This document shows, one piece after another, positions 1 to 41,805 of a stretch of 41,805 bases of DNA. The first letter of the stretch is position 1; each line of letters begins with the position of its first letter. The stretch is from positions 1-41,805 of the IMG/VR virus record IMGVR_UViG_3300036886_000512. One strand, 5' to 3'. The translations under genes were made by a program, and so were the position numbers. This stretch comes from a virus. The notes beneath the pieces were generated by a model that saw nothing but the letters and a program-made list of their open reading frames with translations, did not search any database and was not told where the DNA came from.

Positions 1-206
1 TCAGCTCGCAGCGCCATCATGTTCGGCGTCGTTGCGTGCGCTCCGCAGACGCCGCAGCGTTTGTTTTTTGTCGAGGATCGCTGCGCCTGCATCCGAGCCG
101 CCTTGTCGCGGTTGCGGCACTCGGCGTTGAAGAACTTCCGCTTCCAGTCGGTGGATCCGTCCGGCAACTTCAGCGGACGGGTGCACCCGCACATGCAATA
201 GCGCAT
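1..206 (-). CDS. Small zinc-ribbon protein, partial (runs off the left edge)
   Basis: An ATG at 206 opens a frame different from the longer ORF that overlaps it. In-frame stop TGA lies just upstream (242-240), and a GAGG sits about 9 nt before the ATG. The product begins MRYCMCGCTRPLKLPDGST and carries further Cys residues, including RCGVCG, before leaving the window. It resembles the 55-aa protein at 18761-18928: both have a YC/VC..C start, a DGS turn, R..F...C and the string DKAARM followed by alternating basic residues. That paralogy is why I believe this frame. Probably a small structural zinc-ribbon protein; role unknown. The C-terminus is not in the window. Confidence 0.55.
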   Translation of the reverse strand, partial: MRYCMCGCTRPLKLPDGSTDWKRKFFNAECRNRDKAARMQAQRSSTKNKRCGVCGAHATTPNMMALRA

Positions 207-360
207 CGCTCGTGGCCTCGTTGTCCTGATCGGCCACAATCACGCGATGGCCGGCAAACCAGTGAAAGAACCAACCCTCGCCGTTCATCGGCATGGGCGT
301 CACATCTTCGCGGCAGTCACAGCAGTAGAGCCGCTCGCTCGTGACGGGCGCGGCGCTCAC
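1..360 (-). CDS. Hypothetical protein with N-terminal Cys motif, 3' half overlapped by another frame
   Basis: GTG at 360 overlaps the TGA of the upstream gene (GTGA), which makes the start credible. The 119-aa frame ends at a TGA at the window edge. Residues about 12-50 look like protein (CCDC, then GEGWFFHWFAGHRVIVADQD), but from about position 206 onwards the alternative frame with the DKAARM zinc motif has the better protein-like sequence. Either the two genes overlap by about 200 bp, or a frameshift separates an originally shorter gene. No function can be assigned. Confidence 0.4.
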   Translation of the reverse strand: MSAAPVTSERLYCCDCREDVTPMPMNGEGWFFHWFAGHRVIVADQDNEATSDALLHVRVHPSAEVAGRIHRLEAEVLQRRVPQPRQGGSDAGAAILDKKQTLRRLRSARNDAEHDGAAS

Positions 361-851
361 GGGCGTGCCTCGGCAGATAGGTATCGGATCGGCTTGCCCC
401 AAAGCGCCGCATAGGCAATCTCGCTCCGCATGGACTCGCCGATGTAGCCGCCGACATCGAGCACGAGGATCTCGTCGGCCAAGTCAATCTTTCGTTTATG
501 AAGATCATCGAGGGCAAGCTTCTGCTCAGGTGTGCAGCCCACTTCCTCACCGTGGGCTTCCTTCTGAGAGTGAGGGAAGAAGCCAACCGAAAGGACGATG
601 CGCCCCGCCATCGTCTCGCGGTAGTAAGCGCACATGAATTCGTCGAAGAATCGGGTTGAGCCGCATAGGCACACGACCTTCGGGGCTGTATCCCGCTTCG
701 CGCGGCGAGCTGAACGTGCGGCCTCGCGTCGGCTGGTATGCACGGAAGACTTCATCGAACCGCCATAGGCACCCCTACATGGCACCCCGATGGTTGCTCC
801 GCAAGCCGTGCAGGGCACAAGGTTGACGACGATGGCGATGTAATTCTTCAC
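357..851 (-). CDS. Zinc-module / nucleoside 2-deoxyribosyltransferase-like fusion
   Basis: GTG at 851 overlaps the TGA of the preceding gene and has GTGAGG just upstream, so I prefer it to the longer ATG frame. The 164-aa product has an N-terminal module CTACGATIGVPC followed by a basic helix with H, the pattern of a small phage zinc module (about residues 13-50). A Rossmann-like C-terminal domain follows (about 58-160) with VVCLCGSTRFFDEF, a KIDLADEILVLDVGGYIG segment and an S-x-x-x-E-I-x-Y-A helix. These are hallmarks of the nucleoside 2-deoxyribosyltransferase/DUF4406-like superfamily, which cleaves N-glycosidic bonds of (deoxy)nucleosides or nucleotides. The substrate is unknown; a role in phage nucleotide or base metabolism is inference. 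Confidence 0.75.
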   Translation of the reverse strand: MKNYIAIVVNLVPCTACGATIGVPCRGAYGGSMKSSVHTSRREAARSARRAKRDTAPKVVCLCGSTRFFDEFMCAYYRETMAGRIVLSVGFFPHSQKEAHGEEVGCTPEQKLALDDLHKRKIDLADEILVLDVGGYIGESMRSEIAYAALWGKPIRYLSAEARP

Positions 852-1597
852 GCCCTCACCTCGATCTCTTCCCCAACCTCGCACTCGACGGGCTGGCGGC
901 TGCGATCGCGCCGGCTGATCTCGTCTATCGTTCTCTTAGTTCCGTACGACGGAAACAGCGCGCCCTTGAACCAGGCCTGGTCAACGCGGCGCAAGTCGTA
1001 TTCTTCCGGGTGCAGCTTGATGAAGCGGACCAGCTCGAAGTGGCGGATGCGTGAATACTGGCCGTCAAATGCCGTGCTATCGCGCAGCCATCCGTGATTG
1101 ATCCAGCGCGCCACTGACTGCACATTCACGCCGAGTAGTTCGGCGGCATCGACGCGCGAATAAGTGTCGGAAGCGCGCATCGAGATGCCGATCTGGTACG
1201 CCTTCAGCTTGACGCTGCCCGGGCTGCGCCCCAGCTTGCGGGCAATCTTGGCGACGCTCCAGTGGCCGGCCTGCTCGCGCAGCAGCAAGACTTCCTCGGT
1301 CTTCCAGAACATCCATCGTTGCGCCGTGATGCCCAGTACCTGGGCGCGCCGATTGACGGCCCAGCGCGGGAAACCGGTGCGGCGCATGACGTCACTGACG
1401 CCAACGCCGAGTTCCGAGCGCGAGCGCGCGCCACGATAGACCCCGCGCAGCAGTTCGTCGAGCATCGGTGTCCAGTGGAATTTCGAAGGCGCGATTTTCG
1501 ATTTAATGTCGCATGCCGGGCACAGCCGGGAGCGGGGCCGCGCCTTCAGCTCGTGACAGACGCGGCATTCGACCGGGTTGCTGGGAATTCCACGCAT
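848..1597 (-). CDS. Putative zinc and helix-turn-helix DNA-binding protein
   Basis: 249 aa. The N-terminus carries CRVCHELK followed by CPAC, a four-Cys putative zinc site. The middle contains a Myb/SANT-like region starting FHWTPMLDELLRGVY and a second helical region with WSVAKIARKLGRSPGSVKLKA, a clear helix-turn-helix. A third HTH-like segment (AAELLGVNVQSVARWI) follows. A multi-HTH DNA-binding protein, perhaps a late-gene activator in the way Mu C or Mor ends the Mu early phase, but there is no recognisable similarity to those proteins. The ATG lies 3 nt after the stop of the upstream 35-aa gene, within the early operon. Confidence 0.7.
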   Translation of the reverse strand: MRGIPSNPVECRVCHELKARPRSRLCPACDIKSKIAPSKFHWTPMLDELLRGVYRGARSRSELGVGVSDVMRRTGFPRWAVNRRAQVLGITAQRWMFWKTEEVLLLREQAGHWSVAKIARKLGRSPGSVKLKAYQIGISMRASDTYSRVDAAELLGVNVQSVARWINHGWLRDSTAFDGQYSRIRHFELVRFIKLHPEEYDLRRVDQAWFKGALFPSYGTKRTIDEISRRDRSRQPVECEVGEEIEVRA

Positions 1598-1600
1598 GCC

Positions 1601-1708
1601 TTACACCGCCCCCGAATTGCGCGCACGCTCGACCAAGTCCTGGTCGCGATGCGCCCGCCGCGGCCAGAAGATGATTGCGATCAGCAACGCCCAGCGCAGC
1701 AGTTTCAC
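1601..1708 (-). CDS. Small single-pass membrane peptide, 35 aa
   Basis: GTG at 1708 overlaps the TGA of the upstream gene (GTGA). The frame ends in TAA at 1603-1601, 3 nt before the next ATG, so it fills the gap exactly. The peptide starts MKLLRWALLIAIIFWPRRAH: one short hydrophobic helix followed by a charged tail. The tight coupling and the typical membrane profile support it. Function unknown. Confidence 0.6.
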   Translation of the reverse strand: MKLLRWALLIAIIFWPRRAHRDQDLVERARNSGAV

Positions 1709-2028
1709 AGCGCCGCTCCGATTGCGTTCGCCGACTTGCGGGCAAACGCTTCTTCGGCCAGAGCCTGGCGCACTTGCGCGGCGAAATCCGTCACTACCGG
1801 CTGGTGGTGCAGATCCAGTTCCTCGATATTTCCCGGCAAGGCCAGGCGGTCGATCTCGCTGACGCGCGCGGGCGCGCCGCAGTGCAGGTGCTCGCGCATG
1901 AAAGCGCCGGCGGCGTTAATGAAGGCGTAGACGCTGCCCTCGACGCGCTCGGCGTGGTGGCAGTGGGCGCAGCGCAGCGTGCGCGTGCGGTGGTCAACGG
2001 ATATGTGGCGTGCGCTGGTGAAGGTCAT
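1705..2028 (-). CDS. Small Cys/His-rich hypothetical protein
   Basis: 107 aa. It has a CAHCHH pair near residue 20 and HLHC near residue 49, which together could hold one zinc ion. The middle has a VYAFINAAGAFMREHL helix and the C-terminus an amphipathic helix. The start codon abuts the TAA of the upstream gene and the stop overlaps the GTG of the 35-aa gene. No family was recognised beyond a generic phage zinc-finger look. Confidence 0.65.
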   Translation of the reverse strand: MTFTSARHISVDHRTRTLRCAHCHHAERVEGSVYAFINAAGAFMREHLHCGAPARVSEIDRLALPGNIEELDLHHQPVVTDFAAQVRQALAEEAFARKSANAIGAAL

Positions 2029-2387
2029 TAGTAAGGGTCCTGTTCGTCCTCGCCATCCGGAAGGCGCCGCTGTTGAGTGCCAGCGAGTTGTTCGAGATCA
2101 AATCGACTGATCGGGCTGGCGTCGATATTCATGGCGGCCGCTGTCGCCACGGACTCGGTGCATGGCGTGATCGAATAGATCGCGGTCGGGTTTAGAAACT
2201 TCGTCAGCTTGATTTGTCCCAGGGGATTGGGAACGTCGACGCGCACGAAGCTCGCGCCACCGACCTGCGCGTTCGTCACGCGGCCGGCGAGTCGCTGATG
2301 CCCGAAGAGTTCAAGGATTGCCCATTCGTCGAACGGTTTGGGCTCCGAGTCGCCTGGATAGGCGCTCTGTGTTTTCGGTTCGCTCAC
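2028..2387 (-). CDS. Conserved-looking phage hypothetical protein
   Basis: 119 aa. A pattern near residues 20-45 (FDEWAILELFGHQRLAGRVT) followed by a Val/Phe-rich strand region and an AIYSITPCTE segment resembles a small family often found in phage early regions, where a WA.lEL.GH..laGr motif recurs. No biochemical role is known to me. The ATG overlaps the TGA of the upstream wHTH gene (ATGA at 2384-2387). Confidence 0.65.
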   Translation of the reverse strand: MSEPKTQSAYPGDSEPKPFDEWAILELFGHQRLAGRVTNAQVGGASFVRVDVPNPLGQIKLTKFLNPTAIYSITPCTESVATAAAMNIDASPISRFDLEQLAGTQQRRLPDGEDEQDPY

Positions 2388-2833
2388 GCTGCCTCCTTCG
2401 GATCGTCCTTCATTTCGATTTGTATCTGCCCGAGCAGTTCATTCAGCCGGCGCCGTCCGCCGAGCACGCGCGCGCGCCGCGAGATCGAGCGCAGCTCCTT
2501 GACCAGCGGACGCAGCGCCAGCGCCACGTCCTCGGCCGTGAGGATCAGGAAATATCCGCAGGGCTTGCCGCGCGATGCCCCGATGGGCACGTTGAAGTCT
2601 TCGACCAGGCTCTTCACCGCCGCCTTGATCTCGCGTTCGTTCAGCGGCAGGAACGTCGTCAGCTCCGCGATCGCAATCGGCGAGGCTGCCCCGCGGTGCC
2701 GCAGCAGCGCCGCCAGCAGTGGCGCATAGCCCGCCGGCAGCGGCCACGGCCCGCTCGCGCCGGCGAGTACCTCGTCGGCGTGCGCGACGATCTGCGCTGT
2801 CGGATCGAAATCGAGTTGGAGCTCGTCGGTCAT
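2384..2833 (-). CDS. Winged-helix DNA-binding protein
   Basis: 149 aa. Residues about 58-100 form a winged-helix pattern: an LNEREIKAAVKSLVED recognition region followed by the wing NVPIGASRGKPCGYFLI. The C-terminus is a basic helix. The shape is that of phage wHTH regulators or replication accessory proteins, so DNA binding is inferred; the target is unknown. Its ATG is preceded, in the 21-bp gap from the upstream gene, by a tandem heptamer repeat and not by a good ribosome site. Confidence 0.65.
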   Translation of the reverse strand: MTDELQLDFDPTAQIVAHADEVLAGASGPWPLPAGYAPLLAALLRHRGAASPIAIAELTTFLPLNEREIKAAVKSLVEDFNVPIGASRGKPCGYFLILTAEDVALALRPLVKELRSISRRARVLGGRRRLNELLGQIQIEMKDDPKEAA

Positions 2834-2842
2834 TTAGTTTTC

Positions 2843-2870
2843 AGTTGCCAGTTGCTAGTTGCCAGTTGCC
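2843..2870. repeat. Tandem heptamer repeat locus 1
   Basis: Four perfectly phased 7-mers on the plus strand: AGTTGCC, AGTTGCT, AGTTGCC, AGTTGCC (minus strand GGCAACT type). The array overlaps the last codons and stop of the gene ending at 2855 and fills the space to the next ATG at 2833. Related arrays occur at 3240, 12334 and 25115. Confidence 0.85.
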
Positions 2871-3574
2871 GGCAGTAGCCCCGCCAGCCAGGTTGAGAAG
2901 ATGTTTGCCTTGTCTTCGAGCGGCAGCTTTTGCCAGAACGCGTCCAGATGAATTTCCTGAACGCAGATGGTGGCCACGCCGGCGGCGGGTGTGTCCGGAA
3001 TCTCGCGGGGCAGCGCCGAGCGGCGGCCGCCGCCGTTCGACTTTGCCGGCGATGCTTTTTCAGCGCGCGAGAGATTCCTCTTTGGAGCGCCGCCGTGGGC
3101 CTTCAGATAGGCCACGCGCTGCCCGCATTTCTTCGAGCAGCAGGATGAATCCTTCCGCAGCGGCGAGAAGTCCGCCCCGCATTCGGTGTTCGCACAAATT
3201 CTTTTTCCCAGCACTTTTGCCTCCTCCGTCTTTTCAACCGACAACTGACTACTGGCAACTGGTTCACGCAGCGGGCCGCCGTTCGCCTTCTCCAGCCGGG
3301 CCTTCAACATTCCCTCGGGCACCTTCTTCAGAGACACGCGCTGCGGCGGCGCCGGCGGCAATGAGACGGCCCGCTTCTGCGCGATGCATGGCAGGCCGTC
3401 CTCACAGAACACGCAGGGGAGCACCACACCGTCAGCGACGCCCTGCGAATAACAGGCCGCGTGCCGGCACTGCGGACACATCAGCGGCAGCTCCGTCGTG
3501 CTGATTGCCCCGCGCGACATCGAACTCGTCGTGTTCGGCTGCACCGCCTGGCCGCGCACCATTTCGCCGCCCAT
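2855..3574 (-). CDS. Double zinc-ribbon hypothetical protein
   Basis: 239 aa from the ATG at 3574, which overlaps the upstream TGA (TGATG); the longer open frame to 3871 is spurious because it covers the real genes upstream. There are two Cys clusters: CPQC...C...CVFC near residues 30-60, and CANTECGADF...CCSKKC near 145-170. The second has the look of the common phage zinc ribbon (C-x4-C ... C-C-x3-C). The linker between them contains a heptamer repeat array read in frame as PVASSQLSVEKTE, and the stop codon lies inside another such array. Function unknown; nucleic-acid binding is plausible. Confidence 0.65.
   Translation of the reverse strand: MGGEMVRGQAVQPNTTSSMSRGAISTTELPLMCPQCRHAACYSQGVADGVVLPCVFCEDGLPCIAQKRAVSLPPAPPQRVSLKKVPEGMLKARLEKANGGPLREPVASSQLSVEKTEEAKVLGKRICANTECGADFSPLRKDSSCCSKKCGQRVAYLKAHGGAPKRNLSRAEKASPAKSNGGGRRSALPREIPDTPAAGVATICVQEIHLDAFWQKLPLEDKANIFSTWLAGLLPATGN
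3240..3260. repeat. Tandem heptamer repeat locus 2 (inside a coding region)
   Basis: Phased 7-mers GACAACT, GACTACT, GGCAACT on the plus strand, preceded by a looser copy (TTCAACC). The array lies in frame within the zinc-ribbon gene on the minus strand, where it encodes part of a low-complexity linker. Confidence 0.75.
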
Positions 3575-3795
3575 CAATTCACCAGCCCTTCGACCGCCTG
3601 CGTTTCCAGCGCGCCCTCGTGCCGCGCCCGCCGCGCCGCCTGCTTCAGCGTTGCCGACATCTTCTCCAGCTCGTCGGCCGTGGCGATGAACTGGAAGACG
3701 AAGAAGGAGTCGTCGCAATCGCTGGGCGAGAAGCTGACCAGCGTGAGCGGCTCGGAGCTGCGGGTGATGGGCGCGATGTTGGTTGAGATCTTCAT
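3574..3795 (-). CDS. Small hypothetical protein
   Basis: 73 aa. The N-terminal half is beta-strand-like (PLTLVSFSPSDCDDSFFVFQF) and the C-terminal half is a single amphipathic helix (DELEKMSATLKQAARRARHE). Start and stop overlap the neighbouring genes by 4 and 1 nt. No family recognised. Confidence 0.6.
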   Translation of the reverse strand: MKISTNIAPITRSSEPLTLVSFSPSDCDDSFFVFQFIATADELEKMSATLKQAARRARHEGALETQAVEGLVN

Positions 3796-3995
3796 TCCGC
3801 CTGGCTCTCCATCTCCGCCGCGGCCTGCTTTGCCGCCGTGGCGAACACGGCGACATGGCTGCCCGCTTCACACGCGCCGTGCTCGCCGCCCATGTGAGAA
3901 GCCCGGAAGGCGCCGATCATGAAGAAGGCCAGCGGCTCGGGCAGCTTGCCCACCAGGAAGGCTCCGCAGCGGCAACGCTCGTCTATGTGCTGCAT
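3792..3995 (-). CDS. Small hypothetical protein
   Basis: 67 aa from the ATG at 3995, which overlaps the upstream gene end by 13 nt. The frame is open much further but that extension lies over the real upstream gene. The N-terminus reads MQHIDERCRCGAFLVGK (two close Cys), and a further Cys and His residues are scattered downstream (HMGGEHGACEAGSH). This could be a degenerate zinc site. No function assigned. Confidence 0.5.
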   Translation of the reverse strand: MQHIDERCRCGAFLVGKLPEPLAFFMIGAFRASHMGGEHGACEAGSHVAVFATAAKQAAAEMESQAE

Positions 3996-4321
3996 GGCAG
4001 CCCTCCCACCAGCACGTTCCCGGCGGCCTCCGCCTTTGCGCCTGCCGGGTTTGCAGCCGGACGAAATCCCATCTGCCGCTCGGTTGAGAACAGCGTTCCG
4101 CAGCGCGGGCAGAAGGTGGGCTCGAAGTCGATGTGGAAGTCGAACTCGCACTCGGAGCAGCGATAGGCGTGCACCGGCCCGGCGATTCGTGAAGCCGGCA
4201 GCGTGTAATGCTTGATTCGCGCCGCGCCCTCGCCCCGCAATTCTGCCGCCGCGATCACCGGATGAACGATGTTGTGGATTGGACATTTAAGTACGCTGTT
4301 GCGATAGCCGCATAGCTCCAT
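3983..4321 (-). CDS. Zinc-ribbon hypothetical protein
   Basis: 112 aa from the ATG at 4321 (TGATG overlap with the upstream stop). A convincing four-Cys ribbon near residues 68-88 reads CSECEFDFHIDFEPTFCPRC, with further Cys and His near the N-terminus (CPIHNIVH). Such ribbons usually bind nucleic acid or stabilise small proteins. Part of the early operon; role unknown. Confidence 0.6.
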   Translation of the reverse strand: MELCGYRNSVLKCPIHNIVHPVIAAAELRGEGAARIKHYTLPASRIAGPVHAYRCSECEFDFHIDFEPTFCPRCGTLFSTERQMGFRPAANPAGAKAEAAGNVLVGGLPCST

Positions 4322-4548
4322 CACTTCACCTCGGTCCATCTCAATAGCGCCATCGCCTTGAGCAGTCTTCGGTAATCGGCCGCGTTCTTCATTACCTTCC
4401 GCCAGCGCCGTGCACTGACTTGGCAGCGCAGCGGATCGAGCGTTTGCGCCAGCGATTCGTTCATCGCGATGCCCTCGCGCAGGGCGCGCCGCGCAATGCA
4501 CCCCTGCCGCACCGACAAGCGCCCCCCCCCCGGCAATTTTCTGGCCAT
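4321..4548 (-). CDS. Small basic hypothetical protein with a homopolymer near its start
   Basis: 75 aa from ATG 4548; rich in Arg/Lys with a helical C-terminus (MKNAADYRRLLKAMALLRW). A run of ten G on the coding strand (C at 4522-4531) sits about ten codons in. A second ATG at 4552 overlaps the upstream stop as TGATG, the coupling usual in this operon, but lies in another frame that would need a slip in the G tract to enter this one. The exact N-terminus is therefore uncertain. Confidence 0.5.
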   Translation of the reverse strand: MARKLPGGGRLSVRQGCIARRALREGIAMNESLAQTLDPLRCQVSARRWRKVMKNAADYRRLLKAMALLRWTEVK

Positions 4549-4551
4549 CCA

Positions 4552-5061
4552 TCACGCTCTCGCTTTCTGCGGCTGCTTCGCCTTCTTCGCGTTGCGCTCG
4601 TTCACCTTCAGCGACGGCTTCTTGGGCGACGTCTTCACCACCGCGGCGAACATCGGTTCCAGCCACTTGCGCGTACGCGCCGGGAGCTTGGCGATCGCGG
4701 AAGCAGCATCCGGGCGCGGCGTGTAGGTCAGCTTCAAGTCGAAGAGAGGGCGGACCAGATGGGGATTGGAATCCAGCCGGTCGACGATCTCCGCGATCGC
4801 GTCCTGGTCGTAGCTGGTGGAAATTCCGAAGCTGGCGTCCACGTCGTACACGGCGCCCGCCAGTCGGAACGTTTTCTCCGCGCCCGGCGGGGTGATGCCG
4901 TGCTGCCGGCACATCTCGACCAGGTCATCCTTCTGCGCGTCCAGCTCCGATTCCTTCGCCTCGATCGCCGCGGTGAGTTTGTTGTAGGCCTTGGCGCGGG
5001 TGTCCACCTGCGCCGCCGTTGGTTTGTCGAACTTCTTCACTTTCGCTGCTGCTGCACTCAT
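4552..5061 (-). CDS. Possible Gam-like early protein
   Basis: 169 aa. The N-terminal 50 residues form a charged coiled coil (AKAYNKLTAAIEAKESELDAQKDDL). A beta-containing middle follows (KTFRLAGAVYDVDASFG), then an acidic helix and a lysine-rich tail. Size, helical N-terminus, operon position and the strand after the coiled coil resemble Mu Gam-type host-nuclease inhibitors that bind DNA ends, but sequence identity to Mu Gam is not visible to me. Treat Gam as a hypothesis. The ATG overlaps the stop of the small membrane gene upstream (ATGA). Confidence 0.5.
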   Translation of the reverse strand: MSAAAAKVKKFDKPTAAQVDTRAKAYNKLTAAIEAKESELDAQKDDLVEMCRQHGITPPGAEKTFRLAGAVYDVDASFGISTSYDQDAIAEIVDRLDSNPHLVRPLFDLKLTYTPRPDAASAIAKLPARTRKWLEPMFAAVVKTSPKKPSLKVNERNAKKAKQPQKARA

Positions 5062-5171
5062 GATTGCCTCCTCCTGGAATCCAACGTCCTGTCATGCGGC
5101 TCGGTCGCGCCCAGCCAGGCCAGCGCGCAAAAACTGACGCCGCCCGCAAAGCCGAGCAAAAGCATCATCAT
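5058..5171 (-). CDS. Small membrane peptide, 37 aa
   Basis: Begins with three ATG codons in a row at 5171, the first overlapping the upstream TGA (ATGA). Sequence MMMLLLGFAGGVSFCALAWL forms one hydrophobic helix, followed by a charged tail ending RRRQS. It fills the gap between two certain genes with 4-nt overlaps at both ends. Function unknown. Confidence 0.6.
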   Translation of the reverse strand: MMMLLLGFAGGVSFCALAWLGATEPHDRTLDSRRRQS

Positions 5172-5497
5172 TGCCCGCTCCTCTCGGCTGGCTCCGAGCG
5201 CACCATCGGCGGATCGAAAGTTCCCGTCTCCGCCCAGCGCGAGGCCAGCTTCAGCATGCAACCCTCGCCGCAGGCCACCGCGGCGCCTTCGAAGTAAGCC
5301 AGGTCGCGGTGCCACGGGTGCACCTTCAACGCGTTCGCGCCGGCGGCGTTGCGCAGGTTCGATTCCTGGAAGAGCACGAACCAGTCGTTGGTCTCCTGCT
5401 TCTGCTTGCGGCAGAGCGAGCAGATGAACGGGCGGAAAGCCTCGTCCACCATGGTGACCACTTCACCGACCACGGATTCGTGCCGCTCGCTGATCAT
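5168..5497 (-). CDS. Cys-containing hypothetical protein
   Basis: 109 aa from the ATG at 5497 (TGATG overlap). It has CSLC near residue 27 and CGEGC near residue 76, with a His pair (HPWH) between, compatible with a split zinc site. Otherwise mixed alpha/beta. No family recognised. Confidence 0.6.
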   Translation of the reverse strand: MISERHESVVGEVVTMVDEAFRPFICSLCRKQKQETNDWFVLFQESNLRNAAGANALKVHPWHRDLAYFEGAAVACGEGCMLKLASRWAETGTFDPPMVRSEPAERSGQ

Positions 5498-5733
5498 CAG
5501 CGGACCTCCGAGGGGATGTACCATCGCCCGTCGCGACGGCGGCCGACGCGCCCGTTCATTTCCAGATACATAAGCGCGAGCTGAACTTCGAGCATCGTGC
5601 AGGCGCCGTGACCGGCCAGCCGCTCGTCGAGTTGCTCGTCCAACTTCCGTCCCACCCAAATCGCGAAGAAATAGTTTTGGGCGAAGGCACGCGCGACCCA
5701 CTCGACTTCGCAGATGAAACGGCCCGGCGTCAT
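5497..5733 (-). CDS. Small hypothetical protein, possible winged helix
   Basis: 78 aa. Two helices (VEWVARAFAQNYFFAIWVG and MLEVQLALMYLEM) precede a GRVGRRRDGRWYI segment that looks like the wing of a small winged-helix fold. Start overlaps the upstream stop (ATGA at 5730-5733). No function assigned. Confidence 0.55.
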   Translation of the reverse strand: MTPGRFICEVEWVARAFAQNYFFAIWVGRKLDEQLDERLAGHGACTMLEVQLALMYLEMNGRVGRRRDGRWYIPSEVR

Positions 5734-5981
5734 CGCGCCTGCTTCCTCCGCGCCGCCTGGCGCTGCATCGGCGTGGCCAACGAACGCGCCGGACGAATGC
5801 CGCGGGCAATCATTTCGTCACATACCGCCTGCACCTTTGCTCGCTCGGAAGCGCACAGCTTGTCGCCGCCGCTGTGCTGCACGCCGGTGACCTGCTCGAC
5901 GTCCTGCGCGAGTGACCACGAAAGCGGACGGCCCTTGGCGGCGTCCAGCAGCCGCTTCAGTTGTTTCGATTGCTCGCTCAC
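5730..5981 (-). CDS. Small helical hypothetical protein
   Basis: 83 aa from a GTG at 5981 overlapping the upstream TGA (GTGA); the frame is open further upstream but that part covers the membrane gene. Predicted helices include KQLKRLLDAAKG and ERAKVQAVCDEMIARG, with a basic tail (QRQAARRKQAR). No recognised family. Confidence 0.55.
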   Translation of the reverse strand: MSEQSKQLKRLLDAAKGRPLSWSLAQDVEQVTGVQHSGGDKLCASERAKVQAVCDEMIARGIRPARSLATPMQRQAARRKQAR

Positions 5982-6205
5982 CGAGTCACCATCCACTTCC
6001 AGCGGTCGTAATTCAGCGCCGCCCTCAGCAGCGCCTGGACGATTACGCCGGTGGCAATGCCGATCAGCCACCAGCAGGCGCGCGTCGCCCAGCGGTCGAG
6101 CTGCTCGGTGCGCGTGCGCTTGCCCTCGCGGATCCGCCGCACCAGGTATTCGCGATCGGCTTCGCGCCGGATGACGCGCTCTAAAATCTGTCCGCCGGTG
6201 CTCAT
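5978..6205 (-). CDS. Small single-pass membrane protein
   Basis: 75 aa from the ATG at 6205, which overlaps the upstream stop (ATGA); an in-frame ATG at 6232 is less likely. A charged N-terminal helix (ERVIRREADREYLVRRIREG) is followed by one transmembrane segment (ACWWLIGIATGVIVQALL) and a short tail. Probably inner-membrane; role unknown. Confidence 0.6.
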   Translation of the reverse strand: MSTGGQILERVIRREADREYLVRRIREGKRTRTEQLDRWATRACWWLIGIATGVIVQALLRAALNYDRWKWMVTR

Positions 6206-6600
6206 GCTGCGGCCTTCCTTTCTTCCAGACACTGGCGCGCCGCCGCGTAGTTTTCCAAGTAGCCGTTGAACATCGAGGCGTAGAGCCCACTCCGTACCTT
6301 GGGAGGCAGCAGCTCGTAGCAGCGGAAGCAGAAGGTCTGCATCTCGCGCTTGCGCTTGCCGCAGCAGCAGTGATCGGCCTTCAGCTCGGCGAGCACCGCG
6401 CGCACGACGTGGCCGTGCCGGTCATTGCAGGCGGCGGCTTTGCAGCGCGTGTGCTCCTGGTCGAGGAAGAAGCTCTGGATGCCATCGCCCACGCCGCGGC
6501 AATATCGGCAGCGTTCCTGGCGCGGCTCGAAGCAGGTTGCGAGCAGCTCGGCGAGCATTTCGCCGTGAATGGTCAGCGGAGCGTGTATGAGCAGCGTCAT
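6202..6600 (-). CDS. Cys-rich zinc-binding hypothetical protein
   Basis: 132 aa with at least ten Cys. The N-terminal cluster is CRYCRGVGDG followed by HTRCKAAAC. The C-terminal cluster is HCCCGKRKREMQTFCFRCYELL. The second cluster ends in an amphipathic helix, as in small phage zinc proteins. ATGA overlaps at both ends. No function can be assigned beyond probable metal binding. Confidence 0.65.
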   Translation of the reverse strand: MTLLIHAPLTIHGEMLAELLATCFEPRQERCRYCRGVGDGIQSFFLDQEHTRCKAAACNDRHGHVVRAVLAELKADHCCCGKRKREMQTFCFRCYELLPPKVRSGLYASMFNGYLENYAAARQCLEERKAAA

Positions 6601-7085
6601 GGATGCACCGCCTCAACCTGCTCGGGCAGAACGCACGCTTCAATCGGCGCGAGCGCGTCCCAGGTCCAGATTCCTAGCGCGCCGCGCGCGGGGACGGGGT
6701 TGATCTCGGCGATTTCATCGAAGATGAAACCGAAACGGCCGTCGTCGTAATTGCCGAACTCCAACTCGTGCGGGGTCACAGCGAAAAACCGCGGCGCCTT
6801 CTCGCGAATCTTCGCGGTCGGCCAGCAGTCGATGAGAGTCGTGATGCAGAGCATCTGCCCGCGGGGGAGATCGCTAGCGCCGAGGCCTCGCGCGCGAAGC
6901 ACGCTGCGGAATGGCTCGGTGTCGCAAAGGTCCCGACACCAGGTGGGAAAATCCTTCGCGGCGTGGATGGCGATGGGGCCGCGGTACCGCGTCGGCCAGG
7001 AGCGCGTCTCGATGCGCTTGGCGCCGATGGCGACCAGCGTTGCCCAGGGCTGCGTGAGAGAGATCGCTTTCCAGGTCGAGTTCAT
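6597..7085 (-). CDS. ASCH-domain protein
   Basis: 162 aa from the ATG at 7085 (ATGA overlap). The N-terminus has the ASCH hallmark: AISLTQPWATLVAIGAKRIETRSW, then YRGPIAIHAAK, a short beta-barrel core and a closing strand GIWTWD. ASCH domains belong to the PUA-like fold and bind RNA or modified nucleobases; some members hydrolyse modified nucleosides such as N4-acetylcytidine. In phages their role is mostly unknown. Its place in the early operon suggests action on nucleic acid or nucleotides during take-over; this is inference. Confidence 0.85.
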   Translation of the reverse strand: MNSTWKAISLTQPWATLVAIGAKRIETRSWPTRYRGPIAIHAAKDFPTWCRDLCDTEPFRSVLRARGLGASDLPRGQMLCITTLIDCWPTAKIREKAPRFFAVTPHELEFGNYDDGRFGFIFDEIAEINPVPARGALGIWTWDALAPIEACVLPEQVEAVHP

Positions 7086-7528
7086 GCGGCACGCCCCTTC
7101 TTCGCGCGCCGCCGGTGACTGGCCTGAATGCACGCGGGCTCATCACACACGGTTTCTGAGCGGTCGGCCCAAGCACACGGGCGGCTTATTTCGAAGCTGT
7201 AAATGATGCAGGGGACAAACTCGGTACACCCGCAGAAGCGGCAGACGCCGGCCACCCTCGGGCGGGCGTTCAATTCATGTGCCAGCAGGCCGAGGAGTAT
7301 CAGCGCCAGGTCCTCGTCGCGGCTCCATATCTTGACGTGCAGCGATTGTTCGATGTCCTTAACGTTGAGGTCGCGTTCGCCTTCAGCCATTGCGCCCAGG
7401 CTGGTCTGGGCCTCGCGCGTCATCCTGAAAAGCAATTGCAGCGTCGGCGTGGGGCATGCCGATAAAGACTTCAGGTTCATGCCGGCGATCATGCTGTCGG
7501 TCATAGAGAGAGTGCCGTGTCTCAACAC
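7082..7528 (-). CDS. Zinc-cluster hypothetical protein
   Basis: 148 aa from GTG 7528, which has GGGAGG at good spacing within the end of the MuB gene; ATG 7504 is an alternative giving 140 aa. The C-terminus carries CRFCGCTEFVPC, then C-A-W-A and VCDEPAC. This C-x2-CGCT..C....C.W....C...C pattern is common in small phage and plasmid proteins and is probably a zinc fold. The N-terminal half is helical. Function unknown. Confidence 0.65.
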   Translation of the reverse strand: MLRHGTLSMTDSMIAGMNLKSLSACPTPTLQLLFRMTREAQTSLGAMAEGERDLNVKDIEQSLHVKIWSRDEDLALILLGLLAHELNARPRVAGVCRFCGCTEFVPCIIYSFEISRPCAWADRSETVCDEPACIQASHRRRAKKGRAA

Positions 7529-8493
7529 GCCGCACCTCCCGCCGTCAGCTTCCGCAGGCTCTTGAACAGGCGCCGCGCGCTGATGTATTCGTGCTCGCCC
7601 GCCGATGCCAGCGCCTTTACTCGCGATCCCTTGACCAGCGTTGCCACCACCGCCGCCTTCGCCTTCGCGCCCAGCTCGGCGCGGATGATCTCTTCCGACT
7701 CTTCCTCGCTCAGCCCGGGCAGACGCTTGCCGGCCGAGAAGCGCGAGTTCCACTGCTCCAGCTCCAGCGCGTGGCGTGTGAACATCGCGGCCAGTTGATG
7801 ACTGCCGGCGAAGAGCAGCCCGAAGTGTGGTGACAGATCGTGCAGCTCGCGGACCGCTTCCAGGCACTCGACGGTGAGGTGCTGCGCTTCGTCGAAGACC
7901 AGCAGCACGCGGCGCGAGCGGAAATCGAAGCGCAGGTTGCGGATGATGCGCGGCGCGTCGCCCACCGAGATCGAGCCGCACGCCTGCGCCACCGTCTTCA
8001 GCAACTGGGTGCGCGACACGCCCTGCGCGCAGTAGACGTAGTAGGCGCGCCGGCCCTTGCCGTTTTTCATCAGCTCGGTGCGGTTCAGCTCCGCCACCAG
8101 GCGCTCCAGCACGAAACTCTTCTGCGTGCCCGGATCGCCTTCCACGTAGTAGGCTTCGCCGTTGTCGAGCGCCTCGTAAAAATACTTGCGCAGCAGGCGC
8201 ACGTTTTCGGTTTCGTAGAGCCGGCCGTCGAGCTTGTCGCCCTCGCCGATCGGGTGCGTCGCCATGAAATCGAGCGCCGCCTTCTTGAACGCCGTGTCGT
8301 TGCCGGCGACCTTTTCGTAGCGGCCTTCCATGAACATCCTCACCGAGACCGGCGAGTAAGCGATGCGCTTGCCGATGTCCTGCTCGGTCAGCCCGGTGCG
8401 GTCCATGTAATCGCGGACTTCGCCGCGCACCCGTTGCGAGTCCGGCAAATTCATCGCCAGCAGCTCGCGGCGTCTTGCATGCGACAACGCCAT
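7522..8493 (-). CDS. MuB-like AAA+ transposition target ATPase
   Basis: 323 aa from ATG 8493, which has GGAGG 8 nt upstream inside the end of the transposase gene; ATG 8508 is an alternative. An N-terminal HTH (about residues 25-60, GLTEQDIGKRIAYSPVSVRMF) is followed by an AAA+ core with the Walker A-like GDPGTQKS (119-126) and Walker B VLLVFDE (196-202), then AQHL. Order and architecture match Mu B, which binds target DNA in an ATP-dependent way, delivers it to the transposase and gives target immunity. The P-loop has Gln where the second Gly is usual. It lies directly downstream of the transposase, as in Mu. Confidence 0.9.
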   Translation of the reverse strand: MALSHARRRELLAMNLPDSQRVRGEVRDYMDRTGLTEQDIGKRIAYSPVSVRMFMEGRYEKVAGNDTAFKKAALDFMATHPIGEGDKLDGRLYETENVRLLRKYFYEALDNGEAYYVEGDPGTQKSFVLERLVAELNRTELMKNGKGRRAYYVYCAQGVSRTQLLKTVAQACGSISVGDAPRIIRNLRFDFRSRRVLLVFDEAQHLTVECLEAVRELHDLSPHFGLLFAGSHQLAAMFTRHALELEQWNSRFSAGKRLPGLSEEESEEIIRAELGAKAKAAVVATLVKGSRVKALASAGEHEYISARRLFKSLRKLTAGGAAC

Positions 8494-8494
8494 C

Positions 8495-10561
8495 TCAATC
8501 GCCTCCATCCATCAGCTTGCGAACGTCTCCCACCACGTCGTCCACATATTCCGGGGCCGTGGCTAAAGAGGCGCGCGAGGTCAGTTGGCGGGTGCCCCGG
8601 TCTGGCCTGGTGTTGGCCAGGCCGGGGACGTCGCCTTCGATGGTCGCCGCAACTCCGGCCGATGCGCGCAGCCGGTCCAGCTCGCTCGGCACGCCGTAGG
8701 CGATGCCCTTGACGTATGCATTTATCGCCGACTTCGCGGCGGTCCTCTTGCGCATCGATGCCTTTACGTCTTCGTGCGAGGCTGGGCCCTGCGCGATCAG
8801 TTTTTGCGACAGCACGCGCCCGATCACTTCATTGCTCGCCGAATTCAGCACGATCATTTCCGTGATGTTGGCCGGGTCGAAGGCAACGACCGCGCGTTGC
8901 CCGATCCACTGGAAAAGGTTGGCACCCGATTGCGCGTCGGCGGGCTCGAAGCGCGCGCTGAACATTTCCACGCAGCCGCCTTCGCTCACCACGCGCTCCT
9001 TGCGCTCGTAGAACATGACGTCCAGCGCCTTCGGATCGCTGACCGTCTTGCGCTCGCTCGCCGGCAGCAGCGCCTGGAAAACTTCTTCGGGGGTGCGGTT
9101 GTCCATCCCGCGCCCGGAGTGTGGAAGCTCGGTGTTGTATTCGTGAATGAACTGGCGCGCCAGGGCCACGAAGTCCGAGGCCAGCGGCAGCGGCGTCTTC
9201 TGCGCTTTGCCTTCCAGCCACTTCGCGTGCACAGCTAGATTTTCGTTGCAATCCTCGGGACGCTCCGAGGGCGAGCCGCCGCAGTAGAATCCGGTCCACA
9301 ATTTGTCGAAGCGCTCGTGCAGGCGGTTGCCGAACCAGCTCTCGATCGGCTTGGATTGCGGGTGATAGGGCAGCGCACTGGTGATGGCCACGCCCAACTG
9401 GCGCAGCACGCCATCCATCTCCGGGGCCAGGTCGTTGTGACGGCCCATCTTCTGGTAGTCCTTGCCGTTGTCCAGGTAAACGCCATCGGGTAGGCCGTTC
9501 TCCAGGATGCCGCGGCGCAAGGCGGAGCCGGCGGTGTAGGAACTGGGATTGTTGAACCACACCGCGCCCACCAGTTTGCGCGAGCGCATGTCCATCCACG
9601 CTGAAAGCCAGGGCCGCAGCGCCGCGTCGCGCTCGATGCCGGGGAAGATGCCGTCGTTCCTGACCCAGACGTCGTGCTGGCAATGGTCGGAGATCCAAAC
9701 TTGGTTGACGCGAATGTCGGTGTAGCGGCGCACCAGGTAGGGCGCCACCTTCTGTGTGTACTCGGCCTCGCCTTCGCGCGCCATGATCTTTAGCGGTTCG
9801 GGCAGGCGCTTCAGGTAATAGGCCACGGTGGAATAAGAAGGTGGCTCCGAGCCGTGGTTATAAGGGACGCCGGGCTTGCCCCACTCACGTTTCAGCGCGT
9901 AGTAGCAGGCCTCGATCGAGAGCCGCTCGTGCAGGTACTTGGCTTCGATCAGTTGCGCGGCCTTGGGAAACCGCTCGAAGAAGCGCGACGTCCCTTCATC
10001 CGAGCGCGCCGTCTTGGCCAGCGCGGCCACGCCCTGGATGATTCCGCTCTTCGTCTTCTTTCCCTGGGTGAAGGCCTGGTACCAGCGCCAGATGGTGCGG
10101 CCGCTTTTTCCGATCGACGAACCCAGGTAGGCGGCCAGCTCGTCGGAGTTGGTGATCTCGCGGCCATCCAAGGTTTTGAAGCTGGAGAGCTTTCTGCGGA
10201 TGAAGTCGTCGAGCGGGCGCAGGATTTCGAGCCGGTCGGCCGCCTGTTTGCGCTGCTCTGCGTCGGGAATGATCTCGCGGAGGTCTTCATCGCCGCCGCC
10301 GGCGAAGAGCGTGATCTGGCCGTTCGGTTCCTGAAGGGCGAGGGCATCGAAGCGATGCGCGTGGGCCAGCCGGGCGGTGAGAAGTTTCTTCTGGTAGGTT
10401 ACGGGCAGGGTCTCAATGCGGAATTCCAGCCGTGGCCGCCCGCGCTTCCCCGCTTCCTTATTAGTGCGCGTCTCGCTGCCCAGGTCTTTTAGCCGGCAGA
10501 CGGAAGTAAGACTCAGTCCGGTCGCCCGCGCCAGCGCGCCTGCTGCTATCCAGCCCGTCAT
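8495..10561 (-). CDS. Mu-type DDE transposase (MuA-like)
   Basis: 688 aa. The N-terminal Mu-type DNA-binding region starts WIAAGALARATGLSLTSV. An RNase H-like core follows with the probable catalytic triad D292 (VWISDH), D364 (VYLDNG) and E407 (SKPIESWFGN). A Mu-type C-terminal beta-barrel comes next and a tail that could contact the ATPase. This enzyme cuts and joins the phage ends during integration and replicative transposition. Length is close to Mu A (663 aa). Start ATG overlaps the upstream HTH gene stop (ATGA). The specific end-binding sites are not in the window. Confidence 0.95.
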   Translation of the reverse strand: MTGWIAAGALARATGLSLTSVCRLKDLGSETRTNKEAGKRGRPRLEFRIETLPVTYQKKLLTARLAHAHRFDALALQEPNGQITLFAGGGDEDLREIIPDAEQRKQAADRLEILRPLDDFIRRKLSSFKTLDGREITNSDELAAYLGSSIGKSGRTIWRWYQAFTQGKKTKSGIIQGVAALAKTARSDEGTSRFFERFPKAAQLIEAKYLHERLSIEACYYALKREWGKPGVPYNHGSEPPSYSTVAYYLKRLPEPLKIMAREGEAEYTQKVAPYLVRRYTDIRVNQVWISDHCQHDVWVRNDGIFPGIERDAALRPWLSAWMDMRSRKLVGAVWFNNPSSYTAGSALRRGILENGLPDGVYLDNGKDYQKMGRHNDLAPEMDGVLRQLGVAITSALPYHPQSKPIESWFGNRLHERFDKLWTGFYCGGSPSERPEDCNENLAVHAKWLEGKAQKTPLPLASDFVALARQFIHEYNTELPHSGRGMDNRTPEEVFQALLPASERKTVSDPKALDVMFYERKERVVSEGGCVEMFSARFEPADAQSGANLFQWIGQRAVVAFDPANITEMIVLNSASNEVIGRVLSQKLIAQGPASHEDVKASMRKRTAAKSAINAYVKGIAYGVPSELDRLRASAGVAATIEGDVPGLANTRPDRGTRQLTSRASLATAPEYVDDVVGDVRKLMDGGD

Positions 10562-10833
10562 GCGGCGCGCTCCTGGCGGTCAATCTCGCGCCGCCGGCGC
10601 CGACTAATGAATGTTGGCCTGAATGGGTTGGGCGGGGGAGGTGGGGGAGGGTAAGCATCGGCGGCCTGCTCAAGCTGCTCACAACACTCCAAGAGCGCCG
10701 TTCGAACGCGATTCGATTTGCGGTCGCCATGTGCGACGTCCCACACGTACGCCGGGGAAACGTCGAGGCGCTCAGCAACGAGTTCAACGATGATGCGCTG
10801 GGAACTCTGCTTAAGATCGAATCCCTTTCTCAC
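10558..10833 (-). CDS. Small HTH protein, Ner-like position (copy 2)
   Basis: 91 aa. The first 55 residues hold a helix-turn-helix (ELVAERLDVSPAYVWDVAHG) and the rest is a proline run (seven Pro) plus an Arg-rich tail. It resembles the adjacent 71-aa protein (shared V-S-x-x-x-V-x-x-V-A-H-G-x-x pattern), so the two are probably tandem duplicates. In Mu the small Ner protein just upstream of A turns down early transcription; a comparable role is inferred from position and fold only. Confidence 0.7.
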   Translation of the reverse strand: MRKGFDLKQSSQRIIVELVAERLDVSPAYVWDVAHGDRKSNRVRTALLECCEQLEQAADAYPPPPPPPNPFRPTFISRRRRREIDRQERAA

Positions 10834-11045
10834 GCTGCACGCTCCACGCGCCGGATCTCGCGAATCAGCGCCCGTTGAATTTCCAGCGCAGCCTTGCCGC
10901 CCTTTTTCCCGTGTGCGACCTGCGACACGAACTGGGCGCTGACGCCGAACTCGCGGGCGACCCGCGCGTACACGCCCCGGTAAATAAGCGGCCTCTTAAA
11001 TGTCGCTGTGATACCCTTTTGCGGGTTGGTTGACTTGTTAGCCAT
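10830..11045 (-). CDS. Small HTH protein, Ner-like position (copy 1), first gene of early operon
   Basis: 71 aa with a helix-turn-helix (RVAREFGVSAQFVSQVAHGKKGG) and a helical tail rich in Arg. Its ATG at 11045 lies only about 6 nt from the likely transcription start of the leftward promoter, and no good ribosome site is visible, so translation may be near-leaderless. A direct repeat of the operator core overlaps the start codon. Likely an early regulator analogous to Mu Ner; a Cro-like role is also possible. Confidence 0.7.
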   Translation of the reverse strand: MANKSTNPQKGITATFKRPLIYRGVYARVAREFGVSAQFVSQVAHGKKGGKAALEIQRALIREIRRVERAA

Positions 11046-11071
11046 TTAGTAAAAGGCACTTTATTAAAGTG
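11045..11071. promoter_or_regulatory. Probable repressor/Ner operators in the genetic switch
   Basis: A perfect 15-bp palindrome CACTTTATTAAAGTG occupies 11057-11071. A second copy of its core (TTTAGTAAA, 11045-11053) lies 15 bp away, so the cores are TTTANTAAA at about one and a half helical turns. The full site covers the leftward -10 and touches the ribosome site of the repressor gene, and the second site covers the start codon of the first early gene. Which protein binds is inferred. Confidence 0.7.
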
Positions 11072-11086
11072 AGGTTTAGATGTCAA
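11058..11086 (-). promoter_or_regulatory. Leftward early promoter
   Basis: On the minus strand TTGACA (11086-11081) is separated by 17 nt from TAAAGT (11063-11058), a good -35 with a moderate -10. The start point would be near 11051, about 6 nt before the ATG at 11045. The -35 overlaps the first codons of the repressor gene and the -10 lies inside the 15-bp palindrome. Confidence 0.65.
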
Positions 11087-11838
11087 GAGAAAAACGCGGG
11101 GCACCTTTTCCGCCGGCGCTACCAGCGTTTGCGGAGGCCATAGTCGCCCTCCGTGAAGCCCGCAAGTGGGGCCGCGCTCAGCTCGCCCGCGAACTGGGCG
11201 TCACTGAGATGACGGTTTCAAATTGGGAGAGCGGGAAGTCCGAGCCGAAGCCAGACAAGTACGCACGGATGGCGCGCCTGGCACCGACCGATGACCTTGA
11301 GATTTTCTTTCGCGACCGCATCGTAGCCCTCGATCCCCAGGTCGCGAGCCTCATCAGCGCCTACGCTCAAAAGCACGACATCATCCCAAAGGTTAGTCAG
11401 CCCGTCGGCGACCTACCTGAAATGTCTGCCGTTCCGTTGCTCAGGGACGCCGCTGCTGCGGGCGCTCCACGCATGATCGAAGAGAAAGACGTTGAAGAAT
11501 GGCTGATGATTTCAAAACGCTTTGCGCCGAACCCAGAGTCCGTCCGGTGCGTTCGAATCAAAGGCGATTCGATGAGCCCCATTCTCGAAGAGGGCTACAT
11601 CGTCGCGATCGACACGGCGGACCGCGAGCCCAAGCGCCTGGTAAAACATATGGTCGCAGCCTCTGACCCGGATGGAGGCGTGACGATCAAATGGTTACGC
11701 AAGAGCGCCGGTGAACTCTTGCTGGTGCCGCAGCACGTCAGCGTCCGTTACTATCCGGTCATCCTGACAAAAGAAGCGGGCTGGCGTATTGTAGGTCGCG
11801 TGATGTGGTGGATTGGCCAACCGCCGCCACCGAAGTGA
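11080..11838 (+). CDS. Phage repressor, HTH plus LexA-type S24 peptidase
   Basis: 252 aa. N-terminal HTH (about residues 18-66, AQLARELGVTEMTVSNWESG). The C-terminal S24 domain has the catalytic serine S164 in IKGDSMSPIL and probable lysine K204 in VTIKWL. An AAAAGAP stretch around A127-G128 matches the Ala-Gly self-cleavage site of LexA/CI proteins. Such repressors maintain lysogeny and cleave themselves when RecA filaments form, giving SOS induction. This differs from Mu, whose repressor lacks S24. GAGG lies 5 nt before the ATG. Divergent from the early operon it should control. Confidence 0.93.
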   Translation: MSREKRGAPFPPALPAFAEAIVALREARKWGRAQLARELGVTEMTVSNWESGKSEPKPDKYARMARLAPTDDLEIFFRDRIVALDPQVASLISAYAQKHDIIPKVSQPVGDLPEMSAVPLLRDAAAAGAPRMIEEKDVEEWLMISKRFAPNPESVRCVRIKGDSMSPILEEGYIVAIDTADREPKRLVKHMVAASDPDGGVTIKWLRKSAGELLLVPQHVSVRYYPVILTKEAGWRIVGRVMWWIGQPPPPK

Positions 11839-11854
11839 TTCCCTAGGTGATGAA

Positions 11855-12247
11855 ATGCTTAAAGGTTCCCGGGTTTTGGCCGTTGCCATCGTGCTCCTCG
11901 CTCTCGCTTCATCTTGTTTCGGGGCGTCGAAGAAAGCCACCTTCGCCGGCGACGTTGATTCCGTCTTCGATGCTGCGGTGCGCGCCGCACGCTTGAACTG
12001 GACAGTCGGCGCAGTTGACAGGAAGACGGGGACGCTCAGCTTTTCCGCGGGAATGTCACTGACCTCGAATGGCATCGACTGCAGTGTCACCGTCGAAGCC
12101 ATCGAGCCTGGTACCGTTCAAGTCACACTTATCCCACACAAGAAGGCGCAACTGTTCGCGTGGGACGTTGGCAAGCGAATCGCCGACAAATTTTTCGCCT
12201 CCGTGCAGAGCGAGCTCGACAAACAGAAAACCGCAAAGCTTCCTTAG
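11855..12247 (+). CDS. Small exported protein, possible lysogenic-conversion gene
   Basis: 130 aa from ATG 11855 (AGGTGA upstream); the frame is open earlier but the ATG gives a clean Sec signal peptide, LAVAIVLLALASSCFGA, with cleavage likely near residue 24. The mature part is a compact alpha/beta domain (an ATFAGDVDSVFDAAVRAA helix, then strands) of about 105 residues. It lies 17 bp after the repressor and ends just before a terminator, so it is likely expressed in the lysogen. A role in surface change or superinfection exclusion is a guess from position. Confidence 0.7.
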   Translation: MLKGSRVLAVAIVLLALASSCFGASKKATFAGDVDSVFDAAVRAARLNWTVGAVDRKTGTLSFSAGMSLTSNGIDCSVTVEAIEPGTVQVTLIPHKKAQLFAWDVGKRIADKFFASVQSELDKQKTAKLP

Positions 12248-12263
12248 CTTCGGACCTCCCCAC

Positions 12264-12286
12264 GCCCCGGCTGCGGCCGGGGCTTT
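12264..12286 (+). terminator. Rho-independent terminator after the repressor unit
   Basis: A perfect 8-bp GC stem (GCCCCGGC, loop TGCG, GCCGGGGC) is followed by TTT. It lies 17 nt after the stop of the exported protein gene and separates lysogeny genes from the late region. Confidence 0.8.
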
Positions 12287-12292
12287 CGTGTT

Positions 12293-12310
12293 ATGTAACA
12301 TAAGTTACAT
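12293..12310. repeat. Inverted repeat ATGTAAC-ATAA-GTTACAT
   Basis: A perfect 7-bp inverted repeat with a 4-bp AT spacer, seven bases after the terminator, in otherwise GC-rich DNA. It could be a protein-binding site or part of a late promoter region. No second copy was seen. Confidence 0.6.
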
Positions 12311-12333
12311 CCCTCCGCGCCCCCGCCCTTCCT

Positions 12334-12361
12334 GACAACTGACAACTCGCAACCGACAACT
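12334..12361. repeat. Tandem heptamer repeat locus 3
   Basis: Four phased 7-mers GACAACT, GACAACT, CGCAACC, GACAACT in the intergenic space before the exported cassette. Same family as the arrays at 2843, 3240 and 25115. The array ends 9 bp before the 30-bp direct repeat. Confidence 0.85.
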
Positions 12362-12370
12362 GCTCTTTTC

Positions 12371-12400
12371 CAAACTCCAAAAACTACGCAAAGCACGCAC
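12371..12400 (+). repeat. 30-bp direct repeat, left copy (flanks exported cassette)
   Basis: This stretch, beginning CAAACTCCAAAAACTACGCA, matches 17246-17275 at 28 of 30 positions in the same orientation. The two copies lie just outside the first and last genes of the three-gene exported cassette. It could be a recombination boundary, a shared regulatory element or a dispersed host repeat. Confidence 0.8.
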
Positions 12401-12434
12401 CGCTTTTGCCCCGGCCACGCCATCATCAAGCGTC

Positions 12435-14273
12435 ATGACACGCAAACTCTTCGCCCCACTCTGTCTCCTGGTCCTGCTGTTGGCGGCCGCCGGCGCGCAC
12501 GCCCAAAACGCCTGGCTCGCCTGGCGCGGTGATTGGAAGGCGTCCGCTAATTACGGCGCCGCCGATGTTGCCCTCCACGGCGATATCCTCTACCTCGGAT
12601 TGGAGAACAGCTCCGGCCTGGTCCCGGCGCTGCATCCGGCGGAGTGGAGCGTGCTCGCCGAGGCGAAGGCCGCCACGCCGGCCGCCGGACATCTTGCCTA
12701 TGCCGGCACGTACGCCGGCGGGACCGCCTATATCGCCAACGACGTCGTCGTCTCTTCGGTGAATCTCTACGTCGCCCTGGGCGCGACGACCGGCAACGCG
12801 CCCTCCAGCTCGCCCACCAAGTGGGCGCTGCTCGCCGGTCCCAACGTGATCTTGAATCCCACCCGCTTCTTCCAGTGGCAGGGAGCGTGGGCGGCGCCGG
12901 TGCCTTACCTGGCGGGCGTTGGGGTGAGCTATGAAGGCGATGTCTGGAAAGCGCTGACCGGAAGTTTCGGCGTGACCCCGGTGGAAGGTACGGTGTGGAC
13001 GAAGATCGCCGGCGCGTCCGCCACCTTGCTGCCGCGTCCGACGCGCACGGCGATCGGTGGCGCCTACGCCGCGGCCGCCTGCCCAGGCGGACAGCACGTC
13101 GACGACCTGGATCCTGCCACCGGCGCCCTGCATTGCTCCGCCGACACGGCGACGCCTCCGGGCGGGGTCTCGGGAGATCTCCAGAAGAACAACGGAAGCG
13201 GCGGATTAGCTGCGGCCTCGGCGGGAAGCGATTACCTGGCGCCCACCGGCAACGGCTCAGGACTCACCAGCGTGGATGCGGCAACGCTGCAATCGCATGC
13301 CGCGAGTTATTTCCAGCCGGCGCTCGGCTACACGCCGCTGGCCCCGGCGAATGCGCTGAGTGAATTGACCGGTGCCGCTTCCACGGCGCGCTCAAACATC
13401 AGCGCGCAACTGGACCTCGGGGCGCTGACCAAGAAAGGCACGGGCACGGCGCTGCCTGGCTGCACCTTCACCACTGAAGCTGCCGGCGATCGCTTGCAGT
13501 GGGACGGAACGAAGTGCGTCAACGCCGAACCGGGCATCGCCTACAACGCCGACGCCACGGCCAACCTCGCCATCCTCGCCGCCAACAAGGGGAAATTGCT
13601 GACGCGCACCAACGCCGCGATGGCCGACACGATCGCGCAGGCAGGGACGGGCGCGTTCGATTCGTTGTTCTACTTCTTCGATAAGAACATCGACGCGACG
13701 CATGCACAGGCCATCACGCCGGCGACGAGCACCGTCAACGGCGCGGCCTCGGTTACGGTCCTGCCTACAGGTGGCGGAATGTGGACGGGTGATGGAGCAG
13801 CCTACAACTTCCAATACTTCATGCCCGCCGATCCGGCAACCGGGAAACTCGCCCACGCCGCGCTGCCTACGCTCGCGACCGGCGACATGACCACCGCCGT
13901 CAATACGCGCACGGTCACCGTGACGCTGGATTCTCCGGTCACTGGCGACAGCGGGCATGTGATTGTGCTCAACCCGGCGACCGCCATCCACATCACGCGC
14001 GCCTTCTGCTCGGTGTATGCGGCGACGAACGTGGTGGTTAACCTGGACAAGCGGGCGGAGGGAACTTACGCGACCGATAGCGGCGCGCACCTGCTCGGCT
14101 CGGATCTGACGGCCGTAACCGGCGGCGCGAATACGTCGACGTTCTCCAACACGCCGTGCGGCGGGACGTCGAGCTGCGCGGTGGCGGCGCACACGCCCGT
14201 CGTGCTCACGATCACGTCTGTTTCAGGAACGCCGGCCTCGCTGGGCTGCTCCGTCGACTACACGGTGGACTAA
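12435..14273 (+). CDS. Exported tail-fibre-like protein with CBM-like repeats
   Basis: 612 aa with a strong Sec signal peptide (cleavage near AHA-Q, residue 23). Three repeats of about 45 residues follow (about 30-75, 89-133, 148-192), each with an aromatic start, a central GD/ND or Y-I-A-N segment and a closing W. This is the pattern of small chitin/cellulose-binding modules (CBM5/12-like). After them comes a phage tail-fibre style region (GGLAAASAGSDYLAPTGNGSG) and a beta-rich C-terminal half with paired Cys near the end. Probably a carbohydrate-binding fibre or spike, but the signal peptide means it would enter the periplasm or leave the cell. No good ribosome site is visible. Confidence 0.7.
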   Translation: MTRKLFAPLCLLVLLLAAAGAHAQNAWLAWRGDWKASANYGAADVALHGDILYLGLENSSGLVPALHPAEWSVLAEAKAATPAAGHLAYAGTYAGGTAYIANDVVVSSVNLYVALGATTGNAPSSSPTKWALLAGPNVILNPTRFFQWQGAWAAPVPYLAGVGVSYEGDVWKALTGSFGVTPVEGTVWTKIAGASATLLPRPTRTAIGGAYAAAACPGGQHVDDLDPATGALHCSADTATPPGGVSGDLQKNNGSGGLAAASAGSDYLAPTGNGSGLTSVDAATLQSHAASYFQPALGYTPLAPANALSELTGAASTARSNISAQLDLGALTKKGTGTALPGCTFTTEAAGDRLQWDGTKCVNAEPGIAYNADATANLAILAANKGKLLTRTNAAMADTIAQAGTGAFDSLFYFFDKNIDATHAQAITPATSTVNGAASVTVLPTGGGMWTGDGAAYNFQYFMPADPATGKLAHAALPTLATGDMTTAVNTRTVTVTLDSPVTGDSGHVIVLNPATAIHITRAFCSVYAATNVVVNLDKRAEGTYATDSGAHLLGSDLTAVTGGANTSTFSNTPCGGTSSCAVAAHTPVVLTITSVSGTPASLGCSVDYTVD

Positions 14274-14275
14274 AG

Positions 14276-15007
14276 ATGAAACCTTTTCTCGCGATTTGCC
14301 TGATCGTCAGCACGGCGCTGCTGCTTTGCGGCATCGCACCGCCGCAGGCTGTGGTGGTGAAACATAAATCTTCCGCCGCCGCCCCGACCAAGGTACAGGT
14401 CACGCCGACAACCTGCACAGCGTTCAACACGACGCTCAATTGTGTGTTTGGCAGTAACGTCACCAGCGGCAACGACATTCTCGTAGCTGTGAGGTGGGGG
14501 CTTGACACTGACACCGTCTCATTAACCGTCTGTGGCGGAAGCCCGACTTCGGTAGTAGGGCCGACGGGCTTTGTCGGTCAAGGCGCAGCAATGCAAGTGT
14601 GGAAATATCACGTTACCTCGACGGCTGCCTGCACGATCACTCCCACAAAATCCGGGGGCAATTCTCGACTCAGTGTCGTAGCTGTGGAATTCACTGCCGG
14701 CACCGTTGACCAAAACAGCGTAATCGCCAATCAGCTTGTGCCCGGCACTGGCACTGACGCAATCACCACGGCGACAATCACCCCGACGGTCGCCAACTCT
14801 TACGCGGTGACGTTTGTTGACAATGCTTCGCAGTCCTCGGCCACCTTTACTGCTGGGACAAATTGGGCGAAGCAACTGGCCGTGACCAGCGATATGTTGA
14901 TGCTGGAAGCACGGACACTATCGAGCACCAGCGCGGTCGCTGGGACTGCAACCTGGGGCAGCGGGACAGGCAGCACCCAGGCAGTTGTGGTGAATGTAAA
15001 ACCATGA
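14276..15007 (+). CDS. Exported beta-rich protein
   Basis: 243 aa from ATG 14276, 2 nt after the previous stop. A signal peptide (FLAICLIVSTALLLCGIA) precedes a Thr/Ser/Val-rich beta-sandwich-like body with three Cys pairs, suggesting disulphide formation outside the cytoplasm. Repeated T-x-T and V-V-A-V-E-F strands look Ig-like; no catalytic motif. It is co-oriented and tightly spaced with its neighbours, ending in an ATGA overlap with the next gene. Function unknown; probably a surface or virion-associated partner of the adjacent exported proteins. Confidence 0.65.
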   Translation: MKPFLAICLIVSTALLLCGIAPPQAVVVKHKSSAAAPTKVQVTPTTCTAFNTTLNCVFGSNVTSGNDILVAVRWGLDTDTVSLTVCGGSPTSVVGPTGFVGQGAAMQVWKYHVTSTAACTITPTKSGGNSRLSVVAVEFTAGTVDQNSVIANQLVPGTGTDAITTATITPTVANSYAVTFVDNASQSSATFTAGTNWAKQLAVTSDMLMLEARTLSSTSAVAGTATWGSGTGSTQAVVVNVKP

Positions 15008-17235
15008 AACGAGTGCTACCAATTCTCGCGCTGCTGTTCTTATGTGGTCAGGCGTGGGCGGCCTGTTCCGATGCAGCAACGATCACCGTGGGCAGCGGGA
15101 AAGATTGCGCCACGATTCAGGCAGCAGCGAACGTCGTCACGGCAGGGCATACGGTCGTAGTTTACGCGGGGACCTACGCCGAATACGTCGTCCCGCCCAC
15201 CAGCGGCACGGTGGGCAACCCGATCACCTTCAAGGTAAACGCGGGCGACACGGTCAACGTCAACGGCTTCAACCTATCGAACCTCTCCTACGTCACGGTG
15301 GGCGGAAGCGGGACGACCGAAGGCTTCGTCGTCTGCTCGACCTACACGGCCAATTACTGCTTCAACGTGACCAAGGGAAGCCACCTCACCGTCCAGCGCA
15401 ACACCATCGGCGGAACGTCCAGCGGCGGGGGTGGGACGGATGCGTGCGTGTTCAACAGCAGCACCACGGCAAACGATTCCAGCTACACCTCGGTCCTGAA
15501 CAACACCCTGGCCTGGTGCGGACCATACGGTGGCGTTGTAGCGGGGAAAAAGAACGGCGCTGCCCCGATCGAGTTGCGCGGAAATCACTGGCGCGTGGAA
15601 GGCAACACGGCGAGCCACGTTTCTGAGTTCGCTTCCAACGTCGCCGGCGACCACCACGTTGTGCGCAACAACATCTGGCGAGACACGGACTGCGCAGCGG
15701 ATTTCGGGACGGACGATAGCGGCGCCGGGAACCTTTGCCACATGGACGCCTTGGAAGTTGACTGCGCGGGCGTCAACACCTTGCCCCGCTACATTCTGTT
15801 TGAAGGCAACCAGATCATCAATGTGCAGGCCACGCCGACCGGGTCGAACACGCGGGGCCGCGGGGTGCACGGTTTCCTCGCCAACGCGGAAACCTGCACC
15901 GGTATCACTAACTTCATTTATCGCTTCAACTACGCCTCCAACCCGCTGTTCGGCCAGCTTATCTTGAGTAGCAGTCCCACCGCACTGTTCGATCACATTG
16001 CCGAGTACAACAACACGGCCGACACGATGGGGCAGGAGAACGCCTATGCGAATGCCTACGTAGGCGGAGCGAGCGCCGGGGCCACCAACGCCCGCAGCAA
16101 GAACTCCCTCTATCGAAACGCGACGAGAACGACGGGCTCGATCAACGGCATCTACACCGATGCGAACACAAATCCCACCTTCATCGGGGCGAACGACCTA
16201 TTCTTCAACACCAGCGGGAGCACGTTTTCTGCCAGCACCATCTGTGTTCTGAACTCATTGACGAAATGCACCGGGTTTATCTTGAACCAAGATCCGTTGC
16301 TTTCCGGCAGTAACTTGTTGGCGGGTTCCCCGGCGATCAAGGCGGGCACGTCGCTGACCACGGTAGCAGCGGGCGACACCGGCTCGGGCACCTCGCTGAT
16401 CGTAAACGATGCAACCTTCTTTCAGGATGGGTTGGGCGTTACGGGAGTCTCGGCGGACGGCATCTGCGCGGGCACGACGCTGGCGGGCGCCAGTTGCGTG
16501 ATGACCACGGCGGTCAATTACGCCACGAACACGCTGACCCTGGCCTCGGGGATCTCGCGCAGTAACGCCGACGGCGTGTGGCTGTGGAAGAAGTCGGATA
16601 GCGCGATCGTGGCCACGACCGCTCACGCGCCAAACATCGGGTCGGCGCTGCCTCCGACTGCATCGCTCTCCGCATCGAGCATCGCCTTTGCGGACCAGGC
16701 CGTGGGGAGCACGTCGGCTCCGTCCTCGATCACGCTTACCAACACGGGCGGAAGTCCGCTAACGATTACCAACGTGGCCCTGACTACGGGAACAATGTTC
16801 ACTCTTACGTCCGCGACTTCGGGCACGGTTGCCCCGGGTGCCACCTTCACGATCTCGGTGACCTTCACCCCGGCCAGCAACATCCTCTACAACGACACGG
16901 TGACCGTGACCAGTGATTCGACTGCGGCCACGAGTTTCACGGTAAGCGGGACCGGCACCGGAGCACCCACCGTGACCTGCTCGATCGCCAGCAACTTTGG
17001 CTCGATCGTGCCCGGCCAGAGCGCCACGCTCACCATCACGACAGCGAACGCGGACATCGGTTGCACGCTTTCGACCGATGGCGGAACCCCGGCCAGCGTG
17101 ACCTGCAACGGAACCGTGAGCAAGAGCCCGGCTACCGGAAGCCACACTCACGCCCTGGTGGCCAGAGGGGCGACGGGAACGTGCGGCGGCAATGCGGCTT
17201 TCAGCGTGACGGTGCCGCCGGCCAGCGTGTTCTAG
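15004..17235 (+). CDS. Exported beta-helix protein with ASH-type C-terminal domain
   Basis: 743 aa. Signal peptide MKRVLPILALLFLCGQAWA, then a right-handed parallel beta-helix (about residues 30-520). It opens with the familiar ATIQAAANVVTAGHTVVVYAG pattern and has many N-rich turns, as in pectate-lyase-like and phage tailspike folds. From about 550 to 655 lies an ASH/Hydin-type domain (SIAFADQAVGSTSAPSSITL, a TNTGGSPLTIT turn, VSGTGTG). A last beta domain follows. Beta-helices often bind or cleave polysaccharide; no active site was identified. Last gene of the cassette. Could be a tailspike or a lysogen surface protein. Confidence 0.75.
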   Translation: MKRVLPILALLFLCGQAWAACSDAATITVGSGKDCATIQAAANVVTAGHTVVVYAGTYAEYVVPPTSGTVGNPITFKVNAGDTVNVNGFNLSNLSYVTVGGSGTTEGFVVCSTYTANYCFNVTKGSHLTVQRNTIGGTSSGGGGTDACVFNSSTTANDSSYTSVLNNTLAWCGPYGGVVAGKKNGAAPIELRGNHWRVEGNTASHVSEFASNVAGDHHVVRNNIWRDTDCAADFGTDDSGAGNLCHMDALEVDCAGVNTLPRYILFEGNQIINVQATPTGSNTRGRGVHGFLANAETCTGITNFIYRFNYASNPLFGQLILSSSPTALFDHIAEYNNTADTMGQENAYANAYVGGASAGATNARSKNSLYRNATRTTGSINGIYTDANTNPTFIGANDLFFNTSGSTFSASTICVLNSLTKCTGFILNQDPLLSGSNLLAGSPAIKAGTSLTTVAAGDTGSGTSLIVNDATFFQDGLGVTGVSADGICAGTTLAGASCVMTTAVNYATNTLTLASGISRSNADGVWLWKKSDSAIVATTAHAPNIGSALPPTASLSASSIAFADQAVGSTSAPSSITLTNTGGSPLTITNVALTTGTMFTLTSATSGTVAPGATFTISVTFTPASNILYNDTVTVTSDSTAATSFTVSGTGTGAPTVTCSIASNFGSIVPGQSATLTITTANADIGCTLSTDGGTPASVTCNGTVSKSPATGSHTHALVARGATGTCGGNAAFSVTVPPASVF

Positions 17236-17245
17236 CGCGCAATCG

Positions 17246-17275
17246 CAAACTCCGAAAACTACGCAAAACACGCAC
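17246..17275 (+). repeat. 30-bp direct repeat, right copy
   Basis: Second copy of the 12371-12400 repeat (28/30 identical, differing at bases 9 and 23). It begins 10 bp after the stop of the beta-helix gene, so the pair frames the cassette exactly. Confidence 0.8.
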
Positions 17276-17328
17276 GCCTTTCTCGCGAGTCACCCTACAG
17301 TCGAAGCTACAGACGAAGCGGCGCACGG

Positions 17329-17376
17329 ATCCGGCGGCGGGCCATCCTCACCCCACGCTAGACACCGCCGCCGGAT
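17329..17376 (+). terminator. GC-rich hairpin before the endolysin gene
   Basis: A perfect 12-bp inverted repeat, ATCCGGCGGCGG (17329-17340) and CCGCCGCCGGAT (17365-17376), with a 24-nt loop and TT directly after. It may end transcription of the exported cassette or control entry into the lysis module. The weak T tract makes terminator function uncertain. Confidence 0.5.
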
Positions 17377-17393
17377 TTGAAATCGAAGACCGA

Positions 17394-17873
17394 ATGACCA
17401 AGGCCGACAAGATCGCGTGGCTTGATTCGATGAAGGCATTCGCCCAGGCCGAGCAGCGCAACACCGGCATTCCGGCCTCGGTCGTGCTTGCCCAAGCTTT
17501 CTGCGAGTCGGCCGACAAGCTCGGCAACCCCGGCCAGTGCGTCATCGCCCGCGAGTGCAACAATTATTTCGGTATCAAGCTCGGCCGCGCCACCGCCCCC
17601 TATCGCCAGTACTGCACCGCGAAGGACGCCAGCCCGAAGAACAAGTTCCGCGTCTTCAAGTGCGTCGCCGATTCGTTTGCCTTCCACGCGCGCCTGCTCT
17701 CCACCGATCCGCGCTACGCGCCGGCCATGGAAGCGGTGCACGATCCGCTCGCCTTCGCCGCCCAGCTCCAGATCTGCGGCTACTCGGAAAATCCGCAGTA
17801 CGCCTCGAAGCTGCTGGGCCCGATCATTCGCGAATACCACCTCGAAGATTTCGATTTGAAGGAGGGCGTATGA
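17394..17873 (+). CDS. Glucosaminidase-type endolysin
   Basis: 159 aa from ATG 17394 (the frame is open upstream through intergenic DNA). The sequence IPASVVLAQAFCESADKLG with the E near residue 36, then NNYFGIK, F-R-V-F-K and Y..NPQYASKL, is the glucosaminidase/FlgJ-type lysozyme superfamily signature, where the Glu in QA.CES is the likely catalytic residue. The enzyme would cut peptidoglycan glycan strands at lysis. It has no signal peptide, so a holin would be needed. Its stop overlaps the lipoprotein start (ATGA), forming a lysis module. Confidence 0.9.
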   Translation: MTKADKIAWLDSMKAFAQAEQRNTGIPASVVLAQAFCESADKLGNPGQCVIARECNNYFGIKLGRATAPYRQYCTAKDASPKNKFRVFKCVADSFAFHARLLSTDPRYAPAMEAVHDPLAFAAQLQICGYSENPQYASKLLGPIIREYHLEDFDLKEGV

Positions 17874-18751
17874 AACGCGCCATCGCACTCGCACTTTGCC
17901 TCATGCTCACCGTCGCCTGCTCGGAGAGCGATTACCACAAGGCCGCCAACGCTTCCGCCAAGATCGCCAGCGGCCTGGCCGCGATCGAGCAGATCAACGA
18001 AAATTCGTACCACGCTGGTCTGCTCAGTAAGGAAGAGAGCGTCGCCATCGCCGGCTACACCATCGAGGCGACGCGCGCCAACGATGTATTTGTCGGCCGC
18101 ATCAAGTCGCTGGGCTCGATCGATACCTCGAACCGGGCGCTCGTCGTCGGCTGGTTCGGCGACGTGGCCGCTTCCATCCAGTTGCTCAACGAGCAGGGCG
18201 TGCTTCACGTCAAGAACCCCGACACGAAAGCCAAACTCGCCATCGCCGTCACCGCCGTTCAGGCTTCCGTCCAAATCATCCAGGCGCTGCTCGGCATGAC
18301 AGCGCAACCATCACCGCGCGCGGGAATTTTACAGTCCGCGCAGAGAGGAACTTATGGACCCGATGTTGATTTTGCAACTCGCCCTCGCCAGCGTATCTGC
18401 CGGCATGAAGCTGGTCGCCGAGATCAAGGCGCAACAGCAGATGTCCGACCAGCAGCTCTTGGACTTCGCGACCCAGTCCGACGCGCAGACGCGCGCTGCG
18501 GCGGTGGCGTTTATCGCCAGCGTCCAGGCATAAAGGTCTTCGCGCCGCTTTCGTTGTTTGCGTCGTTTCCGGACTCTGCAAATTTGCGCCGCGTCCGGTT
18601 GGCGGATGAGTTAGCCGTAAAGGGGGGTATCAGGGGCATCGGGCTGTCCGGATGGCCCCTACGGTCGTTTCCAGCACCTCCGGGCGCTCCTACCCCCTGC
18701 GTGAAACTTCACACAGGGGTATCTGGTGGGTCCGGCGACCTGCGTTCTTGA
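17870..18751 (+). CDS. Lipoprotein-like protein, C-terminal part doubtful
   Basis: ATG 17870 overlaps the endolysin stop and has a strong AAGGAGGG site. The first 145 residues look real: a signal with a TVAC lipobox-like site at C18, then an Ala-rich helical domain (AANASAKIASGLAAIEQI). After about residue 146 the frame runs on for another 147 codons through a second gene (18354-18533) and structured intergenic DNA. That part reads as Arg/Pro/Gly-rich non-coding sequence. A nearby frameshift or lost stop is likely; the real protein may end near 18310-18370. Possibly an outer-membrane lysis accessory (spanin-like) from position. Confidence 0.5.
   Translation: MKRAIALALCLMLTVACSESDYHKAANASAKIASGLAAIEQINENSYHAGLLSKEESVAIAGYTIEATRANDVFVGRIKSLGSIDTSNRALVVGWFGDVAASIQLLNEQGVLHVKNPDTKAKLAIAVTAVQASVQIIQALLGMTAQPSPRAGILQSAQRGTYGPDVDFATRPRQRICRHEAGRRDQGATADVRPAALGLRDPVRRADARCGGGVYRQRPGIKVFAPLSLFASFPDSANLRRVRLADELAVKGGIRGIGLSGWPLRSFPAPPGAPTPCVKLHTGVSGGSGDLRS
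18354..18533 (+). CDS. Small helical protein of the lysis region, 59 aa
   Basis: ATG 18354 with AGAGGA upstream, stop TAA at 18531. The sequence begins MDPMLILQLALASVSAGMKL and continues as one long Ala/Gln-rich helix ending AAAVAFIASVQA. It lies in a different frame from the doubtful tail of the lipoprotein ORF. No family known; the first 20 residues could insert in a membrane. Confidence 0.6.
   Translation: MDPMLILQLALASVSAGMKLVAEIKAQQQMSDQQLLDFATQSDAQTRAAAVAFIASVQA
18619..18721 (+). ncRNA. Structured intergenic element (candidate RNA or attenuator)
   Basis: The space between the 59-aa gene and the zinc-ribbon gene holds stacked inverted repeats. AGGGGCATC pairs with GATGGCCCCT with one bulge (about 18630-18660). 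TACCCCCTGCGTGAA (18691-18705) pairs with TTCACACAGGGGTA (18708-18721) with one bulge and one mismatch. GGGGGGTA near 18619 could also pair with TACCCCC at 18691. No T tract follows. The alternative pairings suggest an RNA switch or attenuator, though a repeat element of the host is equally possible. Confidence 0.4.
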
Positions 18752-18760
18752 GGATACGAA

Positions 18761-18928
18761 GTGGCCCCATATTTTCGAGTTTGCCAGCACTGCCAGGCCG
18801 AGCTGAAGAATGCGGACGGTTCGCCGCGCTTCCACCGCACGCAGAGGTTCTGCGGGAAGCCGTGCCTGGACGCGGATAAGGCCGCGCGAATGCGGGCCCG
18901 GCGCAAGCGCGCAAGGGGAGGGTTATGA
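18761..18928 (+). CDS. Small zinc-ribbon protein, 55 aa (paralogue of the left-edge gene)
   Basis: GTG 18761 with GAGGA about 7 nt upstream; stop TGA overlaps the next ATG (ATGA). The sequence has CQHC near residue 8, then FCGKPC near residue 31, and a basic tail including DKAARMRARRKR. Four Cys in two pairs fit a zinc ribbon. It resembles the protein at 1-206 on the minus strand. Position before the holin-like genes is unusual for a zinc protein; function unknown. Confidence 0.65.
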   Translation: MAPYFRVCQHCQAELKNADGSPRFHRTQRFCGKPCLDADKAARMRARRKRARGGL

Positions 18929-19227
18929 CGGTTTTGAACGGCAAAAAGACCTATATCGCGGCCGCTGCGCTCTTCCTGCTGGGCGCGTTCCTGATTTACT
19001 CCGGCAGCGCCGAGGCCGGTGTGATGCCGATCGCCATGGCGCTCGGATTCATCGGCCTGCGCTCGAACCAGCAGCGCAACGCGCAGATGATCGCGCGCGC
19101 CCTCGCCGATGTGAAACAGGTCGCCCTCGACAAGCAACCGCTGACCAAGGAGCAGAAGGCCCTGCTCATCGCCGACGGCATGCAAGTGGCCGGCGACGTG
19201 ATGATCGGTGACGCCGAACCAAAATGA
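18925..19227 (+). CDS. Putative holin-like membrane protein
   Basis: 100 aa with two hydrophobic segments (TYIAAAALFLLGAFLIYSG, residues about 9-27, and GVMPIAMALGFIGL, about 32-45) followed by a long charged cytoplasmic tail. Two transmembrane helices with a charged C-terminus next to an endolysin gene is the arrangement of class II holins, so holin is a position-based call. ATGA overlaps on both sides. Confidence 0.6.
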   Translation: MTVLNGKKTYIAAAALFLLGAFLIYSGSAEAGVMPIAMALGFIGLRSNQQRNAQMIARALADVKQVALDKQPLTKEQKALLIADGMQVAGDVMIGDAEPK

Positions 19228-19676
19228 CAGGCGCAGAGATCAAGTCCGAGGCCTTCAAGCATCTCGCCACCGTTGGCGGCGTCGGCGCCGGCGGCCTGGT
19301 GGCGTGGACGCTTGTGCGGGCCATCGCTTCACGTCCCGATGCGGTGATTGCCACGCTCAACGGTTTCGGTGCGGCGCTGCCCTGGTTCATCCTGGCGCTG
19401 GTGGCCGCCTGGTTCGTCGACCGGCGCCTGGCGGAGGGGATGACCTTGATGAGCGATAACACCAAGGCGCAGCAATCGCTCGCCGATGCCGTGCAGGTGA
19501 TCGCGCACCGCGACGATGAATGGTCACGCGAACAGGAGCTGGCGCTGGGCCAGCTTGGACGCCAGCAGGAAACGCTGCTCCAACAGCAGAAGCAACTGCT
19601 CGATAGCATGGGCAAGGTCAATCTCGACTTTCAGAAGTTCGTGGCAGGCACTTTCGAACGGAGGGCCAAAGCATGA
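19224..19676 (+). CDS. Membrane protein with coiled coil, lysis-associated
   Basis: 150 aa. Two hydrophobic segments (about 20-36 and 48-66, ALPWFILALVAAWFV) followed by a Gln/Glu-rich coiled coil to the end (EQELALGQLGRQQETLLQQQKQLLD). The layout resembles phage inner-membrane lysis accessories (i-spanin-like) or a holin partner. No lipobox. Function inferred from neighbours. Confidence 0.55.
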   Translation: MTGAEIKSEAFKHLATVGGVGAGGLVAWTLVRAIASRPDAVIATLNGFGAALPWFILALVAAWFVDRRLAEGMTLMSDNTKAQQSLADAVQVIAHRDDEWSREQELALGQLGRQQETLLQQQKQLLDSMGKVNLDFQKFVAGTFERRAKA

Positions 19677-19999
19677 ACACCGGCGCAATCGCTACGCAGA
19701 AGCACTGCCGTTTGCGCGGCGTCATTCTCGAACTGGTATTCGGCAACCACTGCCGCCAGGAGTCGCGTCTCGATCACCTCATCATCTGGGGAACGCTCTC
19801 GAGCATGCAATTCGGAGTCGGCCGTAACGAGGTGCTCACCGCGCTGCAGGATCTGCGCGACCGCGAGTACATCCGCTTCCAGGAACATCGCGACGACGAC
19901 ACCGGCCGTACGTCCATCAGCAAAATCGAAATCACGCCCCGGGGCCGCGACCTGGTGGAGAAAATCGGGCCGAAGGACCCGGCCATCCTCATTCTGTGA
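19673..19999 (+). CDS. Winged-helix protein upstream of the terminase
   Basis: 108 aa with a winged-helix pattern (LRGVILELVFGNH..., FGVGRNEVLTALQDLRDREYI, ISKIEITPRGRDLV). Small proteins of this kind precede the terminase genes in many Mu-like phages. Possibly a packaging or late-transcription factor. Start overlaps the previous gene by 4 nt and the next gene starts immediately after the stop. Confidence 0.65.
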   Translation: MNTGAIATQKHCRLRGVILELVFGNHCRQESRLDHLIIWGTLSSMQFGVGRNEVLTALQDLRDREYIRFQEHRDDDTGRTSISKIEITPRGRDLVEKIGPKDPAILIL

Positions 20000-20674
20000 A
20001 TGGCATCGCGACCAAAAACCGGAGAGCCGCGCAAGGTGCGCCAGCCGCTCAAGATCGATCAGCTCCCGCCCGAGACGCGCGACGAGATCCAGAAGCTGCG
20101 CGCCCTGGGCAAGACCTGGACGGAGATCGAGGAGCTGTCGAAGAAGTTCGTCGAGTGGGACAAGCTCGACATCGCGGTCGCCAGTCTCTTTCCCAATCAG
20201 CGCCTGCCGCATACCAACCTGCAGCGCTGGTACGACCTGCGCGTGCAGCAGGTGATCGCGGAAACGCAGGCGCGCGGACAGATCGCGCACGAGCTGGCCG
20301 AAGCGCTGGCGTCCCGCGGCTTCGGCGATCTGCCGGGCTCGGTACTGAACGCGCTCGGCGAGGAAGTGTTTGCCCTGACCGAAGCGGCCGACACGCACAG
20401 CAAGGACAAGTTGCGCGCCGCGCTGCTCGAACTGGGCAGGCTGCTGGCCTACGAAAAGCGCACGGAGGTCCAGAAGCAGCGCGCCGACGTTGAGACGAAG
20501 AAGATCAACCTCCTCGAAGAGGAGCTGAAGACGAAGCGCAAGAGTTTGGAGAAAGCAACTGAGCAAGCAGCAGCAAAAATCGGAAAGGGACAGTCGCTCA
20601 CGCTCGACGACATCAACAGCGTCCGCGAGCGTACGTTCGGACTCCCTCCCCTTGCCGCCGGTCATCCAGCTTAG
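20000..20674 (+). CDS. Small terminase subunit, DUF3486/Mu gp27-like
   Basis: 224 aa. It starts with a basic segment, then LPPETRDEIQKLRALGKTWT, an HTH-like region found at the N-terminus of Mu gp27-type (DUF3486) proteins. A long helical body and a coiled-coil tail (KKINLLEEELKTKRKSLEKA) follow. Small terminases recognise phage DNA and load the large subunit; in Mu-like phages this starts headful packaging from the integrated end. The gene lies directly before the large terminase and overlaps it by 23 nt. Confidence 0.85.
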   Translation: MASRPKTGEPRKVRQPLKIDQLPPETRDEIQKLRALGKTWTEIEELSKKFVEWDKLDIAVASLFPNQRLPHTNLQRWYDLRVQQVIAETQARGQIAHELAEALASRGFGDLPGSVLNALGEEVFALTEAADTHSKDKLRAALLELGRLLAYEKRTEVQKQRADVETKKINLLEEELKTKRKSLEKATEQAAAKIGKGQSLTLDDINSVRERTFGLPPLAAGHPA

Positions 20675-22160
20675 GCCGTATCAGCAGCGCTGGATCGACG
20701 ACAAGTCCCGCTTCAAGGGTGCGGTGAAGTCTGCTCGCATCGGCTTTTCCTATGCCACCGGACTCGAGGCGATCTTCGATTGTCTCGGACATCCGACGAC
20801 GTGGACCGTGCTCAGCGCCTCGAAGGCGCAGTCTGTCGAGTTCGTTGACCAGGCTTCGAAAAACATCCAGGCGATCGGCGCGACCGCGCAAATGTACGAC
20901 GAGCCCTTCATCGACGAGTTTGGCGCGGCCACTGACATTCAAGTGCAGCGCATCCAGTTCCCCAACGGCGCGCGCATCCTGGCGCTGCCCGCGAACCCGC
21001 GCACGGCTCGCGGCTATCCCGGCAACGCCATCCTCGATGAATACGCTCATCACCAGGATTCTTACGCGATCTGGGCCGCGGTTGCGCGCCAGGTAGCGCT
21101 CGGCCATAAACTGCGCGTGCTCTCCACGCCGAACGGCGAGCAGGGCAAGTTCTTCGATCTCGCGCACGAGTTCGGCCTCACCGAAGGCGTCGCTCCGGAA
21201 ATCAATCCGGTGGAGCGCGGCGCCTGGTCGTGGCATTGGGTGGATGTGCATCTCGCGATCGCCGAGGGCTGCCCCATCAACGTTGAAGAAATGCGCGACC
21301 TCTTCAAGGACCAGGAGACGTTCGCGCAGGAATTGCTCTGCGTCTTCCTGAAGGCAGTCGGCGCCTATCTCTCGCAGGAACTGGTCGCGCTCTGCGAAGA
21401 CGATGGCGCCACCGTCGACTGGCCCGCCGGCTACGAACCTGTCGGCCCGCTCTACGCCGGCTTCGACGTTGCCCGCGATCATGATGCTTCGATCTTCTGG
21501 ATCGACGAAAAGATCGGCGACGTAGCCTGGACGCGCATGGTGATGGCGATGTACGCGATGCCCTTCTTCGGCATGAACGGGGAAGAAGGCCAGGCCGAGC
21601 GCGTGCTGCCCTGGGTGCTGCGCTGCACGCGCACCGCGATGGATGCCACCGGCATGGGCGTCGGGCTCTTCGACTGGCTCAACACGCGCGCCCGCGGCCG
21701 CATCATGGGACTGAACTTCGCCGGCACCAACGATAACGGCGTCAAGATCAAGACCGACCTGGCCACCAGGCTGAAGGGTCGCCTGGAGAAACGGCTGGAG
21801 CGTCTGCCCCGCGATCCGCAGATCCGCCAGGAGCTGCTCGCCATCAAGCGCGAAGTCTCCGGCAACTCGGTGAAGTTCGACGCGCCGCGCATCGAAGTGG
21901 ATTCCGCCATCGCCGGCGGCGCCAAGAAAAAGCGCTATGCCCACGCCGACCGCTTCTGGGCCAAGGCGATGGCCGATCTCGCCGCCGCCGGCTCGGCCGC
22001 GGCCGTGATGGCCTGCGTGGATCCGGAAGAATCCTGGACGCGCAACGAGCGCCGCGGCGCCATGAGCGCAGCCGGACGCACGATCATCAAGGTCTATCAC
22101 CCGGAAGATGTGCCGGCGTCGCTCGGTGGCGGCCGCGAGCGGAGGTCGCTGTTCGCATGA
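20652..22160 (+). CDS. terL: Large terminase subunit (packaging ATPase/nuclease)
   Basis: 502 aa; Mu gp28-like. Conserved opening LRPYQQRWIDDKSRFKGAVKSARIGFS contains the Walker A region, where the usual Lys before Ser is replaced (IGFS, residues 30-33). Walker B is NAILDE (125-130). The C-terminal nuclease has D272 in YAGFDVARDHDAS and a second acidic site in DATGMGVG. The start is a TTG at 20652; no ATG or GTG upstream keeps the conserved N-terminus. It translocates DNA into proheads and cuts it. Confidence 0.92.
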   Translation: MPPVIQLRPYQQRWIDDKSRFKGAVKSARIGFSYATGLEAIFDCLGHPTTWTVLSASKAQSVEFVDQASKNIQAIGATAQMYDEPFIDEFGAATDIQVQRIQFPNGARILALPANPRTARGYPGNAILDEYAHHQDSYAIWAAVARQVALGHKLRVLSTPNGEQGKFFDLAHEFGLTEGVAPEINPVERGAWSWHWVDVHLAIAEGCPINVEEMRDLFKDQETFAQELLCVFLKAVGAYLSQELVALCEDDGATVDWPAGYEPVGPLYAGFDVARDHDASIFWIDEKIGDVAWTRMVMAMYAMPFFGMNGEEGQAERVLPWVLRCTRTAMDATGMGVGLFDWLNTRARGRIMGLNFAGTNDNGVKIKTDLATRLKGRLEKRLERLPRDPQIRQELLAIKREVSGNSVKFDAPRIEVDSAIAGGAKKKRYAHADRFWAKAMADLAAAGSAAAVMACVDPEESWTRNERRGAMSAAGRTIIKVYHPEDVPASLGGGRERRSLFA

Positions 22161-23716
22161 AGCTGACCACGCTCAATCTCGCCGGCGCTGCCGAATTCGC
22201 CAACGCGCTCGATCACACACGCGCGATCGCGGGCGATGACGCAGTCGTCGCGCAGGTAAAAGAGAACCTGCTCCCCGCGCTCTTCACGCTTGCCGGCGGC
22301 AACGATCCGGAAGATGCGAAGTATCGCCGCATCACCGCCCCGCAGATGCGCCGCGACCTCAACCCGCTCATGCAGGAGCGGATGCAGGCCGTCTGCTACT
22401 ACCTCTCGGTCACCAACCCGTTCGCCAAGCGCATCGTCGAAGTCATCGTCAGCTACGTCTTCGGCGAGGGCATCAAGGTCGTCTGCACGGATCCGAAGGC
22501 GCAGGAAGTTGTCGACAAGTGCTGGAACGATCCGGTGAACGCCCTGGGCGATCCCGATCGCGGCGTGCGCAGTTGGGGCAAGGAACTCTCCGTCTTCGGC
22601 GAAGTGGTAATCCCCGTGGTCGAGAATCCGACCAACGGCGCGGTGCGCTTCGGCTACGTCGATCCGCTCGATATCGCCGCCATCGAGTACGGCGCGCTCA
22701 TGCCCGACGACACCATGGGCTTCCTCGCCATCCCCGTCGCCGTGCTGCTCAAGAAGCGCGTCGGCGAGAGTGCGAGCAAGCGCCTGGCCATCATTCGCCA
22801 GGACGAGGACCCCAACTCGGAGAGCTTCGGCCAGCTCGTCGGCGATTGCTTCTACTCCGCCGTGAACAAGGCGAAGGGCGGCACGCGCGGTTTCAGCGAC
22901 CTGTTCGCCCTGGCCGACTGGGCCGATGTTTTCGACGCCATGATCTTCGACGTCGCCGATCGCAATCGCTTCCTCAACGCCTTCGTGTGGGACCTGGAAG
23001 TCAGCGGCGCAGACGAAGAGGCCGTCAATAAGTGGAAGAAGTACATCACGCAATCTCCGCCGAAGCAGGGCGGGGCCTTCGTGCACAACGAGCAAGTCAA
23101 GCTCTCGGCGCAGACGCCCGACCTGAAGGGCGCCGACAATTCCGAGATCTCGAAGATGGTCCGCAATTACGGACTGGGCGGCGCCGGCCTGCCCACCTGG
23201 TTCTTCGCCGACGGCAGCGATACCAACCGCTCCACCGCCGACGAGATGACGGGCCCGACGGGCAAGAAGCTCACCGACCGCCAGAACGAAGTGAAGTCGA
23301 TGATCTCGACGGTCGTCACTTACGTGCTCGATCGCGCCATCGCCCGCGGCGTGCTGGCGCAGACGGTCGATCGCAGCTTCAAGTTGCAGGTCCCCGACCT
23401 GATGATCAAGGACCTGTCGAAAGCGGCGGCCACGCTGGGCGCGCTCACCAATTCGATTTCGATTGCGGAAGAGAACGGCTGGATCCGCGGCGAGACCGCC
23501 GCGCGCTGCTTCCACGTATTGCTCGGCCAGATCGGCGTCGATGTCGATACCGACGATGAATACAAGAAGGCGCAGCAGGAAGCGCGGGACCGCCAGGCGA
23601 AGCAGGTCGATGCGCTCGCTCCGCAGAAGATGCTCGCCTCGACGCTCACGCAACTCGAACAGGCACGCGCCGGCGCCGCCGCACCTGGTGCGCCCCCGAA
23701 AGCGAGCGTGCAATGA
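22157..23716 (+). CDS. Portal protein
   Basis: 519 aa. Located directly after the large terminase with an ATGA overlap, as in Mu-like phages. Typical portal features: an N-terminal YYLSVTNPFAKRIVEVIVSYVFGEG helix-strand region, a mixed alpha/beta wing, a long C-terminal helix and an Ala/Gln-rich tail. The portal is the dodecameric ring at the prohead vertex through which DNA enters. Assignment rests on order, length and overall pattern. Confidence 0.85.
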   Translation: MKLTTLNLAGAAEFANALDHTRAIAGDDAVVAQVKENLLPALFTLAGGNDPEDAKYRRITAPQMRRDLNPLMQERMQAVCYYLSVTNPFAKRIVEVIVSYVFGEGIKVVCTDPKAQEVVDKCWNDPVNALGDPDRGVRSWGKELSVFGEVVIPVVENPTNGAVRFGYVDPLDIAAIEYGALMPDDTMGFLAIPVAVLLKKRVGESASKRLAIIRQDEDPNSESFGQLVGDCFYSAVNKAKGGTRGFSDLFALADWADVFDAMIFDVADRNRFLNAFVWDLEVSGADEEAVNKWKKYITQSPPKQGGAFVHNEQVKLSAQTPDLKGADNSEISKMVRNYGLGGAGLPTWFFADGSDTNRSTADEMTGPTGKKLTDRQNEVKSMISTVVTYVLDRAIARGVLAQTVDRSFKLQVPDLMIKDLSKAAATLGALTNSISIAEENGWIRGETAARCFHVLLGQIGVDVDTDDEYKKAQQEARDRQAKQVDALAPQKMLASTLTQLEQARAGAAAPGAPPKASVQ

Positions 23717-24609
23717 CGCGCCAGGAACAATTCGCGCAGAAGGTCCAGCAGCTCATCGCCAGCGCGCAGCAGCTCGCCCCCGAAGCGCGCTCGGCCGTTA
23801 TGGACCTACTGAACCAGGCGCGCCAGCGGATCCTCGCGCAGCTCGCCGATTCCGATCCCTCCAGCTTCTCCACCTGGCAACTGCGCAACCTGAAGAACTC
23901 GGTGGACCAGGCGATGCAGACTTTCCAGGACGAAGCGACCAAAGCCATCGCCGCGCTGCAAACCTCGGCCGCGCGCCTGGGCAGCGAGATGGCCGGCGCA
24001 CCGCTGGCCTCAACTGGGCTGAGCATGAGCGCGATCGGCGGCGTCGATGCCTCCACTCTCGCCATCGCCCAGGGTTACACGGCGGACCTCATCACCGGCC
24101 TCTCGAAGGACTCGGCCGCCCGCATCAACGCCATCATCCAGCGCGCATTCCTGGGCGGGCAATCGGTCACCGACATCATTGACCAGGTCGGACGCGCTCT
24201 GAACAACGGCAAGGATTTCGGCGGGATCTTCAGCCAGATCGGCAAGCGCGCCGAGACCATCGCCGTGAACGAGGTCCTGCGCGTGCACTCGATCGCGCAG
24301 ATGGGGCGCCTCACTGATATGGCCGGCCTGCATCCCGGACTGAAGAAGCAATGGAAGCATCTGGACGCCGCGCGCATCCCGCGCCCGCTGCACATCGCGG
24401 CCGATGGCCAGGTGCGTGAAGTGGGCGAACCGTTCCACATCGGCGGCGAGGCCTTGATGTATCCGCGCGATCCCAACGGATCGCCCGAGAACACCATCAA
24501 CTGCCACTGCCTGATGACGCCGTTTTTTGCCGACGAAGATTTGCAGCCCAGCGCCGCGCAGCGCGGACTGCTCGACAGTTTGGGAATTTCAGTTGTTCGG
24601 GCCGCATAG
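23713..24609 (+). CDS. MuF-type head morphogenesis protein
   Basis: 298 aa. N-terminal helical part, then a C-terminal domain with NEVLRVHSIAQM and the closing NTINCHCLMTP motif. The paired H/C-H-C residues are typical of phage Mu gpF/SPP1 gp7-type minor head proteins. These few-copy proteins bind the portal and enter the head. Directly after the portal, with ATGA overlap. Shorter than Mu gpF. Confidence 0.88.
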   Translation: MTRQEQFAQKVQQLIASAQQLAPEARSAVMDLLNQARQRILAQLADSDPSSFSTWQLRNLKNSVDQAMQTFQDEATKAIAALQTSAARLGSEMAGAPLASTGLSMSAIGGVDASTLAIAQGYTADLITGLSKDSAARINAIIQRAFLGGQSVTDIIDQVGRALNNGKDFGGIFSQIGKRAETIAVNEVLRVHSIAQMGRLTDMAGLHPGLKKQWKHLDAARIPRPLHIAADGQVREVGEPFHIGGEALMYPRDPNGSPENTINCHCLMTPFFADEDLQPSAAQRGLLDSLGISVVRAA

Positions 24610-24628
24610 GCCAGAAGGAGGAGGAGAC

Positions 24629-25006
24629 GTGGAGAAAGTGAATGTACCCGATGCCCCGCGCGTGCTTCCCAAATCGCTGCAGGCGAAATGGAAAGAGACG
24701 TACGAGAAGGAATACTTGATCGCCGCGCGCAACGAGAACCTGAGCGCCGACGATTGCCACCGCGCGGCCGCGCAGTTCGCCAACCGCATGCTCGCCGTCG
24801 AGGCGCCGCAGTCGTACCAGGAAGCGATGGAGATGGCGCCCTGGACGGTGCACGCGTCGAACCGGGACGAGGTGCGCGCCGGCACGGCCGACACGCTGAA
24901 GATCGTCACCATCGACGGCCGCAAGTACAGCTTCAAGGCGCCGCGCCAGGCGAAGTCGGCGGAGAAGCCGGCTGCAAATGGTGGCGGAGAGAAGTCCGCG
25001 GCCTAA
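24629..25006 (+). CDS. Small head-region protein, ChaB-like N-terminus
   Basis: 125 aa from GTG 24629, preceded by a long AGGAGGAGGAG site; the frame is open further up but over the MuF gene. The N-terminal LPKSLQAKWKETYEKEYLIA followed by D-D-C-H-R-A-A-A-Q-F-A-N-R-M resembles a ChaB domain, seen beside head genes in some phages. The C-terminus has a short beta segment and a Lys/Ala-rich tail. ChaB similarity is weak. Confidence 0.6.
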   Translation: MEKVNVPDAPRVLPKSLQAKWKETYEKEYLIAARNENLSADDCHRAAAQFANRMLAVEAPQSYQEAMEMAPWTVHASNRDEVRAGTADTLKIVTIDGRKYSFKAPRQAKSAEKPAANGGGEKSAA

Positions 25007-25040
25007 ACGAACTCGCCTCCTCGGGGGAGTGAGCGAGCGT

Positions 25041-25077
25041 CCCCTGGCCGGTAGCAGCCCGCCGCCGGCCGGGGGTT
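25041..25077 (+). terminator. Hairpin before the capsid gene
   Basis: CCCCTGGCCGG (25041-25051) pairs with CCGGCCGGGGG (25065-25075), 11 bp with one T-G wobble and a 13-nt loop, followed by TT. It could dampen transcription or protect the capsid mRNA. Terminator strength looks low. Confidence 0.4.
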
Positions 25078-25100
25078 CAGAAAAGGAAGAGGGACCGACG

Positions 25101-27602
25101 ATGAAACGAGTTCTGATGACTGGCAATCGGCAACTGGCAACTGCTCTCGTCCGCGAAGCCATGATGATGACCGCCGCGCCCGAGATGTCGTTCGACGACA
25201 TTCAGTCGCGCATCTATGCCGCGCTGCGGCTGAAGTTCGGAGTCGACAGCGCCGTCTATTGCGTCGACACCTTCCCCACCTACGTCATCATTCGCCAGGC
25301 TGATGGCGCGCTCTATCGCTTGGACTATGCCTGGGGTGACCGCGACGGCGACGGCCAGACCGACGACATCATCTTCAGCGGAGATCCGCAGGAAGTGGAA
25401 GAAGCGTACATCCCGGTCAGCCAGGCCGCGACCTTCATCGCCGAAGAAGCCGGCTCGAAGCCGGATCCGTGGAAGTTCCCGGTGCAAATTATGAAGCCGG
25501 GCATCGCGCACGGTGAGATCGTCCAAGACGGCAAGCGCATCCCGCTGCCGCACAACTTCGGCCCCGGCGTGGTTGCCGAGGTGGCGCAAGCCGCAAACAC
25601 CGCGCGCTTCGGACGTCGCCATCCCGCCAGCGGATTGGGCGAAGACGACCCCGAGCGCACCGCCGGCTGGTTCGATCACGGCCGCGTCGTCGGCGATTGC
25701 GCCACCGCTGACCTGAACCTCTTCAAATCCGAAACCGCCATGCAGGCGCGCCTGAACGCCGCGCGCGAAGCCGGACAGCTCGGCCAGTTCGGCCTCTCCA
25801 TCCTCGGCATCTTCGCATTCCGCGCCGCGAAGATCGAAGGGCGCGATGCGCTCGATGCAGTCAAGCTGGTGAAACTCGCCAGCATCGATCTGTGCGCCGA
25901 GCCCGGCGCCGGCGGTGGCTTTCTGGAAGCCATGCGCGTCGCCGCCTCGCGCGCCACGTTCTCGCAAATTTCTGATCTGCAATCGAAGGCAGTCAAACAG
26001 TCTTCCGCAACCGGCGGACTTAACGAAGGCGGTGCACGTAGCGCCAGCCCTCACGGAGGAACAGCAATGAAGGAACGTATTCTGAAGGCAATCGAGGCGC
26101 TACGGAAGTCCAACGCCGCACGCGCCACGGAACTCACCACCCAACTCACCGCCGCCGCCGAGGACGCCGGCAAGCAGAGCGAAGTACTCGCCCTGGTCGC
26201 CGAGGCGCTCACCGGCGTCGTCAGCATCGGAGCTGCGGCCGCGCAAACCGCGGGCGAAGACGTTGTCGCGCAGGCCAAGGAAGCCCTCAAGCAGGCTCAG
26301 CGCATCCAGGCCGACAACCGGCTGGAAACCAAGCTCGCCACTTCGAAGCTGCCCGTGCCGGCGCTCGCGATCATTCGTGAGTCGGCGAAGGAAGCCTTCG
26401 ACGATGGCCGGCTCTGGGACGATGCCAAAGTCGACGCCAAGATCGCCAGCGTCCGCGAATCGTTCGCGGCCTTCACCACGGCGCGCGTGCACTCCGGCAT
26501 CGAAGTCGGGCGCGACTCGGAAGAGAAGCTCCAGCTCGCCATGAACAAGATGCTGGGCGTCCGTGAAGCGATGGCCGATGCGACGGTGCACGCCTTCCGC
26601 GGCCTCAAGGACGCGTACGTCACCCTCACCGGCGATCGCAACCTCGCGTTCGGAGTGGGCGGCCACGGCGGCTTCCTGGCCAAGGAAGCGACGGTCGTGA
26701 CCGGCGACTTTCCCAACATCCTGCTCAACTCGATGACCAAGAAGCTGCTCCAGGACTACCGCGAACCGCAGTACGCCTGGGTCGACAACCTGGTCAGCGT
26801 GGTCGACATCAACGACTTCAAGTCGCAGGACCGCGTGCGCATGGGTTACCTGGCTGACCTGGCGACCGTGGCCGAGGATGGACCCTACACCGACTTCGTG
26901 GTGCCGACCGACGAGAAGATCAGCTACGTGGCCACCAAGCGCGGCAACGTGCTGCCCATCTCGCGCGAGACCATCCTCAACGACGACCTGAACAAGATCG
27001 CGCAATTCCCGGCGCGCATCAGTCGTGCGGCACGCCGCACTTACGCCAAGTTCGTGCTCGGCTTCTTCGTCAACAGCCCGAACTTCGACGCCGACGCCAC
27101 CGCCTGGTTCCACGCCAACCACGCCAACCTGGGCGCCGCCGCCCTCACCATCGACGAGTTGGTGCTGCGCGAGATCGCCCTGCGTACCCAGACCGAGAAG
27201 GATTCGGCCGAGCCGCTCGACTTGACCCTCGACTGGATCATGGTGCCGGTGCAACTGGCCGCGCAGGCCTTCCGCATCAACAGCGCGCAGTTCGTCAACC
27301 CCGGCGTCGGGATCCAGGTGCCGAACCCGTTCTGGCAGCGCTTCGGCGCGAACGGCGAGCGTATTTACCAGAGCGCCCTGCTCGTCGACGCCAACGACTG
27401 GTATTACGGGACCAGCCCGGCCAACGCGCCCTTCCTGGAAGTCGGCTTCGTCCAGGGACAGCGCGAGCCGCAGATGTTCCTGCAGAACGATCCCACGGTG
27501 GGCGCGGTCTTCACCAACGACCGCATCACCTACAAGGTCCGCCACGAATACGGTGGCGACATCATGGATTACCGCGGCGTCGGCAAGAACGTCGTCGCCT
27601 AG
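25101..27602 (+). CDS. Prohead protease / major capsid fusion protein
   Basis: 833 aa from ATG 25101. Residues 1-110 hold a small beta domain (VYCVDTFPTYVIIRQADGALYR). From about 130 to 290 lies a prohead-protease-like domain with GWFDHGR (H about 194), FGLSI (S233) and SIDLCAEPGAGGG (D263) as a candidate catalytic set. A linker leads to an internal ATG at 26067 with GGAGGA upstream, then a scaffold-like helical segment and the HK97-fold capsid (to 833). Protease-capsid fusions are known in Mu-like phages. Self-cleavage after assembly is expected. A heptamer array (25115-25142) encodes part of the N-terminus. Confidence 0.88.
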   Translation: MKRVLMTGNRQLATALVREAMMMTAAPEMSFDDIQSRIYAALRLKFGVDSAVYCVDTFPTYVIIRQADGALYRLDYAWGDRDGDGQTDDIIFSGDPQEVEEAYIPVSQAATFIAEEAGSKPDPWKFPVQIMKPGIAHGEIVQDGKRIPLPHNFGPGVVAEVAQAANTARFGRRHPASGLGEDDPERTAGWFDHGRVVGDCATADLNLFKSETAMQARLNAAREAGQLGQFGLSILGIFAFRAAKIEGRDALDAVKLVKLASIDLCAEPGAGGGFLEAMRVAASRATFSQISDLQSKAVKQSSATGGLNEGGARSASPHGGTAMKERILKAIEALRKSNAARATELTTQLTAAAEDAGKQSEVLALVAEALTGVVSIGAAAAQTAGEDVVAQAKEALKQAQRIQADNRLETKLATSKLPVPALAIIRESAKEAFDDGRLWDDAKVDAKIASVRESFAAFTTARVHSGIEVGRDSEEKLQLAMNKMLGVREAMADATVHAFRGLKDAYVTLTGDRNLAFGVGGHGGFLAKEATVVTGDFPNILLNSMTKKLLQDYREPQYAWVDNLVSVVDINDFKSQDRVRMGYLADLATVAEDGPYTDFVVPTDEKISYVATKRGNVLPISRETILNDDLNKIAQFPARISRAARRTYAKFVLGFFVNSPNFDADATAWFHANHANLGAAALTIDELVLREIALRTQTEKDSAEPLDLTLDWIMVPVQLAAQAFRINSAQFVNPGVGIQVPNPFWQRFGANGERIYQSALLVDANDWYYGTSPANAPFLEVGFVQGQREPQMFLQNDPTVGAVFTNDRITYKVRHEYGGDIMDYRGVGKNVVA
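25115..25142. repeat. Tandem heptamer repeat locus 4 (inside the capsid fusion gene)
   Basis: Phased 7-mers GATGACT, GGCAATC, GGCAACT, GGCAACT starting five codons after the ATG, translated in frame as MTGNRQLATAL. Same family as the arrays at 2843, 3240 and 12334. Confidence 0.8.
26067..26069 (+). promoter_or_regulatory. Internal start in the capsid fusion gene
   Basis: ATG with GGAGGA 7 nt upstream at 26055-26060, in frame with the fusion. Translation here would give a 511-aa product (scaffold segment plus capsid, 26067-27602) without the protease. Confidence 0.6.
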
Positions 27603-27618
27603 GCCCAGCGCGTGAGCT

Positions 27619-27643
27619 GAGGGCGGCTTCGGCCGCCCTCTTC
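27619..27643 (+). terminator. Strong hairpin after the capsid gene
   Basis: A perfect 9-bp stem GAGGGCGGC / GCCGCCCTC closed by a TTCG tetraloop, 17 nt after the capsid stop, followed by TTC. Likely a partial terminator or mRNA 3'-end stabiliser that lets the capsid message be more abundant than the downstream genes. Confidence 0.65.
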
Positions 27644-27675
27644 AAGGACAACGATTTCAATCCGGAGAGGGGAAC

Positions 27676-28695
27676 ATGAAAACAATTCGCAACATCGTTC
27701 TGACTGCGCTGCTTCTGGCCGTCGCGATCATGATCACGCCGCCGCCCGCCGCCGCGCAGAACAACTACACCGACGCTACCGGCGGATTCATGAAGGAGCA
27801 GGCCATCGCCGCTTCCGCCGCGCGCGTCGCCAGCTTCACTTCCGCGATCATCGACGTCGGCGCTTATGCCGGCGGCGAGATCCTGATCGATGCCACCGCC
27901 AAAACCGGCACCTCGCCCACCCTGGACTTCGTCTTCAAGAGTTGCTCGACGACCAGCGCGGCGACCTGCCGCACGCACTCGACGTTGGCACAGATCACCG
28001 ATACCGGCTATTACCGGCTGCCGGTCTCGGGCTTTGGGCGTTACGTCGAGCTCGTCGGCACGCTCGGCGGCTCGGACACGCCCGGCTACACCTACAGCAT
28101 CGTCGGCGTGTTCAAGCCTTATCCGAATACGACCAGCGTGCCGGCCACGACCGCCCAGGGCACCGCCGCCGGCGATGCCGGCTACTGGCCGGTGAAGGTC
28201 ACCAACGGCACCCAATCGCTGCCTACAGGCGATGCCCTGGCGCGCTCGATCTTTGTGAAGCCGGGAGATGGCACCACTTCCATCGCGGTGAAAGCGGCAT
28301 CGACTGCTTCGGCGGCGACTGACCCTGCGTTGGTAGTGGTTGGATCTCCGAATGGCGGTGACCCTTGCAGCAATCCGTCGGTTGCGAAGGCATCCATCGC
28401 GTTCAACATTCCGACAGCTACTACAACCAGCTTGGTGGCGGTAAGTGCCAGCACTCAGGTGTACGTCTGCGGCTTTGCAGCGACCCTCGGCGCCTCCACT
28501 ACCGTGTCGCTGGAGTCCGGGACGAGTACTGCCTGCACCGGCACTCGCGCCTTGACAGGGGTGTTCACGCCGGCAACTGGCGGCTATGTGCACATTGCAT
28601 TCCCGCTCGGCCCTGCTCAAGCCGCGGATGGCGTCTGCGCCGTAACCACTGGCACCGGCGGCGCGAACGGTGTGCTTAGCTACGTGCAGCGATAG
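27676..28695 (+). CDS. Exported candidate decoration protein
   Basis: 339 aa with GAGAGGGG before the ATG. A Sec signal peptide (IVLTALLLAVAIMITPPPAAAQ) is followed by a Thr/Ala/Gly-rich beta protein. One segment (VKPGDGTTSIAVKAASTASA, then TDPALVV) resembles a motif found in phage virion proteins. There are several Cys, probably in disulphides. Position right after the major capsid is that of a head decoration protein, yet the signal peptide would send it out of the cytoplasm where heads assemble. Function therefore unclear. Confidence 0.65.
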   Translation: MKTIRNIVLTALLLAVAIMITPPPAAAQNNYTDATGGFMKEQAIAASAARVASFTSAIIDVGAYAGGEILIDATAKTGTSPTLDFVFKSCSTTSAATCRTHSTLAQITDTGYYRLPVSGFGRYVELVGTLGGSDTPGYTYSIVGVFKPYPNTTSVPATTAQGTAAGDAGYWPVKVTNGTQSLPTGDALARSIFVKPGDGTTSIAVKAASTASAATDPALVVVGSPNGGDPCSNPSVAKASIAFNIPTATTTSLVAVSASTQVYVCGFAATLGASTTVSLESGTSTACTGTRALTGVFTPATGGYVHIAFPLGPAQAADGVCAVTTGTGGANGVLSYVQR

Positions 28696-28734
28696 AAAAG
28701 TTCGCTCGGGAGACACGCCTCCTCCGGCGATGGA

Positions 28735-28770
28735 AGGCGCGGCGATCGTAACTGGCCGTCGCGCCTTTTT
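28735..28770 (+). terminator. Rho-independent terminator
   Basis: A 10-bp stem (AGGCGCGGCG / CGTCGCGCCT with one G-T pair, 12-nt loop) ends in TTTTT. It lies between the exported protein gene and the connector gene. Confidence 0.8.
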
Positions 28771-28779
28771 GAAAACGAC

Positions 28780-29502
28780 ATGACGTTTGCTGAATTACAA
28801 GCCGAAGTCGCAAGCCTGATCCAGGATGCGGCCGCGACGCTCGTCACCGGCGATCGCGACGCGCGCATTCGCCAGGCCATCCTTCAGCGCTATTCGAAGG
28901 ACCGCCCCTGGGAAGTGACCAACGACATCGCCGGCAACGGCACACAGTATCTCGGTGTCCCCGTCATCTCCGCCGGCACGTACAACGGCGCCGTGTTTGA
29001 AGATGGCTGGTCGGTGATCCGGCAGATTGAATTCCCCATCGGGCAGTGGCCGCCGGCGCTGCTCGATACGAGCCACGATTACGCGCTCGTGCGCACGCCC
29101 ACCGGCCCGAAGATCTATCTCGATACCTGCACGCCCGGCGTTGGCGACCTGTTGCGCATCACCTGGACCTCGCGCCACCTGGCTGCCGCCACCAGCATCC
29201 AGCAGTTTGATTTCAACGCCGTCGCCGACCTGGCCGCCTCGCTCTGCTGCGATGCTCTGGCCCAGATCTACGCGCAGACGCGCGACGTCTCGCTGCAGGC
29301 CGATTCCGTCAATTACCGCACCAAGTCGCAGGAGTACCTGGCGCTGGCCAAGAACCTGCGCAAGCGCTACTGCGACCACATGGGCATTGCCGATAGCGTC
29401 GCCGGGCAGGCCGCGAACAAGCCCGCCATGGCGCTGGGCGATATGGACGAGACCATGCAGATCGGCGTCGACCGCCTGATCCACAAACGGGGGACACGCT
29501 GA
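28780..29502 (+). CDS. Head-tail connector protein
   Basis: 240 aa. N-terminal helices (FAELQAEVASLIQDAA) and RIRQAILQRYSKDRPWEVT are like phage head-completion adaptors that sit below the portal. The C-terminus is helical. Placed between head and tail genes; ends by overlapping the next ATG. Assignment by position and general pattern. Confidence 0.65.
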   Translation: MTFAELQAEVASLIQDAAATLVTGDRDARIRQAILQRYSKDRPWEVTNDIAGNGTQYLGVPVISAGTYNGAVFEDGWSVIRQIEFPIGQWPPALLDTSHDYALVRTPTGPKIYLDTCTPGVGDLLRITWTSRHLAAATSIQQFDFNAVADLAASLCCDALAQIYAQTRDVSLQADSVNYRTKSQEYLALAKNLRKRYCDHMGIADSVAGQAANKPAMALGDMDETMQIGVDRLIHKRGTR

Positions 29503-30017
29503 TGCCGGCTGAATTCAAATTCAAAATCACCGGCGTCGACGAAGTCGCGGCCGAGATCCGCGATGCGGTCCGCGCCGGCCAGGTCCGCGGGCTGGAAAAG
29601 ATCGCCCTGCGCGGCCAGCAACTGGTGATGGAGGCATGGCCGGTCGGCGCCACCGGTTTCGGCGCGCATTCCGTCGCTTACCTGGTCGAGGGCGAGAAAT
29701 CTCCGATGGTCGCGCGCATCTTCGAAGGTGCGCCCGCCGATGTTTACGCTGCGCCTGTCGAATTCGGCTCGCGCCCGCACTTCCCGCCGGTTGGGGCACT
29801 GCTGCTCTGGGTGCAGAAGAAGATGGGCGCGAAGAACGAGAAGGAAGCCCTATCGATCGCGTTTGCGATTGCGAAGACTATCGCCAAGCGCGGCACCCCT
29901 GCGGCCCACATGTTTTCCGGCATCGCGCTCAAGACTCTCGAAGTTGAGGCGCCGGGGCTACTCGAAGTAGCCCTCGCGCAGGAACTGCAGAGCCGCGGCA
30001 TGGGAGGAAACGCCTGA
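29502..30017 (+). CDS. Neck/tail-completion protein, HK97 gp10-like
   Basis: 171 aa. Starts FKFKITGVDEVAAEIRDAVR, then VEFGSRPHFPPVGALLLWV and IAKTIAKRGTPAAHMF. The E-F/Y-G-S-R-P-H-x-P-P motif and the K-R-G-T helix are the hallmark of the HK97 gp10-type tail-component family, which joins the tail tube to the head. Reliable by motif. Confidence 0.82.
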   Translation: MPAEFKFKITGVDEVAAEIRDAVRAGQVRGLEKIALRGQQLVMEAWPVGATGFGAHSVAYLVEGEKSPMVARIFEGAPADVYAAPVEFGSRPHFPPVGALLLWVQKKMGAKNEKEALSIAFAIAKTIAKRGTPAAHMFSGIALKTLEVEAPGLLEVALAQELQSRGMGGNA

Positions 30018-30019
30018 TT

Positions 30020-30868
30020 ATGAAACGTTATTTACTGATTTTCGCGTTGCTTTCGAGCCTGGCTGGGTCCGCTCAGCAGTACACCACGACCACGCACAGC
30101 GGCTTCCGCAAGCCCACCGCGGGCAGCGTGAACTGGGCCGCCGCGATCAACCAGAATTGGGATGACCTGGACCTGTATCTCTACTCCTCGATCGTTCACC
30201 AGGCTGGGACCGAGACCATCGCCGGGGCGAAAAGGTTCAGCAGCATCGTCAAGGTATCCCCGGCGATTCAAATAACCGACTCTGACGGACTCATCGCTCC
30301 GTTCCAGTTACTCAACGGACCCAACGGAATCCCGGTGGATGAGGGCCCTGGACAGATGGCAGTGCCGACGTTTTATCCGTCTGCGAACAACATGCTGCTT
30401 TCGTTGGATCTGTCGCCGCACGGCGTCCCTGTAGATCTCGGCTACGGGGCGACGTGGTTTGATGCGTGCACCACCGACCAAATCCAATTTGGTCTCGATC
30501 CGACTGTGTGCCTGCATCTCGGTGCCGGACTCAACCCAAGCGGGCTATTCATCGGCGGCGCAATTTACAGCGGGGGGAGCGCACTGCCTCTTATTTTTGG
30601 ACAGATGAACGGCAACCTATTTCCGGCGGTGTGGAATGAAACGATGCGCATCAATGCCGACGCGACTTTGACCGTCGCCAAAGCCGCTACATTTTCCAGC
30701 ACGGTCGCAACGCCAGCACTCGCGCTGAGTTCGCTGGCGGCACCATCTTGCGACGTTTCTCACCGTGGGCAGTTTAACTACGTGGCTGGCGGAACCGGCG
30801 TGAAAGACGTCGTACAGGTGTGCGCAAAAGACGGCGCGAATGCTTACGCGTGGAGGGCGATTTACTGA
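30020..30868 (+). CDS. Exported tail-fibre-like protein within the tail module
   Basis: 282 aa, GGAGG upstream. Signal peptide MKRYLLIFALLSSLAGSAQ is followed directly by a fibre-type N-terminus (SGFRKPTAGSVNWAAAINQN, then WDDLDLYLY), the KP..GS..W...IN.NWD.LD motif common in tail fibres. Beta-rich body; the last 35 residues (CDVSHRGQFNYVAGGTGVKD) resemble a short C-terminal fibre module. It splits the connector/neck genes from the next tail gene. Why a fibre would carry a Sec signal is not explained. Confidence 0.7.
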   Translation: MKRYLLIFALLSSLAGSAQQYTTTTHSGFRKPTAGSVNWAAAINQNWDDLDLYLYSSIVHQAGTETIAGAKRFSSIVKVSPAIQITDSDGLIAPFQLLNGPNGIPVDEGPGQMAVPTFYPSANNMLLSLDLSPHGVPVDLGYGATWFDACTTDQIQFGLDPTVCLHLGAGLNPSGLFIGGAIYSGGSALPLIFGQMNGNLFPAVWNETMRINADATLTVAKAATFSSTVATPALALSSLAAPSCDVSHRGQFNYVAGGTGVKDVVQVCAKDGANAYAWRAIY

Positions 30869-30869
30869 G

Positions 30870-31367
30870 GTGCCGGGATACGGCGACAACCCGTACGGGA
30901 ACGCACCTTATGGCGACGTGTCCCTCATTGCCATCAAAGCCGCGGTAGTCGCAGCCGTCAAGGCCGTCGATGGCGCCGGCGACAACGCCTACTACTACCA
31001 GCCCTACGTGAAGACCGACGCCGCGCTGAAAGCGACCTTCGGTCAAGCCAACGGGCCGCTGCTGGGCTGGACCGTGGCGCGCGAATCCACCGCCGCGCGC
31101 GATCGCACCGTCGGCGGCGTCGAGGAAACGCACTTGCTCGTGCTCCGCGGCTACCACGCCATCAACGAAGACGGTACCAGCGAGCTGGCCTTCGAAGCGC
31201 TGGTCGAGGCCGTGCGGGCCGCCCTGCGCAGCAATCGCACGCTTACCTTTACGGCGTTCATCACCAACCCGCCGCCCTCGGTGCGCACGGCCGAGGCGCG
31301 CATGTACTGCGGCGTGCTCGTTCACTATGCCGAGATCGCGCTCTATGCGCAGGAGTACCCCGTATGA
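30870..31367 (+). CDS. Tail protein, minor/terminator-like
   Basis: 165 aa from GTG 30870, one base after the previous stop; ATG 30840 in frame would overlap that gene. Features GYGDNPYGNAPYGD at the start, then a helical/strand domain with LVLRGYHAINEDGTSE. The length and place before the tube gene fit a tail-terminator or tail-completion protein. No firm family. Confidence 0.6.
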   Translation: MPGYGDNPYGNAPYGDVSLIAIKAAVVAAVKAVDGAGDNAYYYQPYVKTDAALKATFGQANGPLLGWTVARESTAARDRTVGGVEETHLLVLRGYHAINEDGTSELAFEALVEAVRAALRSNRTLTFTAFITNPPPSVRTAEARMYCGVLVHYAEIALYAQEYPV

Positions 31368-31387
31368 AGCGGGAGGAGGCAAACACC

Positions 31388-31675
31388 ATGGCCCGAGGCG
31401 AAGATTTTGTTCACGTCAAACTGAGCGCGGCCGGCGAAAAGCTGGCCGGCTCGAACCCGCTCCGCGTCGTTACCGGCACGAAGGATTTCACCTTCAAGGC
31501 CGGCGAGGCGCAGCGCGTCACCCGCGCCTTCGAGTGGGAGCGCGTGCTCAGCCAGCAATATCGCGATGGCGAGTGCCTGTTCGAACTCGCCGACGCCAGC
31601 GCAGGACTTCCCAGCGCGTCCGATCTCGACCAGGTTGCCGCTGACGGCGCCGCTGCCGAGCATACGCAGGGATAA
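31388..31675 (+). CDS. Small tail-region protein
   Basis: 95 aa from ATG 31388, which has GGGAGGAGG 9 nt upstream; an ATG at 31364 overlaps the previous stop but lacks such a site. Sequence includes VHVKLSAAGEKLAGSNPLRV and a short beta region (KDFTFKAGEAQRVTRAFEWE). It is probably an accessory tail-assembly protein before the tube gene. Function unknown. Confidence 0.6.
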   Translation: MARGEDFVHVKLSAAGEKLAGSNPLRVVTGTKDFTFKAGEAQRVTRAFEWERVLSQQYRDGECLFELADASAGLPSASDLDQVAADGAAAEHTQG

Positions 31676-31719
31676 CAATTTTTGGCCGTCGACCGTAGCC
31701 AGCCGATAGGAGACTGACC

Positions 31720-32730
31720 ATGCCCTTCGAAGCACAGAAAATCATCAACCGTAATCTCGTCATCAGCACCAACAAGCAGAACGCCTACGGCACCCAGCTC
31801 GCCGACGCTGCCCTCATCCATCGCCTGCGCTTCGATCCTTCCGCCTTCGGCAAGTTCGCGAAGGCGTATCGCAGCGACCTGCAGCGCGCCGGCAAGGGAC
31901 ATCCGTGGGCGACCGAGCGCGAGAAGGTGCAGCAGTCCTACAGCTTCTCCTTCAACCAGGAGATCACCGACTTCATCGCCGGATGGATCTGGGCCTTCGT
32001 CCTGGGCGCCGACAACGTAGCCGGCGGCGGGCCGCCCTACACCCACACCATCACGCCCGACCTGAGCACCAACATCGCGCCCGTCACCACCGTGTACGGG
32101 GAAGATACGGCCGATGTGAAGACCAAGCACGCCGACCTGGCCATCAATTCGCTCAAAGTTTCGGGCGGCCCGGTGGGGCCGGCGATGTGCAGCGTGGACC
32201 TGGTGGGCAGCGGCAAGTACGTGGACGGCGCCATGGGCGGCGCCGGCCTGCCCGCGCTCCCCACCAACGCCTACCTGCTGGGCAACTATTCCGACATCAA
32301 GATCGGCGCGCCCGGCGCCCTCGCCTCGATCAAGGAGCGGGTGAAGAGCTGGGAAGTGGATTACATGCAGAACGTGATCCCTCATTACGCGCCCGGCGGC
32401 GGCCTGGTTGCCAGCTTCACCGAACGCGGCATTCCGGCGATCAAGTTCATGATGAGCGTGATGGCCAAGGATGCCGACGACATCCGCACCCTGCTGCTCA
32501 ACGACACGATCCAGGCGGTGCAGATCATCGTCAGCGACTCGACCGCCGCCAAGAGCATGCAGATCGATCTCGATCACGTCTACCTGAGCGCCGCGGTCAA
32601 GGGCGCCGATGGCGACAAGGTCATCTGGCAGGTAGAAATCGACGAGCAGTCGATGATGAAGAACGGCGCCAACCCGGTTATCCAGGTCACGGTCATCAAT
32701 TCGGTGGCCACCTACCTGGTCGGCGCATAA
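31720..32730 (+). CDS. Major tail tube protein
   Basis: 336 aa. Beta-rich with a SFSFNQEITDFIAGWIW segment, TYGE/VYGEDTADVKTKHADL and an SVDLVGSGKY region typical of large tail-tube proteins of siphoviruses (TTP-like). Position before the tape measure region and after tail-completion genes agrees. The preceding untranslated stretch is only 44 bp. No sheath gene follows, arguing for a non-contractile tail. Confidence 0.75.
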   Translation: MPFEAQKIINRNLVISTNKQNAYGTQLADAALIHRLRFDPSAFGKFAKAYRSDLQRAGKGHPWATEREKVQQSYSFSFNQEITDFIAGWIWAFVLGADNVAGGGPPYTHTITPDLSTNIAPVTTVYGEDTADVKTKHADLAINSLKVSGGPVGPAMCSVDLVGSGKYVDGAMGGAGLPALPTNAYLLGNYSDIKIGAPGALASIKERVKSWEVDYMQNVIPHYAPGGGLVASFTERGIPAIKFMMSVMAKDADDIRTLLLNDTIQAVQIIVSDSTAAKSMQIDLDHVYLSAAVKGADGDKVIWQVEIDEQSMMKNGANPVIQVTVINSVATYLVGA

Positions 32731-32739
32731 GGAAAAGAA

Positions 32740-32759
32740 GGCGGGCCTCGCGGCCCGCC
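32740..32759 (+). terminator. Hairpin after the tail tube gene
   Basis: Perfect 8-bp stem GGCGGGCC / GGCCCGCC with loop TCGC, 10 nt after the tube stop. No T tract, so it may stabilise the tube message rather than terminate. Confidence 0.5.
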
Positions 32760-32805
32760 CAGAGTACCGAGTGATGCAACGTCTTTCGACCAATTGGGTG
32801 ACGCG

Positions 32806-32847
32806 GAGGGTGCGGAAACACCCTCACGCGCCAGCGGCCCGCGTGAG
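32806..32847 (+). promoter_or_regulatory. Overlapping alternative hairpins upstream of the methyltransferase
   Basis: GAGGGTG (32806-32812) pairs with CACCCTC (32819-32825). CTCACGCG (32823-32830) pairs with CGCGTGAG (32840-32847). The two stems share bases 32823-32825, so only one can form at a time, as in attenuators. About 90 bp before the methyltransferase start. Confidence 0.5.
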
Positions 32848-32935
32848 TTCAGCACGCAGACGCGCGCCGCGAAGTGTATTGCTCCGGCGACCCATGTTCA
32901 AGCCAGCAGCTCAACCGACGAATCAGGGAGATTCC

Positions 32936-33721
32936 ATGAATACTCTGTTCGGGTGGCCGGGTGGCAAGAAGAACATGGTGCAGCGTCTGCTCCAGCTCCT
33001 GCCGAAGCACAAAACCTACGTCGAGCCGTTCTGCGGTTCGGCACGCCTGCTGTTTGCAAAACCTCCCAGCGATGTCGAAATCATCAGGGATGCGAACGCC
33101 GACCTGATGAACTTCTTCCTGGTTGCCGCTTTCCGTCCGGCAGCGCTGGCCGCTGCATTTGAACGTGCCTGCATGCATCCGGCGGTGTTCAAGCGCCTGC
33201 GCACCGCCGATCTCAGTTCGCACGATGAAGTGGCGCAGGCTTTCCGCTTCGCATATCTCCAGTGGTTTTCTTTCGGCGCTAAAGGCGAGCATTTCGCGTG
33301 GCCATCGAAGGAACGCGGCCGGTGGATGACGAAGGGCGCTCGGCTGGCCCGCGTGCGGCGAATGCTGCGCGACGCGTCGGTGAGGCTCCGTGGCGTCATC
33401 ATCGACTGCGGCGACGCGAGGGAGATCATCCGGCGCTATGACGCGAGCGGCACGTTCTTCTTCTGCGATCCGCCGTACGTGAACTTCCGCTCGCTCGGGC
33501 GCTATACCGCGGGCACCGAGGAAGAGCGCGCGGCGATTTTTGAGTGTCTCTCCAAGGTCAAAGGCAAGTTCTTAATGACGAACGAGGACTGTGAAGAGAT
33601 CCGCGGCCTGGCTCGTCGACACGGCTTCCGGACGGCTCGCATTCCGACCGTCTATACGATCGCCGCCGGTGCACGGAGCCGCGGCACGATGGAGTTGTTG
33701 ATTTCTAATTTCGCTATCTGA
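32936..33721 (+). CDS. D12-class DNA adenine methyltransferase (Dam-like)
   Basis: 261 aa from ATG 32936 (GGGAG 6 nt upstream); the open frame from 32771 is not needed. The N-terminal WPGGKKNM and YVEPFCGSARLLF are motifs X and I for S-adenosylmethionine binding. The catalytic motif IV DPPY is at 178-181. Motif order X-I-IV is that of the alpha/D12 group (Dam, MboIIA type), which methylate N6 of adenine. No restriction partner is beside it, so protection of phage DNA from host restriction or gene control is likely. It is inserted as an extra gene between tail genes. Confidence 0.9.
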   Translation: MNTLFGWPGGKKNMVQRLLQLLPKHKTYVEPFCGSARLLFAKPPSDVEIIRDANADLMNFFLVAAFRPAALAAAFERACMHPAVFKRLRTADLSSHDEVAQAFRFAYLQWFSFGAKGEHFAWPSKERGRWMTKGARLARVRRMLRDASVRLRGVIIDCGDAREIIRRYDASGTFFFCDPPYVNFRSLGRYTAGTEEERAAIFECLSKVKGKFLMTNEDCEEIRGLARRHGFRTARIPTVYTIAAGARSRGTMELLISNFAI

Positions 33722-33775
33722 GGGCGCTCCACTACGCGCTCCCACGGCCCGGCCTCCACTACGGCCAGCCAGTAC

Positions 33776-33833
33776 CTCGGTTCCTCACCGAGCCAGCAGA
33801 ATTTGCAATTTGCAAATTTCAAATTTGAAATTT
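33776..33833. repeat. Hairpin and 20-bp AT palindrome before a tail gene
   Basis: CTCGGT (33776-33781) pairs with ACCGAG (33787-33792). A perfect 20-bp palindrome AAATTTCAAATTTGAAATTT (33814-33833) follows, with TTTGCAATTTGCAAA just before. The stretch is very AT-rich compared with its neighbours and ends 13 bp before the next ATG. Confidence 0.75.
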
Positions 33834-33846
33834 TGTGAGGATACCG

Positions 33847-34593
33847 ATGGACTTCATCCAGTTAGACGCCCCGAGAACGGTGAGCTTCAAAGCCGGTAAA
33901 AACGCCTTCACCTACACCTTCCGCCGCATCACCGATGCTGACTGGCGGCAGTACTTCGCCGGGATCTCGTTCATCACCGAACGCGCCGGGGCCGGCCGCA
34001 CCAACCGCCTGGACGTCCGCTCTTCCGGCCTCGACCTGGTCGAGCATTGCCTGGAGAAGGTCGAGGGATATCCAATGCGCGACGGCAGCAACATTATGGA
34101 TCTGGCCGATTGGAAGCAGCGCCTTCCCTACGGCCACCGCCTGAAAGCCGCGGAGCTGCTCGTCGACGTGAGCCTCAGCGACGTGGACCGCGAGTACTTC
34201 TTCGAGCCCGATATTGACGAAGTCGTGCTCGACGCCGCCTGGAACTCGGCGGCGCCCGGCCTGATGACCCGTTGTTTCGGCCTGGTACATCGCTTTCATC
34301 CGGCCACGGCCGAGCACCAGCGCCGCTTCAACCGCGCGACGAGTGAATCGCGCGTGGTGGGCGGCTCGCGCGCCGGCCGCACGATCTATCCCGGCAGCCA
34401 GGCGCTCTTGATCGCGCTCTATGACGAGCTGGTGGTCAGCGTCGATGGCTACGGCGTCCAGGGCAAACCGCTCACCGGCGCGGACGCCATCAAGCACGAG
34501 ATGGACACGTTTCACAAGGTGAGCGCGGTGCAGCAACTCTTCGCCACGCCCGATGATGACGCCGAGCCGGCGGAGGCCAACGAGGCGGCATGA
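33847..34593 (+). CDS. Tail protein, possible assembly factor
   Basis: 248 aa from ATG 33847 with GTGAGGA upstream; GTG 33835 in frame is less likely. It begins with a strand domain (PRTVSFKAGKNAFTYTFRRI) similar to small tail-assembly proteins and is helical after that. Two genes before the tape measure is the usual place of tail-assembly chaperones. No slippery site was seen at its overlap with the next gene, so a programmed frameshift is not supported. Confidence 0.6.
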   Translation: MDFIQLDAPRTVSFKAGKNAFTYTFRRITDADWRQYFAGISFITERAGAGRTNRLDVRSSGLDLVEHCLEKVEGYPMRDGSNIMDLADWKQRLPYGHRLKAAELLVDVSLSDVDREYFFEPDIDEVVLDAAWNSAAPGLMTRCFGLVHRFHPATAEHQRRFNRATSESRVVGGSRAGRTIYPGSQALLIALYDELVVSVDGYGVQGKPLTGADAIKHEMDTFHKVSAVQQLFATPDDDAEPAEANEAA

Positions 34594-35012
34594 AGCAAGT
34601 GGCACGCGATTACCGGGGTCTGCGCACGGCGGCGCTGGAGTTCTTTGCCGAAGCCCTGCTCGACCAGCGCGCCGAGCGCACCCTGGCGCGCGCCGCGGAG
34701 TACACGGCCAGCGGGACCGACATGGACGGTCTGATCGATTCCTTCGCCCCGCGCCGCTCGCTCGCCGACGGCTACTACACCCGCGTGGACTACCTGCTCT
34801 CGCTGCGCCGCCTCTTCGATGCTGGCGTTACCTTCAAACTCGATGAGTTACGGGTAACTGAAGTTGAAGGGATGCGCGTGGTTGAGGACGCGCGCCAGGA
34901 GTTCCTGCGCACGCACCCGGCGTGCGGCAAGTGCGGCGCGGTGTGCGAGCCCGCCGATCTGCGCTGCTATCGCTGCCAGTCGAGCCTCAGCTCGCAGGAG
35001 GCGGCGGCATGA
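34590..35012 (+). CDS. Tail-assembly region protein with C-terminal zinc ribbon
   Basis: 140 aa. Helical N-terminus (LRTAALEFFAEALLDQ), then HPACGKCGAVCEPADLRCYRCQ, a four- or five-Cys ribbon in the last 35 residues. Overlaps the previous gene by 4 nt and the tape measure by 4 nt, the position of the second tail chaperone (GT-type). The ribbon at the C-terminus is unusual for such proteins. Confidence 0.65.
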   Translation: MKQVARDYRGLRTAALEFFAEALLDQRAERTLARAAEYTASGTDMDGLIDSFAPRRSLADGYYTRVDYLLSLRRLFDAGVTFKLDELRVTEVEGMRVVEDARQEFLRTHPACGKCGAVCEPADLRCYRCQSSLSSQEAAA

Positions 35013-37810
35013 CGACTGTCCAGATTGAAGTCTCGATCGACGATAAGGGCGTGGTCCAGGGCACGCGCGACATCACCAGCCAGTTCGGGCAGATGGGCAA
35101 GGGCGTGCAGGACGCCGGCACCAAGCACAACGCGGTCTTCGGCCAGATGCAGAAGAACCACACCGAGGCATATCAGTCGCTGCGCCTGCTGCTGAGCGGT
35201 ATAGGCATCCAGCTTCCCCGCGAGGTCGAGCGCGTCATGGTAAAGCTGCCTGGCCTCCAAGGCGCGTTCAAAAGCGCGTTCTACGCGGGTGCAATCCTGG
35301 CCACCGCCGCGGCCATCGGCGCACTGGTGCTCAATTTCGACGTCCTTCAGAAAAAGATCATCGACGTGGAGATGGCGATCGGCTCGCTCTTCTCGCGCGG
35401 CATCCGCGAGGACACGACCACCGCGAAGATGGACAAGGACCTCGAATCGATCGTCGCCAAGTTGCACGCGGCGCAGAACGCCGCCGCCGCCGCCGGCAAG
35501 GAAGGATTCTCCAAGATCACCGAGCAACTCGCCGCCAGCAAGCGCGACCTGGAAGACCTGCAGACGAAGATGAGCGCGACCATCAATGAAAAATATCCCG
35601 CCGGCTCTAGCATCGCGCAGCGCGAGCAGGCACAACTGAATTCCTACATCAACGCCGTCAAAACTCAGCTCCAGCTGCAAGCAAATAGAGACAGTGAGGC
35701 GCTGGAGCGCCAGCACACGCAGACGTTGCGAGATATCGACCTGCAAGCCACACTGGCCGGCAAGAACGACCTGGAGAAGACCCGCATTCAGCTCGCGCAC
35801 GACATCCAGGCCATCGATCTGGCGGCAACCGCCGACAAGACTGGCGCCGGCAAGGGATTTTTCAGTGCCGAGAAGATGGCCGAGATTAAGAAGAACCTCG
35901 CCGACGTCCGTGCGCTCTACCAGCAGTACTCCAACGAGATCCACCAGACCATTCTCCAGGAGAACGCGGCCTCGCTCTCCGGCTTCGCCCAGATCGCCGC
36001 CGAAACGCAAGCCAAGATCGGCGCGCTGAATAAGACTTTTCACGACAAGTGGGGCGACCAGTTCATCGGCGATCCGCACGATCCCGAGAACCAGGCGCGC
36101 ATGGACGCCTGGGTCAACGCCACTGCCGACTTGCAAAAGGCGATCACGGCCACCGAAGCCGCGGGATTGAAGAAGCGCCACGAGCTGGAGGTGACCAACC
36201 TCGAAGAGACCACGCAGCTCAACGAGAAGGCCGCCATCGCCATGCTCCCCGCGTGGCAGCAGGCCGACGCGCAGATCGTCGCCGAATTCAACGACACCCA
36301 GCGCAAGCTGCAGGACGCCCTCAACAAGGGCATGATCACGCGCGCCGATTACGATCAGCGCCTGCGCGATGAAGCAATCATCTCGAATCGCCGCATGGCC
36401 GACGACCTCGCCGGGCAGCTCCAGCAGACCTTCGACGACATCACCAGCGGCAACATCGGCAAAACCATCGTCAAGAATTTCGAGAAGCTCTTCTTCCAAA
36501 TCGTTGCGCAGTGGATCGTAGCGCAGCGCTCGATGCAGGGCGCGGCCGCGGGCACTGGCGGAGGCGGCGGTCTATTTGGAGCGTTGTTGGGCCCACTGCT
36601 CGGCATCGGCATGCCCGGCGGCGTGGGCGGCGGATCCACGCTCGGCATCCCCGGCATGGGCGGCGGTTACCCCGGCGGCGCCGGTGGCGGCCTGCCCGGC
36701 GGAGTCATCAACAACTTCATGGCCGGCGGATCGACCCTGGGCGGCGGTGGTGGCATCATCGGCGGCGGCAGCACCGCCGGCATGGGCGGGGGCTCGGTCG
36801 ATTCCAGCACCAGCGTCATCCTGCGCGGTGTGCCCGGCATCGGCGGCATTTCCGGCGGCGCGGGTGGCGCATCCGGTGGTGGCGGGCTCTCCGGCCTGCT
36901 CGGCATGCTGCCGATGGCTGGCGGCTTACTCGGAAGCAAGGTGGGCGGTATCGCCGGTGCGGTCGGCATGGGTCTGGCCGGGCTCGGCATCGCCGCCTCG
37001 CTCCAAAATTCTCAAGCGCTCGCGCTCGTCACCGCGCTCGGCCTATCGCCCGCCATCGTCGCCGCCGGAGCGGGCGGACTCACCGGCTTCGGCGTCGGCA
37101 TGCAGTATGGAAAGCTGCCAGGCGCCCTTTCCGGAGTCGGTGTGGGCGCGCTCACCGGCTTCATGGTCGGCGGCCCGATCGGCGCGCTCATCGGCGGCAT
37201 CGCGGGCCTGCTCGGCGGCCTCTTCGGCGGATGGTTCGGCGGCTCCAAACGGCGCAAGCAGGCGGAAGCGTTTGCCCAGCAGCAGGAGCAGGACATCGGC
37301 AAAATCGAGGCGGCCTACAAATCTTTTCAGCTCGATTACCCCAGCGCCATGGCCCAGCTCGAAGCCATCCGCACCAACGCCTACGACCAATTGCGCCAGC
37401 TCAAGGGCGAAGGCAAGAGCGTCTTCAGCAAAACCCTGTCGCCTTACATCGACAAGGTGGAAGCGGAAATGCTCGGGTTCCAGAGTGAGCGCGATCGGCG
37501 CGCCACTCTCGCTTTCGCGCCGCCGCAATTCGCCACCGGCGGCACTGTGACCGCGGGCTTCTCCGGTACGCACGGCGGCGTGATGGTGGAAGCGCACGCG
37601 GGCGAAGAGATCATCAACCCCGCCGCCTCGGCCCGCAATCGTTCGCTGCTGAAAGCGATCAACAGCGGCGAACAGCCCAGCTCCTCCGGCGACGGCATTC
37701 AAGGCGTCACCATCACCGATGGCAGAACGTTTGTGACCGCAATGATGAATGCAGGCCTTTGGACCCAGATTAAGGGCCAGGCGAAGCGCGACAAGCTGGA
37801 GGGCCGCTAG
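35009..37810 (+). CDS. Tape measure protein
   Basis: 933 aa from ATG 35009 (ATGA overlap). N-terminus TVQIEVSIDDKGVVQGTRDI, then a transmembrane-like helix (AFYAGAILATAAAIGALVL), a long coiled coil (about 150-480), a Gly-rich stretch (about 510-630) and hydrophobic repeats (GGPIGALIGGIAGLLGGLFG) near 720-740. These features and length are typical of tape measure proteins, which set tail length and help DNA enter the cell. Length suggests a tail near 140 nm by the usual 0.15 nm per residue rule of thumb. Confidence 0.88.
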   Translation: MTTVQIEVSIDDKGVVQGTRDITSQFGQMGKGVQDAGTKHNAVFGQMQKNHTEAYQSLRLLLSGIGIQLPREVERVMVKLPGLQGAFKSAFYAGAILATAAAIGALVLNFDVLQKKIIDVEMAIGSLFSRGIREDTTTAKMDKDLESIVAKLHAAQNAAAAAGKEGFSKITEQLAASKRDLEDLQTKMSATINEKYPAGSSIAQREQAQLNSYINAVKTQLQLQANRDSEALERQHTQTLRDIDLQATLAGKNDLEKTRIQLAHDIQAIDLAATADKTGAGKGFFSAEKMAEIKKNLADVRALYQQYSNEIHQTILQENAASLSGFAQIAAETQAKIGALNKTFHDKWGDQFIGDPHDPENQARMDAWVNATADLQKAITATEAAGLKKRHELEVTNLEETTQLNEKAAIAMLPAWQQADAQIVAEFNDTQRKLQDALNKGMITRADYDQRLRDEAIISNRRMADDLAGQLQQTFDDITSGNIGKTIVKNFEKLFFQIVAQWIVAQRSMQGAAAGTGGGGGLFGALLGPLLGIGMPGGVGGGSTLGIPGMGGGYPGGAGGGLPGGVINNFMAGGSTLGGGGGIIGGGSTAGMGGGSVDSSTSVILRGVPGIGGISGGAGGASGGGGLSGLLGMLPMAGGLLGSKVGGIAGAVGMGLAGLGIAASLQNSQALALVTALGLSPAIVAAGAGGLTGFGVGMQYGKLPGALSGVGVGALTGFMVGGPIGALIGGIAGLLGGLFGGWFGGSKRRKQAEAFAQQQEQDIGKIEAAYKSFQLDYPSAMAQLEAIRTNAYDQLRQLKGEGKSVFSKTLSPYIDKVEAEMLGFQSERDRRATLAFAPPQFATGGTVTAGFSGTHGGVMVEAHAGEEIINPAASARNRSLLKAINSGEQPSSSGDGIQGVTITDGRTFVTAMMNAGLWTQIKGQAKRDKLEGR

Positions 37811-38596
37811 ATGGAAGCGAACATCCTTAACCCCACGGTCGCGAGCCCGCTCAATCCCGACTACGGATATCAGCAATCCGACGAGCCTTCGCTGCTGGTG
37901 TTTCGCGGGCGCAGCGGGCCGCGCTATTCGCGCCGCATCGCCGAAGCCGGGCGCACCTACCAGCTCCAGTGGCAGCGCCGCAACCTCGACAACATGCTGC
38001 TGTTGAAACAGTGGGAGCATCAGTACGAGCAGGACTTCTTCACCTATTCCGATTACGAGGAAAGCCGCTATTTCAGCGGGTACTTCACCGGCCCGCTCAT
38101 TTATTCGCCCGCCGGCTTTAACCTCTGGGACATCAAGGGAACCTTCCAGGAAGAGCCCGGCCGCGCCATGTACGCCTACCCGGCGAACTGGGCCCGTGAT
38201 GCGGCCTTCCTCGAAGAGCGCGACAGCGCCGCCAACCCTAACGTGAAACTCACCGGGACCTGGGCCTTCGTGGCCAGCGCGGAGCACCACGGCGGCGGCA
38301 CCTACTACTCGCACACGCCCGGCGATTACGCCGAGTTCCTCTATTTCGGTTACGGCTTCCAGCTCTGGTGCGCGACCGGGCCGAACTATGGCAAGGTGCA
38401 GGTCTTCATCGACGGAGTGGGCAACGGCACCTATGACCTTTATCACGCTGCGACGGTGGTGAACGCGCAGGCGATCGTCGGCTTCCCCAGCGTCGCGCTG
38501 GGTCTCCACCGGATCAAGCTGGTCGTGGACGCCACCAAGAATGCAGGATCCAGCGACTATGTGGTCACCGCGGACGCGCTGCTGGTGATGCGCTGA
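37811..38596 (+). CDS. Distal tail protein with a C-terminal sugar-binding-like domain
   Basis: 261 aa, directly after the tape measure stop. The N-terminal half (about 1-110: YSRRIAEAGRTYQLQWQRRN, then FFTYSDYEESRYFSGYFTGP) looks like a distal-tail/DUF2460-type tail protein. The C-terminal half (about 140-261) is a beta-sandwich with W/Y residues (TWAFVASAEHHGGGTYYSHT and HRIKLVVDAT) resembling carbohydrate-binding modules of the CBM6/35 look. Adhesion to the host surface is possible. Confidence 0.7.
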   Translation: MEANILNPTVASPLNPDYGYQQSDEPSLLVFRGRSGPRYSRRIAEAGRTYQLQWQRRNLDNMLLLKQWEHQYEQDFFTYSDYEESRYFSGYFTGPLIYSPAGFNLWDIKGTFQEEPGRAMYAYPANWARDAAFLEERDSAANPNVKLTGTWAFVASAEHHGGGTYYSHTPGDYAEFLYFGYGFQLWCATGPNYGKVQVFIDGVGNGTYDLYHAATVVNAQAIVGFPSVALGLHRIKLVVDATKNAGSSDYVVTADALLVMR

Positions 38597-39261
38597 TGAC
38601 CATGAATCTCACCCAGGCGCTGATCGCGCTGCTCGATCTGGAGACCATCGACGGCACCATTTATTACTGGTCCGATGCTGCCGGCAACTTCCCGGTCGCG
38701 CTCGGCGCCGGACCGAACGCCGATTATTCGCCCTGGCTGATGAGCGCCGGGCCCGTCACCCGCTCACGCGCGCTCGATACCGACGCCGGCGACATCGTCG
38801 TGCAGAATCTTTCCGGCAACACCCTCGCTCGCGACCTCGCATCGGCGATCGCCAATCACGAATTCGAAGGCTCGCTCGCCGTCCTGCGTTTCTGGAATCC
38901 GGCCACGCAGGCTGTCGAGTACGAACAGCACGGCTCGCTTTCGGAGCAGGCGCCCGACGAGCAACAAGCCACCTTCCGCTTGCTCCAGCTCATGGATTCA
39001 TCCATGTTCGCCGTTCCCGCCGACGATTACGCCGAGCTGTGCTCCTGGCGTTTCAAGAGCCCGCAGTGCGGCTCGACCGGCGACGCCACCGTGTGCGACA
39101 AGCGCTATGCCACCTGCGCCGACGTTCATCATGCGGCCGTCGAGCGCTTCGGAGGATTGCTCACGCCGCCGCCCACCAGCACGTTTACCCCGCCGGTCAA
39201 CACGGTCACCACGATCGGGGCCGGAGGCGCCGCTGATCCGGCGTGGACCGCGAAGGCTTAG
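38596..39261 (+). CDS. DUF2163-like tail hub protein
   Basis: 221 aa. The C-terminal Cys cluster CSWRFKSPQCG, CDKRYATCADVHHAAVERFG matches the pattern of phage/GTA DUF2163 tail hub proteins (C...C...C..R..C, then RFGG). The beta-rich N-terminus is in keeping. TGATG overlap with the upstream gene. Such proteins sit between distal tail and tip and are frequent in gene-transfer-agent-type tails. Confidence 0.8.
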   Translation: MTMNLTQALIALLDLETIDGTIYYWSDAAGNFPVALGAGPNADYSPWLMSAGPVTRSRALDTDAGDIVVQNLSGNTLARDLASAIANHEFEGSLAVLRFWNPATQAVEYEQHGSLSEQAPDEQQATFRLLQLMDSSMFAVPADDYAELCSWRFKSPQCGSTGDATVCDKRYATCADVHHAAVERFGGLLTPPPTSTFTPPVNTVTTIGAGGAADPAWTAKA

Positions 39262-39267
39262 GATCAC

Positions 39268-41805
39268 ATGCTCGCAGCTCCCATCGACGATAACGGCGGC
39301 CTCATTGGCACTAGCGGTGGTGGCCACGGCAGCAACGGCGGAGGCGCCAACGAGAGTGCGTCCCTCCAGGTCGCCCAGGCCCAGCTCGGCATTCCCAAGC
39401 CCCTCTGCTACGGCTACGTGCGCGCCCGCGGCAACATGATGGTGCTCGGCGAACTGGCCGACAAAAGCCGCGTCTGCATCATCCTCTTGGCCGAGGGCGA
39501 GTGGGACGGCATCGAGCGCTTCTGGATTAACAGCAAGCTCGTCGATCCCACCGACACTTCCCTGATTCACTTCCATCCCGGCATCGACGGCACCCTCGGC
39601 GGCGGCCTTGCCGAAACTTCCACCGGCGGCGACCAGGCGGTGGATTCGTTCTTCGCGCTGCTCCCGGCAAACATTCAACCGCAGACCTTCTCGCGCACCG
39701 CCTTCATCGCGCTCCACGTTCCACCCGACCCCGGCGCGCCCTCGGCCGTGCTGGATTGGATCGGCGATTTCCGCACCACCAGGTGCCGCATCTTCGACAA
39801 TGCCGGTGCCCAGACCGCTTACCAGTTCACCGTCAACCCGGCGTGGCAGATCCACGATCTGCTGCTCCGCACCGTCGTTAAGCCTGAGGCGCTCATCAAC
39901 GAGGCGCTCACCGCCGCCGAGAAGGCGCGCTTCGGTTTCGCCAGCTTCAAGGACAACGCCGACTACAACGCCGCGGTGCTGGCCAACGGCCGCGTGCGCT
40001 TCCAGAACTCCGTCGCCTGGCCCAGCCGCAGCGACCTGAAGACGCGACTCCAGCAACTGCTGATGATCTCGCGTTCCTACATCGTCGAAGCCGCCGGCAA
40101 GATCTATCTCTATTCCGACAAGGCCCGCAACTCGACCTTCATCCTCACCGCCGCGCACGTTCGCCCGAATACCTTCAAGGCCGCCAAGCCGCAGCTCCGC
40201 GGTACCGCCAACCGGCTCCAGGGAAAGTACAACGACCTGCTGACTTCGGTCGCCGCCACCGTGGACATCATCGCCAACAGCGGCGCCACCCGCGCCGGCG
40301 GCGTTGCCACCCTGAAGACCCTCGTCGCTCATCCCTTCAAGGTGAACGATACGATCGTTGTGCAACGCGTGAGCGATGCCACCTTCAACGCCACCGCCAT
40401 CGTGGTCACGGTGCCCACCACCAGCAGCCTCACTTATGCCAACCCCGGCGCCGATGTCGCGGCGGCCACTGCCGGCGGCGGCATCATCGGCATGCCCGAG
40501 AGCATCTTCACGCCCCGCACCATGATCGTTGATCACGAGCAGCACCAGGCCGCCGTGGGCCAGCGTGGCGTCGGCCTCACGCCCACCGCCAAGCGCGTCC
40601 CCATCGATCTGGATTTCGGCAACTGCACCGGCGAACAGATCCAGCGCACCGAGCGCTTCATCGCCGTCCGCAATCTCGGTGCCGACGCCGCACCCTACTC
40701 CGCGCCTTTCCAGGTCCAGGTTGAATGCTGGCATGGAGCCGTCGACGCCAACGGCCAGAAGCTGCTCGATCGCCTGCCCGGCGAGCACATCACGCTCGAT
40801 GCCAGCGTGAGCGAGGAATTCCAGCGCGACTACGAAATCATGAAGGCGACGTTCAAACCGCTGGCCGATTCCGGCGCCTCCGGCGCCTCGCAAAACCTCG
40901 GCACCATCGCGCTCGACCTCACCGAATACATCGCCGCCGCCTTCACCGACGCTTCCGACACCGAGCAGCCCAGCGCTCCGCTGGCGCCGCCCATCGGACT
41001 CATCCCGATCACCGAGGTGGACGCCAACGGCAAACTGATCATCGTCAGCTCTACGCCGCTCAATCCGCAGGGCTCGCTCATCCCCATGCAGCCGATCATC
41101 ATCACGATCGCCTACACCGACACCACGATCGATCTCAGTTGGGCCAGCCAGGGCATGCTCCGTTCTGACGGTTCCACGCTCACCCTCCCCGCCGACACCA
41201 AGTCCTATGCCACGCTTTCCGCTTCCACCGCGTACTACCTTTATTCTTATATTCGCGTCAGCGATGGCACTTTGCAGTTCGTCAACGGCTCGCCGCCGCC
41301 CACTTCTCCCAATTCCGCCTATGCGACACAGGCGTACCTCGACGGGCGGAATGCGATCTCGGTGATGGTTATCACCACCGCCGCGCCGGCGGGATCGGGA
41401 GGAGGCACCGGCGGAGGTGGCGACGTTTGCCCTGAAGCGGAGGAGTTTGTTGATATCTTCGGCCGCGGCCAGGTCCGCGCCATCGATGCTGAAGTTGGTG
41501 AATTGATCCTCGGCGAGAAGGTCGCGACCGCCGAGCGCGTCTACCGCCGCATCATCGCCAAACGCACCAAGCCCTCGGCAGCCTGGCGCATCGTCAACGG
41601 ACATCGCATCAGCCCCTGCGAACCCGTCTGGGTCGGCGGCCGCTGGACGGCCGCGTTCCAGGCGCCCGGCGCCGCGCTCGATATGTTCGTCGGCATCGAG
41701 GCCCATCTCACCGTCGAGGCAGATGCGGATGATGAGAACAATTACACGCTCGTCGCCGGCCAGCCGCTCACCATTCACAACTCGCTTCCGGGTCCGGTGT
41801 GCTGA
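39268..41805 (+). CDS. Tail-tip (gpJ-like) protein with C-terminal Hint/intein-like domain
   Basis: 845 aa, ending exactly at the window edge. The N-terminal about 600 residues have the layout of central tail-tip proteins (CYGYVRARGNMMVLGELAD, I-I-L-L-A-E-G-E-W-D-G-I, FRTTRCRIFDNAGAQTAYQF). After a Gly-rich linker (GSGGGTGGGGD) comes C721, then a 118-residue domain with VRAIDAEVGELIL, HRISPCEPVWVGGRW, ENNYTL and a closing TIHN (N838) before SLPGPVC. This order matches Hint/intein-type folds (C at start, HN before S/C/T). Host attachment is the general role; self-cleavage or splicing at the end is inferred. Confidence 0.8.
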   Translation: MLAAPIDDNGGLIGTSGGGHGSNGGGANESASLQVAQAQLGIPKPLCYGYVRARGNMMVLGELADKSRVCIILLAEGEWDGIERFWINSKLVDPTDTSLIHFHPGIDGTLGGGLAETSTGGDQAVDSFFALLPANIQPQTFSRTAFIALHVPPDPGAPSAVLDWIGDFRTTRCRIFDNAGAQTAYQFTVNPAWQIHDLLLRTVVKPEALINEALTAAEKARFGFASFKDNADYNAAVLANGRVRFQNSVAWPSRSDLKTRLQQLLMISRSYIVEAAGKIYLYSDKARNSTFILTAAHVRPNTFKAAKPQLRGTANRLQGKYNDLLTSVAATVDIIANSGATRAGGVATLKTLVAHPFKVNDTIVVQRVSDATFNATAIVVTVPTTSSLTYANPGADVAAATAGGGIIGMPESIFTPRTMIVDHEQHQAAVGQRGVGLTPTAKRVPIDLDFGNCTGEQIQRTERFIAVRNLGADAAPYSAPFQVQVECWHGAVDANGQKLLDRLPGEHITLDASVSEEFQRDYEIMKATFKPLADSGASGASQNLGTIALDLTEYIAAAFTDASDTEQPSAPLAPPIGLIPITEVDANGKLIIVSSTPLNPQGSLIPMQPIIITIAYTDTTIDLSWASQGMLRSDGSTLTLPADTKSYATLSASTAYYLYSYIRVSDGTLQFVNGSPPPTSPNSAYATQAYLDGRNAISVMVITTAAPAGSGGGTGGGGDVCPEAEEFVDIFGRGQVRAIDAEVGELILGEKVATAERVYRRIIAKRTKPSAAWRIVNGHRISPCEPVWVGGRWTAAFQAPGAALDMFVGIEAHLTVEADADDENNYTLVAGQPLTIHNSLPGPVC

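Follow-up and report, generated by a model that had tools for sequence, protein, structure and literature searches.

At the late promoters Plys, PI, PP and Pmom of phage Mu, the site for the activator C, a member of the Mor/C family, precedes the -35 region (PMC4461284). The locus described here resembles this arrangement: it belongs to a transposable phage with several putative late promoters that share upstream activator sites and have non-consensus -10 elements, the modules concerned include lysis and head gene I, and the late cargo gene mom of Mu, which has its own late promoter, offers a parallel for the cassette treated below. It differs from Mu in that its site consists of arrayed 9-bp iterons rather than a demonstrated C-type site, in its predicted leaderless starts, and in having a cassette promoter in place of Pmom and no PI copy in the window. 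Also unlike Mu, no Mor/C-family protein (PF08765) was found in a set of 28 relatives that included many fragments, nor among the 20 ORFs of the window that were scanned, mostly early genes. What appears to be new here is a set of iteron-based late promoters of the Mu-like kind, one of them a promoter that would drive an exported, replaceable, fibre-like module.

We analysed a 41,805-nt stretch of viral DNA, hereafter the window. It encodes a Mu-type DDE transposase (profile matches to phrog_310, E 3e-85, and to Mu-transpos_C), a transposition ATPase (phrog_296, E 9e-22), a CI-like repressor, a Mu gp27-like protein, a terminase, a portal and a head maturation protease, and from this combination we conclude that it is a Mu-like transposable phage, a virus of bacteria. 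For comparison, 80 loci carrying relatives of the terminase were taken from IMG/VR and examined gene by gene; a search of IMG/VR with the transposase returned no relatives. The terminase gave one distant match in 297 Acidobacteriota genomes, which did not identify the true host. The cassette under study lies, as the initial annotation had placed it, between the lysogeny unit and the lysis module, that is, between the CI-like repressor unit (11080-12247) and a glucosaminidase-type lysis gene. The features of the region, together with a candidate regulator at the left end, are as follows.

848..1597, minus strand: candidate late activator P0004 (249 aa), encoded where the early region ends on the left; it combines several HTH motifs with a T5 D5-like match
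11080..11838, plus strand: CI-like repressor (HTH and S24 peptidase)
12264..12283, plus strand: terminator-like hairpin with a T run, parting the CI unit from the cassette
12371..12406, plus strand: repeat copy 1; an activator of the cassette promoter is proposed to bind here
12372-12398, plus strand: copy 1 iterons AAACTCCAA, AAACTACGC and AAAGCACGC
12421..12426, plus strand: CATCAT, -10-like hexamer of copy 1, ending 8 nt before the ATG at 12435
12435..14273, plus strand: P1, 612 aa, CBM5/12-like and tail-fibre-like, with a signal-peptide-like N-terminus
14276..15007, plus strand: P2, 243 aa, with a signal-peptide-like N-terminus; all-beta according to a low-confidence model
15004..17235, plus strand: P3, 743 aa, with a signal-peptide-like N-terminus and, close to the C-terminus, a domain of the ASH/DUF1573 type
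17246..17281, plus strand: repeat copy 2; an activator of the lysis promoter (Plys) is proposed to bind here
17247-17273, plus strand: copy 2 iterons AAACTCCGA, AAACTACGC and AAAACACGC
17296..17301, plus strand: TACAGT, -10-like hexamer of the proposed Plys
17326..17379, plus strand: leader hairpin with a 15-bp stem and a 24-nt loop, downstream of the proposed Plys and 5′ of the lysis gene
17394..17873, plus strand: glucosaminidase-type lysis gene (PF01832, E 1e-23)
18542..18577, minus strand: third, weaker array of four 9-bp iterons, in the opposite direction, with no clear -10

A perfect palindrome, TGTAACATAAGTTACA, present as a single copy in the window, lies at 12294-12309, after the CI unit and before the cassette promoter, and the third array sits in an intergenic stretch past the lysis genes.

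The repeat flanking the cassette, described before as a 30-bp direct repeat, was confirmed: 12371-12400 and 17246-17275 are on the same strand, 4875 bp apart, and identical at 28 of 30 positions, and the extended alignment (12371-12406 with 17246-17281) retains 32 of 36. It is the top 30-mer pair of the whole window, where the runner-up reaches 25/30, and eight order-2 Markov resamplings of the window gave at most 24/30. Each copy is built of three 9-bp iterons with the consensus AAACTMCGC, the units by position in both copies being AAACTCCRA, AAACTACGC and AAARCACGC. Degenerate CAACTGGCAACTG tracts also occur at 2842-2866, 3235-3261, 12331-12355 and 25119-25143, one of them immediately 5′ of repeat copy 1, and similar short tracts of the CAGT/AGCTGA/GGGATCAG type were seen in the relatives L053, L064 and L066.

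A -10-like hexamer lies 22 bp downstream of the iterons, in identical register at both copies, and the homology between the copies continues without a gap from the 36-bp repeat to this hexamer. Both hexamers are weak, each matching TATAAT at four of six positions, and no sigma-70 type -35/-10 pair was found at either repeat copy. Because the P1 ATG lies 8 nt past its hexamer and has no Shine-Dalgarno sequence, the P1 transcript is probably leaderless. No terminator was found between the cassette and the proposed lysis promoter. A shared upstream site followed by a -10-like hexamer precedes more than one late module, with two copies in the window and, in relatives, copies at lysis and head gene I.

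At these equivalent places, six relatives carry a private repeat, one copy 5′ of lysis and one 5′ of head gene I (30/30 in L031 and L052, 29/30 in L089, 28/30 in L034, 25/30 in L068 and L073), which is phage-specific and unrelated in sequence to that of the window. In a narrow test of 15 genomes, within-genome identity exceeded 23/30 only in L034, L052 and L089 (28-30/30), while the maximum over 210 cross-genome comparisons was 23/30; in a wider test, 6 of 32 relatives had at least 25/30 within the genome, a level reached by 3 of 400 cross-genome comparisons. A co-registered nAnnnT followed both copies in seven of eight pairs, the window included, against a mean of 0.6 of eight across 20 shifted controls; L085 entered this test after its -10 had been noticed, and the count is six of seven when it is left out. 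L068 had no co-registered -10. Head gene I itself starts 6-8 nt after TAnnnT and without a Shine-Dalgarno in 15 relatives, and such leaderless starts of head gene I are a group trait (L034, L035, L037, L039, L052, L072, L073, L085 and others). A repeat copy was sought and not found 5′ of the window's own head gene I, which fits the window's subgroup, where this gene has a Shine-Dalgarno and mostly no such promoter.

We also scored the fetched DNA with a matrix made from the window's six iterons only and applied across two adjacent units. Its best match fell just 5′ of the lysis module in L018 (5860), L021 (577), L022 (2675), L027 (5844) and L025 (2430), the last of which has a second array at 2461. 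Dispersed GGCTAAAGCCCGGCCGCTACAGG repeats occur in L025 as well, at 4169, 8783, 15252 and other positions.

The slot of relative G299 (the contig of L013) holds a different three-gene cassette, encoding proteins of 1016, 232 and 481 aa, all three with signal-peptide-like N-termini and none with detectable similarity to P1-P3; the first carries a BppL_N lower-baseplate motif. The 9-bp iterons of G299 read AAATAGAAC-ATTTAGAAC-AGATGAAAC 5′ of the cassette and AAATAGAAC-AAATAGAAC-AAACTGAAC 5′ of lysis, and in each case TACAGA or TAAGGT comes after the array, 8 nt ahead of the ATG or GTG start. A single iteron type, differing from that of the window, would therefore govern both cassette and lysis in this phage, a pattern that a shared activator explains and recombination at a shared repeat does not. 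The slot of a second relative, G305, encodes exported proteins of 1295, 740 and 303 aa and has no detectable repeat, so that a cassette can occur repeat-free.

Taken with the co-registered hexamers, the private repeats of relatives and the matrix matches, the G299 arrays argue for the option, already listed in the initial annotation, that the repeats are regulatory and precede the two adjoining modules. Most likely, an activator binds the two repeats as parts of two late promoters, and cassette and lysis would be switched on together. A phage activator produced late in early transcription would bind the iterons and let host RNA polymerase fire from the non-consensus -10s. P1-P2-P3 would form their own transcription unit, probably leaderless, behind the terminator, the second promoter would drive the lysis module together with the downstream structural genes, and the exported, fibre-like, sugar-binding-type proteins of the cassette would be made together with lysis. 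Transcription is predicted to start at these two places.

The multi-HTH protein encoded at 848-1597 is a candidate for this late activator. G299, G306 and G309 have D5-like stretches at their left ends, and the G299 protein is an ortholog of it (37% identity). A search of IMG/VR with P0004 gave no relatives, and a protein of this type was not detected in most of the relatives, which often lack the left end. A broader reading, which we regard as possible but doubtful, is that throughout the clade a multi-HTH, D5-like activator reads tandem 9-bp iterons, protein and sites co-diverging between phages, and that one of the promoters makes exported fibre-type proteins at lysis; if so, exported receptor- or polysaccharide-binding proteins could mask or clear receptors for the progeny. 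The proposed late-promoter arrangement amounts to a testable code, with predicted leaderless starts and a candidate activator, for uncultured Mu-like phages apparently devoid of Mor/C activators.

The repeats might instead be recombination sites or target duplications through which the three genes were exchanged or inserted. The genes do sit neatly inside two long direct repeats, the content of the slot varies in every relative examined, and a serine recombinase-like gene lies in the slot of L010; yet the homology of the repeats runs gap-free to the -10-like hexamer, in L034, L052 and L089 different repeats occupy these promoter positions, from lysis to head gene I, with no cassette between, and P1-P3 have no recombinase next to them. 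Alternative cassettes between the same repeat copies, which this reading would call for, were not what the relatives showed, their cassettes being accompanied by other iterons (G299) or by none that we could detect (G305). We judge this explanation very unlikely, and of the earlier proposal of a swappable host-interaction module moved by recombination at the repeats, we retain the variable slot and, as plausible, the host interaction, but not the mode of movement.

As for repressor operators or an origin-type array in place of activator sites, iterons would suit a repressor as well as an activator, a CI-like repressor gene is nearby and the third array is inverted. However, the arrays stand well 5′ of the -10 and do not cover it, they are found at late modules (lysis, head, cassette) rather than in the early/CI intergenic region, and their variation between phages tracks late promoters, which makes such a role unlikely. 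We regard as highly improbable the suggestion that a dispersed, host-type intergenic repeat is present twice here by chance. One Acidobacteriota genome has a similar core, AAAGACGCAAAGCACGCA, with 29 matches, but these copies are hairpin elements of a different outline. In addition, the 29-mer was present at up to 3 mismatches in none of 297 Acidobacteriota genomes, a set that may not include the true host, exact matches to the 19-mer numbered 7 versus about 4 expected in 257 Gb (84,980 species), which is near chance, and iteron arrays lie just 5′ of lysis in five related phages. A chance match at an Acidobacteriota gene start (L007) was set aside as a coding coincidence.

P1, P2 and P3 are intact ORFs, and the start of P3 overlaps the stop of P2 by four bases. 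All three have signal-peptide-like N-termini, called by eye and with a hydropathy heuristic rather than SignalP, in agreement with their earlier description as exported-protein genes. P1 has a weak CBM5/12 match (E 0.003) and matches to tail-fibre PHROGs (best E 7e-10), in keeping with its naming as CBM/fibre-like; for P3, named beta-helix/ASH, the ASH part was recovered (ASH/DUF1573 matches, E ~1e-8), and the beta-helix was left unconfirmed because the single-sequence structure models of P2 and P3 (pLDDT 46 and 35) were too poor for structure searching. The only relative of the P1 C-terminus that was found is in G315, where it shares 47% identity with an exported collagen-repeat fibre-like protein, followed by a protein with the same ‘VVKHK’ N-terminus as P2. 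Relatives of P1 and P3 were found neither in IMG/VR by pattern nor in phage records by pattern or tblastn, and relatives of P2 were absent from 119 Acidobacteriota genomes.

The cassette recalls phage morons in its upstream terminator-like hairpin, its own proposed promoter, its variable presence and its place between conserved modules. It differs from them in that the proposed promoter is of the phage late class, so that the genes would be lytic and not lysogenic. It is also comparable to tail-fibre and receptor-binding clusters, given the P1 matches and the BppL_N motif of the G299 cassette, and some relatives carry similar genes right after the tail-tip gene; unlike such clusters, it has signal-peptide-like N-termini throughout and, in the window's subgroup, a location between regulation and lysis. 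Exported fibre-like genes lie 3′ of the tail-tip gene in G306, G316 and G317. In G316, one of them adjoins a fibre-like gene without a signal peptide, and this pairing suggests that the exported proteins seem to be additional to the virion fibres.

On sequence grounds, the cassette is best described as a replaceable, exported, fibre-like accessory module. The statement that most phages have nothing comparable at this place is too strong and does not hold for the relatives of this phage, several of which have exported fibre-like genes in the slot. From one phage to the next such proteins are replaced by others, and both the window and G299 apparently switch them on with lysis. Considering export, sugar-binding domains and the proposed co-expression with lysis, they would most likely target the host surface as the infection ends, acting on its polysaccharide or receptors, or would mask receptors for the progeny.

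Several further observations concern gene content and the lysis leader. The CI-to-lysis slot holds other cargo in L010 (4854-5666), L019 (5141-5956), L026 (1442-2224) and L052 (4923-5780), the genes, named by eye, being serine recombinase-like (L010) and DNA adenine methylase-like. A cluster of exported fibre-like genes, in reverse, occupies the far left end of L122 (G315; 240-6867, minus strand), a third location for such clusters in the clade, and two more late-region genes of the window (27676-28695 and 30020-30868), amid head and tail genes, have signal-peptide-like N-termini. An Rfam search gave no match, and the lysis leader of relatives was absent from Rfam in the loci scanned. This leader upstream of the lysis gene is conserved in L017 (5440-5530), L042 (5196-5286), L089 (943-1033) and ~16 other relatives, where it apparently begins right after the -10 and forms a hairpin with AAAGGA(GG) in or near the loop, with compensatory stems (CCGCGA/TCGCGG, CCGCCA/TGGCGG, TCCGCAA/TTGCGGA) followed by GCCAGAGC.
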